In this document: positions 1 through 40,493 of the stretch, one piece after another | Numbering within the stretch: position 1 is the first letter of the stretch | Layout: each line of letters starts with the position of its first letter | Source: a virus | IMG/VR virus record: IMGVR_UViG_3300017963_000439 | Location: 1 to 40,493 of that record | Strand: one strand, 5' to 3' | Length of the DNA: 40,493 nt | The notes under the pieces: generated by a model | Told to the model about the DNA's origin: nothing | What the model saw: only the letters and a program-made list of their open reading frames with translations | Databases searched by the model: none | Translations under genes and position numbers: made by a program

Positions 1-1
1 G

Positions 2-205
2 GGGCGCTCACGAGGTGTCCACACGACAGCAATGCTGGTCGGCGACTCCCACGGTGGAAAAGTGCACTATGACATCTCGCCGAAGGCAATGCGGAAGATG
101 TTCGGGCCTTCGAAGCTCTGGAAGCGTGTCGGCCCAGAGACGCTCGGCCGCGACCTTGTGCAGATGATCTCTTCGAGCTTCGTGAACTACTTGAGGCAGA
201 GATGA
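2..205 (+). CDS. Hypothetical protein, C-terminal part (truncated by window start)
   Basis: An open frame runs from the window edge to the TGA at 203-205 and encodes at least 67 residues; an internal ATG lies at position 32. The readable part is basic and contains SPKAMRKMFGPSKLW and a helical end (LGRDLVQMISSSFVNYLRQR). I do not recognise a family. Its stop overlaps the ATG at 202 (ATGA) and lies just before the methyltransferase ATG at 207, so it is probably translationally coupled to the methylation genes. The true start lies upstream of the window. Confidence 0.6.
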   Translation, partial: GRSRGVHTTAMLVGDSHGGKVHYDISPKAMRKMFGPSKLWKRVGPETLGRDLVQMISSSFVNYLRQR

Positions 206-1029
206 CATGGATACACGTCCCCGCCACATCGAGCTCTTCGCCGGCGCCGGAGGAGGCCTCTACGCCTCCAAACTCCTCGGATGGAGGACCGTCTGCGCCG
301 TCGAGATCGACGAATTCTGCCAGAAGATCCTCGTCCAGCGACAGCGCGACGGGGTCTTCGAGCCCTTCGCCCTCTGGGATGACGTCCGAACCTTCGACGG
401 CCGACCTTGGCGCGGACGCGTCGAGGTCGTTTCAGGAGGCTTTCCCTGCCAACCGTTCTCGGTCGCCGGCAAGCGCCGCGGAGAAGACGACCCACGAAAT
501 GGGTGGCCTCACACGATCCGCATCATTCGTGAAGTACGACCCGAACTCGCATTCCTGGAGAACGTCCCAGGCCTGCTTGCCCGGTCTCACGGATACTTCG
601 GGCGAGTACTCGGAGACCTGGCCGAGGCAGGGTACCATGCGGAATGGACGGTGCTGGGAGCAGACGATTGCGGTGCCCCGCATCGGCGCAAGAGGCTCTG
701 GCTCCTTGCGTGGGATACCCACGCCGACCGTGGGCGACTCGCGCAACTCACGCAACATGACCGCCAACCGGAAGCCCGGTTCGAAGGCCCACTCGGGGAT
801 GACCCTTTCGGACTTCATCTGGATATGGCCGACGCCGAGCGCGAGGGATTGGAAGTCGGGCAAGGCGAGCGAAGCGACGCACGCGCGCAACGCGAGGCCC
901 CTCAACGAGGTGGTCGAACGCAAGGATGGTGGGCCACTGAACCCGCCCTGGGTGGAGCTTCTGATGGGCTGGCCGCTCGGCTCGACAAGTCTACACCCCA
1001 TGCGCCATTGTGCCTTGTGCCTTGGCTAA
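202..1029 (+). CDS. Overlapping +1-frame protein nested in the first cytosine methyltransferase gene
   Basis: This 275-residue frame starts at an ATG sharing an ATGA junction with the upstream stop, five bases before the methyltransferase ATG, and runs in the +1 frame relative to it. The first third is Ser/Pro-rich. The second part reads like a real protein: YDPNSHSWRTSQACL, EYSETWPRQGTMRNG, WPTPSARDWKSG, then LNPPWVELLMGWPLGST. Proteins with this series of motifs recur in phage genomes beside or within C5 methyltransferase genes, as I recall them; their function is unknown to me. The frame probably once continued into a second copy of the MGWP motif at 1420, but an HNH gene now separates the two. 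The same kind of overlap occurs again at 3325-3861. Whether it is expressed cannot be told from the sequence. Confidence 0.5.
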   Translation: MTWIHVPATSSSSPAPEEASTPPNSSDGGPSAPSRSTNSARRSSSSDSATGSSSPSPSGMTSEPSTADLGADASRSFQEAFPANRSRSPASAAEKTTHEMGGLTRSASFVKYDPNSHSWRTSQACLPGLTDTSGEYSETWPRQGTMRNGRCWEQTIAVPRIGARGSGSLRGIPTPTVGDSRNSRNMTANRKPGSKAHSGMTLSDFIWIWPTPSARDWKSGKASEATHARNARPLNEVVERKDGGPLNPPWVELLMGWPLGSTSLHPMRHCALCLG

Positions 1030-1535
1030 TGGGGTTTGGAAATGAGAAAGACGCGAACAGGGTGGAAGCGTTGCAGGGCTTGCGGTGCAGTTATGACGAG
1101 GAAGCGCTTTGCGAGCGGTCGACTAGAGGGCAACAAGGAGTGGAGGAAGAGGCTGTTTTGCAGTCTCTCCTGCGCGAACACGAGAGATGTTGTCGGAGAG
1201 CATGGCCTCTCGTGGCGAGCGAAAAAGCACCTTCTGAGCGCTTGCGAGAATTGCGGGAGCAGGAATCGGCTTTCAGCGCACCATGTCGACGGGAACCGGG
1301 AGAACAACACTCCGGAGAACATCGAGACCCTCTGCGGCAGTTGCCACACTGTTTGGCATCATATGGTGCGGAGGCTTGGCAAAGCGGAGCCTGGGAGGAT
1401 GGTATACCGCGGATAGCTCATGGGGTGGCCGATCGGGTCCACAGAATCAAAGCCCTCGGGAACGGACAGGTTCCGATTGTGGCTGCGCGCGCATTCCGCA
1501 TCCTTGCACAGCGGATAGAGGAGACGGCATCGTGA
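207..1535 (+). CDS. C5 cytosine-specific DNA methyltransferase, interrupted by an HNH insertion
   Basis: This 442-residue protein is a Dcm-type enzyme that would transfer a methyl group from S-adenosylmethionine to C5 of cytosine in phage DNA, probably as protection from host restriction. Visible motifs are I (FAGAGGG from residue 11), IV (GGFPCQ with nucleophile Cys81), VI (ENV, 118-120), VIII (GAPHRRKRLW near 156-165) and X (RIKALGNGQVP near the C-terminus). Between the target-recognition region and motif X lies an insert of about 152 residues that is simply the off-frame reading of an HNH gene. Without it the protein would be about 290 residues, a more usual size. The insert is bounded by a 24-bp imperfect direct repeat and keeps the frame open. 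Whether the enzyme still folds is uncertain. A second protein overlaps it in the +1 frame. Confidence 0.88.
   Translation: MDTRPRHIELFAGAGGGLYASKLLGWRTVCAVEIDEFCQKILVQRQRDGVFEPFALWDDVRTFDGRPWRGRVEVVSGGFPCQPFSVAGKRRGEDDPRNGWPHTIRIIREVRPELAFLENVPGLLARSHGYFGRVLGDLAEAGYHAEWTVLGADDCGAPHRRKRLWLLAWDTHADRGRLAQLTQHDRQPEARFEGPLGDDPFGLHLDMADAEREGLEVGQGERSDARAQREAPQRGGRTQGWWATEPALGGASDGLAARLDKSTPHAPLCLVPWLMGFGNEKDANRVEALQGLRCSYDEEALCERSTRGQQGVEEEAVLQSLLREHERCCRRAWPLVASEKAPSERLRELREQESAFSAPCRREPGEQHSGEHRDPLRQLPHCLASYGAEAWQSGAWEDGIPRIAHGVADRVHRIKALGNGQVPIVAARAFRILAQRIEETAS
964..987 (+). repeat. Direct repeat flanking the HNH insertion, left copy
   Basis: The 24 bases here match 1420-1443 at 20 of 24 positions, and both copies read MGWPxGST in the +1 frame. 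The copies are 456 bases apart, an exact multiple of three, and the HNH gene lies between them. This fits a duplicated target or co-converted flank left by insertion of the HNH element. Confidence 0.7.
1042..1416 (+). CDS. HNH homing-type endonuclease nested in the methyltransferase gene
   Basis: This is a 124-residue HNH nuclease. The N-terminal half has a Cys4 zinc knuckle (CRACG, then FCSLSC). The C-terminal half has CENCG, then the catalytic HNH core (SAHHVDGNRENNTPENIETL) and CGSCHTVWHH. The length and domain order are typical of free-standing phage HNH endonucleases, which cut one or both strands at a related site and spread by repair. It lies in the +1 frame inside the first methyltransferase gene. 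The start is ATG 1042; a TTG two codons earlier is possible. No clear Shine-Dalgarno sequence is visible. About 75 bases of the 456-base insert are left outside the gene, too few for a group I intron core. Confidence 0.85.
   Translation: MRKTRTGWKRCRACGAVMTRKRFASGRLEGNKEWRKRLFCSLSCANTRDVVGEHGLSWRAKKHLLSACENCGSRNRLSAHHVDGNRENNTPENIETLCGSCHTVWHHMVRRLGKAEPGRMVYRG
1420..1443 (+). repeat. Direct repeat flanking the HNH insertion, right copy
   Basis: This copy reads MGWPIGST in the +1 frame and continues to a TAG at 1516, giving a plausible original C-terminus for the overlapping protein at 202-1029. In the methyltransferase frame the same bases lead directly into motif X. It matches 964-987 at 20 of 24 positions. 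Confidence 0.7.
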
Positions 1536-1731
1536 TCTCTCCTACCACGTCACCAGGGTCGAGTCCGCAGACCTCCAGGCGAAGCTCGAAGCAGAAGAGC
1601 GCCGACGCGAGCTGCTGCTTGAAAAGAGCCCGAAGCGCCTCTGCGAGATCCGCGACGAAGCCCTGAAATTCGCTTCCACGTGGGAGCCCCTCTGCCAGGT
1701 TGACCATGTCGAGACCACGGAAGCTCCGTGA
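1532..1731 (+). pseudogene. Small coding remnant with an apparent 2-base frameshift near its start
   Basis: A reading frame ending at TGA 1729-1731 encodes about 63 plausible residues with normal codon choice (VESADLQAKLEAEERRRELL, then KSPKRLCEIRDEALKFASTW) but has no start codon after the preceding TAG at 1516. A GTG at 1532 sits after the recurrent ribosome-binding motif AGGAGACGG (1519-1527) but is in a different frame. Loss of one TC from the TCTC run at 1536-1539 would join GTG to the coding frame. I infer either a recent slippage mutation or an assembly error. The protein would be a charged helical peptide of unknown function, overlapping the next gene's start. Confidence 0.4.
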
Positions 1732-2041
1732 AGCCTTCGGAGAGCGGAAGTCGCTCGCTGAGTGGGCCAAGGACCGCCGATGCCCTTGGTGCGAGGGGAC
1801 CCTTCGGAATCGCCTCGCCGCAGGCATGGATCTCGAGCAGGCGATCACGACGCCTCGGCGCAAACGGGGCGCGTACCAGTACAGGGCCTTCGGCGAGCTG
1901 AAGACACTCGACGAATGGGTCGACGACCCGCGCTGCAGCGTCCGACGATCGACGCTTGTGCTCCGGCTTCGATCAGGCATGACGATCGAGGAAGCGATCC
2001 TGACGCCGAAGAGGAAGGGTGGGAGGCCGAGGTCACGATGA
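1706..2041 (+). CDS. Small two-repeat helical protein, function unknown
   Basis: This 111-residue protein consists of two copies of one motif of about 50 residues. The first has FGERKSLAEWAKDRRC and later TLRNRLAAGMDLEQAITTP; the second has FGELKTLDEWVDDPRC and later TLVLRLRSGMTIEEAILTP. This pattern (K-S/T-L-x-E-W, then L-R-x-R-L, then A-I-x-T-P) looks like the small helix-turn-helix-like repeat found in many phage proteins, and I infer DNA binding. A third, weaker copy begins the next gene (AKTLTEWAQDHRC). ATG 1706 is chosen over an in-frame TTG at 1700. The stop overlaps the next ATG (ATGA at 2038). Confidence 0.7.
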   Translation: MSRPRKLREAFGERKSLAEWAKDRRCPWCEGTLRNRLAAGMDLEQAITTPRRKRGAYQYRAFGELKTLDEWVDDPRCSVRRSTLVLRLRSGMTIEEAILTPKRKGGRPRSR

Positions 2042-2691
2042 AGCGAGAGAAGCTCTACAGAGCCGGCAGGGAAGCGAAGACGCTGACCGAATGGGCGCAA
2101 GACCATCGCTGCCAGGAAGGGTCGGCCCTATTGACCGACCTCTTCCGAGGGATGTCCTTCGACGAGGCGATGTTGTTCTGGAAGGCGCGATTCGATTGGG
2201 AGCAAAAGAGTCCCTTAGTCGAGTCAGCCGAATCCGTCGAGCCGGAGACCGTCCCGGATCGTCCGATCCAGGACCCCGGAAAAACGCGCGACCGACGGCG
2301 CGACCCGGTGTTCAAGAGCTACACCCCGAGAACCCTGAGCGCGTTGGTCACGAACCTCAAGCTCGACGAAGTAGGCTCGGCGGAGGTGGACGAGGCCCTG
2401 AGTCAGCGCCCTAAGATTAGGGGCGAGTGCACCCACAGACGTCCGTGCCCGTGGGTCGGATGTCGGCACCATCTGTGGCTCGAGGTGTCGCCGGCTGGCT
2501 CCGTCAAGCTTCTTTTCGGATGCGCGGAGCTGGATGACCTCCCCGATACCTGCGCGCTCGACGCAGCAGAACGAGGCGGCCTCACGCTCCGGGAGGTGGG
2601 GCGCAGGCTCAACATCACGCGCGAACGGGCTCGGCAGATCGAGTGGTGGGCGCTCCTGAAGATGTTCCTGATCCTCTACGACGACTACTGA
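2038..2691 (+). CDS. Sigma-70 region 4-like DNA-binding protein
   Basis: This 217-residue protein starts with one copy of the repeat seen in the preceding gene (KTLTEWAQDHRC). It ends with a sigma-70 region 4-type helix-turn-helix (LTLREVGRRLNITRERARQI), the element that in sigma factors contacts the -35 box. Between them lies a Cys/His-rich stretch, RPCPWVGCRHHLWLEV, then CALDAAERGG; this arrangement recurs in phage proteins annotated only as sigma-like or DNA-binding. No region 2 is present, so it is not a complete sigma factor. I infer a phage transcription regulator. An inverted repeat at 2256-2269 lies inside it. The start overlaps the previous stop. Confidence 0.75.
   Translation: MKREKLYRAGREAKTLTEWAQDHRCQEGSALLTDLFRGMSFDEAMLFWKARFDWEQKSPLVESAESVEPETVPDRPIQDPGKTRDRRRDPVFKSYTPRTLSALVTNLKLDEVGSAEVDEALSQRPKIRGECTHRRPCPWVGCRHHLWLEVSPAGSVKLLFGCAELDDLPDTCALDAAERGGLTLREVGRRLNITRERARQIEWWALLKMFLILYDDY
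2256..2269 (+). repeat. Inverted repeat GGATCG-TC-CGATCC inside the sigma-like gene
   Basis: This is the reverse complement of the 14-base sequence GGATCGGACGATCC that lies before the start codons at 6458 and 14461. Here it lies within coding sequence with no start codon nearby. Confidence 0.5.
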
Positions 2692-2698
2692 GGCAAAC

Positions 2699-3187
2699 AT
2701 GACCTGGAAGATCGATACGAAAAGAGCTCTCCGATGCAACTTTTGCGACCTGGTCCACGACAAGGTCGAGGCCGGAGGCCTCTGGTATTGCCCGAATCCG
2801 ATCTGCCCGGGGTGTGGAGCGGCCTATCACCGTAGGAAGATGGACAGCTATCAGGAGATAGAGAACGGACGCCACACCGTAGACCCGAAGGAGAAGATCG
2901 CGATCGGCGAAAGGTTGCTCGAGCAACTCGACCTCGACCCGAACCTGTGGGAAGCTATTGAGCGCTGCGTGATCTACTACAAGGGCGGACCGAAGCCGCA
3001 CGTGCCGAAGGGCGGCTCGGAGCGCTTCAACGACCTCGGCCGCGAGCTCGCAAGGGAAGTCCAGGAAGAGATCCGACAGGAGGAGGTCGCCAGGCAGCGG
3101 GAGGCCTTCGCCAGGAGTGAGCTGGGAGGCAACGGGCGACGCGGCCTCAAGAGGCGGGTCGATGAGCGAAAGGATGCGGATAGGTAG
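2699..3187 (+). CDS. Zinc-finger-like hypothetical protein
   Basis: This 162-residue protein has an N-terminal metal-binding pattern: CNFC, then WYCPNPICPGCGAAYHRRKMDSY (two or three Cys pairs with a His within residues 13-50). The C-terminal part is charged, helical and rich in Arg, Glu and Gln. A similar Cys-rich head followed by a DSY motif occurs in hypothetical phage proteins, with no function I can name. A GAGG Shine-Dalgarno sequence precedes ATG 2699. Its last 26 bases overlap the second methyltransferase start, so the two are probably translated together. Confidence 0.7.
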   Translation: MTWKIDTKRALRCNFCDLVHDKVEAGGLWYCPNPICPGCGAAYHRRKMDSYQEIENGRHTVDPKEKIAIGERLLEQLDLDPNLWEAIERCVIYYKGGPKPHVPKGGSERFNDLGRELAREVQEEIRQEEVARQREAFARSELGGNGRRGLKRRVDERKDADR

Positions 3188-3920
3188 CCTGTTCTCTGGG
3201 ATCGGCGGACTCGAACTGGGCCTTGAGCAGTCCGGCTTGGGCTATACGACATGGCAGGTCGAGGCCGACGCCTTCTGCCGTTCCGTGTTGGCGCGCCATT
3301 GGCCCAGGGTCAAGAGGTACGAAGATGTTCGAGAAGTCGGAAGGCACAACCTCGAGGCAGTTGAACTCATCTGCGGAGGATTTCCCTGCCAAGACATCAG
3401 CGTCGCCGGCCGAGGAGCTGGGCTCGCGGGTGCTCGCAGCGGCTTGTGGTATGAGTTCCTCCGCGTTGTCGAAGAGCTTCGACCTGCATGGGTCGTGGTC
3501 GAGAACGTGGGCCATGGCAGCTCCCGGTGGGTTGACGGTGCTCGACAAGATTTGGAACTCGAGGGCTATGAAACGCTTCCGGTCCCACTTGCAGCGAAGC
3601 ATTGCGGAGCGCCCCACATTCGATCCCGCGTCTTCGTTGTTGCCCACGCCGAGCGCGAGCAGCTACGGGAGCTCGAACAACGGGTGCCCGCACGACGGGC
3701 GCACCGAATACGCTACGAAGGGGAAGCCGAGCTTGTGGACCCTCGCGAAGCGAGAAGGTGGCAGCCTCTCCCCGAACTATGTCGAAGCGATGATGGGGTT
3801 CCCCGAGAATTGGACCGTGCCAGATTACGCGCCCTCGGAAATGCTGTCGTCCCAAGAGTAGCCGAAGTTGTCGGTCACGTGGTGTCGCAATGGCACGCAC
3901 AAATCGTGGACGAGCGATGA
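3162..3920 (+). CDS. C5 cytosine-specific DNA methyltransferase, second copy
   Basis: This 252-residue Dcm-family enzyme has motif I (FSGIGG from residue 11), motif IV (GGFPCQDIS, nucleophile Cys76), motif VI (ENV, about 114-116), motif VIII (GAPHIRSRVF) and motif X (RLRALGNAVVPRVAEVV). All catalytic motifs are present and the spacing is compact, so it is probably active. It is diverged from the first methyltransferase and lacks the HNH insert, so the two may have different targets. ATG 3162 is chosen because of the GAGG upstream; ATG 3174 directly before motif I is an alternative. Its stop overlaps the next ATG (ATGA at 3917). A second protein frame overlaps it. Confidence 0.9.
   Translation: MSERMRIGSLFSGIGGLELGLEQSGLGYTTWQVEADAFCRSVLARHWPRVKRYEDVREVGRHNLEAVELICGGFPCQDISVAGRGAGLAGARSGLWYEFLRVVEELRPAWVVVENVGHGSSRWVDGARQDLELEGYETLPVPLAAKHCGAPHIRSRVFVVAHAEREQLRELEQRVPARRAHRIRYEGEAELVDPREARRWQPLPELCRSDDGVPRELDRARLRALGNAVVPRVAEVVGHVVSQWHAQIVDER
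3325..3861 (+). CDS. Overlapping +1-frame protein nested in the second methyltransferase gene
   Basis: This frame encodes 179 residues from ATG 3325, in the same +1 relation to its host gene as 202-1029 has to the first methyltransferase. It shares that protein's pattern: an N-terminal part opposite the catalytic motifs (SAEDFPAKTSASPAEEL), then LLPTPSASSYGSSNN, then LSPNYVEAMMGFPENWT. The PTPSA element and the (N/S)PxxVExxMGxP element match the first copy although the host genes are diverged. The N-terminal similarity could be forced by the overlapping catalytic motifs, but the later motifs lie opposite a poorly conserved part of the enzyme. Expression is unproven and its own ribosome-binding site is not obvious. 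Confidence 0.5.
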   Translation: MFEKSEGTTSRQLNSSAEDFPAKTSASPAEELGSRVLAAACGMSSSALSKSFDLHGSWSRTWAMAAPGGLTVLDKIWNSRAMKRFRSHLQRSIAERPTFDPASSLLPTPSASSYGSSNNGCPHDGRTEYATKGKPSLWTLAKREGGSLSPNYVEAMMGFPENWTVPDYAPSEMLSSQE

Positions 3921-4129
3921 TCGGAATACAAACCAACGAGCAGCGCGTCCGGATGATGGCAGAAGCCCTCGATCGTCTCGGCTTCTACAACGAAGCACGA
4001 CGAGTCGAAGCGCAGTATTCGGCTTATACGCGCGGCGGTGTTGTTGTTCTGCACCTCGACACGCTCGAGGCTCTCGTGGAGATCGCGCTTGAGCGGAAGG
4101 ACTTGACGAAGGGCAACGACTCAGGGTAA
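3917..4129 (+). CDS. Small hypothetical protein
   Basis: This 70-residue protein starts at an ATGA junction with the second methyltransferase. It is predicted to be mostly helical (EQRVRMMAEALDRLGFYNEA, then LDTLEALVEIALERKDL) with no recognisable motif. It closes the first gene block; the control region 4130-4377 follows. Codon use matches the neighbours, supporting a real gene. Confidence 0.6.
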   Translation: MIGIQTNEQRVRMMAEALDRLGFYNEARRVEAQYSAYTRGGVVVLHLDTLEALVEIALERKDLTKGNDSG

Positions 4130-4255
4130 CGTCGAGATGTTCGGGCAGCCGTTGTCGACAGCAACGGCCGGACATGCAGGAATGGAACTAGGGGGGAACG
4201 GTGGTGGTCCCATCGGCGTTGCATACGTGCGCGCTGTTGACAACAGAATACAGTT

Positions 4256-4271
4256 TCGGGCTTCGGCCCGA
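4256..4271 (+). other. UUCG-tetraloop hairpin
   Basis: Perfect six-base-pair stem TCGGGC/GCCCGA closed by the very stable C(UUCG)G loop. It sits two bases before the terminator stem and may act with it, for example as an anti-exonuclease cap or part of an attenuator. Confidence 0.7.
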
Positions 4272-4273
4272 CC

Positions 4274-4362
4274 GAAAGCGCCCTGTTTGGGCTCGGGGAT
4301 CCTGGAGAACCCTCCTAGTTCCTCCCCGGAGCCCCTGTCGAAGCAGGGCGCTTTCTTTTTTT
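4274..4362 (+). terminator. Intrinsic terminator with a long composite stem
   Basis: A perfect 12-base-pair outer stem pairs GAAAGCGCCCTG (4274-4285) with CAGGGCGCTTTC (4344-4355) and is followed at once by seven T residues (4356-4362). An inner stem pairs GGGCTC-GGGG (4289-4298) with CCCCGGAGCCC (4324-4334). The loop between them is longer than in ordinary terminators, so a regulatory role is possible. It would separate methylation-block transcripts from the initiator genes. Confidence 0.8.
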
Positions 4363-4377
4363 GCTGCGGAGGCAGAG

Positions 4378-4803
4378 ATGCCGGACTCCATTGGCGCCCA
4401 GGAATGGGCCTTCGTCTGCGAGGACCTCCTCGATCGTCTTCTGCCCCGCGAGATCGGAGGTGAGGCCTTCGAGGTCTTCGCCTTCCTGATCTACCGTTCC
4501 ATCGATGGCGGCGAAGGGGCTCGCCTCCCCCGGGAGGACGGCCTCCACATGCTCTACGACTGCACGATCATCGGTGATGCGCTGCAGTTGAGCGAGGCCA
4601 AGGTGCGCAAAGCGGTGAGGGTCCTGGCCAAGCGCGGGTGGATCCGAGTGGAAGGCAACAATGGCAACGCCATCATCCACGTGGGGCGGATGTACTTCGG
4701 CCCGGACGGCGAGATCGATGGGGTCGAACTGATCTACGACAAAGCGATGGCCGAGGTGGACCGTCGCGGCGAGGCCTCAACCTCGCAAGGGAAGGGCGCA
4801 TGA
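4378..4803 (+). CDS. Winged-helix DNA-binding protein, probable replication-associated
   Basis: This 141-residue protein has a winged helix-turn-helix (LQLSEAKVRKAVRVLAKRGW) after a helical segment (IGGEAFEVFAFLIYRSI). The layout parallels the N-terminal part of the next gene, so the two look like tandem paralogues. I infer a replication-initiation accessory or a regulator. The frame stays open upstream to 4201, but that part reads through the terminator and is rejected; ATG 4378 has a GAGG Shine-Dalgarno sequence. The stop overlaps the next start (ATGA at 4800). Confidence 0.75.
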   Translation: MPDSIGAQEWAFVCEDLLDRLLPREIGGEAFEVFAFLIYRSIDGGEGARLPREDGLHMLYDCTIIGDALQLSEAKVRKAVRVLAKRGWIRVEGNNGNAIIHVGRMYFGPDGEIDGVELIYDKAMAEVDRRGEASTSQGKGA

Positions 4804-6431
4804 GCAAGAGGCACGACTACTACATCAAGGTCCAGCACGACCATTTCGACACCGCCATGCCCCAGCACGTCGGCGAGCGGGCCTATCAGGTCTACCAGGT
4901 GCTGAAGCGCTTCGTGTGGCGGAACGAAGAGGACGGCAACCAGTCCATCGTCGGCTTCGCGCGAGCGGGCCTGCTCGCCGTTCGCCTCTCAACGCGCAAG
5001 CTGGCTACGTACGTGGGCATCACGCGCCGGCATCTCAGCCGAATGCTCAAGCAGCTCGACGAACTCGGATGGATCATCCGGGTCCCGGAGAAGCCCCAGG
5101 GAGGTGCTTCGAACATCCTCGTCCTCGGCTACGTGTCGACCCGCGGGAGCGTACGACCGCGCCGCCACGAGGTCTTCTTCGCGGACATCTATGCCTCGTT
5201 CATGTACGAGGAGGTCGAGCAGTACGCCGAGAGCAAGTACCGATCGATCCTCCACCTGGACATGGCCGATCGCCTCGAAGTCGTGGACGCGAGATCCGAG
5301 GCTGCGACCGCTCTGCTGCAAAAGATCGCAAGAAACACGAACATTACGGGAAAAATTACGCAGATTCTGCGCGATCCGGAGCCAGGAGAATCCTGGGGAA
5401 TCCTGGGGACTTCCGGAGCAACTACTGAACATAAACCGGGGGCACGCGGGTCATACAACCGGGGACCCGGGGGTCATACAACCGGGGACCCGGGGGTCAT
5501 ACAACCGGGGACCCGGGTTTCCCCAAGAATAGATAACAAGGAAAGAGCAAACGACGAACACCAAACAACGAATATCCCCCCACAGCCCCCGGCCGCTATC
5601 GCGACCGAGGACGTGGTGGGTGACGCGCTATCGCGCGCAGTAGAGAGCACCCCGGAAAATTTCGTGGAGGTCGAACCACCACGAGAAGAGCTGCAAGGGG
5701 TGGGAGCAGTTGGACAGCCCTCTCCGCGGCGGTCGGCTTTTCGGCCTGCTGAGCGTGACGAGGAGCCCCGCTCCTCCTGGGGGTCGCGGAAGAGCTCCTG
5801 GGGTAGCGGCAAGCCGAAAGCGAAGGCGAAGTCGCAGCCGGCCTATTCGAAGATCCCGAAGCGGCCCAAGGCGTCTGCTCCGCCTTCGATCGTCGGCGAC
5901 GATGCCCTCGAAGAGGTTCGCGCCATCGTGCAGAAGGGCAAGCTCAAGGAGGGCGACGCGCTCGCGAAGCCGAAGGGCAAGCGCCGATCGGATCCCTGGG
6001 CCAAGGACCTGCCCCTGGGCATGGAGGCCGCGATAGGACGCCTCGGTGAGGTCTGGCAGCAAGCGCTCGATGCGCGCGGCAAGGACGAGGTGCAGAGCCC
6101 GTTCCGCACGGAGAAGGTGCGCTGGAAGACGGTAGAGCTCCTCGAGGCGTACGGCGAAGAACGCCTCGCCGGCGCGGTCCGTTACATGGTGCGCAACTGG
6201 GACATGTTGCGCGAAGCCAAGAAGTGGAAGTCGGTGTCGCCCTCGGTGATGGTGCTCTACTACTACGCCGACGACCTCGTGAACGAAGCGAAGCTCTACG
6301 CGGGCGCGCAAGACGCGATCGACACCTGGGAGGAGTGGCGCTCGAAGCACCCCGGGCGGCTCCGAGCCCCGGACGAGATTCAGAAGCCCTACATGGAGGC
6401 CCAGAAGCTGCGCCAGCAGATCGGGCTGTGA
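4800..6431 (+). CDS. Putative replication initiator with winged-helix domain; gene contains iterons
   Basis: This 543-residue protein has an N-terminal winged helix (LSTRKLATYVGITRRHLSRM, then LDELGWIIRV). A low-complexity middle of about residues 200-400 is rich in Gly, Pro, Ser and Lys. A helical C-terminal domain of about 140 residues begins near DPWAKDLPLGMEAAIGRLGE. The layout (DNA-binding N-terminus, flexible linker over repeated DNA, C-terminal interaction domain) recalls lambda O and other phage initiators whose origin lies inside the gene. Three 23-bp direct repeats (5449-5517) encode part of the linker and are not a multiple of three, so selection there is probably on DNA. Loader and helicase genes follow directly. 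Specific homology to O is not claimed. Confidence 0.7.
   Translation: MSKRHDYYIKVQHDHFDTAMPQHVGERAYQVYQVLKRFVWRNEEDGNQSIVGFARAGLLAVRLSTRKLATYVGITRRHLSRMLKQLDELGWIIRVPEKPQGGASNILVLGYVSTRGSVRPRRHEVFFADIYASFMYEEVEQYAESKYRSILHLDMADRLEVVDARSEAATALLQKIARNTNITGKITQILRDPEPGESWGILGTSGATTEHKPGARGSYNRGPGGHTTGDPGVIQPGTRVSPRIDNKERANDEHQTTNIPPQPPAAIATEDVVGDALSRAVESTPENFVEVEPPREELQGVGAVGQPSPRRSAFRPAERDEEPRSSWGSRKSSWGSGKPKAKAKSQPAYSKIPKRPKASAPPSIVGDDALEEVRAIVQKGKLKEGDALAKPKGKRRSDPWAKDLPLGMEAAIGRLGEVWQQALDARGKDEVQSPFRTEKVRWKTVELLEAYGEERLAGAVRYMVRNWDMLREAKKWKSVSPSVMVLYYYADDLVNEAKLYAGAQDAIDTWEEWRSKHPGRLRAPDEIQKPYMEAQKLRQQIGL
5389..5408 (+). repeat. Ten-base tandem duplication upstream of the iterons
   Basis: AATCCTGGGG occurs twice head to tail. 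It lies 40 bases before the iteron array inside the initiator gene and may be part of the same origin structure. Confidence 0.55.
5449..5517 (+). repeat. Three perfect 23-bp iterons, candidate replication origin
   Basis: Identical 23-base units occupy 5449-5471, 5472-5494 and 5495-5517. Each begins GGTCATACAACC and ends GGGGACCCGGG. A degenerate fourth copy (CATAAACCGGGG) precedes them at about 5429-5448. A markedly A-rich stretch follows at about 5518-5580 in an otherwise GC-rich genome, as expected for an unwinding element. The array sits inside the putative initiator gene and is followed by loader and helicase genes, so an origin is the natural reading. Confidence 0.7.
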
Positions 6432-6432
6432 C

Positions 6433-6446
6433 GGATCGGACGATCC
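6433..6446 (+). promoter_or_regulatory. Inverted repeat next to the helicase-loader ribosome-binding site
   Basis: GGATCG-GA-CGATCC has perfect 6-bp arms and is followed one base later by AAGGAGACGG and the ATG at 6458. The same 14 bases followed by the same ribosome-binding motif occur before 14461. It could be an operator or an RNA hairpin controlling access to the ribosome-binding site. Confidence 0.5.
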
Positions 6447-6457
6447 AAGGAGACGGA

Positions 6458-7042
6458 ATGGCAGAGGAGGGGATGAAGCTACTCAAGCTCGACAAGTCGC
6501 ATCTCGAATACATGCGACTGCCGCCCCGGTTGTGGCGGGTCACACCGGACAAGATCCCGGAGAGCGTGCAGCCGGTCTTCCGGCGCTTCCTTCGAGACCT
6601 CGAGGAGCGCATGACGCACGGCCCGACGGTGCTCCTGATGGGGGACCCCTTCGTCGGCAAGTCGGCGATGGCGGCTCTCGCGTGCAAACGAGCTCGCCAA
6701 TTGCGGAAGACGGTCCAGTTCTTCCGCCTCTGGGAGTACCGCGCTCTCCGCCGCAACAACGAACCCTTCGACATCGAGACTTCGATCGTGTCGCGTTGCA
6801 TGGACGTGGAGCTCCTTGTGTTCGACGACCTCACCGAAGACGACGCCAACGATAGCTGGTACGGCTTGAAGGACCTCCTGGGTTTGATCCGCACGCGGTC
6901 GGATTCGCTCCTCACGACGATCATCACGACGCGCTTGTCGGAGCAATCCCCCGTGATCGCGCACATCGTCGACTCCGTGTCGCCGCTCTTCGCGCTTCAC
7001 GTGGAAGGCCCCTCTCAGCAGGACTGGATGGAGGAGGACTGA
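6458..7042 (+). CDS. DnaC-like AAA+ helicase loader
   Basis: This 194-residue ATPase has Walker A GDPFVGKS (residues 62-69), Walker B LLVFDDL (Asp123, Asp124) and a sensor 1-like strand TIITTRL. Size and motifs fit the DnaC/IstB-type loaders that place DnaB-family helicase on single-stranded DNA at the origin. The position between a putative initiator and the helicase, which starts at 7042 in a one-base stop/start overlap, supports this. ATG 6458 follows a clear AGGAGACGGA ribosome-binding motif; the frame is open further upstream but only within the previous gene. Confidence 0.82.
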   Translation: MAEEGMKLLKLDKSHLEYMRLPPRLWRVTPDKIPESVQPVFRRFLRDLEERMTHGPTVLLMGDPFVGKSAMAALACKRARQLRKTVQFFRLWEYRALRRNNEPFDIETSIVSRCMDVELLVFDDLTEDDANDSWYGLKDLLGLIRTRSDSLLTTIITTRLSEQSPVIAHIVDSVSPLFALHVEGPSQQDWMEED

Positions 7043-9462
7043 TGGCGTACGTCGAATTTGTGTCGAAGCTCGTCCACGAGGGGCGCGAGGCGGTCTACAA
7101 GGCGGCCTCGGCAGGGATCGAACCCGACCACCTCGGTCAACAGCAGGCGAAGGACCTCTACAGCTACCTCCTCGAGTACATCAAGCAGTACGACGACTTC
7201 CCGACAGTGGCGACGATCGAGGGCTACCTCGGCATCGCCGTTCCTCCTCCGCCCCCCGAGCCTCTCGACTTCTGGATCGACCGCATCCAGGAGTTTCGGG
7301 TCCTCTCGGTTCTGCTCAAGCACGACGAGAAGATGGGCGACGCGGTCCAGCGCCGCCACGCGGGGGACGGCGTCGAGATCCTCGAAACGACCCAACGCCT
7401 CCTGCGAGAGCAGCACCTGGTGGTCGGTCGCGTCGCGGACCTCTTCGGCAACGTGCATGGCGCATGGCAGCGCTACAACGACATCAAGCAGGGCAAGCAG
7501 GGCGTCCCCTTCCCGTGGCCGAGCATGACGAATGAGACGCTCGGCATGTGGCCGAAGGATCTCATCCTCGTCGTTGCCAGGACGGGCGTCGGTAAGTGCG
7601 TGGATGGCGATACGGAGCTCATGGACCCGAAATCCGGATTGGTTCGGAAGATCCGGCATGTCGTCAGGGACCACTATAGCGGGGCAGATCGGATGCCGCG
7701 CTGCCCGTCTCCGTTCGATAGGATTCAGAGCTGGTCGAAGGACGAGGGGCGCCTAGTCAGGGCGTCGATCGCCGCGAAGGTGGACACCGGGGTGAAGGAG
7801 TGCCTCGAATTCGTTTTAGCGAGCGGCAAGAGCGTGGTGGTGACCCCGGAGCATCCCTTCATTCTCCCGGACGGATGGCGTCGAGCAGATGAAGTCCGCA
7901 TAGGCGAGACAGTTGGTACTCCGTGCCATGTCGGCTTCCCGGAGGCCCCCATTGAGATGCCGAGTGCGGAGCTCGACCTGTTGGCGGTCATGCTCGCAGA
8001 CGGTAGTTGCACCGGGCATCACGTGTCTTTCACGAAGCACGATCCGGAGATTGTTCGTATCGCTGGCGAAGCCGCAGATGAGATCGGAGCTTCCACGGTA
8101 CGCGTTCGCTCCCACGAGTACGCCTTCACTGGTACTGGTGAATCGAAGGGGAAGGTCAATCCAGTTCGCCAGCTTCTACGAGCGCACGGCGTGGACAAGA
8201 CCCTGTCGAAGAACAAGCACATTCCGGAGGCGGTCTTCCGGCTCGACCGAGACCAACTCGCCCGCTTCTTGTCTGTGTTCTGGATGTGCGATGGGTACGT
8301 GGACAACGGTCCGGGTATTGTGCTCGCGAGCGAGCGGATGTTGCGGCAGATCGCGCATCTGTTGCTCCGTTTCGGTATCCGATGCTCCGTGCATCACAAG
8401 CCGACGCGTCTGAAGGGGGCGTTGTTCGACGCGTGGCGGCTTCGTGTGTACTCCGACTGCTGGGAGACCTTTGCGGGCGAGATCGCTCTGTGGGGGAACA
8501 AGCGCAAGCGAATGCAGGAGCTGTTGCGGCGCGGTCGTAACGCGAACGTGGGGAGTCCTCGGGTCTGGGACGGGGTGCGAATCCGACGCTACAAGCGCTG
8601 CCAGCGGCACGAGAAAGGCGTGCGGGGGTCAGAAGCTTGGTGGTGGGACTCCGGTCTGTTCTGGGATCCTGTCGAAGAGATCCGGCATGCTGGAGAGCGA
8701 CGCGTCTTCGACCTTACCGTACCGGTGTCCGAGTGCTTCGTCGCCAACGACATCGTCGTGCACAACACATGGACGTTGATTCTGATGGCGCTCACCGCGT
8801 GGAAGGCCGGACACAAGGTCCTCTTCGCCACCACGGAGATGTCGCAGGACACGCTCATGCAGCGGTTCCTCGCCGTCCACCTTCGGCTGCCGTACAGGAT
8901 GCTGCGGCAGGGCAAGCTCCCCATGGTGGACGAGGTGCGTTTCGAGAATTCGCTCAACGAGCTGCAGGCGTCGGAGGGCCTCTACATCATTGGCGGCCAC
9001 TTCGACTTCCGTGTCGAGTCCGTCGATGCCGCCATCGAGGAGTGCCGCCCGGATCTCGTGATCCTCGACGGTGCCTACCTGTTGAAGGTGCCCGGCAAGA
9101 CCCGGACGGAGCGCATGGCGGAGGCTTTCAATGAGTTGAAGCGCCTCGCGATGAGCCACGAGGTCCCGCTCGTTACCACGACCCAGTTCAACCGTGAGGC
9201 GAAGAAGGGCAAGGCACAAACGAGCGTCCTTGAGAACATCGGCCTCTCCGACGTCGGCGGTTGGAACGCGGACCTCGCTTTCGCGCTCACGGCGACCGAG
9301 GAGATGGAGAAGGCACACGCGATGGGCGTCGTGATGATGAAGGGCCGCGAGGTGAAGATCGAGCCCTTCGAGGTGAACTGGGACTTCGACCTTATGGACT
9401 TCTCGGAGAAGACCGACGATCAGGGAGTCGACCTCGGCCCCGACGACGACCCGATTTTCTAG
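7042..9462 (+). CDS. DnaB-type replicative DNA helicase precursor with intein
   Basis: The 806-residue precursor would give a 416-residue helicase after removal of the 390-residue intein (residues 186-575). The N-terminal extein is a helical domain of about 150 residues followed by the RecA-fold core. The Walker A motif ARTGVGK-T is split by the intein between Lys185 and the threonine that follows it, so the unspliced protein cannot bind ATP normally. Later motifs are Walker B (DLVILDGAYLL) and a TTTQFNREAKKG segment typical of DnaB-family helicases. It should unwind the replication fork as a hexamer loaded by the preceding protein. The C-terminus is acidic and ends DDDPIF, like SSB tails. 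Confidence 0.88.
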   Translation: MAYVEFVSKLVHEGREAVYKAASAGIEPDHLGQQQAKDLYSYLLEYIKQYDDFPTVATIEGYLGIAVPPPPPEPLDFWIDRIQEFRVLSVLLKHDEKMGDAVQRRHAGDGVEILETTQRLLREQHLVVGRVADLFGNVHGAWQRYNDIKQGKQGVPFPWPSMTNETLGMWPKDLILVVARTGVGKCVDGDTELMDPKSGLVRKIRHVVRDHYSGADRMPRCPSPFDRIQSWSKDEGRLVRASIAAKVDTGVKECLEFVLASGKSVVVTPEHPFILPDGWRRADEVRIGETVGTPCHVGFPEAPIEMPSAELDLLAVMLADGSCTGHHVSFTKHDPEIVRIAGEAADEIGASTVRVRSHEYAFTGTGESKGKVNPVRQLLRAHGVDKTLSKNKHIPEAVFRLDRDQLARFLSVFWMCDGYVDNGPGIVLASERMLRQIAHLLLRFGIRCSVHHKPTRLKGALFDAWRLRVYSDCWETFAGEIALWGNKRKRMQELLRRGRNANVGSPRVWDGVRIRRYKRCQRHEKGVRGSEAWWWDSGLFWDPVEEIRHAGERRVFDLTVPVSECFVANDIVVHNTWTLILMALTAWKAGHKVLFATTEMSQDTLMQRFLAVHLRLPYRMLRQGKLPMVDEVRFENSLNELQASEGLYIIGGHFDFRVESVDAAIEECRPDLVILDGAYLLKVPGKTRTERMAEAFNELKRLAMSHEVPLVTTTQFNREAKKGKAQTSVLENIGLSDVGGWNADLAFALTATEEMEKAHAMGVVMMKGREVKIEPFEVNWDFDLMDFSEKTDDQGVDLGPDDDPIF
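7597..8766 (+). mobile_element. Intein in the helicase Walker A motif (LAGLIDADG type)
   Basis: This 390-residue in-frame intein begins with Cys (CVDGDTELMDP, block A) and ends VVHN before Thr (block G). Block B is VVVTPEHPFILPDGW. Two LAGLIDADG-like motifs (LLAVMLADGS and LSVFWMCDGYV) show a homing endonuclease domain. The +1 extein residue is Thr. Insertion in a P-loop is a classic intein site because the target is highly conserved. Confidence 0.92.
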
Positions 9463-9471
9463 GAGCTCTTC

Positions 9472-10428
9472 ATGGACAGGGCGCTCGCCTTTGTTGACCC
9501 CCTCCCGATGGCGCTTCAGTACGTCGAGCTGGGCTGGCATCCGATCCCTCTCTGTTGGCCGGACATCTTTGGGGAGTGCGCCTGTGGGCGCGGACACGGC
9601 GAGCACAGCATCGGGAAGGCCCCTCTGACGCGCTACGGGTATCAGGACCTCCGGGTGGACGAGGCGATGGTTCGGCGGTGGTGGAAGTGGAAGCCGAGCG
9701 CCAACATCGGCCTTCTGCTCGAGCCCTCCGAGCTCGTCGTGGTAGACCTCGACGGCCCTGCCGCTCTCGAAGAGGCCGAGGCCCTCGGATTGCCCGACAC
9801 GCTGCGCGTCAGCACGGGCAAGGGGTGGCACTACTACTACCAGCGCCCCAAGGATTGCGCGGCGGGACGCGCCACGCAGAAGGGCGAGTCGCGGCTGATC
9901 GACATCCTCGCCAAGGGCTACGTAGTAGCTCCCCCCTCGGTCCACGTCTCGGGCCGCGTCTACGTCTGGAATGCGGCTGCGCGAGCCAAGTTGGCGCCAG
10001 CCCCCGCGTGGGCGCTCGATTTCTTGCCGAAGCCGTCGTGGATGCTCCGCAAGGGCTTCAAGCCGCCGAGCAATCGCTTCAACGAGGGCGAGGCCGACGT
10101 GAGCACCGTCCGTGCCGCGATCCGCCACCTTGAGCCCGAGGACTACGACCTCTGGTTGCATGTCGGCTTCGCGCTCCAGACCTGGGACGACGTCGGCAAC
10201 GGCCACGGTGAAGGCTTCCGAATGTGGGACGAGTGGTCGCGCTACTCGAGCAAGTACCCCGGGACCAAAGAGCTCCAACGGAAGTGGGCTTCCTTCCGCA
10301 AGCGCGGTGGCGGCAAGGGCCTCGGAACGCTCTTCGACCTCGCCAAGAAAGCAGGGTGGGCACCCGAGCGTATCGCGGCGTCTCCCGCTTCCTCCGTGGG
10401 CGCATGGCGTAGTACGTTGACCGCTTGA
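9472..10428 (+). CDS. Bifunctional primase-polymerase (Prim-Pol)
   Basis: This 318-residue protein resembles the AEP-fold Prim-Pol domain. GWHPIPL lies near the start, the metal-binding pair is in VVVDLDG (Asp92, Asp94), the S-x-H-like GKGWHYYYQRP contains His120, and LIDILAKGYVVAPPS supplies a third acidic residue (Asp144). A CxC-H-H cluster near residues 36-45 may bind zinc. The C-terminal part (AIRHLEPEDYDLWLHVGFAL, then a GTLFDLAKKAGW end) looks like a primase C-terminal helical domain. It probably makes primers for the replisome; some relatives also polymerise DNA. It lies nine bases after the helicase with an AGGAG ribosome-binding site. Confidence 0.85.
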   Translation: MDRALAFVDPLPMALQYVELGWHPIPLCWPDIFGECACGRGHGEHSIGKAPLTRYGYQDLRVDEAMVRRWWKWKPSANIGLLLEPSELVVVDLDGPAALEEAEALGLPDTLRVSTGKGWHYYYQRPKDCAAGRATQKGESRLIDILAKGYVVAPPSVHVSGRVYVWNAAARAKLAPAPAWALDFLPKPSWMLRKGFKPPSNRFNEGEADVSTVRAAIRHLEPEDYDLWLHVGFALQTWDDVGNGHGEGFRMWDEWSRYSSKYPGTKELQRKWASFRKRGGGKGLGTLFDLAKKAGWAPERIAASPASSVGAWRSTLTA

Positions 10429-10453
10429 CGATAGCCTCGCATCGTGTTAGAAA
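10425..10453 (+). promoter_or_regulatory. Candidate sigma-70-type promoter P1
   Basis: TTGACG, a 17-base spacer and TAGAAA, overlapping the end of the Prim-Pol gene and about 80 bases upstream of the next start. It resembles the box before 13626 (TTGACA-N17-TAGACA). It is a pattern match only. Confidence 0.5.
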
Positions 10454-10531
10454 CGTGGCGTATTCAGGGTCGAGGGTCTTGATGGACGGGATTCGATGGA
10501 CGGGATTCTCGCAACGACACGCGGAGGAAGC

Positions 10532-11080
10532 GTGAGCCAGCGTGTGCTGTTCGATTCCTGCCATCCGGACTACTACGAGCTATCTGGTGTGAGGCATTGG
10601 CGTCGTGCGCGACGAGGCAAGTTCGACCCCATCGGGGCCGCTCTTGCGGATCGGCACTACTCGCGCCGCACACCTGGTTCTCCGCAATTCATGCCTCCCG
10701 GGCAAACTCTCGTCCTTGTGACGAGAGAGCTCGACGCGGTATGGGGCTGGTGGCGTCCTCACCCGCGCAGCGGGCTGCAGGCGATGAACGGGTTGGATGG
10801 ATGGACGTGCACGATCTTCCGCAACGAGGGCAAGCTGCTGTCGAGCGAGCTGATCCTCGACGCCGAGATCGCTCTTGCGGGGATTCATCCGGACGACTGC
10901 GGGCCGGACGGCATGATGACGTATGTCTGGTGCTCGAAGGTGAGCAGTACGAACCCCGGGTACTGCTACCAGCGAGCCGGCTGGAGTAAGGTCGGTTGGT
11001 GCAGTAAGAGGCAGAAGCGCCTCTTGATGAAGCCGTTCGGGCTGGCAGGGAAACGCCCGGAAGAAGACAAGACGGACTGA
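10532..11080 (+). CDS. GNAT-like protein, possibly related to Mom-type DNA modification
   Basis: This 182-residue protein belongs to a phage family I recognise by pattern: ADRHYSRRTPGSPQFMPPG, then FRNEGKLLSSELI, then MTYVWCSK and NPGYCYQRAGWSKVGW. The late strand followed by NPGYCYxxAGW resembles the acetyl-CoA-binding end of GNAT acyltransferases and the Mom protein of phage Mu, which modifies adenine. I infer an acyltransferase-like fold; the substrate is unknown. With two methyltransferases in the window, a DNA-modification role would fit but is not shown. GTG 10532 is chosen because of the GGAGG before it; ATG 10496 is the alternative. Confidence 0.6.
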   Translation: MSQRVLFDSCHPDYYELSGVRHWRRARRGKFDPIGAALADRHYSRRTPGSPQFMPPGQTLVLVTRELDAVWGWWRPHPRSGLQAMNGLDGWTCTIFRNEGKLLSSELILDAEIALAGIHPDDCGPDGMMTYVWCSKVSSTNPGYCYQRAGWSKVGWCSKRQKRLLMKPFGLAGKRPEEDKTD

Positions 11081-11090
11081 CGGCATAGCG

Positions 11091-11116
11091 CCGAGCCGGG
11101 GCAAGGCGGGCTCCGG
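11091..11116 (+). other. Hairpin upstream of the SSB gene
   Basis: CCGAGCC pairs with GGCTCCGG around a 10-base loop with one bulge. There is no T-run. It may stabilise the mRNA or act as a weak terminator. Confidence 0.35.
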
Positions 11117-11150
11117 GATACAAACACCCCGCTGATACGAGGAGAACGAC

Positions 11151-11942
11151 ATGAGCTGGATGTTGGACGCGAAAGAAGCAGCGGCACGCGACAAGCGACG
11201 TATCGATCGACGCAATCGCCCCGACCGCTGGTGGATTCGCAAGGGCGACACGCAGCGCATCGTCCTGATCGACGATGACCCGCAGCCTGTGTACGAGCAC
11301 AACCCGAACCTCGCCGGGGGCTGGAAGAACCACTTCTCCTGCCCCAACGAGCCGGACTCGCCGTGCTGCAAGAAGCTCGGCCGCGGCTACGACAAGCGAC
11401 GGGGCTACGGGCGCTGGACGCGCTACTTCTACACCATGGTCGACATGCGAAAGTGGACCGACGGTGGGGGGCGCACCCGCGAGTACGAGATGAAGTTTCT
11501 CGCGGCGTACTACAACAGCTACGAACGCATCGAGACCAAGCGCAAGCGCGTGGGCGGCCTCGCGGGATGGGTGATCGAGGTCCATCGCGACGAGAAGCGG
11601 AACGACCCCGACATCGGTGGTGAGCACGACCCCATCAAGGAGGTCGAGGACCACGAGGGGCTCTTCAACGTGGCCACCTACAACCGACGGAAGATATCGG
11701 CCATGTACGACGAGGCCGAGGCGAGCCCCGAGAAGATGGTCGAGCTGCAGAAGACCTTCCAAGTCGAATTCGACGACGACGGGAAGCTCGTGCGCAGAGT
11801 CCCGGCCTTCAACTACGCCACCTTCCTCGCTCCTCCCTCCAACGAGGAGATCGAGGACATGCTCATCACCATGGTGGGCGGGAGTAAAGGCGGCGGCGCC
11901 GGCCGCTCCAGCGACATGGCCGAAGAGGACATCCCATTTTGA
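11151..11942 (+). CDS. Single-stranded DNA-binding protein
   Basis: This 263-residue protein starts with charged residues and has a central domain rich in aromatics (RWTRYFYTMVDM, then MKFLAAYYNSYERI) with a Cys group (FSCPNEPDSPCCKK) that may bind zinc, as in T4 gp32. It ends with a flexible Gly/Ser stretch and the acidic tail DMAEEDIPF. That tail matches the DDDIPF tip by which bacterial SSBs recruit partners. It would coat single-stranded DNA at forks and during recombination. GAGGAG precedes ATG 11151. Assignment rests on the tail, composition and position in the replication cluster. Confidence 0.78.
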   Translation: MSWMLDAKEAAARDKRRIDRRNRPDRWWIRKGDTQRIVLIDDDPQPVYEHNPNLAGGWKNHFSCPNEPDSPCCKKLGRGYDKRRGYGRWTRYFYTMVDMRKWTDGGGRTREYEMKFLAAYYNSYERIETKRKRVGGLAGWVIEVHRDEKRNDPDIGGEHDPIKEVEDHEGLFNVATYNRRKISAMYDEAEASPEKMVELQKTFQVEFDDDGKLVRRVPAFNYATFLAPPSNEEIEDMLITMVGGSKGGGAGRSSDMAEEDIPF

Positions 11943-11979
11943 TGCCCTCGCTCGGGGCTAGCTCCCCGGGTTCAGGGCA
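11943..11979 (+). terminator. Two-level hairpin after the SSB gene (possible terminator)
   Basis: TGCCCT (11943-11948) pairs with AGGGCA (11974-11979), and inside it CGGGG pairs with CCCCG around CTAGCT. It starts at the first base after the SSB stop. There is no T-run, so it may instead protect the abundant SSB transcript or reduce read-through. Confidence 0.4.
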
Positions 11980-11999
11980 CACCTTCTGAGGAGACGGAT

Positions 12000-12224
12000 A
12001 TGATTCCGAAGGACGTGATCTTGAAGCTCGGGGAGCAGAAGCTCCTGGCGCACGTCGCGCACGACGGCGAGGTCCACCAGGTGGACTACGGTTGGCACGA
12101 GAAAGAGCCCAGTGATATGCCGCCACGGAGTTGGTTCGATTCCGTTTGCGGCGAAGTCGACTACGTGCTCGCGGAGCGATTGCGCGTCTCGAAGGGCGGC
12201 ATCCCGAAAGATGTCGTGGGCTAA
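12000..12224 (+). CDS. Small hypothetical protein
   Basis: This 74-residue protein starts at ATG 12000 behind a clear AGGAGACGG ribosome-binding motif (11989-11997). It has strand-forming segments (KLLAHVAHDGEVHQVDYGWH) and no recognised domain. It lies between SSB and a helicase, so a replication-linked role is possible but not shown. Confidence 0.65.
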   Translation: MIPKDVILKLGEQKLLAHVAHDGEVHQVDYGWHEKEPSDMPPRSWFDSVCGEVDYVLAERLRVSKGGIPKDVVG

Positions 12225-12233
12225 GGCCCGCTC

Positions 12234-13583
12234 ATGAAGGTACGCCTCGATTCGATGGCCTGGCTCGATCGCAAGGCCCTCAACTTCGCCAAGATCGTCC
12301 GGCTCGAGCGGGAACTCACGCTCCAGCAGCGGAAGTTGCACCCACAGGCAGAGCCGCAGACGCTTCGCCTCTGGGAGTCGGAGCCCGATGTCTTCGGAGT
12401 CCCTCGTGCGTACTTCCTCGAGCGAGCTCGACTGGCGCACCAGGTTGAGGACCGGACGACTCGGGGGCAAGATTTGGGGAAGCCCATCGCCTTCGAGGGC
12501 CAGCTTCGACCCGGCCAGCTCTTGGCCTTCCGCGCGGTGATGCCGCAACTCGAGAAGGGGTACGGCGGTGTGGTCCGAGCTCCGACCGGATGGGGCAAGA
12601 CCGTGTGGGCTTGCGCGGTGGTCGCCGAACTCGGTGTGCCCGCCCTAGTGTTCGTGCAGCGCGAGTCGCTCACCGAGCAATGGGTGGAGCGCCTCGAGCA
12701 ATTCCTGCCCGATGCCCGCATCGGAGTCGTGCAGGGAGACCGTTGCGACCATACAGGCTTTCACGTCTCGGTCGCGATGATGCAGTCGGTCTCGCAGCGC
12801 GACAACTATCCGCAGACGCTCTACGACTGGCCCGGACTCCTGATCTTCGACGAGGTCCATCGGCTTGCGGCCCCGACCTTCTCGCAGATCCCTCCGCGCT
12901 TCCCCGCGCGGTGGCGGTTGGGCCTTTCGGCCACGCCGCGTCGGGCGGACGGCACGGAGGACGCCTTCTTCTTCCACCTGGGGGGCATGTTGCACTCGGC
13001 CTTCCAGGCGAAGTTGACGCCGAAAGTGAAGCGCGTGTGGACGAGGTTCCGGTTGCCCCCGATGAAGGGGCTCAACGAGAGGGACATCAGTGAGGCGCTC
13101 CTTCTGCGCTTCCTTTGTACGAACCCTCGTCGCAACGCCATCATCGTCGACCAGCTCGTTCGCGCTGTGGCGGCCGGCAGGCGCTGCCTGGTGCTATCGA
13201 AGCGGCTTCAACACCTCGACGACCTCGAGGAACTCTTCCAGGCCGAGTACATCAAGAGCGATTGCCCCCCGACGACGGGCTTCTGCATCGGAGGGGTGCG
13301 CGGCGAGAAGCTGGCCAAAGCGAAGCAGGCGCAGGTGATCTTCGCGACGTACTCGTTCGCCGGCGAGGGCTTCGATGTGCCGGAGCTCGACACGCTTGTC
13401 ATGGCGACGCCGATCTACGATTCGGAGCAGCCGGTGGGGCGGATCCTGCGCGAGCACGAGGGCAAGAAGCACCCCATCGTGGTGGACCTTCGGGACGACC
13501 ACATCGGGCTCTGTGAGCGATGGGGGCGCAAGCGCGACGAATTCTACGAATCGTTGCGGCAGGCAGAGATCGGGGCGGCTTGA
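12234..13583 (+). CDS. SF2 DNA helicase, UvsW/RAD25-like
   Basis: This 449-residue protein has helicase motifs in order: Walker A APTGWGKT (residues 116-123), DEVH (206-209), SAT (232-234), and in the second lobe FATYSFAGEGFDVPELDTLV (IV-V region) and a motif VI-like PVGRILRE near 402. The N-terminal region of about 90 residues precedes the motor. It most resembles UvsW-type enzymes, which unwind branched DNA and convert recombination intermediates during phage replication. It sits with SSB and the RecA-like gene, which fits. The start at ATG 12234 has only a weak ribosome-binding site nine bases after the previous gene. Confidence 0.85.
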   Translation: MKVRLDSMAWLDRKALNFAKIVRLERELTLQQRKLHPQAEPQTLRLWESEPDVFGVPRAYFLERARLAHQVEDRTTRGQDLGKPIAFEGQLRPGQLLAFRAVMPQLEKGYGGVVRAPTGWGKTVWACAVVAELGVPALVFVQRESLTEQWVERLEQFLPDARIGVVQGDRCDHTGFHVSVAMMQSVSQRDNYPQTLYDWPGLLIFDEVHRLAAPTFSQIPPRFPARWRLGLSATPRRADGTEDAFFFHLGGMLHSAFQAKLTPKVKRVWTRFRLPPMKGLNERDISEALLLRFLCTNPRRNAIIVDQLVRAVAAGRRCLVLSKRLQHLDDLEELFQAEYIKSDCPPTTGFCIGGVRGEKLAKAKQAQVIFATYSFAGEGFDVPELDTLVMATPIYDSEQPVGRILREHEGKKHPIVVDLRDDHIGLCERWGRKRDEFYESLRQAEIGAA

Positions 13584-13608
13584 CAATCGCGCTCTAATAT
13601 ATTAGACA
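13580..13608 (+). promoter_or_regulatory. Candidate promoter P2 with palindromic operator
   Basis: TTGACA, a 17-base spacer and TAGACA lie just before the regulator gene at 13626. A perfect 14-base palindrome, TCTAATATATTAGA (13593-13606), covers the spacer end and the -10 box. A protein bound there would block polymerase. The downstream gene encodes a double MerR-like helix-turn-helix protein, so autoregulation is a reasonable inference. Confidence 0.6.
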
Positions 13609-13625
13609 AGGGGCAGGAGGTAGCC

Positions 13626-14474
13626 ATGTCCGACACAGGATGGACATTTTCGAAGTGGTGGGAGGAGAACAAGGAGCAGCGCAATCTCGAACGTCGACAG
13701 CGCTATGCAAAGAACCCCGTCTACCGGGAGAAGGTGCTCGACCAGAATCGCAAGCGTCGCGAGGTACAGCGTCGAGAGGCGGAGAAGCGCCGCAAGGAGG
13801 AGCACAAGGCGAAGAAGGCCTCTGTGCACCCCGGATTCGAGGAGCTTGAGAATGTGGAACTCGACGACGGGACCGTGTTCGAGGGCAAGCTCTACACGAT
13901 CGGCGCGGTGGCGCACGCTATCAGACGGTCGGTGCAGACGGTGCGGATCTGGGAGAAGAAGGGCCTCATCGAGACCACGCCATACCGGCGAGCGAAGCGG
14001 GGCGATCGGCTTTACTCGTCGGACATGATCCTGGAGATCCGCAATCGCGTCGTCGACCTCGGGTACGTCAAGGCGGAAGAGCTTGAGGTCCTCTTGCCGA
14101 AGGCGTCGACAAAGTCGCAGGTCTTCCACCTGGAGGTCCGCTTCGCGGACGGCACGATGAAGCGGATGCGGCTCTATCGCATCGGCTACCTCGCGGATGT
14201 GCTCGACCGGTCGACCTCGGCGGTTCTTCGAATGGAGCGCAACGGCTACATCCCTGAGACGACGTTGCGGACATCCGGCAACCATCGGCTCTACAGCTTT
14301 GCGATGATTATGGCGGCGTCGGACGCGATGGACGAATTCTACGGTTCGGTGGCGAACGACGACTGGGACAAATTCCGGGAAGCTGTTACCGCTGCCTGGG
14401 AGGCTTCCGGTTGCCTCGGCGCCAGCGTTGTGGATCGGACGATCCGAACAGGAGACGGAGATGAAGAGGACTGA
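13626..14474 (+). CDS. Transcription regulator with two MerR-like helix-turn-helix domains
   Basis: This 282-residue protein begins with a very basic segment (about residues 15-65). Two MerR-type DNA-binding units follow: LYTIGAVAHAIRRSVQTVRI with GDRLYSSDMI, and LYRIGYLADVLDRSTSAVLR with NHRLYSFAMI. Each has the helix-turn-helix and the wing-like R-L-Y-S element of MerR proteins. Having two in one chain suggests it binds an operator as a monomer or contacts two half-sites. A strong AGGAGG ribosome-binding site and promoter P2 with a palindrome lie upstream. The last 14 bases overlap the next gene. Confidence 0.78.
   Translation: MSDTGWTFSKWWEENKEQRNLERRQRYAKNPVYREKVLDQNRKRREVQRREAEKRRKEEHKAKKASVHPGFEELENVELDDGTVFEGKLYTIGAVAHAIRRSVQTVRIWEKKGLIETTPYRRAKRGDRLYSSDMILEIRNRVVDLGYVKAEELEVLLPKASTKSQVFHLEVRFADGTMKRMRLYRIGYLADVLDRSTSAVLRMERNGYIPETTLRTSGNHRLYSFAMIMAASDAMDEFYGSVANDDWDKFREAVTAAWEASGCLGASVVDRTIRTGDGDEED
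14432..14445 (+). promoter_or_regulatory. Inverted repeat next to a ribosome-binding site, second copy
   Basis: GGATCGGACGATCC here is identical to 6433-6446 and is again followed within a few bases by AGGAGACGG and a start codon (14461), although it lies inside the end of the regulator gene. Sharing the whole block implies common control or copying of a leader unit. Confidence 0.5.
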
Positions 14475-14784
14475 GCAGTCCGCGACAATCGAGGTGAAGC
14501 GGTCCTTCAGTGTGAGCGGTGATGAGGTTCATCGTGCTGATACGGACGAGACCATCGAGGTACATCACTTCGTGACGGAGCCCGCGCGTGTTGGTGTGAG
14601 CGCAGGCACGACCCTGAACATGGGCAACTACGAAGCCGTGCGCCTCGATGTGAGCGTGCAGGTCCCTTGCTACCACGAAGAGGTCGAACGGGCCTTCGAG
14701 TGGGCCAAGGCGTTCGCGAAGAACCGCCTCGCGAAAGAGTGTAAGGAAGCGCGGTCCTATCTGAAGTCCAAAATTGCATTCTGA
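14461..14784 (+). CDS. Conserved phage hypothetical protein next to recA
   Basis: This 107-residue protein contains ARVGVSAGTTLNMGNYEAVR followed by LDVSVQVPCYHEEVERAFEW, a pattern I have seen in small phage proteins of unknown function encoded near recombination genes. It is predicted as strands followed by a helix, with a basic C-terminal end. ATG 14461 follows AGGAGACGGA and overlaps the previous gene by 14 bases. Coupling to the RecA-like gene suggests a recombination accessory role. Confidence 0.7.
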   Translation: MKRTEQSATIEVKRSFSVSGDEVHRADTDETIEVHHFVTEPARVGVSAGTTLNMGNYEAVRLDVSVQVPCYHEEVERAFEWAKAFAKNRLAKECKEARSYLKSKIAF

Positions 14785-14794
14785 GGTGCGCGTG

Positions 14795-15868
14795 ATGCCG
14801 AGCATGGCAGACCTTCTAGGCAAGAGCCTTTCGGACAAGCTGATCGAGAAGTGCGGCGAAGGTGCAGTGCAGATCGCGTCGGATGCGCGCGCGAAGAACA
14901 TGCCCCGCCTCAGCAGCGGATCGATGTGCTTCGATGCTGCGCTCGGAGGCGGCTTCACGATCGGCCGTTTTCATACCCTGTATGGGCCTCCGTCCGCCGC
15001 GAAGACGGCGACGGCTTTGAAGACGCTCGGTCTGGCGCAGAAGTGCTGCTCGGGCTGCTACTTGCCCCTGGAGGCCTGTACGTGCGGGAAACAGGAGCCG
15101 TCGCTAGTCGCTCTGATCTCGTCCGAGAACGACTGGGATCCGGAGTGGGCCGAGACGCTCGGTGTCGACATCGACCGCCTTGTGTTTTGTGAGCCGATCG
15201 TTGGCGAGATGGGGCTTGACGTTGCGGACGAACTCATTCGTTCCGGCAAGCTCGACCTCCTGGTGATCGACTCGATCGCGTTGTTGTCGCCGAAGCAGCT
15301 CATCGACGAATCGACCGGGAAGGACCTTCCGGGTGTGCACGCGCGCATGATGGGCAAGGGGTCGCGCAAGCTGACTGCTGCGCTCCTCTACTGCACCGCG
15401 GCTTTCGGCCGGCTTCCGACGCTCCTGTGCACGAATCAGACGCGCATCAATATCGGAGTCACGTTCGGCAACCCGGAGGTCAAGACGGGCGGCCAGGCGC
15501 CCCAGTTCGTCGCCAGCACCGAGACGCGCTTCTCGAAGGTCCTCTACGAGCCCCGCGTAGATCCGGAAGTTGCTTTGTGTCGCTTCAAGGTCACGAAGAA
15601 CAAGACGGCGAGGGCCATGCGCGCCGGAGACTTCCGGTTGACCTTCGTTCCGGACGGCAAGGGGCACGCGAAGGGCGACTTCCACGACGGGAATTGGCCC
15701 GTGACGCAGCTCCGCAACCTCGGACTGCTCAAGAAGGAGGGCAAGGCATGGGTGGTCGCGGGAGAGGAATTCGCGAGGCAGAAGGACGCGATCACGAAGA
15801 TGGGGACGGACTTGGGATTCTGGTACCGAGTGCGGGAGGTGATCTCGCGGACCCTTCAGGATCTGTAG
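14795..15868 (+). CDS. RecA/UvsX-like recombinase
   Basis: This 357-residue protein has a RecA-fold core. The P-loop GPPSAAKT (residues 64-71) lacks the usual Gly before Lys, as in T4 UvsX. Walker B is LDLLVIDSIALL, and LLCTNQTRINIG followed by KTGGQAPQFVAS fits the L2/base region. A Cys-rich insert (Cys84, 85, 88, 95, 97) after the P-loop helix may bind zinc and is not typical of bacterial RecA. It would form filaments on single-stranded DNA and carry out strand exchange. ATG 14795 has GAGG eight bases before it; a TTG at 14774 and an ATG at 14804 are alternatives. The 3' end overlaps a small zinc-ribbon gene. Confidence 0.85.
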   Translation: MPSMADLLGKSLSDKLIEKCGEGAVQIASDARAKNMPRLSSGSMCFDAALGGGFTIGRFHTLYGPPSAAKTATALKTLGLAQKCCSGCYLPLEACTCGKQEPSLVALISSENDWDPEWAETLGVDIDRLVFCEPIVGEMGLDVADELIRSGKLDLLVIDSIALLSPKQLIDESTGKDLPGVHARMMGKGSRKLTAALLYCTAAFGRLPTLLCTNQTRINIGVTFGNPEVKTGGQAPQFVASTETRFSKVLYEPRVDPEVALCRFKVTKNKTARAMRAGDFRLTFVPDGKGHAKGDFHDGNWPVTQLRNLGLLKKEGKAWVVAGEEFARQKDAITKMGTDLGFWYRVREVISRTLQDL

Positions 15869-15999
15869 CGCCCGACTCGGATCCGTGCCCCGCTTGTGGT
15901 GGTTCCCTTACCGCGCAGCCGGACCCTGTTTCGGTGATGAGCTTCCCGATGAAGTTTCTCTGGACGTGCGACGGATGCGATTACCAGGAGACGCGGTGA
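15748..15999 (+). CDS. Small zinc-ribbon protein overlapping the end of recA
   Basis: The C-terminal half of this 83-residue frame is a convincing zinc ribbon (DPCPACGGSL, then FLWTCDGCDYQE). The N-terminal half lies in the +1 frame over the last 120 bases of the RecA-like gene and is low in complexity, so the start is uncertain. ATG 15748 is chosen because AAGGAGG lies eight bases before it. Its stop overlaps the GTG of the next gene (GTGA at 15996). Confidence 0.5.
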   Translation: MGGRGRGIREAEGRDHEDGDGLGILVPSAGGDLADPSGSVAPDSDPCPACGGSLTAQPDPVSVMSFPMKFLWTCDGCDYQETR

Positions 16000-16466
16000 A
16001 CTCCAAGGACGATACCGACCGCCGTCGCCGCAGGTCGAAGGCGACGAAGGGGCACGAAGACCGCATCGCGAGTCGCTTGGGCGGTCGACGGATCTCGGGC
16101 TCCGGGGCTGGCGCACTCTCGTCGTGGCAGCGGGCCTACGCTCGGATGCCGATGGTGGTCCTCAACGACGCGCATGAGGTGATGGTGGTGAAGACGAGAG
16201 GCAAGGTCGAGACGGCGAAGGGCGACATTGACGCCCCTGGGATGCACGTCGAGCACAAGCGCACCGAGAAGCGGTCGATCTCGTTGAAGCTAGAGTGGCT
16301 CGAGAAGGTGAGCGAGGGCGCCGATCGCATCGGGAAGGACCCCGCCGTTGTGATAACCTTCGAGGGTCCGAAGAGCCGCTACGGGAAGCATCGGTACTGC
16401 CGCCACCGCGACTGGGCTGTCGTTCCGATAGGGGTTCTTGAGCGCTTGCTGAAGGCCAAGCAATGA
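15996..16466 (+). CDS. PD-(D/E)XK nuclease, possible Holliday junction resolvase
   Basis: This 156-residue protein has a basic N-terminus and a PD-(D/E)XK-type active site: Glu21 in GHEDRIASRLGG, Asp77/Asp79 in KGDIDA, and Glu86-x-Lys88 in VEHKRT. The motif is followed by ISLKLEWLEKV, then DPAVVITFEG. Size and motif layout fit archaeal-type resolvases (Hjc-like) and related phage nucleases; a structure-specific nuclease acting on recombination intermediates is the best inference. The start is GTG 15996, overlapping the previous stop and preceded by AGGAGACGCG. The stop overlaps the next ATG. Confidence 0.7.
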   Translation: MNSKDDTDRRRRRSKATKGHEDRIASRLGGRRISGSGAGALSSWQRAYARMPMVVLNDAHEVMVVKTRGKVETAKGDIDAPGMHVEHKRTEKRSISLKLEWLEKVSEGADRIGKDPAVVITFEGPKSRYGKHRYCRHRDWAVVPIGVLERLLKAKQ

Positions 16467-16795
16467 GCGACGGTGAACGCATCCTGGATGACGCTACTCC
16501 CGGGATCGGGAAGGCGAGGCCCTACTTCTACGAGACGCCCGAAGAGGGGGAGTTGAAGGCCTGCTTCATGTGCGTCACGTGCGAGGACATGTTCGAGTGG
16601 GCGGGTGATGCGTGGGAGTGCCCTGCGTGTGGCTATCGCCTGACTAGCCAAGCTGCGGTGGAGGTCCTTGATGCCCACTGCGGTGTGTTGCGCCGCTTGC
16701 GGGACTTCCTGCAGCCGCCACGAAGGAGATGGACTACATGGCTTCGAGAGCTCTTCTCACGGCGCCGACGCCGGGCTCTATCCGAGAACTCGTAG
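16463..16795 (+). CDS. Zinc-ribbon hypothetical protein
   Basis: This 110-residue protein has a rubredoxin-like zinc ribbon (CFMCVTCEDMFEW, then WECPACGYRL) around residues 35-60 and an Arg-rich C-terminus. The last 58 bases overlap the next nuclease gene. The ATGA start at 16463 indicates coupling to the PD-(D/E)XK gene before it. The function is unknown; small zinc ribbons in such clusters often bind nucleic acid or protein partners. Confidence 0.65.
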   Translation: MSDGERILDDATPGIGKARPYFYETPEEGELKACFMCVTCEDMFEWAGDAWECPACGYRLTSQAAVEVLDAHCGVLRRLRDFLQPPRRRWTTWLRELFSRRRRRALSENS

Positions 16796-17685
16796 AACAG
16801 CACTACGTTCGCAAGGAGCCCAAGCCTCCCTTCACGGAGGACGAGTGGCTCCGTGCGTCCGGAATCGCGTATACGTGCCCGCGCGAGTACGTCTACCTGC
16901 ATCGCAGCGGGATCAAGCGCATCGACGAGGTTGACGCCAACCTCCTGCTTTGCTTCCTGCACGGGACCTCGCTCCACTGGGGGCTCCAGAATCGCGTCTT
17001 GGCCGAGCTCGGACTCCTCCACGGGCGGTGGCGCTGCAAGCAATGCGGCTTCACCGTGGGGGGCCTCTCGAACGAGAGCTTCGAGGAGGTGCGCGCGTTG
17101 AGAGGGCTCCGTCGCGGCGAGCTGATCAAGCAGTCCGATCGCTTCCGGGAGCTCATGCGTGAGCAGGTGTCGACCGTTGTTCCGCGTCCCGAAGGGTGCG
17201 AGCAGTGCGGCTTTTCCGCAGACGACGAGTGGTCGAGCTTCGAGTACGAGGAGATGTGGTTCGGTATCCCGGACCTTCGTATCGGCGGCCACCCGGACGG
17301 CTTCCTCAAGGTGCCGTGGCGGGACGACCTTGGGCTCCTCGAGGTGAAGAGCATCAGCGATCACGGCGCCTTCAAGGTGCGCAACCGGCCCGACATCAAG
17401 CACACCGCGCAGCTCAACATCTACCTCGAAGCGACGGGAGTGGAGTGGGCCTGCGTGCTCTACTGGGCGAAGGGCACGTTCGGAACGAAGGCCCTCGTCG
17501 AGCACCATGTCGATCGTGACGAGAACCTCGTTGCCAGGATGCGCAAGGCGCTGACCTCCCTCTGGGAGGGGGTTGAGGGGGGTGCTCTGCCGGACCGCGT
17601 CTGCAAGAACAAGAGCGCGCCGCGTGCGCGCGAGTGTCCCTTTGTCGACCCCTGTTTCAACATTGCCGGGGAGGTCCCGTATTGA
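16738..17685 (+). CDS. Cas4/AddB-like PD-(D/E)XK exonuclease with iron-sulfur cysteines
   Basis: This 315-residue protein has the PD-(D/E)XK core: His80, Asp187 in GGHPDG, and Glu202-x-Lys204 in LLEVKSIS, then a QLNIYLEATG helix. Cys47 together with Cys289, Cys300 and Cys306 matches the one-plus-three cysteine layout that holds a 4Fe-4S cluster in Cas4 and AddB nucleases. Two extra CxxC pairs (100/103 and 154/157) suggest an inserted zinc ribbon. It probably resects DNA ends for recombination; no cas genes are nearby. ATG 16738 is chosen because AAGGAG lies nine bases upstream; ATG 16729 is possible. Confidence 0.8.
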   Translation: MASRALLTAPTPGSIRELVEQHYVRKEPKPPFTEDEWLRASGIAYTCPREYVYLHRSGIKRIDEVDANLLLCFLHGTSLHWGLQNRVLAELGLLHGRWRCKQCGFTVGGLSNESFEEVRALRGLRRGELIKQSDRFRELMREQVSTVVPRPEGCEQCGFSADDEWSSFEYEEMWFGIPDLRIGGHPDGFLKVPWRDDLGLLEVKSISDHGAFKVRNRPDIKHTAQLNIYLEATGVEWACVLYWAKGTFGTKALVEHHVDRDENLVARMRKALTSLWEGVEGGALPDRVCKNKSAPRARECPFVDPCFNIAGEVPY

Positions 17686-18035
17686 GCTTCAACAAGCCCA
17701 TCGTGATTCGGGACAAGCTGCGCCTCTCCGTGCAGCCGAAGGCGTGCGGCATCTGCGGCGAAGTGCGAGCCCACTGGTTGCTCCAGACGGGCGAGGAGGC
17801 CTCGAGCGGTCCTGTGTGCTCGCTGTGTTACCTCTACGAGGAGACCGTGCACGGATACACGGACGCCTTTGCGGACTTCCTGAAGGCCGTTCGCATGCAA
17901 TCCGGGCGTCCGATTGAGCTGGTCGACGGCAAGTTGACATCCGCGACGGAGGCGGACCTCGCGCTCTGCGCTCTGGTCACCACAAGTCGGATGTTCGAGG
18001 CGGAGGATGAGCGTGGTGGACTACCTTCTCGATAG
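17682..18035 (+). CDS. Zinc-ribbon hypothetical protein with TTG start
   Basis: This 117-residue protein has two Cys pairs (KACGICGEV and PVCSLCYLY) forming a treble-clef or ribbon-like site, followed by helices. The start is probably TTG 17682, which overlaps the previous stop (TTGA) and has GGGGAGG upstream. Its last 29 bases overlap the RusA-like gene. The role is unknown; the position implies DNA processing. Confidence 0.65.
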   Translation: MSFNKPIVIRDKLRLSVQPKACGICGEVRAHWLLQTGEEASSGPVCSLCYLYEETVHGYTDAFADFLKAVRMQSGRPIELVDGKLTSATEADLALCALVTTSRMFEAEDERGGLPSR

Positions 18036-18582
18036 CAAGCGTCTCGGTCAGCTTGGCCCCGTTCGGCTGGGCCAAGTCGTGCGTGAGGCGACGCGTCGTG
18101 GTGATGCGGGCGTGCAGTACGCTGCCTTCGTCGCGCTTGACGAGTGGTACGAGGGGCAGATGGAGCTCCTCATGGAGGCCGAGGTGCTCGGTCCGCCGAT
18201 CGGCAAGGGGCGCCCGAAGAGCGTGCGCACGAAGGTCGGAGTGCGGAACTACACCCCGGCGACGACGGCCGCCTGGGAGCAGGCAGCGGCGATGGTCTTC
18301 CAAGCGGCGTGGGGCAAGGAGCAGTACTCCGGCCCCGCTGTGCTCCATGTCGAGGCGGTCTTCGACCGGCCGAAGGCGCTCCTTCGCAAGAAGGACCCGG
18401 AGGGGCGTTTCTGGAGGCCGAAGAAGCCAGATGCGGACAACGTGCTGAAGATCGTCGCGGATGCCATAGTGAAGGCCGCCGTGGTCGAGGACGACAGACA
18501 GATCGTCCGGTGGGCGATCCGGAGTTGCTACGCCGCCAAGGGTCACGGCTCCCTTGTAGCGGTGAAGCTGTTCAAGCTGTGA
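18007..18582 (+). CDS. rusA: RusA-like Holliday junction resolvase
   Basis: This 191-residue protein has an N-terminal helical extension of about 50 residues. The RusA fold follows: EVLGPPIGKGRPKSV at the start, LHVEAVFDRPKALL, and the catalytic KKPDADNVLKIVADAI with VVEDDRQIV. The D-x-D-N and D-D elements supply the acidic metal-binding residues of RusA, which cuts four-way junctions symmetrically. It fits beside the RecA-like protein and two other nucleases. The extension is longer than in E. coli RusA (about 120 residues in total). Confidence 0.88.
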   Translation: MSVVDYLLDSKRLGQLGPVRLGQVVREATRRGDAGVQYAAFVALDEWYEGQMELLMEAEVLGPPIGKGRPKSVRTKVGVRNYTPATTAAWEQAAAMVFQAAWGKEQYSGPAVLHVEAVFDRPKALLRKKDPEGRFWRPKKPDADNVLKIVADAIVKAAVVEDDRQIVRWAIRSCYAAKGHGSLVAVKLFKL

Positions 18583-18591
18583 GAGGTGCAG

Positions 18592-19524
18592 ATGCCGACG
18601 GAGATCCAGACGAGGCTGTTCTACCCCAGCGAACTAGAGGTTGGCTCCCGGGAATGGGCGGAGGACCTTCGTGTGAAGGCCGTCGCATTGAAGCGGGACC
18701 TCGATCGGGGCTTCCTTGAACTCGGTCGTATCCTCTACACCTTCTACGACGTCCCGGTCGGCAACGACCCGATCAACGAGCCGGTGTGCACGTACTGGGG
18801 CTACAAGAACGTGGAACAGTTCGCCTGGAACGAACTCGGAATTCAGCCGCGGAAGTGCCGCTTCCTCCGGAAGATATTCTACACGATGGAGGTGGAGCTC
18901 GCGGACGTGGACCCCGAGCTGAAGGACGCCGTCCTGTCTCTCGGATACTCGAAGGTTCGGGAGCTCGTCGGTGTGCTCACGCCTTACAACATCGAGGCCT
19001 GGGCGGAACGCGGGCGCGATTGTAAGTACGAGGAGCTCTCTCGCGCGATCCAGAAGTACCGTGCCATGTGCAAGGCCGCGGAAGAGGACGCGCAGCAGGC
19101 CGCCAAGGAGGAGGGCGGTAGCGATGTGGAGCACTACATCGAGCCCGAGGTGGCGGAGGTGGATGAGGCTCACTGGGAGCGCTTCTGCCTCTTCGACGAC
19201 CAGAAGGCCATGGTGGACTACGCGCTCCAGTGCGCGTCGACCATCGCAAAGAGCGAGAAGAAGGGCCATCTCCTGACCCTGATCTGCATGGACTACCTCG
19301 CCACGAACGGCGCGACCCCTCCTGGCACGGATGAATTCAAGGCCTACGTGGCCAACCTCGAGCGCCTTCTCGGTGTCCGCATGGTGGTCTTCGAGCGCGT
19401 CGCCGGACAGTTCGACGTGCTCTACGGCGCGCAGACGCTGCAGGACGTGGCGCACTCAATGGAGGACGACGACGATGAGCGAGATGACAATCGACGGGAG
19501 GGTCACCTTTCCGGTTCTGCCTGA
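18592..19524 (+). CDS. Hypothetical helical protein
   Basis: This 310-residue protein has an N-terminal segment (RGFLELGRILYTFYD, YWGYKNVEQFAWNELGIQPR) resembling the small helical domain of plasmid- and phage-encoded DNA-binding proteins that couple a long helix to a short recognition helix. The middle is Ala/Glu-rich and likely coiled. It ends with an acidic stretch MEDDDDERDD. The final 50 bases overlap the next small gene. ATG 18592 has GAGAGG five bases before it. Being just before the ParB-like gene suggests a shared role in DNA binding or segregation, but this is inference. Confidence 0.65.
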   Translation: MPTEIQTRLFYPSELEVGSREWAEDLRVKAVALKRDLDRGFLELGRILYTFYDVPVGNDPINEPVCTYWGYKNVEQFAWNELGIQPRKCRFLRKIFYTMEVELADVDPELKDAVLSLGYSKVRELVGVLTPYNIEAWAERGRDCKYEELSRAIQKYRAMCKAAEEDAQQAAKEEGGSDVEHYIEPEVAEVDEAHWERFCLFDDQKAMVDYALQCASTIAKSEKKGHLLTLICMDYLATNGATPPGTDEFKAYVANLERLLGVRMVVFERVAGQFDVLYGAQTLQDVAHSMEDDDDERDDNRREGHLSGSA

Positions 19525-19720
19525 GATCATCGACGGGCAGCTACAGAACAGCATCGAGATCCTGAAGGGGTGGCGGCAGCGGCTGGCTACCCTGCAGCCT
19601 GCGGGCTTCCACTTCTCGGATCCAGACCAGTACGAGGAATTCGTCGCTCGCATCAACGCGGAGCTCACGATCGTTTCCTCGATGTTGGACACCTTGTCCG
19701 CAGTGCTCTTGGAGGTGTGA
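19475..19720 (+). CDS. Small helical hypothetical protein
   Basis: This 81-residue protein has a short strand-rich start (MTIDGRVTFPVLPE) and two long helices (NSIEILKGWRQRLATL, then QYEEFVARINAELTIVSSML). GGAGG lies nine bases before ATG 19475, inside the previous gene. The stop overlaps the ParB-like start (TGATG). No family is recognised. Confidence 0.6.
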   Translation: MSEMTIDGRVTFPVLPEIIDGQLQNSIEILKGWRQRLATLQPAGFHFSDPDQYEEFVARINAELTIVSSMLDTLSAVLLEV

Positions 19721-20538
19721 TGACCGCAGAATTCGAGCAGACCTATCTCCCCATCGACCAGCTCCAGCCGAACGACTGGAATGCGCAGTCGATGGACGAT
19801 GTGACCTTCGACCGCCTGGTCGAGGAGATCCGGGGTGCCGAGGAGGGCGGCGTCGGCTTCATCTCGCCGGTCACCGTGGTGGACCTCGGCAATGACACGT
19901 ACCGCATCCTCGGCGGAGAGCACCGATGGCGTGCCGCTCGCGTGGCGGGCCTCAAGCGGATTCCTGCGCTCGTGTTGCCGCTCGACGACTGGGATGAGGA
20001 CCAGCAGAAGTTCGTCACCGTCCGGCTCAACATCCTGAGCGGTAAGCTCGACCCCGAGCGCTTCATCGGCCTCTACAACGAGATGGTCGACAAGTACGGC
20101 GAGGAACCCCTCCAGGAGCTCTTCGCGTTCACGGACGAGCAGGCCTTCAAGCGCATCGTCGGTCAGATGACGCAGGATGTGAAGAAGACCCTGCCGAAGA
20201 AGTTGAGCGACGAATTCACGGAGAAGGCCTCGAAGGCGAAGTCCGTTGACGACCTGGCAGGCATCGTCCAGGACATGTTCAACCGCTACGGCGACACCGT
20301 CGACCAGAGCTACATGATCTTCGTCTACGGGAAGCAACGGCACATCTACATCAAGCTCGATCGGCAGGGCCGCCGTGCGATGGACCGTGTCTTTCAGTAC
20401 TGCGCGGAGACTGCGGTCGACATCAACGACTTCATGGCGCCCATCGTCACGGAGCTGGCCAGGAGGGCGGAAAAGCAGCTCGGCGCGGCCAAGAAAGCCG
20501 AGGAGGAGCGAGCTCAGGAGGACGACATCGCCTTCTGA
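19720..20538 (+). CDS. ParB/Spo0J-like nuclease-fold protein
   Basis: This 272-residue protein has the ParB/sulfiredoxin N-terminal fold: LPIDQLQPNDWNAQ, then PVTVVDLGNDTYRILGGEHR and WRAARVAGLKRIPALVL. The GEHRWRA motif corresponds to the nucleotide-binding box of ParB-type CTPases. After a helical middle, the C-terminus ends in an acidic tail (QEDDIAF) like an SSB tip. Phage ParB-like proteins can act in partition, as nucleases or in regulation; no parA gene is in the window. GGAGG precedes ATG 19720, which shares one base with the previous stop. Confidence 0.8.
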   Translation: MTAEFEQTYLPIDQLQPNDWNAQSMDDVTFDRLVEEIRGAEEGGVGFISPVTVVDLGNDTYRILGGEHRWRAARVAGLKRIPALVLPLDDWDEDQQKFVTVRLNILSGKLDPERFIGLYNEMVDKYGEEPLQELFAFTDEQAFKRIVGQMTQDVKKTLPKKLSDEFTEKASKAKSVDDLAGIVQDMFNRYGDTVDQSYMIFVYGKQRHIYIKLDRQGRRAMDRVFQYCAETAVDINDFMAPIVTELARRAEKQLGAAKKAEEERAQEDDIAF

Positions 20539-20547
20539 GGCTCGGTC

Positions 20548-20576
20548 TTGCCGTCGCGCTTTCGGGGGGATACGCT
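20548..20576 (+). promoter_or_regulatory. Candidate promoter P3 before the giant gene
   Basis: TTGCCG, a 17-base spacer and TACGCT lie in the 89-base gap before the giant gene. The -10 box is identical to P4 at 27645 (TACGCT). ACGCT-AC-AGCGT forms a small inverted repeat over the -10. It is a pattern match only. Confidence 0.4.
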
Positions 20577-20627
20577 ACAGCGTGTCGGAAGCTACGAGCC
20601 CCGCTTACTTTCCTCGAGAGCAGTCGC

Positions 20628-23600
20628 ATGGCCTCCTACTACAAGTGCACGCCGAATCGGCTCTTCTGCTTCAAGTGGTCGAAGAAGGACCCGACGAAGG
20701 TTCAGCCGGTCTACATCACTCACGACAAGATTGGGGAGCATTACCCGCTCCTCATCGACCCGCCAGCCGATTCGAAGTGGGCGGAGAAAATCAAGGGCAA
20801 GGTCCCTCCTGGGTACCAAGGGCCGCAGGACTTGCAACCGACCTCTGGGAAGATCGAGATCGAGTCGTCGTCGCCGAACGAGCTCGCGTCTACGCTCCAC
20901 AAAGGCGTCAAGGCCGGCAAGACCTTCGGTCCGCAGGACCTGGTCAACACCATGTCCGGTCAGGGCTTCGACGTGGAAGCTGCGGCGGAGAAGTTCGGTG
21001 GCCTCGCCAGTGCCCTCGAGAAGGCTTTCGGGAAGGAGTGGAAGGCCGATTACGCGAAGGCTCTCGAGGACGGCTTGAAGCCGACGTCACTCGGTGTCGG
21101 CGAGGTTCCTCCCTCGAAGACCGAGCCAGAACCGGAAGGGCCGCCGGACCCCGAGGTGGTGGCGTCGAAGGTTCTCCCTTCGGAAGCGCAAGTGCTTGTT
21201 CTGGGCATCGACAACAAGGGCATCGACAACCTCAGTGCGGAGGACGAGAAGAAGGCGAAGGCGGCCTTCGGCAAGGATTGGGAGCAGCGCTACCACGCGG
21301 CCAAGGCCACGATCCTCGCCGGGCAGTTGGTGCCGCTCACGGCGACGCCGAACGATGTTATCCCGCTTGAGGCCGTCAAGGCGGCACGCGATCAGTTCAT
21401 GGAGATCACGGGCTACGACAAGAAGGCTGCGCATCACTTCCTGAAGACGGCCTGGCGCATGTCGCAGCCCCCGTGGCAGGACGTGAAGAAGTCGCTCTTC
21501 AACGGACTCGTGAGTGCGCACAAGCACCAAGAGAACGAGCACGGCATCCTTCCCATCCCGGAGTACCCCGCGAAGGAGATCGAAGTCGAGCCCGCGAGTA
21601 CCGTTCCGGATCCTGGCACCGATCCGGACGACGACGTGGATGTCGGGCCTGAAGCAGCTTCGCTGACGGGCTTCTCTGGCGAGGCGAAGATCCTCTTCGA
21701 CTTCACGAACGATGTCGGCTTCTCGGCGCTCGACGAAGAGGACGACGAGGAACTCGGGGAGGCCCTCGGAGGGGGTTGGAAGAACCAGGCAGGCGCGCTC
21801 AACTTCGCGTTTGACGCGTATGCGGGCGTGGAGTCCGATGCGCTGGCGGAGAAGTACGGCGTCGAGCACGACGACATCATGAAGATGTTCGACCTGCTCG
21901 GGTCCGTGGCGGACAACACGCAGAACGCCGAGGGCGACTTCTACGCCTCTTTCTCCGACGCCACGAACGGTAAGTACGACTCGCTCGCCGGCTTGGCCTC
22001 GCTTGAGCCTGGAGTCGACAAGCTCGAGAATCTGCCCGAGGAAGCGGGCATCCTTCTCGACACGGTCGACGAGCTCGGCGGTATCAAGGCGGTCTGGGAC
22101 GACCCGGAAGCGGACGAGCTCTTCTCGGAGCATTTCGGCGAAGACTGGAAGTACATGGCGGCGGGGCTCGCCATGGGCAAGGACCTCGTCGATACGATTG
22201 TTCCTGGTGCGGGGCAGGCGGCCTTGCAGACGGCTTTCCAGCAGAAAGCGGACGAGTACGGAATCACGAAGGACCAGGCGGTGATGGTATACGCCACTGC
22301 CATCAATATCGAGGGTGGGCACGCACAAGGCACGGTCGAGGCGCTCACTGCCTACTTCAAGAAGGGGTGGGAGGATGCACACCCGGACAAGGAGAAGGCC
22401 TTCCTCACGTCGCTCAAGCAGGGCGTGGTGGTTCCGATTTCTGCGGGCGGTGCGTTCTCGGCGGTCTACGCGGCTCGCGCGGAGTCCTTCACCGGGCTGG
22501 ACGGCGGCAAGAAGGCGATGCTCCCGAGCACTCGAGAGCAGCTCAAGAACCACGGCGTGGACCTCACCACCTCGGAGGGCCGCTCGAAGTTTGCGGCGTT
22601 CGGGTTGCTCGATCGCGTTCGCATCAAGGGGCTCGGGGCCAACGCTTCGGATGCGGCCCGCAAGGCGATGTGGTCGGACCCGAAGAAACTGATCGACGAC
22701 GAATCGCTTCGTCGTTCGGGGCTCCCTGTGGATGACGAACTCCGCGAGGGGCTTCACGCCGCGATCAAGGGGATTCTTTCGACGCCAGACCAGACGACGA
22801 AGAATGCGGAACTCAATGGGTTGATGAATCTCGTCCGGGTGAAGCGGCAGGAGTACAGTCTAGCGTTGGCCGAGGGAGTCGTTTCGGACCTGGCTGCGGA
22901 TTCTGGCCACGAGGCCCACAAGATTGTGGAGCGCATGAAGGCAGCGGGCGGTGATCCCCTCCAGGTGGATACTTCGGGGCTCTCCCTGAACTGGATGGAC
23001 ACCTACGAGGGACTCGCGATTGCGGGTTTGATGCAGAAGGAGGTGCCGTACGCCGTTCCGTCATCGGTCTCCACGTACAACCGGAAGATCGCTGCGGAGG
23101 CTCTCTTCACCGTGTCGCAGCAGGTCGCCTTGTTGTCCCGTTCGGCGTACAAATTCAAGAAGGCGGCAGGGGTCGCGAATGCGGGTTTGTACGCGGAGTA
23201 CTTCTCGAGTCGGGCTCTGGACCTGAAGACAGGGCAGTTCTTCGGATCCGTTTCTTCGTCCACGCTCAAGAAGTACGCAGAGGCCGCGATCATCAAGGGG
23301 CTGCCGGAGAAGTACCAGGACGCGGCGTACTTGGCGGCTTACTTCGACCCGAAGACGGGGACTTTCTCGGGAGGGGTCACCACCGAGCAGGAAATGGTGG
23401 ACGAACTCGGTGAGGACTGGAAGCTTCTGATCACGGGGGCTTCTTTGGCGGTGCAGCTCAAAGCGGCCGTGGTCGCTGCGGAGGTCATGTCGGCGGGGTC
23501 GACATCGATGGCCAACTGGCTTCCGTCGTTGAAGAGCCAGATCAAGCACGCCTTCGGGCTGAAGACGCTGTGCTCCATCAACGGCATGATGCAGGCGGCC

Positions 23601-26600
23601 AAGAACGGCCAGGTGTCCGTGGTGATGGCCAAATACAAGAAGGCCAAGAAGGTCCCGAGCCACTACATGGCCGCCCTCCCCACGTCGCAGCCTGCTGCGG
23701 GAGCGGCGTCTACGACTCCGGCGAGTACTCCGGCACCTGTTCCCCCCGTCGGCTTCAAGATCCCAGATATCCCCCCAGCCTCCGCACTCACCCTTGGTGG
23801 GAGTGCTACCGAGCTCGGCGGTATCAAGGCGAAGCAGTACGCGACGGACGCGAACCAGAACAAGTACCTTTTCAAGCCAGAGAAGGTGAAGGGCCTCGCG
23901 TCCCAAGCGGTGTCGGATTTGAGCTCCCTGCTCATGACTCCCGGGCAGTTCGTGCCGGTGAAGGTGTGTACGATCGGGGGCAAGGTGGGGGCCGTCCAGC
24001 CCATGATCGCGAACATGGGCCAGGTGCACTCGGTCGGCAGCTCCGGCATGACGATGCCGCAGACACCGATCCTGCAGATGAGCCAGGACCAGCTCAACGA
24101 CCTGCTTCGTGAGCGCGTGCTGGACTGGGCTGTCGGGAACCAGGACACGAAGCCCGACAACTTCCTGAAGGCGGGCAACGGCAAGATCATCGGGATCGAT
24201 AAGGAGCAGGCCTTCAAGTACATCCAGAGCGCGAAGCTCGAGGTGGGTGCGCAGTGCGCCCCGAACCCGACGATCTCGCTCTACGACAAGCTCTTCTCCC
24301 TCTACACGAAGGGCAAGATCGACCTCGACTTCAACAAGGCGATGCTGCCCTACATCAAGCGCGTCGAGAACATCCCCAACTCGAAGTGGATGGAGGCGGT
24401 CGACCCCTACATCGATGCGTGGGCCTCTTCGGCCGGTTGGACTTCGTCGGCCAAGCAGAGCTTCCGGGCTGCGGTACTCGCGAGGAAGAACGGCATCCGT
24501 GCGGACTTCGAGAGCTTCATCACGAAGCTCCGCAATGAACGTGGTATCTCTGGCGCGTTCAAGTTCGAGGAGGGGACCGCGCCGTCGATGGGGACTTCGA
24601 CCTCTTCTCTTCCGGTGCCGGCGATCCAGGACCTCATTCCGACTCAAGCCCCGAGTGCAGGAGCTACGCTCCCTGGCGCGGAATTCTACGAGGACGCTCA
24701 GGGCAATCGCTGGATGTACACGCCCTCCAAGGGGAAGACCGTGCACGCGTCGCTCGCGGGCGCGACGGCGTCGTGGATGGCCAAGAGGGTCAAGGACGCG
24801 TGCCCCAACGTCGGTTCCGTGCAACGCATGAAGGGTGGCAAGCTCGAGACGGGAACGTTGGCGCCCTGGTTCGAGGACACGAAGGGGAGCCTAGAGAGCA
24901 AGTCCCCTGCAGACCTCACCGAGCAACAGCGCGTCGACATCGGTGCGGAGCACGTAGCGGACTGGTGCATGGGTCAGAGCAACACGCATGCGGGCAACCT
25001 GATGGAACTCGAGGATGGCAGCATCATCGGGATCGACAAGGGGCTCGGGTGGCAGAACATGCAGACCGGCACGGAGTGCCTGGATGTCGACTGGTCGCCT
25101 CCCGGGTCGACGAAGCCCTCCTACTATTCGAAGTTCTGGAAGGACTGGACGGACGGCAAGTTCGACTTCGATGCGAAGAAGCTGGCTTCCGCAGTAGAGA
25201 GCGTCGAGAAGGTTGACGCGGCGGAATTCACTGCCAAGATCCGCCCCTTTGCGGAGGCGCTCCATCCTGGGAACAAAGCGAAGCAGGAGACCTTCATGCA
25301 GGCCGCGCGAGCTCGCAAGAACGGCATCCGGCGAGACTTCGAGGTCTTCCTCACGGGGTTGCACCGCAAGCGCTACGGGACGCAGGACGGCGTCTTCTCG
25401 TTCAAGAAGGGGTGGGTGTCCGGGACTTCGTCGTCGCCGCAGTCGCAGACCTACACGCAGACCTACTCGTCCCCCGACTTCCTCTCGGTCAAGACGAACG
25501 GCGGCTACGTGAAGCCCTTCACGGGAGACGCGTCGAAGCTGATGATCAAGGTGCCGCAGTCGGCGACGGCGGAGGCGCAGTTGAAGGCGACCCTCGACGA
25601 GATCGGCGTCACCCCGGTGGGCGATTTCATCTCCGGGCAGTACAACGTGGTGGTCCCCGTGAACAAAGCGGACTGGGATGCCGCGAGCGTGACGACCACG
25701 GAGGTGGTTACTTCTTCGTCGAATGCACCGCCTATTCTCCCGCATCCAGGCAAGCCGGAGTACGTGGCGAAGAATCCGCCGGCCCGATCGGTGCCGGGCA
25801 ACATGGACGACCTCGACAAGCTGATCGGAGACAACACGGACTGGGTCAATATCGGCTGGGGCGGCGTCGCGCTGACGGGCGATTCGGACGTGGTGAAGAA
25901 CCAGACCATGCGGGTCCGGAAGTGCCTCGACCAGAGCGGCAAGCCCTACTACGCGGTGGACTTCCGTCTGCGTGACGGAGTGCAGCTCTCGGCCCCAAGC
26001 AAGACGCACGCAGTGTGGACGAGCCCCCTGTCGGACTTCGACGAGGCCACTGGCGAATTCAAGGACAAGAGTGGTTCTCTCAAGCGCCTGCATTCGACCG
26101 CTCGCAAATGGAAGGTCGGCAACAGCGAGGCGTACGTGCTCGGCAAGAGCGCGAAGGTCTCGACGAGTGCGTCGTGGACGAACGCTCCGAAGGATGGTTC
26201 GGGTGCTGAGTTGGGCAACAACCATGCGTGCGTCAACAAGGTCCGGATGCAGCTTCGTTTGAAGCAGGGCGAGTCCTTCAGTGATGCGCTCGGCAAGATG
26301 CTCACCAAGATGGGCGGTGCGAACTTCCGCAAGAAGGTGATGCGCAATCCGACTGAGGAGGAGCTCGAGAAGCATCGTTTGATGGGCATGCTGTGGGCGT
26401 ACTCCCCGCAGGAGTCGGAGAAGCTGAAGGCTTCGGATGAGACCGTCTCTGGGCTCAAGGCGCGCTTGCTCGCGAAGGGGGTCACGGAGAAGCAACTCAG
26501 TCGCGTTGAGCAGGCCGAGATCGCGGATGGGATCACGGGCCTGGTCGAGCGAGGCCGCTGGCGAGATGTGAAGGACTCGAGCGGGAAGCCGGCGTTGCGC

Positions 26601-27251
26601 TTCTTCTCGTGGTCGCTCAAGAGCTCTGCGGCTCACCATGTCGCGAACATCCTTCAGAGCGGTATGAAAGGCCCGAACGGACGAATCTTCGGCGGACTCA
26701 GTGCGGCGGGGGAGTCCGTTGAGGGCGATCTGAATTCGGGCGGTGCGGACAGGATCACGATGCGGTCTCATTGCTCCCCGCATGACGACGTGAGCGTGTC
26801 TGGGTACGGCGGCATCGGCGGTGGGACTAGCCACGCGATTCAGTTCGTGATCGCTCCCGACCTTGCGGACCGGTTGGACCTGGTCCAGGTGACCCACGAT
26901 ACGTACGGAAAGACCACAGTGAGTCCGTCCTCCCTCAACGCTACTCCGGATTCGAGTAGCTGGTCGAGACGCGAACCTCTCCCGAAGGGGTTGATGCGGG
27001 TCGCGAATCAGTCGGCCAACACGAGTGCGGAGGTGGTCGTCGGGCAGTCGCTCGGGGCGAACTACATCTGCCGTGTGAACATCAAGCCGACTGCGTACGA
27101 TGCGCAGGGTGTCCGGAAGCAGGTCATCAAGACCCTGCGCGATGCGGGGATGGAAGAAGTAAACGGCGTTCCGGTCGAGGACTTCGTGGTCATCGAAGGG
27201 ACCGTGAAGGGCGTCTACGACAAGTACGTCAAGCCGATGGGGTACTCCTGA
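20628..27251 (+). CDS. Giant protein with tandem kinase-like domains, second degenerate
   Basis: This 2207-residue protein has no signal peptide or clear membrane segment. Residues about 130-950 carry at least six loose repeats built around an FGxxWK-like motif (residues 134, 214, 380, 503, 577, 927). After a Pro/Ala-rich linker (about 1025-1060), residues 1079-1320 form a HipA/PI3K-like kinase domain: Lys1083 in KYLFKPEK, catalytic loop GNQDTKPDNFL (Asp1173, Asn1178) and metal-binding GID (Asp1191). A second copy (about 1355-1600) aligns throughout, but Lys is replaced by Thr1365 and the catalytic Asp by Asn1452; GID (Asp1470) is kept. The last 220 residues resemble ADP-ribosyltransferase-like proteins, weakly. 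It could be an injected or host-modifying effector. Its large size and separate promoter set it apart from the replication genes. Confidence 0.6.
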   Translation: MASYYKCTPNRLFCFKWSKKDPTKVQPVYITHDKIGEHYPLLIDPPADSKWAEKIKGKVPPGYQGPQDLQPTSGKIEIESSSPNELASTLHKGVKAGKTFGPQDLVNTMSGQGFDVEAAAEKFGGLASALEKAFGKEWKADYAKALEDGLKPTSLGVGEVPPSKTEPEPEGPPDPEVVASKVLPSEAQVLVLGIDNKGIDNLSAEDEKKAKAAFGKDWEQRYHAAKATILAGQLVPLTATPNDVIPLEAVKAARDQFMEITGYDKKAAHHFLKTAWRMSQPPWQDVKKSLFNGLVSAHKHQENEHGILPIPEYPAKEIEVEPASTVPDPGTDPDDDVDVGPEAASLTGFSGEAKILFDFTNDVGFSALDEEDDEELGEALGGGWKNQAGALNFAFDAYAGVESDALAEKYGVEHDDIMKMFDLLGSVADNTQNAEGDFYASFSDATNGKYDSLAGLASLEPGVDKLENLPEEAGILLDTVDELGGIKAVWDDPEADELFSEHFGEDWKYMAAGLAMGKDLVDTIVPGAGQAALQTAFQQKADEYGITKDQAVMVYATAINIEGGHAQGTVEALTAYFKKGWEDAHPDKEKAFLTSLKQGVVVPISAGGAFSAVYAARAESFTGLDGGKKAMLPSTREQLKNHGVDLTTSEGRSKFAAFGLLDRVRIKGLGANASDAARKAMWSDPKKLIDDESLRRSGLPVDDELREGLHAAIKGILSTPDQTTKNAELNGLMNLVRVKRQEYSLALAEGVVSDLAADSGHEAHKIVERMKAAGGDPLQVDTSGLSLNWMDTYEGLAIAGLMQKEVPYAVPSSVSTYNRKIAAEALFTVSQQVALLSRSAYKFKKAAGVANAGLYAEYFSSRALDLKTGQFFGSVSSSTLKKYAEAAIIKGLPEKYQDAAYLAAYFDPKTGTFSGGVTTEQEMVDELGEDWKLLITGASLAVQLKAAVVAAEVMSAGSTSMANWLPSLKSQIKHAFGLKTLCSINGMMQAAKNGQVSVVMAKYKKAKKVPSHYMAALPTSQPAAGAASTTPASTPAPVPPVGFKIPDIPPASALTLGGSATELGGIKAKQYATDANQNKYLFKPEKVKGLASQAVSDLSSLLMTPGQFVPVKVCTIGGKVGAVQPMIANMGQVHSVGSSGMTMPQTPILQMSQDQLNDLLRERVLDWAVGNQDTKPDNFLKAGNGKIIGIDKEQAFKYIQSAKLEVGAQCAPNPTISLYDKLFSLYTKGKIDLDFNKAMLPYIKRVENIPNSKWMEAVDPYIDAWASSAGWTSSAKQSFRAAVLARKNGIRADFESFITKLRNERGISGAFKFEEGTAPSMGTSTSSLPVPAIQDLIPTQAPSAGATLPGAEFYEDAQGNRWMYTPSKGKTVHASLAGATASWMAKRVKDACPNVGSVQRMKGGKLETGTLAPWFEDTKGSLESKSPADLTEQQRVDIGAEHVADWCMGQSNTHAGNLMELEDGSIIGIDKGLGWQNMQTGTECLDVDWSPPGSTKPSYYSKFWKDWTDGKFDFDAKKLASAVESVEKVDAAEFTAKIRPFAEALHPGNKAKQETFMQAARARKNGIRRDFEVFLTGLHRKRYGTQDGVFSFKKGWVSGTSSSPQSQTYTQTYSSPDFLSVKTNGGYVKPFTGDASKLMIKVPQSATAEAQLKATLDEIGVTPVGDFISGQYNVVVPVNKADWDAASVTTTEVVTSSSNAPPILPHPGKPEYVAKNPPARSVPGNMDDLDKLIGDNTDWVNIGWGGVALTGDSDVVKNQTMRVRKCLDQSGKPYYAVDFRLRDGVQLSAPSKTHAVWTSPLSDFDEATGEFKDKSGSLKRLHSTARKWKVGNSEAYVLGKSAKVSTSASWTNAPKDGSGAELGNNHACVNKVRMQLRLKQGESFSDALGKMLTKMGGANFRKKVMRNPTEEELEKHRLMGMLWAYSPQESEKLKASDETVSGLKARLLAKGVTEKQLSRVEQAEIADGITGLVERGRWRDVKDSSGKPALRFFSWSLKSSAAHHVANILQSGMKGPNGRIFGGLSAAGESVEGDLNSGGADRITMRSHCSPHDDVSVSGYGGIGGGTSHAIQFVIAPDLADRLDLVQVTHDTYGKTTVSPSSLNATPDSSSWSRREPLPKGLMRVANQSANTSAEVVVGQSLGANYICRVNIKPTAYDAQGVRKQVIKTLRDAGMEEVNGVPVEDFVVIEGTVKGVYDKYVKPMGYS

Positions 27252-27619
27252 TGCGACTCGAGCCGAACAAAGCCTATATTGCCCGTGGGGTCGAGGAGGA
27301 TGGTGGTGTCCTCTTCCACGGTGTGGCCCTTGATGTGCGGGAGGTGGAGGTCGAAGGCTATCCGCATGCCTACCAGTTCATGATCAACTCCTACCTCTCT
27401 CCTGGCTTCGAAGTGCTTGGCGATTACGAGGAGTCCGGGGTGGCACAGGCGGTGTTCTTCGAGAAGAGGAACGGCCGTCGATGGACCTTCGAACCGCTCA
27501 CCCGCGTTTCGCTCGCAGCGGCGGCCGAGTACGTGGGCGCTGCGGCAGAGCTGATTGCCGCGTGCCCCACGGACGAGATCCTCGTGGCGTACTTTTTCGC
27601 CGAGTTCGGAGGTGACTGA
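27251..27619 (+). CDS. Hypothetical protein following the giant gene
   Basis: This 122-residue protein begins at an ATG sharing one base with the giant gene's stop, so the two are coupled. It is strand-rich at the start (GVLFHGVALDVREVEVEGYP) with a helical C-terminus (AAAAEYVGAAAELIAA). No family is recognised. Strict coupling suggests a partner, chaperone or immunity-like role for the giant protein, but that is inference. Confidence 0.6.
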   Translation: MRLEPNKAYIARGVEEDGGVLFHGVALDVREVEVEGYPHAYQFMINSYLSPGFEVLGDYEESGVAQAVFFEKRNGRRWTFEPLTRVSLAAAAEYVGAAAELIAACPTDEILVAYFFAEFGGD

Positions 27620-27621
27620 CC

Positions 27622-27650
27622 TTGACGAGCGCGCGGCGACTGGGTACGCT
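27622..27650 (+). promoter_or_regulatory. Candidate promoter P4 before DNA polymerase
   Basis: TTGACG, a 17-base spacer and TACGCT lie in the 56-base gap upstream of the polymerase start. It has the same spacing and -10 box as P3, and the same -35 box as P1. Confidence 0.5.
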
Positions 27651-27675
27651 CGCCTCCTTGACGAGGGGGTGAGGA

Positions 27676-30600
27676 TTGCAGCACGACCGCATCTATCAAA
27701 GCGTCTACATCACGGACCCAGGCGACCTCGATATCGTCGCGTCTGCGTGCCGGAGTTCGAAGACGATCGGGCTCGACCTCGAGACCACGAGCTTCGACCC
27801 GCGGCTCGGCAAGCCGCGGCTGTTGTCTTTGAATCCGGACGCGTCTCCGGACATTTTCGTGGTGGACCTCTTCCGCGTGGGCGGCATGGGTCCGATTCGT
27901 GAGGAGCTCCACAACCCGGATGCGGAGGTGCGCGGGCGCCCCATAGTGGTGGGGCAGAACCTGAAGTTCGACCAGAAGTGGCTCCTGCACCACTTCGATG
28001 TAGCTCTGTGGCCGATCTTCGATACGTATCGCGCGTCGAAGCTCCTGCACAACGGCCGCAAGGCGGGCCACAAGCTCGAAGAACTCTACCAGCGCGAGCT
28101 GGACACCGACACGAAGGTGCCGGCCATGGGCGGTTCGGATTGGGGCGCGGAGGAGCTCTCCGGGGTCCAGCTCGACTACGCCACGGAGGACGTCTTCTTC
28201 CTTCCGATGCTGCGCGACAAGCTGCGGCCCAAGCTCGGCGACAAGGGACTCAACAAGGTCGCGCTCCTCGAGTTTCAGGCGGTATTGCCCGAGGCGAGCA
28301 TGGAGCTCAACGGCTTTCGTATCGACCGGGAGAAGTGGCTGGCGCTTTCTAACGCGAACTGGGTGAAGGCGCAGCGGCTTCGGGATGAGCTCCTCGAAGA
28401 GCTTCCGCATCCAGACGGCCAGGTGGGTCTGTTCGGTGGAGCGCCGTGGAATCTGGACTCCCCCGACCAGATGCTCCGTTCTCTGGAGCGGAAAGGGATC
28501 AAGCTGGCGGACACGCGTCGCACGACCATGAAGATGCAGGCTGCGAAGCATCCGATCATCGACCGTATTGTGTCGTATCGTGAGGCTTCGAAGCGCTGGT
28601 CGGCTTTCGGGCCTGACTACCTGCAGCATCTGCACCCCGTGACGGGCAGGGTGCACACCTCCTTCTACCCTTTCACGGGGGCAGGAAGGTACGCTTGCCT
28701 CGCTGCGGGGTCCCCTGTTCGCACGTCGACAGGCGAACGGCCGATCGAGGCAGTGAAGGTCGGCGACTTCGTATGGACGCATAGAGGTCGATGGCGCCCC
28801 GTCGTGGCGACGCATCAGAAGGGACTGCGGGAGGCGTATGTCGTCCGGTTTAGCAGCGGGGATATTTTGACTTGCGCGTCGTCCCATCGCTTCCTATCCT
28901 CGGGAGGTGAGTGGCTAGACGTGGAGGGCATGTATCGTGAGTATTTCGAAGACGTGGATGGCGGAGCAGTCGAACATCGATGCGGCAGTTCGGTTGTATC
29001 GGAGTCCGAGGCTATTGACGCTGCAGCAGATCGCGGACGAGCTCGGAACAACCTTTCACAACGTGCAGCACGCGATGAAGGTCGGGATGCCGCAGTCGGA
29101 GAGGAAGGCGCAAAAGGCGCTACGTTATTCAGCCACGAAGAAGGGGTCCAAGAATCCGATGTGGGGGAAGAAGGGGGAGGAGCACCACAACTGGAAAGGG
29201 CAGTGCGAGGACGGCTATGGCTACCTGACGTGCCTTCACGACGGGAAACGCCAATTCGTGCATCGGGTAGTCATGGCGGAGGCACTGGGACTTCGGGAGA
29301 TTCCGGAGAGCTTTTCGGTGCATCACATCGATGGCGACACGCGGAACAATGCGCTCGACAACTTGGCTCTGGTGACGAATGCCGGGCACCAAGCCTTGCA
29401 CTATATGCAGGCCAAGGACAGCCTCTCGTTGCAGTTGAAGCGATCTACCCTTGCGGAAGTGTTGAGGTCTATGACCTCACCGTAGAGGAGGACGAGAGCT
29501 ACGAGTCGGCAGGTGTATTTTCCCACAATAGTTCGAGTCCGAACCTGCAGCAGATACCTCGAGGGAAGGCTTTTCGAGCCTGCTTTTGCCCTGAAGTCGG
29601 TTGGGTGCTCATCGGCGCCGACTACAGTCAAATCGAGCTTCGCATTATGGCGCAGCTCTCGATGGACCCGGTGCTGCTCGACATCTTCCGCTCAGGCAAG
29701 GATCCGCACCGCATCACGGCGAGCATCGTCCTCGGCATCCCTGTGGAGGAGGTGACGGACGAGCAGCGCCAGATGGCGAAGCCTATCAACTTTGGGCTGA
29801 TCTACGGCCTCATGCCGAAGAAGCTGGTCACGTATGCGTGGGCCAACTACGGCGTGAAGATGACGGAGGAGCAGGCGACGACCTTCTACAATCGCTTCTT
29901 CGAGGCGTACGAAGGTGTGCGGCGTTGGCAGCGGCACGTCATGAATTGGCAGCGCCCGAAGGGCTTCTCAAGGACGCTCGGCGGCCGGCTGCGCTACCTC
30001 GAGTCGGATGCGGACTACAACAACTTCTACAACTGCGTCGATGCCGAGACGGAGGCGCTCACGCGGCGAGGGTGGGTGAAGGGGCCGGACCTTCGGAGGG
30101 AGGATGTGCTGCTGACGAAGAGCGCGGACACGGGTGCGCTGGAATGGCAGCCGATGACGGATCTGAAGCTCTTTCCGGACTACAAGGGTCGTCTGGTGTC
30201 TTTCCGATCGAGGACATTCAATGCGGTCACGACTCCGGAGCACAGGTGGCTTGTGAGTGACAAGCACTCTGGCGAGGATGTGTGTCGTACGAGCGATCGT
30301 CTCTCGCAATGGGGGGACCACAGGATCCATCGGGTCGGATTCTATGATGGTCCGAAGCCGACCTTCTCAGATGACTTCGTGGAGCTCGCTGGGTGGCTTT
30401 TCACGGACGGCACTCTGTGCGAGCAGAAGGGGCGCAAGGTGGCGAGGCTGTATCAGAGTGCGCGGGCCAATCCGGAGAAGGTCGATCGGATCGATACGCT
30501 CTTTGAGCGCCTCGGAGCGGAGGTGTTGACCGGCCGTTACTACTATCCGAAGCACGGGCATCGAGTGACGTGGGAACTCCGGAGGGAGCACGCGGAGAGG

Positions 30601-31299
30601 CTCCACAAGGCTTTCCCGGGGCGTCTCCCGACGGCAGGCTTCCTGAACGGGTTGTCGAGAGAGCAGGCGCAGCTACTCCTGGAAGTAATGCTCCTTGGCG
30701 ATGGGTGGACAGAGGATGGCGGCCGTCGTCGCTTCTGTTGTCGGTCGAAAGCGGCCGCCGACGCTTTTCAGGTGGTCTGCGTGCTGGCAGGCGTGGCGAC
30801 GACGTGCGTGGAGCGCGATATGTCGAAGTACGAGCCGAAGTCGGAGAAGCTCTCGAACGTTCCGAAGGGCGGCAGGCACTACGTCGTCAACCTGTTGAAG
30901 CGCACGCATGTGCAGGTGCTTCAGGGTCATCGTGAGGACCGGGATGTAGACGGCGCCTTTGTGTGGTGTCCGGTCGTTCCGAACACGTACTTCGTGGCTC
31001 GGCGCGAGGGGCAGGTCTATGTCACGGGCAACACTCCGGACCAGGGCACCGGCGCGGACGGCCTCAAGAACGCCTTGTGGAAGGTTTACCACCGGCTCCG
31101 CCGCTTCGGGGACGACGTGCGAATGGTCCACATGGTGCACGACGAGATCATCGCTGAGGCCCGCGATGACGAGGGCCTTGTGGAGGAGGTCAAGGTCGAG
31201 ATCGAGCTGGGGATGAAGGAGGGGATCCAACCCTTCCTGCCCGATGTTCCGGTCGAGGTCGACGCGCATTCTGGCTACAGTTGGGCAGAGATTCACTGA
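27676..31299 (+). CDS. Family A DNA polymerase precursor with two inteins
   Basis: The 1207-residue precursor would give a 596-residue polymerase after loss of two inteins (residues 341-618 and 787-1119). The N-terminal 3'-5' exonuclease has motifs I (GLDLETTSFD), II (VVGQNLKFDQKW) and III (LDYATEDVFF). The polymerase domain has motif A (GADYSQIELRIMAQLS), motif B (RQMAKPINFGLIYG) and motif C (MVHDEI). There is no 5' nuclease domain. It is the phage replicative polymerase. The start is TTG 27676 after GGGGGTGAGGA; no better ATG exists near. The first intein sits in the conserved region before SSSPNLQQIP and the second in the NTPDQGTGAD segment, both near the catalytic centre. Confidence 0.9.
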   Translation: MQHDRIYQSVYITDPGDLDIVASACRSSKTIGLDLETTSFDPRLGKPRLLSLNPDASPDIFVVDLFRVGGMGPIREELHNPDAEVRGRPIVVGQNLKFDQKWLLHHFDVALWPIFDTYRASKLLHNGRKAGHKLEELYQRELDTDTKVPAMGGSDWGAEELSGVQLDYATEDVFFLPMLRDKLRPKLGDKGLNKVALLEFQAVLPEASMELNGFRIDREKWLALSNANWVKAQRLRDELLEELPHPDGQVGLFGGAPWNLDSPDQMLRSLERKGIKLADTRRTTMKMQAAKHPIIDRIVSYREASKRWSAFGPDYLQHLHPVTGRVHTSFYPFTGAGRYACLAAGSPVRTSTGERPIEAVKVGDFVWTHRGRWRPVVATHQKGLREAYVVRFSSGDILTCASSHRFLSSGGEWLDVEGMYREYFEDVDGGAVEHRCGSSVVSESEAIDAAADRGRARNNLSQRAARDEGRDAAVGEEGAKGATLFSHEEGVQESDVGEEGGGAPQLERAVRGRLWLPDVPSRRETPIRASGSHGGGTGTSGDSGELFGASHRWRHAEQCARQLGSGDECRAPSLALYAGQGQPLVAVEAIYPCGSVEVYDLTVEEDESYESAGVFSHNSSSPNLQQIPRGKAFRACFCPEVGWVLIGADYSQIELRIMAQLSMDPVLLDIFRSGKDPHRITASIVLGIPVEEVTDEQRQMAKPINFGLIYGLMPKKLVTYAWANYGVKMTEEQATTFYNRFFEAYEGVRRWQRHVMNWQRPKGFSRTLGGRLRYLESDADYNNFYNCVDAETEALTRRGWVKGPDLRREDVLLTKSADTGALEWQPMTDLKLFPDYKGRLVSFRSRTFNAVTTPEHRWLVSDKHSGEDVCRTSDRLSQWGDHRIHRVGFYDGPKPTFSDDFVELAGWLFTDGTLCEQKGRKVARLYQSARANPEKVDRIDTLFERLGAEVLTGRYYYPKHGHRVTWELRREHAERLHKAFPGRLPTAGFLNGLSREQAQLLLEVMLLGDGWTEDGGRRRFCCRSKAAADAFQVVCVLAGVATTCVERDMSKYEPKSEKLSNVPKGGRHYVVNLLKRTHVQVLQGHREDRDVDGAFVWCPVVPNTYFVARREGQVYVTGNTPDQGTGADGLKNALWKVYHRLRRFGDDVRMVHMVHDEIIAEARDDEGLVEEVKVEIELGMKEGIQPFLPDVPVEVDAHSGYSWAEIH
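28696..29529 (+). mobile_element. Polymerase intein 1 with an out-of-frame HNH gene in its linker
   Basis: This 278-residue intein starts with Cys (CLAAGSPVRTSTGERPIEAV, block A), has a block B-like LTCASSHRFLSSGGEW, and ends EVYDLTVEEDE then VFSHN before Ser. The middle of about 130 residues has biased composition (Gly, Glu, Arg, Ala) and no endonuclease motif in this frame, because the same DNA encodes an HNH protein in the +1 frame (28937-29485). Splicing domains look complete. Confidence 0.85.
28937..29485 (+). CDS. HNH homing endonuclease encoded out of frame inside polymerase intein 1
   Basis: This 182-residue protein is complete. It has an N-terminal helix-turn-helix (LLTLQQIADELGTTFHNVQH), a NUMOD3-like segment (GSKNPMWGKKGEEHHNWKG), and the HNH core (FVHRVVMAEALGL, then VHHIDGDTRNNALDNLALVT, then HQALHY). 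Domains, length and order match free-standing phage HNH homing endonucleases. GTG 28937 has GGAGG nine bases before it; ATG 28958 is an alternative. It reads in the +1 frame relative to the polymerase and stays wholly within intein 1. It would cut an intein-less or HNH-less allele so that the element is copied in. Confidence 0.85.
   Translation: MSISKTWMAEQSNIDAAVRLYRSPRLLTLQQIADELGTTFHNVQHAMKVGMPQSERKAQKALRYSATKKGSKNPMWGKKGEEHHNWKGQCEDGYGYLTCLHDGKRQFVHRVVMAEALGLREIPESFSVHHIDGDTRNNALDNLALVTNAGHQALHYMQAKDSLSLQLKRSTLAEVLRSMTSP
30034..31032 (+). mobile_element. Polymerase intein 2 (LAGLIDADG type)
   Basis: This 333-residue in-frame intein starts CVDAETEALTRRG, has block B AVTTPEHRWLVSD, and LAGLIDADG-like motifs LAGWLFTDGTL and LLEVMLLGDGWTEDG. 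It ends YFVARREGQVYVTGN before Thr. It splits the Asn from the conserved TPxQGxxAD polymerase segment. Confidence 0.92.
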
Positions 31300-31319
31300 C
31301 CCCCTCGGAAGACGGGATA

Positions 31320-31348
31320 TCGACAGCAGCCTCCACAACCCGTACACT
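31320..31348 (+). promoter_or_regulatory. Candidate promoter P5 before the packaging and head genes
   Basis: TCGACA, a 17-base spacer and TACACT, in the 97-base gap between polymerase and the terminase cluster. It may drive the late genes. It is weaker than the other boxes. Confidence 0.4.
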
Positions 31349-31362
31349 TTGCGATAGCAAAG
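31347..31362 (+). other. Small hairpin in the leader of the late genes
   Basis: CTTTGC and GCAAAG form a perfect six-base-pair stem with a GATA loop, starting at the end of the P5 -10 box. No T-run follows. It could be a 5' mRNA stabiliser or an operator. Confidence 0.45.
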
Positions 31363-31396
31363 GGCGTATGGTGCCCCGGATGTCGGCGGAATTACT

Positions 31397-32089
31397 ATGG
31401 ACATCCCCGGAAAGACTCGGATGGGACCCGTCAGCAGGCGCAAGGCTGAGCCGAGCGACCTGGCCCTGCGGATCCTGCAGCACGAACAGTATGGGGAGGT
31501 CCGGGAGCTCTTGGTGCATGGTTGGACCCTCGCGAAGGCGGCCGAGCATGTGCAGACCGGCTTGGGTCTGTTCAACGACATCGGCGCGAAGCGCTTGGAG
31601 CGTGCTCTGTCGGAGATTCGGGACGAGATCCCGCCCAACCATTTCGTCCAGGGCACGCTGCCGAGGCTCCATAAGCAAGCGGTGAAGACGATGGAAGAAG
31701 GATTGGACGTGCTCGAGGAGCTCCGTGAACTCTACCGGCTGCAGAAGGAGCGCCTTGATATCGACTTCAACATCGAGAAGAACGTTCGCAAGCTGCTCCC
31801 GGGCACGCACCGTGAGGTGAAGGCGGCCAAGGACATCCTGCGCGCATACGCGGACGTGCAGATGGATTTCGGGCTCGTCCAGCGCAGCATCGGCACCGTG
31901 GAGGTGGCCGGCGCGGTCGCCGGGGGCAACTCCGTACTCGAGGAGATCATGGGCAGCCCAAAGAAGCGGCAGAAGCTGCTTTCGATGTCCGACCGCCTCC
32001 TGGCTCTCGCGGCGAAGCGCGAGCGGGAAGTCGGCGAGGAGGACGAGGTGATCGATGTCTCCCCGGAGAAGGATGAGGAGGCCGCATGA
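31397..32089 (+). CDS. Putative small terminase subunit
   Basis: This 230-residue, mainly helical protein has a helix-turn-helix-like start (REL, then WTLAKAAEHVQTGLGLFNDI), a long coiled region (VKTMEEGLDVLEELRELYRL) and an acidic C-terminus. It directly precedes and overlaps the large terminase (ATGA at 32086), the usual place for the DNA-recognition subunit. No sequence signature proves this. The start lacks a strong ribosome-binding site. Confidence 0.5.
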   Translation: MDIPGKTRMGPVSRRKAEPSDLALRILQHEQYGEVRELLVHGWTLAKAAEHVQTGLGLFNDIGAKRLERALSEIRDEIPPNHFVQGTLPRLHKQAVKTMEEGLDVLEELRELYRLQKERLDIDFNIEKNVRKLLPGTHREVKAAKDILRAYADVQMDFGLVQRSIGTVEVAGAVAGGNSVLEEIMGSPKKRQKLLSMSDRLLALAAKREREVGEEDEVIDVSPEKDEEAA

Positions 32090-34146
32090 TCAAGCACGGC
32101 CTCGGGAGGTCGCGATCGACCCAGACAGTCGACGAGCTCGAACAGCTCATCGTCAAGGACCTCGAGAAGTTCTCCCCCGAGGAGCGTGCGCTTCTTTTCA
32201 AGATTTTGGAGGAGGCCTCCGGTGTCGAGGACTATGACTTCCTCGGCGAGGGCGGCCGGCTCATCGACCAGCTCTCGACGGCGCACTATCTGCGCCAGCC
32301 GGTCGACATGAAGACCTTCATCTACGACGACTACTACCTCGGCGAGACGTGCAGCATCCTGTACCCGAAGCTCTACGACGACCTCGTCGAAATCTTCGAG
32401 GGCGACTACAACGAGGTCATCTTCACGGGGGCCATCGGGTACGGCAAGACCTTCGTCTGCTCGATCGGCATCTGCCGCGTGCTGTACGAGATTTCTTGCA
32501 TGCGCGACCCGCAGCTCTCCTTCGGCCTCGCCCCGGACACCCCGGTGTCGATCGCGGGCTTCTCTGCGAGCGAGGACCTGGCGAAGGAGGTCGTCCTGAA
32601 GAACGTGGTGGGCAAGATCGCGCAGAGCCCCTACTTCTCCGAGAATTTCCCGTTCAAGATCACGCAGAAGAACATCCGCTTCCCCAACGACGTGCTTGTG
32701 GTCGCCAAGGCAACGACCCCGCGCGGGGCTCTCGGAATGAGCCCGGTGGCGGCGCTCATCGACGAGAGCAACTTCATGCCGAAGCGGCGCGCTCGGCGCG
32801 ACGACAACCGCTTCGGAGTAGTCAATATGGCGAAGGACATCTACGACAACCTTCGCCGGCGCCTCATCTCGCGCTACCGGCGCCAGTGGAAGCTCTTCCT
32901 GCCGAGTTCCAAGTCGACACGGGAGTCCTTCCTGTCCAAGCGGATTGTCGCCGCTCGAGACGACCCAACAGTCTTCGTGCGGGATTACGCGCTCTGGGAC
33001 GTGCAGTCCGACCACAGCATGGATCGCAGCTTCTGGGTCCTGTGCGGCAACGAGCAAACCCCGTCGCGTTTCGTGCACGACAAGGATGACCTCACGAAGC
33101 TGCGGGAGGACCTCCCCGAGCGCACGGTGCTGATCGAGGTCCCGGACGACTTCCAGACGGACTTCCAGAGTGACCTCGAGGGTGCGATTCGCGACTTCGC
33201 AGGCGTCGCTACTGTTGCGTTGAGCCCCTTCATCCAGCGCGTGCACAAGATCACGCAGATGGAGGACCCAACGCGCCAGCACCCGTTCTCGGTCGAGCGC
33301 TTCGACCCGGACAAGGGCGGTCAGTTCGTGTGGGAGCGCCTGGTGAAGAAGGTCACGGTCCGGGACTACTCGGGTCGGCCCACGACGGTCTTCCAGCCGC
33401 TATACAACCCGGCCTCGCCGCGCCACGTCCATATCGACCCTGCGCTCAACAACTGCTCCGCAGGGTTCTGCGTCTCCCACGTGGCGGGAACCAAGGGCGT
33501 GCGCCGGCGCGATGAGCACGGCATGATCTACACCGACGATTCGCCCACCTACGTGGTGGACTTCGTGCTGGAGATCGTGCCCCCTATCGGAGGCGAGCTC
33601 GACTTCGCCCTCTATCGGAAGCTCATCTACGAGATGGTGGAGCACGGCATCCCGATCCGCAGCGTGTCGATGGACCAGTGGCAGGCGATCAATACGTTGC
33701 AGGCGCTCGAGAAGTCGGGCTTCGAAACGAGTTCCATCTCGATGGACCGTACGTGGGACCCCTACCAGAACGTCAAGACGGCGATCTATGAGGGTCGCGT
33801 CTCCTGCTACCAGTACGAACCTCTGTTCTCGCAGCTCCGCGGGCTCGAGGCGGACTGGGAGCGCCGCAAGATTGTGAAGCCAGAGACCGGGTCGAAGGAC
33901 GTCGCGGATGCACTCGCGGGGAGCTTGTTCGGCTTGTTGCAACAACCCTCGGTGTTGCCCTTTCCGCTCCTCAAGGGTATCTCTGCCCATGATGACCCTG
34001 ACGCGGCGGCGTGGATGGTGGAGCAGCAGCACGCGATTGCGGCGGGCCGGCGAGACGCCGTTTCGAACGATACGCTCGCGACGGACGCGGCGCACGACCC
34101 GGTGCTCGCGTATTTCATTCAGCAAGGCACGGATGTACCCTACTGA
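32086..34146 (+). CDS. terL: Terminase large subunit (packaging ATPase and nuclease)
   Basis: This 686-residue protein has the packaging ATPase motifs: Walker A GAIGYGKT (residues 115-122) and Walker B AALIDESNF (Asp226, Glu227). The C-terminal RNase H-like nuclease has acidic residues Asp451 (HIDPALNN), Asp530 (VSMDQWQA) and Asp608 (DVADALAG), the usual three. Length is in the range of T4 gp17 (about 610) with some extra sequence. It would dock on the portal, translocate DNA and cut it at headful or at specific sites. Starts and ends overlap the neighbours by a few bases. Confidence 0.9.
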   Translation: MIKHGLGRSRSTQTVDELEQLIVKDLEKFSPEERALLFKILEEASGVEDYDFLGEGGRLIDQLSTAHYLRQPVDMKTFIYDDYYLGETCSILYPKLYDDLVEIFEGDYNEVIFTGAIGYGKTFVCSIGICRVLYEISCMRDPQLSFGLAPDTPVSIAGFSASEDLAKEVVLKNVVGKIAQSPYFSENFPFKITQKNIRFPNDVLVVAKATTPRGALGMSPVAALIDESNFMPKRRARRDDNRFGVVNMAKDIYDNLRRRLISRYRRQWKLFLPSSKSTRESFLSKRIVAARDDPTVFVRDYALWDVQSDHSMDRSFWVLCGNEQTPSRFVHDKDDLTKLREDLPERTVLIEVPDDFQTDFQSDLEGAIRDFAGVATVALSPFIQRVHKITQMEDPTRQHPFSVERFDPDKGGQFVWERLVKKVTVRDYSGRPTTVFQPLYNPASPRHVHIDPALNNCSAGFCVSHVAGTKGVRRRDEHGMIYTDDSPTYVVDFVLEIVPPIGGELDFALYRKLIYEMVEHGIPIRSVSMDQWQAINTLQALEKSGFETSSISMDRTWDPYQNVKTAIYEGRVSCYQYEPLFSQLRGLEADWERRKIVKPETGSKDVADALAGSLFGLLQQPSVLPFPLLKGISAHDDPDAAAWMVEQQHAIAAGRRDAVSNDTLATDAAHDPVLAYFIQQGTDVPY

Positions 34147-34469
34147 TGGTCGAAGTTGACGACGTCCTCGAAGCTGTGTTCGGAATTCGTTCGGACTCTG
34201 CGTCCGACGTGACCCCTTCTGCCCTCGATGCGGACCGGTCGGAGGAGGTCGCGGAGTTGCTCGACTATGAGCAGGTGGTGCGCCAAGCTGGCATTCTCGC
34301 TGCTCAGGCTGTGGCGGACGGATTGGAGTCTGCCGGTTTGAGGCCTGCGGACTACTGCTCGCTGTTGCGCTTGCGGGAGCTGGTCCTGGAGCGACTTGTC
34401 AAAGCGATGCCAGAGTACGCGGAAGGCTTCATGGATGCCTTCTCCCAGCAGATGAGGATGAGGGGATGA
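34146..34469 (+). CDS. Hypothetical protein between terminase and portal
   Basis: This 107-residue acidic protein is predicted as helices (SEEVAELLDYEQVVRQAGIL, then LLRLRELVLERLVKAM). Its start shares a base with the terminase stop and its stop overlaps the portal start (ATGA at 34466). No family is recognised; position suggests a packaging or head accessory. Confidence 0.65.
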   Translation: MVEVDDVLEAVFGIRSDSASDVTPSALDADRSEEVAELLDYEQVVRQAGILAAQAVADGLESAGLRPADYCSLLRLRELVLERLVKAMPEYAEGFMDAFSQQMRMRG

Positions 34470-37400
34470 GCCTTCTCGGCGATACGCTTCGGCGCGTTCG
34501 AGGTCTCTTCGCCAGGGACAAGGAGCAGGTTCAGATGCGCCTCTCAAGTGGCGCGACTTCCTCCTTCATGCCCGGCACGTCGTACGACCTGCTGCAGAGC
34601 TACGGGTACGACGTGATCGCCGACTACCTGCGGCTTGAGCAGGACCTCATGTCCCGCTTCGTCGACTACGAGTCGATGGACGATTACGGGGAGGTCGCGG
34701 CGACGCTCAACATCTACGCGGACGATGCCACGCAGCCGGACACCCCGACGAACAAGCGTGTCTGGGTGGACTCCCCTGACAAGGATTTGGCGCAGTTGCT
34801 CAACGACTTCCTGCATCGCGTTCTGCGCGTGGAGGAGGACCAGTGGTCGATCTGCCGCACCATGTGCAAGTACGGCAACGACTACGAGGAGATCGTTGTC
34901 CACCCCGAGGAGGGCGTGGTCGCGCTCAACCATCTGCCGACGCACACGGTCCGCCGCGTGGAAGGCCCGCGCGGAGAGCTCTACGGCTTCGTCCAGGACT
35001 TCAATCGTCGCATCGGGTACACGCCGAAGGAGTTTCACGACCTCGTCTCGAAGAAGATGCGCACGTCGCCAAAGTCGGACCGCTGGGGGCCGGACAAGAC
35101 GACCGGGTACGACGAGGTCGTTCCATTCGAGCCGTGGCAGGTGGCTCACTTCCGGCACCGTGGCAAGCATCGCCGCTCGATCTACGGCTACTGCTTGGCG
35201 GGCGATTCCCGGGTGTGGACCACGGAGGGGGCCAAGGCGATCGAGGATGTGCGGCCCGGGGACCGGGTGCTCTTCCGACACGCCGGGATGCTTCGGACGT
35301 CGAAGGTGCAAGACCAAGTGTGCAGCGGCACAAAGCCGTTGTTCAAGCTCCGGACGAAGCATCGGGAGCTTCGGTTGACGGCAGAGCATCCTGTTCTTCG
35401 TTGGAACGGCGGCAAGAACAATCAGTGGGTCCCTGTAGGGGAACTCGAGCTCGGGGACAAGGTCTGCGTGGCCACGAACATGCCGCAGATGAAGGGGCCT
35501 CCGGCTTTCGGTTTGGAACTCCTGAAGGAAGAGGAGCGGTCTCGCGTTCGCTTTACAGAGCGGGGGGCTTCGGCTATTCGCGAGTGCTCCCGGGTGAACT
35601 CGTACGCCCCACGTGACGAAGGGATCCGACCAGCCGCTGCGGCGCAGGGGATTACCCGGGGTCAGCTCGAAGAGCTCCTGGAAGGACACAGCTCGCTGGA
35701 GCGGGCGCAGGCCCGGCGATTCTTCGAGTCTGTTGGGCTCCCTTTCTTCGAGGGTGCCACGGCTCTTGTTCGAGACGCGCGCTTGACGCTTCCGGACTTC
35801 GTCACTGCCGACATTGCGCGCCTGTGGGGTTTCCTCCTGGGGGACGGCTGGGTGACAGATGGCCAGGTCTATTTCGCTCGTGGGGTGAACGAAGACCAGA
35901 ACCTCTACTACGAAGGACTGCTGCGGGCCTTGGGCTTGGATGTGGCCCGGATTCGAGATGAGGAAGGTGTCGAGAGGCAGTCTTACGTATCGAGTACGGT
36001 CCTTGTGAGCTTGTTGCGCCGTTTGGGGTGGACTGATGGTGCTCATAGGAAGCGGGTCCCCTCCTGGGTTTACACTTGCTCCCGTGAGCTGCGTGAGGCC
36101 TTCGTGCAGGGTTTCCAAGATGCAGACGGGTGGGAGACGACTCAGGGGCCAGAGCCCTACTATCATATCGAGCTGTGTAATGAGCGGCTCCTGCGAGACC
36201 TGAAGAATCTGATTGACGGTCTCGGTTGGGTGAGCGGTAATATCAGGGAGCGGGCAGAGCGGACGAGCATTATCAAGGGTCGGGAGGTTTTTTCGGGGAA
36301 GGGCTACTTGCTCTACTACAGGAAGGCCCCCTTGTCGGATGGCGACTTCTTGTTCGAGAAAGTCGAGGCGATCGAGGCCGATGGCGAGGGTCCTGTCTAC
36401 GACATCGAGATCGCGGCGAGGGGTCACAATTTCGTGGCCGAGGGCATGGTGGTCCACAATTCGGTTCTCGAGCCGGCGCGATGGGTCTGGAAGCGCCTTG
36501 TGCTCCTCGAGGATGCGGCGTTGATCTACCGGCTGCAGCGCGCGCCTGAGCGCTTCGCTTTCTACGTGGACACTGGCAATCGCCCCATGAACGAGGCGCT
36601 TCGGTTGCTTCACACCGTGCGGCAGCAGTACAAGAAGAAACGCTACATCAACCCGCGCACGAACAAGCTCGACCTCAAGCTCGACATGCTCGCCCAGGAC
36701 GAGGACATCTTCATCCCCGTCGTCAACGGCTCCGAGTCGACCCGCGTGGAGGTGCTCGGCGGTCCGTCTTGGCAGCACATGGAGGACATCGAGTACTTCC
36801 TCAATAAGCTCTTCGCCGCGCTTCACGTTCCGAAGGCGTATCTGAGCCAGGAAGAGGGGGTCAACAGAGCGATTCTGTCGAGCGAGGATGTCCGCTTCGC
36901 GCGCACGATCCTGCGCGTGCAGCAGGACATGCGGCTCGGCATCGAGAAGATTTGCCGTGTCCACCTGGCTGCGATCGGCATCCCGCCCGACAAGGTCGAA
37001 TTCGATGTTCGCTTTACCGTTCCGAACTCGATTTTCGAGCTTGCGCAGCTCGAAGTGCGGAACGCGCGGGCGGACTTCGCTTCTCGCGTCAGCGAGCATG
37101 TCTCGCGGGAGTGGATGCTGTCGAACGTCTACCATCTCACGGATGAGGAGATCCACACCGTCCTTACGCAGCGGGACGAAGAACTCATCCACCAGATGGA
37201 GGTTCAGGGCAAGGCAGAGGCCGCCATGCAGAAGCAGATGGGCGGTGGCATGGGCGGCATGACCATGTCGAATCCGCCTCCCCAACGCCCCTTGCTTACC
37301 GGTCGTAGCCCGGTGGCCAACTTGATCGGTGAGGGTGCGGGTGCTATCTCTTTGCAGGAGCTTGAGAAGTCCGGTCGAGAAGATCGGAAGCAGATGCGGG

Positions 37401-37501
37401 GTGAAATTGACCGCGTCCTCCGCAGCAACTACGCTATAGGGCGCAAAGTACATGAGCTCCGCGGTTTGATGCAGTCGCTACACTACGCCGTCCGGAAATG
37501 A
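34466..37501 (+). CDS. Portal protein precursor with intein, T4 gp20-like
   Basis: The 1011-residue precursor would give a 588-residue portal after removal of the 423-residue intein (243-665). The C-terminal extein has features of T4 gp20-type portals: ALIYRLQRAPERFAFYVDTG, an internal QQYKKKRYINPRTNKLD, AQDEDIFIPVVNG and VEVLGGPSWQHMEDIEYFLN. The N-terminal part includes DYESMDDYGEVAATLNIYAD. It forms the dodecameric ring through which DNA enters. The C-terminal tail has a Met/Gly-rich stretch (MGGGMGGMTM). The stop overlaps the next ATG. Confidence 0.88.
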   Translation: MSLLGDTLRRVRGLFARDKEQVQMRLSSGATSSFMPGTSYDLLQSYGYDVIADYLRLEQDLMSRFVDYESMDDYGEVAATLNIYADDATQPDTPTNKRVWVDSPDKDLAQLLNDFLHRVLRVEEDQWSICRTMCKYGNDYEEIVVHPEEGVVALNHLPTHTVRRVEGPRGELYGFVQDFNRRIGYTPKEFHDLVSKKMRTSPKSDRWGPDKTTGYDEVVPFEPWQVAHFRHRGKHRRSIYGYCLAGDSRVWTTEGAKAIEDVRPGDRVLFRHAGMLRTSKVQDQVCSGTKPLFKLRTKHRELRLTAEHPVLRWNGGKNNQWVPVGELELGDKVCVATNMPQMKGPPAFGLELLKEEERSRVRFTERGASAIRECSRVNSYAPRDEGIRPAAAAQGITRGQLEELLEGHSSLERAQARRFFESVGLPFFEGATALVRDARLTLPDFVTADIARLWGFLLGDGWVTDGQVYFARGVNEDQNLYYEGLLRALGLDVARIRDEEGVERQSYVSSTVLVSLLRRLGWTDGAHRKRVPSWVYTCSRELREAFVQGFQDADGWETTQGPEPYYHIELCNERLLRDLKNLIDGLGWVSGNIRERAERTSIIKGREVFSGKGYLLYYRKAPLSDGDFLFEKVEAIEADGEGPVYDIEIAARGHNFVAEGMVVHNSVLEPARWVWKRLVLLEDAALIYRLQRAPERFAFYVDTGNRPMNEALRLLHTVRQQYKKKRYINPRTNKLDLKLDMLAQDEDIFIPVVNGSESTRVEVLGGPSWQHMEDIEYFLNKLFAALHVPKAYLSQEEGVNRAILSSEDVRFARTILRVQQDMRLGIEKICRVHLAAIGIPPDKVEFDVRFTVPNSIFELAQLEVRNARADFASRVSEHVSREWMLSNVYHLTDEEIHTVLTQRDEELIHQMEVQGKAEAAMQKQMGGGMGGMTMSNPPPQRPLLTGRSPVANLIGEGAGAISLQELEKSGREDRKQMRGEIDRVLRSNYAIGRKVHELRGLMQSLHYAVRK
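35192..36460 (+). mobile_element. Intein in the portal gene (LAGLIDADG type)
   Basis: This 423-residue intein begins CLAGDSRVWTTEGAKAIEDV, has block B LRLTAEHPVLRWNGG, LAGLIDADG-like motifs LWGFLLGDGWVTDG and FVQGFQDADGWETT, and ends VYDIEIAARGHNFVAEG then MVVHN before Ser. The insertion point is YGY-SVLEPARW, a conserved portal segment. Codon choice in the central part is less GC-rich than the portal exteins, consistent with separate ancestry. Confidence 0.92.
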
Positions 37502-38397
37502 CCGAACGTAACCACATCGACGAAGAGGTGCTCGCTACGCTTCGTGCAGGAAGCTACGAGGAGCGCATCGAGCGAGTGCGGAAGGCACTCGATGAGGCGG
37601 ACTTCCTCGGCAGTGGTTACTGCCTGGAGGCCTCCTTCGCGAAGAGCGCCTTGGTCTCGTACGAGAGCGGTGAGCTCTGGCACGTTCGCCTCGCGGATCA
37701 CGGCAAGGGCCTCTTCGCCGTCGAAGGGCGGAGGACGTGTCTGCCAGCCGACGCGAAAGACCACGTTGAGAGCAACGCCCGTGAAGTGGCTGCGCTTCTC
37801 ATGGCGGGCAGTACGGACCAGGCTTTCGACCTTCTCCGCAGCATCGCCCCCATGGTCCCTGCGAAGCGGGATGAAGAAAGCGAACTCGTCCAGAGGATCA
37901 TCGCGGAGCACATCAACGCGCCCCGCCCCTGGAAGGAGCTGATGGCGGAGAAGGGCAGCGCTGTAGATGCCTTCCTTGAAGGCGTCGCAATCGACGGGGA
38001 GTGCAATCCCCCGGAAGCGCTGGACTTCCCGGTCGCGGACGCTCTGCCGATGTCCGAAAGCGAGGTGGAAGCTCGCCGCGATGGTGTGGTTGCGCGAATC
38101 AATAAACTCGTGGAAGCTCTTGACGCGTTGGGGGCTTCGGTGGAAAGCTCAAGAGGTCGTCTGCGTGAAAGCGCCGACTCTTCGGGTAGTTTCGAGCCTT
38201 CGTTCGAGGCTTTCTGTGAGGATCTGGAGTACGATGTGGGTAGTGTCCGCTCCGTGCTCGAGGGTGCAGCTTGGCAGTTGAGCGAAATCGTACCGCTCGC
38301 TAGGCTCTACGGGACGGTGTTGGAGCTCTATCCGGAGATCGAAAGAGCAGTCAGGTTCATCGAAGCGGTCGCGCAGCAGTGGAAGGCCGCGGACTAG
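37498..38397 (+). CDS. Hypothetical head-region protein
   Basis: This 299-residue protein overlaps the portal stop (ATGA at 37498). It is mixed in the N-terminal half (SYESGELWHVRLADHGKGLF) and mainly helical afterwards (VEARRDGVVARINKLVEALD), with a long C-terminal helix. No family is recognised. The position between portal and prohead core proteins suggests a structural or assembly role. Confidence 0.6.
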   Translation: MTERNHIDEEVLATLRAGSYEERIERVRKALDEADFLGSGYCLEASFAKSALVSYESGELWHVRLADHGKGLFAVEGRRTCLPADAKDHVESNAREVAALLMAGSTDQAFDLLRSIAPMVPAKRDEESELVQRIIAEHINAPRPWKELMAEKGSAVDAFLEGVAIDGECNPPEALDFPVADALPMSESEVEARRDGVVARINKLVEALDALGASVESSRGRLRESADSSGSFEPSFEAFCEDLEYDVGSVRSVLEGAAWQLSEIVPLARLYGTVLELYPEIERAVRFIEAVAQQWKAAD

Positions 38398-38411
38398 GAG
38401 GAGAGGAACAA

Positions 38412-39383
38412 ATGAAGCACATCGTTGTGCCCTCGCTCGCAGAGGACTTCGAGGCTCTCGGGCTCCAGGTTCCCGGCGGGGAGCTGCAGGAAGAGCGTTC
38501 GCGGGAAGAAGACGTCGCGGACCTCGCGGACTACGACGAGGCCGAAGACTTCGATTCGCTCGGTGAAGACGACGAGGAAGGGACCTTCGACGTCGACGCG
38601 TTCTTCGAGGCGCTCGAAGCGGTCTTCGAAGAGGCCGGCATCGACCCCGAGGACCTCGACGAAGAGGACCTCGACGAGGTCGTCGAGACCTTCTTCGAAG
38701 AGAACGACATCGACGCGGCGGGGGCCGACTTCGACGCGCTCACCGAGGTCCAGTTCAAGAAGAAGGCGCGCGGAGCGCTCGCTCGTGCGGCGTCCCGCAT
38801 CCGGAAGAAGCAGCGTCGTGGCAAGAAGGCAGCGCTCAAGCGCGCGGCGAAGAAATTCCGCAAGAGTGCGTCCGGTCGACGCTTCAGCAAGAAGTACACG
38901 AAGCTGAAGAAGCGGCTCGGTAAGAAGCGCATGGCTCAGATGGCCAAGCAGGGCAAGCGCATGACGAACGTCATGGGCGGCGCGTCTGCGGCCAGCGAGG
39001 ACTACGACGACGACATCATGGACACTCTCGAGGAGATCGAGGGGCTCGTGGGTGAAGTCGACGAGTCGAAGGCGCAGGAGGCCATCGCCGGCTTCAAGCA
39101 CATCTCCGAGATCGCCGAGATGCTGTCGCAGGCCTTCGCGTACTTTCACGAGACCGAGGACTACGAAGGTCTCGACGAGATGGCGGAGTCCTACGAAGAG
39201 CTCGCCGAGGCAGCGGACGCCTTTGCCGAGGCCCTCGAGAACGAGGAATTCGGTGCAGAGGATGCCGACGTCCTGGAGGCCTTCGAAGAGCAGACCCGGT
39301 TCGTTCTCAACGGCGCCGAACTCTACGAGGGCATCGTCGAAGGTGACAACGACGAGGACGAGGAGTACGAAGAGGGAAACTGA
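38412..39383 (+). CDS. Probable prohead core or scaffold protein with alternating charge blocks
   Basis: This 323-residue protein has three charge zones. Residues about 20-115 are extremely acidic (EDLDEEDLDEVVETFFEEND). About 115-195 are strongly basic (SRIRKKQRRGKKAALKRAAK). The rest is acidic and helical, ending DNDEDEEYEEGN. It sits where T4 places small core proteins between portal and protease. Charge-segmented, protease-sensitive core proteins are common in such phages, so I infer a scaffold or internal core role. ATG 38412 has AGGAGGAGAGG upstream. A tiny basic gene overlaps its stop. Confidence 0.65.
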   Translation: MKHIVVPSLAEDFEALGLQVPGGELQEERSREEDVADLADYDEAEDFDSLGEDDEEGTFDVDAFFEALEAVFEEAGIDPEDLDEEDLDEVVETFFEENDIDAAGADFDALTEVQFKKKARGALARAASRIRKKQRRGKKAALKRAAKKFRKSASGRRFSKKYTKLKKRLGKKRMAQMAKQGKRMTNVMGGASAASEDYDDDIMDTLEEIEGLVGEVDESKAQEAIAGFKHISEIAEMLSQAFAYFHETEDYEGLDEMAESYEELAEAADAFAEALENEEFGAEDADVLEAFEEQTRFVLNGAELYEGIVEGDNDEDEEYEEGN

Positions 39384-39547
39384 GTCCGGGCTGGCGCAAG
39401 CGCCGCACGGCGTATTCGAGCGGGCGGCTTGAGCTGGTCGGATTCGAGAAGACGAAGAACAGGAAGAAGAGGAAGGTCAAGAAGAAGTCGAAATCGGTCT
39501 TGAACTTCACGCCCTTCAAGGGCAACTTTCGGTGGCGGCGGTATTGA
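39380..39547 (+). CDS. Very small basic protein, start codon uncertain (CTG)
   Basis: An open frame of 55 residues lies between the core protein and the protease (SPGWRKRRTAYSSGRLELVG, then KNRKKRKVKKKSKSVLNF, then GNFRWRRY). It is extremely basic. No ATG, GTG or TTG is available; a CTG at 39380 overlaps the core protein's stop (CTGA), with GAGGG close before it. A frameshift from the core protein is an alternative. Its codon use and its fit between two genes favour a real gene. The basic charge suits binding to the acidic core protein or DNA. Confidence 0.5.
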   Translation: MSPGWRKRRTAYSSGRLELVGFEKTKNRKKRKVKKKSKSVLNFTPFKGNFRWRRY

Positions 39548-39548
39548 G

Positions 39549-40493
39549 ATGGAAGACAACGTGCTGACAGAAGACGCGGTGGCGGTCGACAGCTTGCCCG
39601 TGTTGCGCGAGTTTCTCGACGACTCACCCGCCCTCGAGTTGATCGAAGGCAAGACCGGGCGTCTCCGCGTTCGAGGCGAATTCGGACGCTACGACGAAGC
39701 GACCGAGAACAAGCGCCTCTACCCCAAGGGCCTGTGGGAGCGCGAGATCGGACGCCTGGAGCCCAGCTTCGGTCACCGCAAGGTCTTCGGCGAGCTCGAT
39801 CATCCCACGGATGGGAAGACGAAGCTGTCTCGCGTCAGCCACATCGTCACCGGTCTTCAGGTCTCCCCCGACGGCAAGGTGTACGGCGAGGCCGAGATTC
39901 TGCCGACCTCTCGGGGCCGTGACCTCGAAGCGCTCCTGCGAAGCGGGTGCCGCGTTGGAGTCAGTTCACGCGGATATGGCTCGACGAAGCCAGACAATCG
40001 CGGCTACGATGTGGTGCAGGAGGACTACAAGCTCGTGACCTTCGACTTTGTAGCCGATCCCGCCGACCAGAACGCCTATCCCGAGATCGTGAGCGAGGAT
40101 GTCGACGCCGACTCCGGTCGCTTCCTGTTCGAGGGAGTGGAGCTCCACATGCACGAGGACCGCGACGAGATTCCAGAGGTCGACGAGGATGCTTCCGACC
40201 TGGAGGCTCTTCTCGACCAGGCTCGGGCGGAAGGCAAGGCCGAAGCGGAGGAGACCCTTCGCGAGCGGCTCGCCACGGAGGTCCTCGATCGCATGGGCGA
40301 GCTCCGAGCCTCCGTCGAGGCCCAGGTCCGTGAGGAGGTGGCGAACGACTCGGCGCTGGCGGCGAAGGCCTCGGCTCTCGACAAGATTTGGGAGCTGATG
40401 CTGCCGTACGGCGCCCCCGCCAGTGGCGACGAGATCGCCCAGGCGCAGGAGGCCAAGATCGCGGACCTTCGAAGCCAGCTCTCCGAGCGCGAC
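39549..40493 (+). CDS. Prohead serine protease, T4 gp21-like (runs off the window)
   Basis: The window contains the first 315 residues. The protease domain has the prohead-protease features: FGRYDEATENKRLYPKGLWE, His85 in GELDHPTDG, and Ser139/Ser140 in VGVSSRGYGS, with DFVADPADQNAYP at its end (about residues 30-190). A highly charged helical region follows (LEALLDQARAEGKAEAEETL), which could be a fused scaffold segment. It would mature the capsid by cleaving scaffold and shell proteins. ATG 39549 is one base after the small basic gene. The C-terminus is outside the window. Confidence 0.85.
   Translation, partial: MEDNVLTEDAVAVDSLPVLREFLDDSPALELIEGKTGRLRVRGEFGRYDEATENKRLYPKGLWEREIGRLEPSFGHRKVFGELDHPTDGKTKLSRVSHIVTGLQVSPDGKVYGEAEILPTSRGRDLEALLRSGCRVGVSSRGYGSTKPDNRGYDVVQEDYKLVTFDFVADPADQNAYPEIVSEDVDADSGRFLFEGVELHMHEDRDEIPEVDEDASDLEALLDQARAEGKAEAEETLRERLATEVLDRMGELRASVEAQVREEVANDSALAAKASALDKIWELMLPYGAPASGDEIAQAQEAKIADLRSQLSERD

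Follow-up and report, generated by a model that had tools for sequence, protein, structure and literature searches.

The DNA analysed here, referred to as the window, is the full length of a 40,493-base virus record from IMG/VR. Close to its beginning, two reading frames on the same strand lie one inside the other. Frame 0 encodes the catalytic polypeptide of an m5C methyltransferase (alpha), and the +1 frame holds an open reading frame (ORF) whose product we call beta. Both ORFs run exactly as a first-pass annotation of this DNA had given them, and the motifs it had quoted from the +1 frame are present in the translation of beta (P0001). The features relevant to this analysis are the following.

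193..196, + strand: GAGG, Shine-Dalgarno-like, upstream of both starts, 5 nt from ATG 202 and 10 nt from ATG 207 (from the sequence)
202..1029, + strand: beta, an 828-base +1 ORF of 275 aa, proposed target-recognition/motif-IX subunit (phrog_1008, 2.8e-23; +1 relation in homologues; start-codon pattern)
207..1535, + strand: alpha, m5C methyltransferase catalytic polypeptide, 442 aa, ATG start (PF00145, 4.1e-37, residues 7-172 only)
about 225-710, + strand: motifs I-VIII of alpha
532..648, + strand: conserved segment of beta, KYDPNSHSWRTSQ...YSETWPRQGTMRNG, opposite alpha from motif VI to shortly ahead of VIII (residue conservation)
718..936, + strand: variable region of beta with PTP modules (PTPTVGD, WPTPSARDW), proposed target-recognition region (alignments of homologues)
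937..987, + strand: motif-IX-like end of beta, LNPPWVELLMGWPLGST (residues invariant in diverse sequences)
1036..1416, + strand: HNH endonuclease ORF, in the frame of beta (phrog_1271, 2.4e-10)
near 1449-1475, + strand: motif X of alpha, KALGNGQVP
3117..3920, + strand: second m5C methyltransferase, alpha frame (PF00145, 1.4e-37)
3223..3861, + strand: beta-like +1 ORF within the second methyltransferase (phrog_1008, 1.2e-16)

Beta probably starts at ATG 202, which lies 5 nt upstream of the alpha ATG at 207 and overlaps the TGA of the preceding gene (203-205), as can be read from the sequence and in line with the coupling to an upstream stop that had been described before. Internal ATGs at 379 and 499 are possible alternative starts. 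The GAGG at 193-196 could serve both starts, that of alpha as well as that of beta. Among phage proteins, P0001 matches phrog_1008 and, with an E-value of 1.1e-7, phrog_26627. The second methyltransferase belongs to a different branch from the first gene and contains its own beta-like +1 ORF.

The HNH ORF, which is +1 to alpha, separates motif IX of beta from motif X of alpha, and alpha remains open through it to 1535. Relatives differ in this respect: some are compact, and some have an HNH within a long interval between IX and X. A repeat flanking the HNH ORF (961-998 against 1417-1455) scored no better than shuffles. Hidden HNH insertions are known in actinobacteriophage methylases, and the present arrangement is of the same kind, the ShiLan type, with the HNH ORF out of frame and the methylase open throughout; the paper describing that type deals with the HNH alone and makes no mention of a beta subunit (PMC11855218).

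Conservation of the +1 frame among homologues

Considered alone, the ORF in the window is not above chance: when the codons of the enzyme are redrawn synonymously according to the usage of the phage itself, the 273 codons of the +1 frame remain free of stops in 13% of draws (P(open) about 0.13). This figure speaks for a by-product of high GC content and of the conserved protein sequence of the enzyme. The significance of the beta ORF comes instead from its conservation in homologues. Loci were collected with beta as query from viral contigs, one genome per species and phage records, and a second collection used alpha only as query. Where both motifs are present (171 loci), LNPxWVExLMGWP lies in +1 relative to motif IV in 170, and beta is open beyond motif IV in 168. 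Frequent +1 stops in homologues, which the first-pass annotation had named as the mark of a by-product, are not what is found: synonymous resampling of the homologues predicts about 285 between motifs IV and VIII and 3 are observed, while the interval from VIII to IX has 0 against 110 expected. The +2 frame over IV-VIII stays near expectation (491 stops, 586 expected), and the remaining ORFs of the same contigs agree with the null (2205 and 2307). Thinning the set to 27 lineages less than 60% identical leaves 3 +1 stops against 52 expected, and to 18 lineages less than 50% identical, 0 against 32. In the whole set the depletion begins 10-20 codons ahead of motif IV, and among genes of the branch to which the window's gene belongs it is pronounced as far back as the start of the enzyme (12 against 59). 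It is found in low- and mid-GC homologues as well.

The independent search with the alpha profile only gave a similar picture, in that 75 of 76 distinct viral relatives have beta in +1; the 76th also has a beta match, but in frame 0. In none of the sets searched did beta occur on its own. At one locus from a MAG (L039, 1671-2408), alpha motifs I-IV pass straight into the frame of beta, a fusion that is probably due to a frameshift mutation or an assembly error.

Conservation of individual residues was examined on a gap-free alignment on alpha of sequences under 80% identical. Within the beta pattern YDPxSSSWRTxQ..L..FSxTWPxxGxMRxG, the columns D, W, T, Q, S, P, G and R are 0.6-1.0 conserved, whereas alpha alone would force 0.2-0.5, and the adjoining columns are not conserved beyond the alpha-forced level. 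Specific +1 residues are thus held far past what alpha imposes. Shared ancestry may inflate average conservation; it cannot produce a column-specific pattern of this kind in sequences less than 80% identical. Most differences over IV-VIII fall at alpha third positions, and alpha is therefore the stronger constraint in this region; codon-position counts by themselves do not prove selection on beta. The depletion of stops in low- and mid-GC homologues, the residues conserved above the by-product level, and the unremarkable numbers of stops in other genes and in other methyltransferases contradict an origin as a mere by-product, which is most improbable. The earlier proposal of true dual coding finds support in all the comparative tests that had been put forward with it, namely in stop depletion, carriage by 75 of 76 relatives and residue conservation beyond the alpha-forced level.

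A further regularity concerns the start of beta. It was analysed in the FAGxGGG branch, on 135 closely related genes. In 103 of these the first +1 ATG is located at +4 (77 genes) or -5 (26 genes) nt from the alpha start, and ATG 202 of the window is of the -5 type. Alpha codon 2 is AAT in 75 of the 77 genes with Asn at this position (20.5 expected), and this codon creates the +1 ATG at +4; the bias could partly be due to A/T-rich early codons. Once relatives are thinned out, however, an open +4 or -5 start of some kind is present in only 17 of 32 lineages. In the second gene of the window, and in L029 and L032, which are of other branches, beta would have to start further in because +1 stops lie upstream. 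Taken with the start pattern, ATG 202 appears a credible start of beta.

A proposed division of the enzyme between the two frames

Several observations indicate what alpha lacks. A profile built from 68 alphas matches M.HhaI residues 12-177 and nothing beyond, and the PF00145 match, which in a full-length enzyme takes in the TRD and motifs IX-X in one chain, is confined to residues 7-172 of 442. The AlphaFold model of alpha is confident at residues 1-185 and in the last 20, and residues 188-410 are mostly under pLDDT 50-60. The model can be aligned to M.HhaI over 197 of 327 residues (Z 22.5, rmsd 2.8), and the aligned part is the large domain plus the closing helix of motif X; the small domain, where M.HhaI has its TRD and motif IX, is missing. 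A search for a canonical motif IX in frame 0 of alpha found none; motif X is there, at 1452.

Beta begins with a conserved N-terminal segment, continues with PTP modules, from one to several and variably spaced, and ends in LNPxWVExLMGWPxGWT, where L, P, W, V, E, L, G and P are invariant across 41 diverse sequences. In the window this end, LNPPWVELLMGWP, has a motif-IX pattern in the motif-IX position. The best match of the beta-end profile among 177,635 PDB sequences is a DRM methyltransferase at its motif IX, PLEPDEVEMLLGFPKNHT (E 0.19). Comparison by hhalign of beta, or of its motif-IX segment, with canonical methyltransferases was not significant (probability under 2%), the scores of a custom PSSM were not separable from shuffles, and searches of Pfam, NCBIfam and PDB sequences with beta returned no significant family. 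Kelch-like designs, the top PDB hits of beta, were dismissed as chance repeats. The AlphaFold model of beta alone is poor (pLDDT 64, pTM 0.26), and Foldseek found no fold match for it; a poor model would be expected for an obligate partner, yet proves nothing. Since the motif-IX homology is not statistically significant, the identity of beta as the small domain rests mainly on complementarity with alpha. The first-pass annotation had spoken of a companion protein of unknown function; the companion remains, and its function is most likely that of the target-recognition/motif-IX half. The variable region of beta contains several WPTPT modules in L013, L016, L019 and L021, and their number varies among homologues, which suggests that the target-recognition region may grow through module repeats.

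The distribution of beta follows the same division. In five whole genomes, all 7 places with beta overlap alpha genes whose Pfam match ends after motif VIII, and the 10 other methyltransferases of these genomes in which the region could be measured lack beta and contain between 1 and 10 stops in +1. The methyltransferase of phage RB16 likewise has +1 stops. The statement that beta is always carried by the enzyme gene is thus correct within this branch and does not extend to ordinary bacterial m5C methyltransferases, which have +1 stops and no beta. In E. coli genomes only 4 near matches to a Salmonella-phage relative were present, too few for a population test.

The two motifs downstream of the catalytic core are not fixed to one frame. 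Motif X is found in alpha at most loci and in the beta ORF at 11-12, and at the latter loci alpha has stops (28) within the beta region; the zero alpha-frame stops where X is in alpha are partly definitional and were not counted as evidence. Motif IX, for its part, is carried by the alpha ORF in phages of Gordonia and Rhodococcus. In Gordonia phage Gudmit (L026) and Rhodococcus phage ReT1v-2 (L028), IX and X are both in the enzyme frame, and the beta N-terminus and PTP region remain in +1. As motifs IX and X swap between the ORFs, these are most simply parts of one enzyme. A different way of joining them would be programmed +1 frameshifting, which would fuse motifs I-VIII with the TRD and motif IX in a single chain. 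In L001, L002, L006, L007, L012, L015 and L017, where IX and X are both in +1, one shift after VIII would indeed yield a complete enzyme. At most loci, however, motif X is in frame 0, so that a second shift would be required, the +1 frame has start codons of its own, and it is open and residue-conserved well upstream of VIII, where a shift occurring later would not require it to be. Because of the conservation upstream of the needed shift and the usual position of X, we regard frameshifting as very unlikely.

The Streptococcus enzymes and a separate role for beta

Canonical methyltransferases of Streptococcus prophages (L286-L365) have their own TRD, IX and X in frame 0, and their +1 frame is nevertheless open over IV-VIII, with 0 stops against about 390 expected. 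The stop-free stretch begins 20 codons upstream of IV and ends about 110 codons downstream of it, with normal stops beyond. Because these enzymes too protect +1 over IV-VIII, they were replaced as negative control by the genome methyltransferases and phage RB16. The Streptococcus +1 frame spans about 130 codons, contains neither a TRD nor motif IX and ends in SLSDILEExVxEKYFLS. A +1 ORF over the catalytic core thus occurs more widely than beta, and a subunit model does not account for the Streptococcus group.

This group bears on the possibility that beta has a function of its own, for example as an anti-restriction factor or a regulator, and merely overlaps the enzyme. Its +1 ORF would allow the role of the beta N-terminus to stand alone, beta contains no recognised domain, and the dual coding would be equally solid under a separate function. 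Against it, beta is present exactly where alpha is without the small domain and, in the whole genomes, absent from full-length enzymes; a free-standing copy is missing from the sets searched; and motifs IX and X switch between the two ORFs. We therefore consider a separate function unlikely, less so than frameshifting.

A proposed two-subunit enzyme and its known counterparts

In our assessment, alpha and beta are quite probably the two subunits of a single C5 methyltransferase whose genes are fully nested, as in M.EcoHK31I. Alpha, from frame 0, would contribute the large domain, comprising motifs I-VIII for SAM binding and catalysis together with the closing motif X helix, and would supply the chemistry. 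Beta, from frame +1, would provide the small domain, consisting of the conserved N-terminal segment, the variable target-recognition region and motif IX. Both would be translated from one message with one ribosome-binding site, using starts 4-5 nt apart, and would assemble into an active methyltransferase in the manner of M.EcoHK31I. Alpha would stay open across the beta-specific region only because motif X must be reached. Methylation of the phage DNA would then give the usual protection from restriction. Conserved dual coding, the start-codon pattern and the distribution of motifs are shown by the sequences; translation of both frames, the heterodimer, target recognition by beta and methylation of phage DNA are what we infer from them.

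Hundreds of related phage and bacterial genes share the nested build, and in these, too, beta is most likely the missing DNA-recognising half. Somewhat less firmly, we think it likely that many phage and bacterial m5C methyltransferases that annotations treat as single enzymes are half-enzymes whose recognition half is an unannotated +1 protein with a second start 4-5 nt off, and that the nesting is old, spans many bacterial phyla and has motifs IX and X as mobile parts. If so, what was read and cloned as an "orphan" phage cytosine methyltransferase has in many cases been half of an enzyme, specificity resides in a protein dropped by current gene callers, and a clone of the annotated gene that does not keep the +1 start intact could fail in an activity test. 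The case would also be among the broadest of conserved same-strand dual coding in prokaryotes. It is easily tested, as a single stop codon can remove beta and leave alpha unchanged.

Parts of this arrangement already appear in public records. P0001 and all 117 beta sequences match PHROG 1008 / 26627, and PHROG 1008 is labelled "DNA methyltransferase" only, with no mention of overlap or subunit role. In the GenBank entry of Escherichia phage K1ind1 (L279), nested genes at 1321-2145 and 1409-2101 are given as a C-specific methylase and an "Mte8-like protein" in +1, and depositors annotated both frames also in Samy (gp49/gp50) and Juno112 (gp41/gp42). In the openly accessible literature, to which the search was confined (subscription papers lay outside it), we found no description of beta as an overlapping subunit.

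Among known enzymes, alpha resembles the canonical monomeric M.HhaI and Dcm in its large domain and differs in lacking the TRD and motif IX that these carry on the same chain. The closest counterpart is M.EcoHK31I, whose small polypeptide is encoded within the large gene in a different frame. This enzyme (YGGCCR) has motifs I-VIII and X on the large polypeptide and IX on the small one (PMC3404938), the same split as proposed here for alpha and beta. Its predicted TRD lies in the large subunit (PMC3404938), whereas here the TRD would be in beta. In M.AquI (CYCGRG), a second polypeptide bears the distal TRD and motifs IX-X (PMC3404938); it is likewise a split enzyme, and L001, Samy and Stasia share with it the position of motif X, which they have in the beta frame. 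Unlike in M.AquI, motif X of the window's gene is in alpha, and the two genes are nested, not consecutive.

Follow-up and report, generated by a model that had tools for sequence, protein, structure and literature searches.

The window analysed here, a 40,493-base IMG/VR virus record (IMGVR_UViG_3300017963_000439), carries near its left end a C5-cytosine DNA methyltransferase ORF that contains a second gene, coding for an HNH endonuclease, in another reading frame. The methyltransferase host frame stays open through the whole insert (Table 1). That a real HNH gene is nested in this way, with the host frame kept open, is practically certain. The explanation that we favour combines a mobile HNH insertion, an enzyme translated through it and homing at the MGWP site, and as a whole we give it a probability of about 0.8.

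Table 1. Features of the window and, where a locus is named, of related loci
Feature	Position	Strand	Remarks
C5-cytosine DNA methyltransferase ORF, 442 aa	207..1535	+	frame 0; PF00145 4.1e-37, residues 7-172
+1-frame companion ORF, ends in ...LNPPWVELLMGWPLGST...	202..1029	+	phrog_1008 2.8e-23, phrog_26627 1.1e-7
Upstream 24-bp direct repeat	964..987	+	frame 0 DGLAARLD; +1 frame MGWPLGST
Weak Shine-Dalgarno-like stretch (GGGG) before HNH start	1022..1038	+	duplex -5.9 kcal/mol; control median -3.3
HNH endonuclease ORF, 124 aa, +1 frame relative to methyltransferase	1042..1416	+	Pfam/PHROG HNH
Companion-frame downstream remainder (LMGWPIGSTESKPSGTDRFRLWLRAHSASLHSG*)	1417..1518	+	translation, rejoined frame
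Downstream 24-bp direct repeat	1420..1443	+	frame 0 HGVADRVH; +1 frame MGWPIGST
Second C5 methyltransferase, uninterrupted; empty homologous site (DDGVPRELDRARLRALGNAVVP)	3117..3920	+	PF00145 1.4e-37
Intein domain in DnaB-like helicase, with LAGLIDADG	7042-9462		
Intein domains in DNA polymerase I, probably two inteins	27676-31299		
Second HNH gene, +1-nested in first intein of DNA polymerase I	28937-29485 within 27676-31299		HNH_3, 1.1e-12
Intein domain in T4-like portal protein	34466-37501		
+1-nested HNHs, terminase mini-intein-like segments	L114 2851-3126, L106 1196-1501, L091 3001-3297		
+1-nested HNH in polA gene near KAENFGFLYG motif	L113 2833-3153		

The methyltransferase gene and the flanking repeats

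The methyltransferase ORF contains the motifs GGFPCQPFS and LENV, with the catalytic PCQ and ENV, and KALGNGQVP (motif X), which identify it as a C5 enzyme, and its C-terminal motif RIKALGNGQVP aligns with uninterrupted homologues. A sequence-only reading of this DNA had placed the HNH gene in the +1 frame between two copies of a 24-base sequence lying 456 bases apart. This was confirmed: the copies are identical at 20 of 24 positions, their spacing corresponds to 152 codons, and the best 24-mer match in codon-shuffled flanks did not exceed 17. The pair was recognised by direct comparison and is not among the results of the automated repeat search. The same reading had held that excision of one repeat together with the HNH gene would restore an enzyme of about 290 residues and a continuous companion protein. 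Removal of the 152 residues indeed leaves a protein of 290 aa that aligns end to end with uninterrupted homologues, and it raises the local score against the methyltransferase of Acinetobacter phage ABMM1 from 487 to 546, the alignment then extending over the C-terminal motif (...HGVADRVHRIKALGNGQVP...). The +1 companion frame is made continuous by the same removal (...LNPPWVELLMGWPIGSTESKPSGTDRFRLWLRAHSASLHSG*).

In uninterrupted homologues the site is found once, with DGVxxRVDRLKALGN in frame 0 and LMGWPxGWTD in the +1 frame. In the window it is present twice, at the end of the upstream flank and again at the start of the downstream flank, and the downstream repeat was aligned with the single site of the uninterrupted L018 and L004. 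The two repeats therefore both represent the single MGWP/DGVxxRVDRL site of uninterrupted genes, and the objection that they might be unrelated conserved motifs did not hold.

The stop codon of the companion ORF is located at 1027-1029, and the HNH ORF then opens in the same +1 frame. PHROGs labels the phrog_1008-type companion 'DNA methyltransferase'. Companion ORFs of this family, with the motif LNPxWVExLMGWPxGWT, overlap both C5 methyltransferases of the window in the +1 frame (202-1029 and 3223-3861), and the methyltransferase region appears, as far as the sequence can tell, to be doubly coding even without the HNH gene.

The HNH gene and its product

The HNH ORF starts with ATG at 1042, or alternatively with TTG at 1036, and ends with TAG at 1414-1416. 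Its score against Pfam HNH (PF01844) is 20.6 bits, slightly below the cut-off of 21.4, and comparison with the PHROG HNH families gave phrog_1271 (2.4e-10). The zinc cysteines C11, C14, C40, C44, C68, C71, C98 and C101 (two zinc sites) are invariant in 28 divergent relatives, as are H80, H81, D83, N88, N93, H102 and H106. The AF2 model has a mean pLDDT of 90, and a VIA fold comparison of it yielded HNH enzymes with moderate Z values (best 7.2), while no Foldseek match to it reached E 0.001. By its motif, zinc cysteines and fold, the gene belongs to the HNH superfamily. HNH copies differ mainly at the third positions of codons, the pattern to be expected if the protein is under selection, and judging from the sequence and the model the HNH protein looks functional. 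Shine-Dalgarno-like sites were found at 51% of the HNH starts, compared to 21% of control positions, and that of the window is itself weak.

Openness of the host frame

As had been noted from the sequence, the window insert contains no stop in the enzyme frame, compared to 5.2 expected with resampled codons (P=0.0026) and 6.0 with synonymous shuffling (P=0.0002). Relatives were gathered by tblastn and profile scans, and those recovered included Komagataeibacter phage phiKX1 (HNH 49.5% identical), Staphylococcus phage CUB-EPI_14 and many IMG/VR contigs. A related HNH gene was found within a C5-methyltransferase reading frame at 57 non-redundant loci, and its frame was +1 in all 48 non-redundant loci whose whole methyltransferase ORF could be scored across the HNH gene; phiKX1 and CUB-EPI_14 are both among the +1-nested loci. 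Not one host-frame stop was present in the 6,096 codons of the 57 nested loci, compared to 391 expected from resampling with the local base composition and 274 from synonymous shuffling. For the AT-rich CUB-EPI_14, 18.6 stops were expected and none was found. The non-nested HNH relatives (n=22), in contrast, had 196 stops where 180-212 were expected, the sorting into nested and non-nested copies having used host-frame openness partly as a criterion. The distribution is bimodal, and the gap between the two groups, together with AT-rich cases such as CUB-EPI_14, makes a sorting artefact inadequate as an explanation. A genome scan with a narrower HNH alignment returned three nested loci among 25 matches, a scan of viral contigs with the window HNH as sole query returned no relative, and a plasmid scan for HNH gave weak partial matches only. 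The nesting spans dozens of phage and prophage-like contigs, from Gram-negative as well as Gram-positive hosts.

The codons of the HNH gene in the +1 frame are constrained such that host-frame stops are absent. In this relation the host stops all start with a T at the HNH wobble position, so that all of them can be eliminated while the nuclease stays the same, and any protein could be written stop-free by synonymous choice. This reasoning from the code is supported by the counts: in nested copies a wobble T precedes GA, AA or AG in 0 of 1,408 cases, and it is used in 34% of safe contexts, compared to 43-48% in non-nested copies. With +2 nesting, TGA is unavoidable wherever Met precedes a codon that has to begin with A. 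An equally simple explanation of the common frame would be descent from one +1 founder in this HNH family.

An open host frame in all copies scored as nested is also what would be seen if the 152 residues belonged to the methyltransferase as a real domain and the HNH frame had arisen by coincidence. This alternative has already been refuted by the comparison that the sequence-only reading had named as decisive for it, since the uninterrupted homologues lack the 150 residues. It is also opposed by the Pfam and PHROG matches, invariant residues and pLDDT-90 model of the HNH frame, by the existence of non-nested HNH relatives and by the weak constraint on the host-frame residues, and we give it almost no credence.

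Insertion site and empty sites

In many other methyltransferases, HNH relatives adjoin the MGxP site on its 3' side with the host frame open. Across loci the insert is positioned directly before motif X or, where a canonical motif IX is present, mostly directly before motif IX. Insert-free relatives, by which the sequence-only reading had proposed to check the insertion, are present. The clearest empty-site pair consists of the uninvaded L151 (...DDGFSDRL-DSITFPKWRNESIKAGGNAIVPQ...) and the invaded L067 (...DDGVSNKL[insert]..FESWHRNESIKAGGNAIVPQ...). Phage IME-SA4 is an uninvaded relative of CUB-EPI_14 (the first 771 bases of the gene are 85% identical at the DNA level), and the second methyltransferase of the window itself has an empty site. 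In a sample from scans not aimed at HNH, 93 of 94 methyltransferases were uninvaded and a single one was invaded.

This last count bears on the idea of a restriction-modification-like unit, in which the methyltransferase would protect the site of the HNH protein and the frame overlap would lock the pair together. One DNA stretch is shared by both in every methyltransferase-host case, as such a unit would have it, but the methyltransferase occurs without the HNH gene in nearly all of the sampled relatives, similar HNHs are found in methyltransferases of very different sequence, and HNH relatives are nested also in terminase inteins and polA. We consider the idea very improbable.

A strong repeat was found in the window (20/24), L026 (20/24) and L116 (19/24); it is less clear in L117, and in L054 it lies at another site. 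A target-site duplication throughout the family was rejected, as just 6 of 63 loci exceeded all shuffles by at least 2. From these alignments the near-perfect repeat appears to be limited to the sub-lineage of the window (window, L026, L116 and perhaps L117), where alone it is clear.

Probable mobility of the insert

In the pairs L080/L095 and L043/L045 the HNH DNA is 76-82% identical and the upstream methyltransferase DNA 42-63%, and in L039/L040 the HNH proteins share 89% identity compared to 58% for the host proteins. HNH copies can thus be much more similar to each other than the genes that contain them, as lateral movement of the insert predicts, and the sequences make a mobile homing-type element probable. 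The earlier suggestion of a homing nuclease settled at MGWP with the host still readable is therefore supported, homing itself being deduced from the distribution.

The HNH gene might instead be carried passively, moving with recombining C-terminal or target-recognition modules, in which case its nuclease activity would be irrelevant. Even close pairs (L067/L069) differ greatly in the target-recognition region between core and insert, and raised identity often persists for ~100 nt downstream of the insert, both of which would fit such transport. However, identity is at its maximum at the insert and not in the upstream module, the catalytic and zinc residues have been kept in the 28 divergent copies with substitutions favouring the third codon position, and unrelated HNH families nest likewise in inteins and polA. 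Passive transport is therefore regarded as unlikely.

Fate of the insert in the enzyme

An Rfam scan of positions 700-1700 with E values up to 1 gave no relevant match, group I and group II introns included, in agreement with the earlier remark that the insert is too small for a group I intron. The only Pfam domain in the methyltransferase ORF is DNA_methylase, with no Hint or intein domain, whereas true inteins elsewhere in the window were detected. As neither an intron nor a splicing domain was matched, it is simplest to suppose that the insert is translated along with the rest of the host frame, and the enzyme is, by this sequence evidence, likely made with ~152 extra residues retained. The direct repeats, spaced by an exact number of codons, could also suggest that the insert is removed as an intron or intein, or skipped by a translational hop; a hop from one matched site to the other would give back the 290-aa enzyme. 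Against removal or a hop stand the results of these domain and Rfam searches and the lack of conservation of the repeats across the family. Moreover, an insert that is removed or skipped would have no need of a host frame open over 152 codons, as it is kept at 57 loci. Removal or skipping is accordingly judged most unlikely.

Among pairs of L052, L067, L068 and L069, 34 of 100 four-fold sites had diverged in the HNH genes and 120 of 281 in the methyltransferase; the two genes thus diverge at similar rates at these sites, and the host-frame residues seem to be tolerated, not useful. Strong selection on these residues was considered and is unsupported, as the four-fold sites diverge freely. In the model of the methyltransferase, pLDDT is about 30-56 through the target-recognition and insert region, with no confident fold, and the confidence for the target-recognition region before the insert is no better than that for the insert (about 40-56).

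The N-terminal methyltransferase frame of L035 stops at 2957-2959, where the insert starts, and that of L038 is apparently also broken at or before the insert. The arrangement is therefore not always harmless, and invaded genes can decay or be differently arranged. In L035 (2860-3080), L038 (1560-1770) and L054 (2445-3992), it is the companion frame, in place of the N-terminal methyltransferase frame, that runs through the HNH gene into the C-terminal methyltransferase frame. In L118, an Acutalibacter contig, the nested HNH gene (1931-2149) is truncated by a stop and the methyltransferase frame remains open; this copy is possibly decaying.

Proposed mechanism

We propose that a phage C5 methyltransferase gene was invaded by a mobile HNH gene. 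The insert lies directly 3' of the conserved site that codes for MGWP, with the target-recognition region before it and motif X, the last of the catalytic motifs, after it. The ribosome would read straight through, producing a 442-residue enzyme with a weakly constrained excursion of ~152 residues, beside which the stretch that leads to motif X would be present as a restored copy. The HNH protein would be translated separately from its own start or, alternatively, by re-initiation after the stop of the companion ORF ~13 nt upstream. It may then cut or nick insert-free alleles at the MGWP site, and repair would copy the insert in, resulting in homing. The MGWP site might be conserved because it is doubly coding, which offers a reason for the conservation of the target DNA. 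A mobile gene thus seems able to occupy the coding sequence of another gene without splicing.

Nesting in other host genes

The second HNH gene of the window, in the first polA intein, likewise has no host-frame stop, compared to 8.3 expected. As it comes from a different HNH family, frame nesting may have arisen more than once. Terminase genes, in mini-intein-like segments, and one polA gene contain further +1-nested HNHs (Table 1). The window phage is unusually rich in inteins. We lean slightly towards the view that frame nesting is a third general route for homing genes, besides introns and inteins, in which unrelated HNH families have been shaped synonymously to be stop-free; the proposed invaded hosts are C5 methyltransferases, polA and terminase intein spacers and, apparently, polA itself. 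The fixed frame, the measurable codon signature and the recurrence in inteins provide a testable rule for the splicing-free invasion of conserved coding DNA. They also carry a warning for annotation, as long methyltransferase or intein ORFs may conceal a second gene.

Comparison with known systems

In HNHs encoded by inteins or group I introns, such as I-HmuI, the insert is removed by the self-splicing intron or intein, whereas nothing able to splice was seen in the methyltransferase insert; host readability is there ensured by splicing and here by the choice of frame. The resemblance to I-HmuI (1u3e) consists in the HNH fold (Z 3.4 over 57 residues, 2.5 A) and in insertion at a conserved coding site. 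Literature searches for further nested or intein-nested HNHs led only to the ShiLan papers and to a single genome announcement in which an out-of-frame HNH is cited.

The ShiLan domain is an out-of-frame HNH in a mycobacteriophage methylase (PMC11855218; first described in 2023, PMC9957025), with no host-frame stops, a patchy distribution and no intron or intein signature (PMC11855218, PMC9957025). It was also reported that the first part of the insert resembles, over 11 residues, the host sequence directly following the insert, and that no ribosome-binding site was detectable (PMC11855218). In the ShiLan genome compared here (JN020143), the HNH region has no host-frame stop, compared to 5.4 expected. 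A second published hidden out-of-frame HNH-like ORF is the insertion in the gp60 methylase of phage Pacc40 (PMC11855218), which by its description is set apart by a divergent helicase-methylase host, another site and another ORF family. In the searched literature, published out-of-frame HNHs of methylases are confined to a few mycobacteriophages, whereas the distribution found here is far wider.

The window element shares with ShiLan an out-of-frame HNH in a phage DNA methyltransferase gene, a stop-free host frame, no sign of an intron or intein, a patchy spread and, next to the insert, the duplication of a short piece of host sequence, which in ShiLan is 11 aa long. Its family, with movement between divergent methyltransferases and patchiness, is of the ShiLan type in these respects. 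However, ShiLan gp65 has a DPPY motif as in N6/N4-type methyltransferases, whereas the window enzyme is of the C5 type; the ShiLan HNH is in the +2 frame and not in the +1 frame; it has a central HNH with flanking zinc fingers and scores below 10 bits per domain against the HNH profile of the window family. The insertion sites also differ, and Shine-Dalgarno-like sites occur at about half of the window-family loci. By sequence comparison, the window element is thus ShiLan-like in its working, yet not the ShiLan element proper.

Follow-up and report, generated by a model that had tools for sequence, protein, structure and literature searches.

A candidate replication origin inside the initiator gene of an uncultivated phage, with similarly placed repeat arrays in related phages

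Bacteriophage lambda replicates with the host DnaB helicase and P. Its origin lies within gene O and is a characterised precedent for an origin laid out inside a gene (PMC7466680). The same kind of arrangement is found in phage SPP1, where oriL lies within gene 38 and contains direct repeats and an AT-rich unwinding element, in the gp38–gp39–gp40 system (PMC6316719), and in the rep gene of the RepA_N plasmid pSK41, which encodes a DNA-binding N-terminal domain and a separate C-terminal domain and carries four Rep boxes at its centre (PMC5703833). The linker encoded by the pSK41 origin is dispensable as protein (PMC5703833), which explains how such an array can sit within a gene. The intragenic layout is already known, and the repeat array that we describe here is very probably a further case of it.

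The array is found in a 40,493-base virus record (IMGVR_UViG_3300017963_000439), a single contig whose whole length is referred to here as the window, and which is probably a fragment of a larger phage genome because it is smaller than the 79–129 kb records of its relatives. An initial annotation made from the letters of the sequence had described a candidate origin with three identical 23-bp iterons and a degenerate fourth, a 10-bp tandem duplication ahead of them and an A-rich tract behind them, and each of these elements was recovered (Table 1). TRF and a register alignment both return the iterons, with copies of GGTCATACAACCGGGGACCCGGG in register at 5449–5471, 5472–5494 and 5495–5517 and the degenerate copy ending at 5448. 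The TRF call (5430–5517, period 23, 3.9 copies) scores 148, more than any other in the window (the runner-up scores 72). The self-match score of the array is 53.5; when the whole window was simulated 40 times under a first-order Markov model, no simulation exceeded 14.0. Exact copies of a 15-bp iteron core are confined to the array. The dyad within the iteron (CCGGG-GA-CCCGG, three copies) gave p=0.31 in a column-shuffling test. Directly 3′ of the array, positions 5525–5574 are both the A-richest (0.58) and the AT-richest (0.64) 50 nt of the 40.5-kb window, and the 10-bp duplication, which is real, is overlapped by a dyad read from the sequence as CCAGGA-gaa-TCCTGG. Iterons start at codon phases 1, 0, 2 and 1, bearing out the claim that the reading frame shifts from copy to copy. 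A search of Rfam gave no structured-RNA match. Reading the G-rich repeats as G-quadruplexes was set aside, several relatives having arrays that are not G-rich (e.g. L057 and L078).

Table 1. Coordinates of the candidate origin, of the neighbouring replication genes and of candidate origins in three cultured relatives
Feature	Position (window unless an accession is given)	Strand	Basis or remark
Small winged-helix protein, 141 aa, candidate co-regulator	4378..4803	+	overlaps initiator start codon
Initiator gene, encoding an N-terminal winged helix, a predicted disordered linker and a helical C-terminal domain	4800..6431	+	profiles, predicted structure
AT-rich peak 5′ of the 10-bp duplication, second in the window	5316..5370	+	AT scan
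10-bp tandem duplication GAATCCTGGG with overlapping dyad	5388..5409	+	sequence, TRF; candidate origin part
Degenerate first iteron	5426..5448	+	sequence, TRF
Three identical 23-bp iterons GGTCATACAACCGGGGACCCGGG	5449..5517	+	each with CCGGG-GA-CCCGG dyad
A-rich tract, candidate unwinding element	5518..5575	+	AT-richest 50 nt; position conserved in relatives
DnaC-like AAA+ helicase loader	6458..7042	+	profile
DnaB-like replicative helicase with intein	7042..9462	+	profiles
Prim-Pol primase	9472-10428		profiles
Candidate origin, DLP5	NC_042082 36411-36484		array rule; unannotated
Candidate origin, SM1	NC_041877 29472-29510		array rule; unannotated
Candidate origin, HJ05	OQ594355 about 54940-54993		array rule; unannotated

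Pfam and PHROG matches and the order of the genes agree with the placing of the array inside a winged-helix gene that precedes those of the loader and the helicase. The product of this gene (P0001) has 543 residues, matches Pfam HTH_Crp_2 and has weak PHROG matches to O-like initiators. An AlphaFold2 model built with 42 family members has a winged helix at about residues 26–95, a low-confidence linker at about 180–365 and a confident helical C-terminal domain, and the residues that the array encodes (211–239) fall inside the predicted disordered linker. On this model, the best explanation for the array being tolerated in the gene is that it would encode a disordered linker between two folded domains.

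Structure comparison of the winged helix gave the plasmid initiator entries 4pql, 4pt7, 5kbj and 4pta as best matches (Z 10.6 to 9.7; for 4pql_B Z 10.6, rmsd 2.2 and 90 aligned residues), with CRP winged helices tied among them at Z 9.9. These four entries we take, partly from their titles, to be staphylococcal RepA_N-type initiators. The C-terminal domain alone (pLDDT 89) found no clear match in the PDB or BFVD, the best PDB hits being to unrelated proteins at Z 5.3. The window protein resembles that of pSK41 in its predicted domain layout, with plasmid initiator entries, level with CRP domains, as the best matches of its winged helix; it differs in coming from a phage and not a plasmid, in having a C-terminal domain for which no clear PDB match was found, and in the absence of RepA_N (PF06970) from the 22 Pfam families matched at E≤0.01 by the 42 family members (0/42). 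The Phage_rep_O profile (PF04492) does not match P0001 and matches a single one of its 42 relatives (E=1.5e-4). Among PHROG initiation profiles, phrog_428 matches 24 and phrog_6493 matches 23 of the 42; a DnaD-like PHROG profile matches 23 of the 42 relatives but not P0001. By profile, the predicted initiator belongs to neither Phage_rep_O nor RepA_N.

The initial annotation had likened the layout to that of lambda, and the likeness held when gene O was put through identical scripts: four repeats lie in the middle of an initiator gene (annotated iterons spaced 20/24/23, as against 23 in the window), the AT-richest 40 nt begins right after iteron 4 and is A-rich on the coding strand, and a loader gene comes next. 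The iteron sequences are unrelated, however, and hhalign of the initiator against lambda O gave a probability of 6.8%, over the winged helix only, so homology is not demonstrable. Unlike lambda, the window phage encodes its own DnaB together with an AAA+ loader. In this it is like SPP1, whose gene content and order it shares, the initiator, the loader and a DnaB-type helicase all being encoded by the phage. A second origin is present in SPP1 (oriR); none was seen in the window, but this is probably a fragment and the phage may have one elsewhere.

Several features of the window lie beside this replication module. The small winged-helix protein encoded upstream is 48% identical in L088, the closest relative (below), and was rejected as a paralog of the initiator, there being no significant BLASTP match. 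Upstream of the replication genes, a long-armed inverted repeat at 4276–4366 (AAAGCGCCCTG ... CAGGGCGCTTT) is followed by a T run and is a candidate terminator-like element or structured leader, with no Rfam match. In DnaB the intein (about residues 186–576) sits at the Walker A motif, and L088 shares this region. Intein-type insertions are also present in a family-A DNA polymerase (27676–31299; Hint_2 at 341–385) and in a T4-like portal protein (34466–37501; Intein_splicing at 277–665). Elsewhere the window encodes two DNA methyltransferases near its left end (207–1535, C5-cytosine type by Pfam, and 3117–3920), a tRNA-Thr (GGT) at 18475–18564, a ParB-like nuclease at 19570–20538 that is also encoded in relatives, and a 2207-residue ORF (20628–27251) with no PHROG or Pfam match.

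Searches with the single initiator, loader and helicase proteins or with DNA returned no close relatives. The helicase search did recover distant phages with the gene order of the window, namely SM1, DLP5, RHph_TM16, HJ05, KarBoss and RHph_I4. The loader P-loop is canonical in the window (GDPFVGKS); the aligned loaders of these six phages (L002–L007) have no GKS/T at this site and are perhaps degenerate, non-ATPase proteins. A profile built from three helicases (window, DLP5 and SM1) yielded one close relative, L088, to which further scans added none, and no relative was found in the bacterial genomes searched.

L088 is a 128.9-kb contig with identities to the window of 63% for the intein-containing helicase, 51% for the loader and 31% for the initiator. 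It has no clean tandem array. Its linker does hold the densest CCCCGG/CCGGGG cluster in 14.7 kb (windows starting 3601–3631) and two copies of ACCCCCGG at a spacing of 22 bp. Immediately after the cluster, from 3717, come the A-richest 50 nt of L088, a location that matches that in the window. We read this as a degenerate version of the array; a sceptic may call it a failure of strict conservation.

Among the distant phages, DLP5 (Delepquintavirus), SM1 (Samunavirus), HJ05 (an Aeromonas phage) and KarBoss (a Vibrio phage) share with the window both the gene order and 21–23 bp repeats in the initiator gene, and differ from it in the repeat sequences, which are unrelated to those of the window. 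The initiator genes of TM16 and I4 have no clear array. In the DLP5 and HJ05 genomes the initiator array is the sole repeat of its class whose period is not divisible by three, and the SM1 genome has one further such repeat, near 72.1 kb. The records of DLP5, SM1, HJ05 and KarBoss call the initiator hypothetical and annotate no origin in the stretches examined. In the open-licence literature, to which our reading was confined and outside which earlier reports are possible, the main text of the DLP3 paper contains neither 'origin of replication' nor 'iteron'. The initial annotation had proposed GC skew as a check on the origin. The skew makes no turn at the array and is monotonic in the window, and after detrending its minimum is separated from the array by about 19 kb in DLP5, 1.8 kb in SM1 and 27 kb in HJ05; as an origin test it is uninformative because nearly all genes are on one strand.

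A wider comparison drew on 80 viral loci (64 distinct) collected with the helicase profile. The initiator was defined by position alone, as an ORF of 270 aa or more that is followed by a loader and then a helicase, which gave 49 distinct syntenic initiator genes, that of the window included, and an array was taken as a repeat at an offset of 18–28 nt scoring at least 14. Such arrays are present in 33 of the 49 initiator genes as against 2 of 197 other long ORFs from the same loci, which served as controls. Against codon shuffles, 36/49 initiator genes reach p<0.01; the 13 that miss it include HJ05 only through a wrong ORF pick, the true HJ05 gene having iterons. The period is 23 in 13 genes, 24 in ten, 22 in eight and 26 in two, and so is not divisible by three in 23 of the 33. 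Most arrays start at about residue 95–220, just past the winged helix, and it is this position in the initiator gene that recurs, the repeat sequence itself differing from phage to phage. Hyphenated dyads are seen in many arrays (e.g. GGTCCC-AAA-GGGACC and CCGGACA-CCA-TGTCCGG) and reach p<0.05 in 12 of 37 by column shuffling. At four loci (L026, L048, L050 and L051) the helicase match starts only at about query residue 191 and the array is displaced upstream by another 1.5 kb or so, which an insertion at the P-loop in these helicases too would account for.

Most syntenic linkers combine the array with a 3′ A-rich tract. Over the 100 nt that follow the array on its 3′ side, AT content is above the gene mean in 34/37 genes (Wilcoxon p=6.5e-9), while 5′ of the arrays it is not raised (p=0.25, 37 genes). 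The excess lies within the first 60 nt, with A on the coding strand as its main component. As linker codons (Lys, Glu, Asn) may partly cause this A bias, we do not claim its strand specificity as a DNA-level signal. Over the 37 arrays, iteron similarity is weakly correlated with similarity of the winged-helix half of the initiator (rho 0.109, permutation p=0.015; p=0.017 when partial on the C-terminal half), and similarity of the C-terminal half shows no correlation with it (p=0.24; p=0.51 in the partial test). The correlation is compatible with iteron binding by the N-terminal domain. Simple linkage would also explain it, because the winged-helix segment and the array are neighbours within the gene.

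We infer, with the comparison among relatives as the decisive evidence, that the array is very probably a replication origin of this phage, of the intragenic type seen in lambda, SPP1 and pSK41. On this reading of the sequence, the winged-helix N-terminal domain of the gene 4800–6431 product would bind the four iterons, and the initiator–iteron complex would melt the A-rich tract immediately 3′ of them. The C-terminal domain of the initiator and the AAA+ loader would then load the DnaB helicase encoded downstream, with primase and polymerase coming after.

Winged helices are commonly regulators, the structure comparison places CRP-type domains level with the plasmid initiators, and the gene immediately upstream encodes a further, small winged-helix protein. 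All of this would suit an operator through which either protein controls the transcription of the operon, the array having no part in an origin. We consider this improbable, as the array is deep within the gene with a one-sided AT-rich tract after it in 34/37 cases, the gene adjoins those of the loader and helicase, and its relatives match initiation profiles; nor was any promoter of the sigma-70-like type, the type scanned for, found in 3900–7200. A neutral minisatellite, or a repeat at the protein level, that arose by slippage in the linker is a very improbable reading. Three identical units do imply recent duplication or homogenisation, and the linker is predicted to be disordered, but a period of 23 shifts the frame so that no peptide repeat is kept, and a near-constant period recurs in the initiator gene of deeply diverged phages, as compared with 1% of control ORFs, as does the adjacent A-rich tract. 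There is likewise only the slightest chance of a partition-like, recombination or packaging site for another protein, such as the ParB-like nuclease encoded in the window and its relatives: the position in the initiator gene of relatives and the one-sided AT-rich tract suit an origin better, and iteron similarity tracks the N-terminal and not the C-terminal half of the initiator.

Taking the array as an origin, we offer tentatively, and with somewhat more doubt than confidence, a reading that concerns a broad group of phages, many of about 80–130 kb. The winged helix and the iterons may form an exchangeable cassette that sets origin specificity, as their weak correlation hints; in it the sequence turns over and leaves each phage with a private origin, the spacing (22–24 bp), the position and the one-sided A-rich tract stay fixed, and the half that loads the helicase, at the C terminus, has an evolution of its own. 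A parallel for such independence is the hybrid plasmid initiator pPR9 (PMC5703833).

These results provide a specific candidate origin for an uncultivated phage and for its cultured relatives DLP5, SM1, HJ05 and KarBoss, and suggest that the layout of lambda, SPP1 and pSK41 occurs commonly far beyond the lambdoids. The private iterons, each paired with its initiator, would make a data set on the co-evolution of initiator specificity and origin sequence.

Follow-up and report, generated by a model that had tools for sequence, protein, structure and literature searches.

An HNH endonuclease gene nested in the +1 frame of a viral DNA polymerase intein

Introduction

Inteins are usually described as splicing and nuclease domains fused in one polypeptide. 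In 2009 Dassa et al. reportedly described a second arrangement, fractured genes, in which split inteins lie around a free-standing endonuclease gene. HNH endonucleases are also carried by group I introns of polA (I-PfoP3I, I-HmuI, phiL7, PhAPEC; PMC3428280), and I-PfoP3I nicks 4 nt upstream of its own intron insertion site (PMC3428280). That an endonuclease gene can join a splicing element at a shared target has been proposed for mobile introns, according to work cited in PMC3428280. HNH genes lying out of frame have been published for phage methylases (ShiLan, 2025; PMC11855218). Our literature search for out-of-frame endonucleases inside inteins found only this methylase work and one announcement (PMC12613952); a preprint on actinobacteriophage inteins of 'non-canonical architecture' (Gosselin et al., 2025, as cited in PMC11855218) may overlap with the present work and, as far as that citation goes, may describe out-of-frame cases.

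Here we analyse a stretch of 40,493 bases (G+C 0.63) from an IMG/VR virus record, hereafter the window, in which a family A DNA polymerase gene carries two inteins. The first (intein 1) shares with fractured genes a separate endonuclease gene between intein halves, but it is contiguous and in cis. With canonical inteins of the PI-SceI type (PMC6801210) it shares the Hint-fold ends, the Cys1 and His-Asn|Ser junctions, the position of the nuclease and the conserved host motif; in canonical inteins, however, the nuclease is within the intein polypeptide, whereas intein 1 has a separate +1 ORF and a filler that is predicted to be disordered, and in neither the window nor more than 30 relatives does the endonuclease share the frame of the splicing segments. 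The kind of HNH and the polA motif, with insertion points a few codons apart, link it to the polA intron endonucleases (PMC3428280), whose carrier is a self-splicing RNA with stops in the host frame rather than a protein intein with none. As seen in ShiLan (PMC11855218), the HNH is read in a frame other than that of its host ORF, which is open throughout, and it starts with GTG and is sporadically distributed, but the ShiLan insertion lacks the splicing domains of intein 1, occupies the third frame and resides in another host gene.

Results

The polymerase gene and its two inteins

The polymerase ORF (27676-31299, plus strand, as are all window features below; Pfam DNA_pol_A, exo1 and Hint_2) encodes 3'-5' exonuclease and polymerase domains in a frame that runs without a stop from end to end, and the frame break between intein halves that marks a split intein or fractured gene is thus absent from it. 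Intein 1 (278 aa) occupies 28696-29529, the same limits as in the original prediction, from Cys at 28696-28698 (GAGRYA|C) to Asn at 29527-29529 (SHN|SSSPNLQ), and interrupts the PolA motif TGR(L/Y)(S/A)|...|SxPNLQQIP, at which relatives have empty sites. Its N-terminal splicing segment (residues 1-84, 28696-28947), delimited by alignment and by pLDDT >90, contains Cys1, the block B His64 and Ala61 replacing the usual Thr, and its C-terminal splicing segment (residues 245-278, 29428-29529) contains Asp260, His277 and Asn278, with the first half double-coding with the tail of the HNH gene. Between them a filler in the polymerase frame (residues 85-244, 28948-29427) is open, predicted to be disordered and not conserved as a protein. 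The residues C1, H64, D260, H277 and N278 are invariant among 29 aligned inteins, the +1 residue is Ser or Cys in every intein compared, and intein 1 matches the intein C-terminal motif TIGR01443, so that the residues of a class 1 cis-splicing intein are all present except the Thr of block B. At that position GCG (28876-28878) encodes Ala, where at least 90% of the relatives have Thr, and splicing of intein 1 may be slow as a consequence.

In an AlphaFold model of intein 1, run with 29 intein sequences, residues 1-84 and 245-278 were mostly predicted at pLDDT >90 and residues 88-240 mostly at <50. The best PDB match in Foldseek was the Npu DnaE intein (E=1.7e-6, TMt 0.78), and the model places the two ends, at high confidence, in a Hint fold with a disordered middle. 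Both the alignment and this predicted fold agree with the original prediction that the splicing blocks stand in the polymerase frame, and its further claim that the linker lacks a nuclease also held, as the polymerase frame showed no nuclease domain between the blocks.

Intein 2 of the same gene (333 aa, 30034-31032; NC|VDAETEAL...TGN|TP) is, in contrast to intein 1, of the ordinary in-frame endonuclease type, with in-frame LAGLIDADG-type motifs at 30385-30411 and 30688-30708, and has a counterpart in loci L056-L060. Loci L074, L060 and L062 carry an extra PolA insertion downstream of intein 1 (DYC|VVGGTR...HN|SQIE), apparently an in-frame LAGLIDADG intein that would bring these polymerases to three inteins each.

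A complete HNH gene in the +1 frame

The putative homing endonuclease gene (182 aa; HNH_3, E=1.1e-12) runs from GTG at 28937 to a stop ending at 29485 in the +1 frame of its host, with a Shine-Dalgarno-like GGAGG (28923-28927) 9 nt upstream of the GTG. The protein has a helix-turn-helix at about residues 27-47 followed by an HNH_3 domain (107-152) in which H129/H130, N142, H151 and H155 are conserved. Its AlphaFold model (mean pLDDT 84) is ordered and shows an N-terminus that is helical and HTH-like, followed by an HNH domain; an intact His-Asn-His is thus combined with a predicted DNA-binding module, as in HNH homing endonucleases. The best PDB match was I-HmuI, and this match was weak (E=0.04, prob 0.99). 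Compared by position in the fold with canonical inteins (PMC6801210), the gene appears to occupy the place within the Hint fold where endonucleases are normally inserted. A complete gene with its own GTG and GGAGG in the +1 frame had been anticipated and is present, but it is not confined to the linker as had been thought: it runs on for its final ~20 codons into the sequence of the C-terminal splicing strand, and both proteins are conserved across this overlap.

An alignment of the relatives argues that the start is the gene's own, as originally proposed. The start column holds ATG, GTG or TTG in 31 of 32 rows, compared with 0-7 of 32 in the adjacent columns, and 97% of the HNH starts are preceded by a match of 4 nt or more to the Shine-Dalgarno sequence, versus 29% of control start-like codons. 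The Shine-Dalgarno-like stretch overlaps conserved host codons, and its conservation could partly be theirs.

The same layout in divergent viruses

Relatives were gathered by viral scans with the HNH protein and with its alignment and by one prokaryote genome scan, which together recovered about 35 full-length HNH relatives, most of them on metagenomic contigs. More than 30 viral contigs, of G+C 0.38-0.68, share the layout at the same PolA motif (L074/L060, L076-L089, L003-L007, L091-L104, L144, L178). Among relatives with E<1e-25, a set that includes near-copies, the HNH gene lies wholly inside one long open frame as its +1, with none in +2, the exceptions being a free-standing gene (L100) and an intron-like insertion in polA (L105). 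The hosts are of the PolA family, with flanks that vary slightly around ..(T/S)GR(L/Y/F/M)(S/A)|C ... HN|(S/C)xxPNLQ(N/Q)(I/L)P. The distance from Cys1 to the HNH start is 72-88 codons in nearly all loci (80.33 in about half), and that from the HNH end to the final intein Asn is 4-29 codons, mostly 9-18. The hosts themselves are very diverse, the exteins of the relatives' polymerases being only ~20-50% identical to that of the window, while the nearest relatives have 63-68% HNH identity. In 97% of pairs the HNH proteins show higher identity than the exteins, which is compatible with horizontal spread of the element, but slower evolution of the HNH could produce the same pattern. The out-of-frame HNH gene of intein 1 is therefore real, and is neither a product of chance nor a sequencing error.

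Selection on both frames

Synonymous codons were rearranged so that neither the HNH protein nor its codon usage changed, and host-frame stops were counted. The shuffled window sequences had a mean of 5.5 stops where none is observed, and 0 of 2000 shuffles reached zero. Summed over 33 loci (31 without near-copies), no host-frame stop is present against ~226 expected, while HNH relatives that are free-standing or intron-borne have 5-37 stops in the corresponding frame. Selection that keeps the polymerase frame free of stops is thus evident from these sequences. The HNH protein of the window is 66% identical to that of L074, compared with 36% for the polymerase-frame filler in the same register; changes between the two loci are commonest at HNH third positions, and 74% of fourfold sites differ. 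Substitutions follow the HNH codon frame, indicating that the HNH is the constrained protein in the middle of the intein and that the polymerase frame is constrained chiefly against stops. This agrees with the original prediction that the polymerase frame survives there merely as filler, and leaves no sign of a linker conserved in that frame, which had been named as a result that would count against it.

Discussion

Alternative explanations

The nuclease could be made by programmed +1 frameshifting from the polymerase frame, as a fusion of the intein N-terminal part and the HNH. The +1 relation that this requires is indeed constant throughout the clade, but the conservation of the start column and the Shine-Dalgarno-like sequence upstream of it speak for separate initiation, and in the aligned rows inspected a stop in the HNH frame lies just upstream of the start, immediately so in L074 and L086 and six codons away in the window (TAG, 28916-28918), which leaves scarcely any room for a frameshift fusion. 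We regard this route as unlikely. Still less likely is RNA splicing, in which a group I or other intron within the intein would comprise the HNH region and be lost from the mRNA, even though group I introns of polA encode the nearest relatives of this HNH found in cultured phages. Between the two splicing segments the entire gap is taken up by the HNH gene, which even runs into the C-terminal segment and leaves no space for a ribozyme outside the ORF, whereas intron loci carry non-coding sequence on both sides of the HNH ORF before the exons resume; an open host frame under selection would also be unexpected for a spliced intron. An Rfam scan for an intron gave no match, but the same scan missed known group I introns including that of Pf-WMP3.

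The high G+C of the window leaves many spurious frames open, and the element might accordingly be a decaying one, with an HNH relic and a polymerase frame open by chance. The synonymous shuffles reject chance, as does the occurrence of the layout at G+C 0.38 (L086) and 0.41 (L085) and more generally in loci at 0.38-0.49, and we discarded high G+C as the cause of the open frame; the HNH residues are intact and the substitutions point to purifying selection in the HNH frame, making decay a very improbable reading. Assembly or sequencing frameshifts that split an ordinary in-frame HNH intein, a possibility raised with the original prediction, would require one shift in and one shift back across the N block, the HNH and the C block, since both splicing blocks already stand in one frame and a lone frameshift would not suffice to bring the HNH into it. 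The same frame relation recurs in more than 30 contigs from different studies and of different G+C, with the polymerase frame always open, and this explanation was rejected as having a negligible chance of being correct.

Proposed mechanism and origin

The locus is very probably a mobile intein in a phage PolA whose HNH is an independently translated gene overprinted in the +1 frame. Ribosomes in the polymerase frame would produce a precursor with two folded mini-intein halves around a disordered spacer of ~160 residues, from which the intein would be excised by protein splicing, and ribosomes initiating at the internal GTG, a start whose conservation is observed, would produce the 182-aa HTH-HNH endonuclease. 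This enzyme would then cut or nick intein-free polA near the TGRLSSSxPNLQ motif, and repair would copy intein and nuclease as one unit. Cleavage of the empty allele is suggested by the sporadic distribution of the intein among empty sites and by the activity of I-PfoP3I (PMC3428280). Splicing and nuclease would thus be decoupled in translation while using the same DNA. The genetic code itself may favour this frame: with the nuclease in the host +1 frame, every host stop has its T at an HNH wobble position, so that all host stops can be removed synonymously, whereas in +2 a Met followed by a residue with only A-starting codons makes a stop unavoidable, and the HNH of the window has two such places. 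The terminase class described below shows that +2 is possible nonetheless.

The closest cultured-phage relatives of the HNH lie between polA exons and are intron-borne according to the annotation of several records, and among the cultured relatives inspected no PolA phage had the nested form, all having introns or separate ORFs. In the translated flanks of these introns, exon 1 ends at TGRLSSSxP or TGRLSSSxPNL, ~3-7 codons from the insertion point of the intein. A polA group I intron-type HNH gene probably moved into a mini-intein with almost the same DNA target, and entry at a shared target appears to be the simplest history. The nested HNHs form one supported group in the tree (97/92), with the free-standing L100 inside it and the intron HNHs apart, suggesting that +1 nesting probably arose once in this HNH clade. 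Other states exist at the same PolA site: it is empty in many loci (among them L056-L059 and L063-L072), L073 has a LAGLIDADG intein of the in-frame kind, and L177 (around 4001-4138, GC 0.34) has a mini-intein of 131 aa that lacks a nuclease and may represent a state before or after that of the nested inteins. A further PolA intein at this site (L176, 2589-3995) has a DUF559-type nuclease nested in +1, with no host stop against 8.75 expected. A survey of the site with the C-terminal block covered at least 13 loci, a sample from which the frequencies of the intein types at the site are not estimable.

Other nested endonucleases

On balance, we think it probable that nesting in another frame is a general way of building mobile inteins, a third one next to in-frame fusion and splitting. 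It would have arisen several times (HNH or DUF559 in +1 of PolA, and the terminase +2 and DnaE-like +1 cases below), would allow endonuclease genes of the intron or free-standing kind to be carried by an intein with no fusion to the splicing protein, and would be a step on the way to fractured genes and their split inteins. The layout would then be a largely overlooked build of mobile elements. It suggests a route into inteins for intron-borne and free-standing endonucleases and, as a plausible intermediate stage, links ordinary inteins with those that are split and have their endonuclease encoded separately. Searches for intein nucleases are affected, as annotation shows the filler alone.

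A different HNH, consisting of HNH_3 and a Cys-rich, probably zinc-binding tail, lies in the host +2 frame of inteins in the terminase large subunit at eight loci (L187, L188, L191, L126, L138, L139, L147, L017). These have no host stop against ~18 expected in sum, the single loci being weak at ~1-5 each. Two are from cultured phages, Acinetobacter phage Highwayman (L187) and Tetrasphaera phage TJE1 (L188), in which the annotated TerL hides the HNH, and the terminase version is thus open to laboratory tests. In Vibrio phage 1.238.A (L189), annotated as TerL plus a 'hedgehog/hint domain protein', the terminase intein halves share one frame with stops between them and the HNH is in +2, and this locus looks like a split or fractured form of the nested terminase class. 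A relative of the terminase HNH also occurs as a free-standing gene (L190, 2495-3136) in Acinetobacter phage BP10, where it immediately precedes terminase genes that are intact; the version in phage Highwayman, by contrast, is nested.

In an intein of a DnaE-like polymerase (L014, 4905-5498), an HNH gene is nested in +1 with no host stop against 7.5 expected; it is placed near the intein N-terminus and not at the usual loop. A separate HNH ORF of the window (1036-1416) scores just under the cut-off for PF01844 and lies within an ORF for a C5-cytosine methyltransferase (207-1535) as its +1 frame, where no host stop occurs against 6.1 expected. The original prediction that one mechanism made both HNH genes of the window holds in part: the second is also in +1 of an open host frame, but it is of a different HNH family and no intein splicing blocks were seen around it. 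It resembles the published ShiLan insertion (PMC11855218) rather than intein 1, and locus L165 has an uninterrupted methyltransferase relative that lacks the HNH segment.
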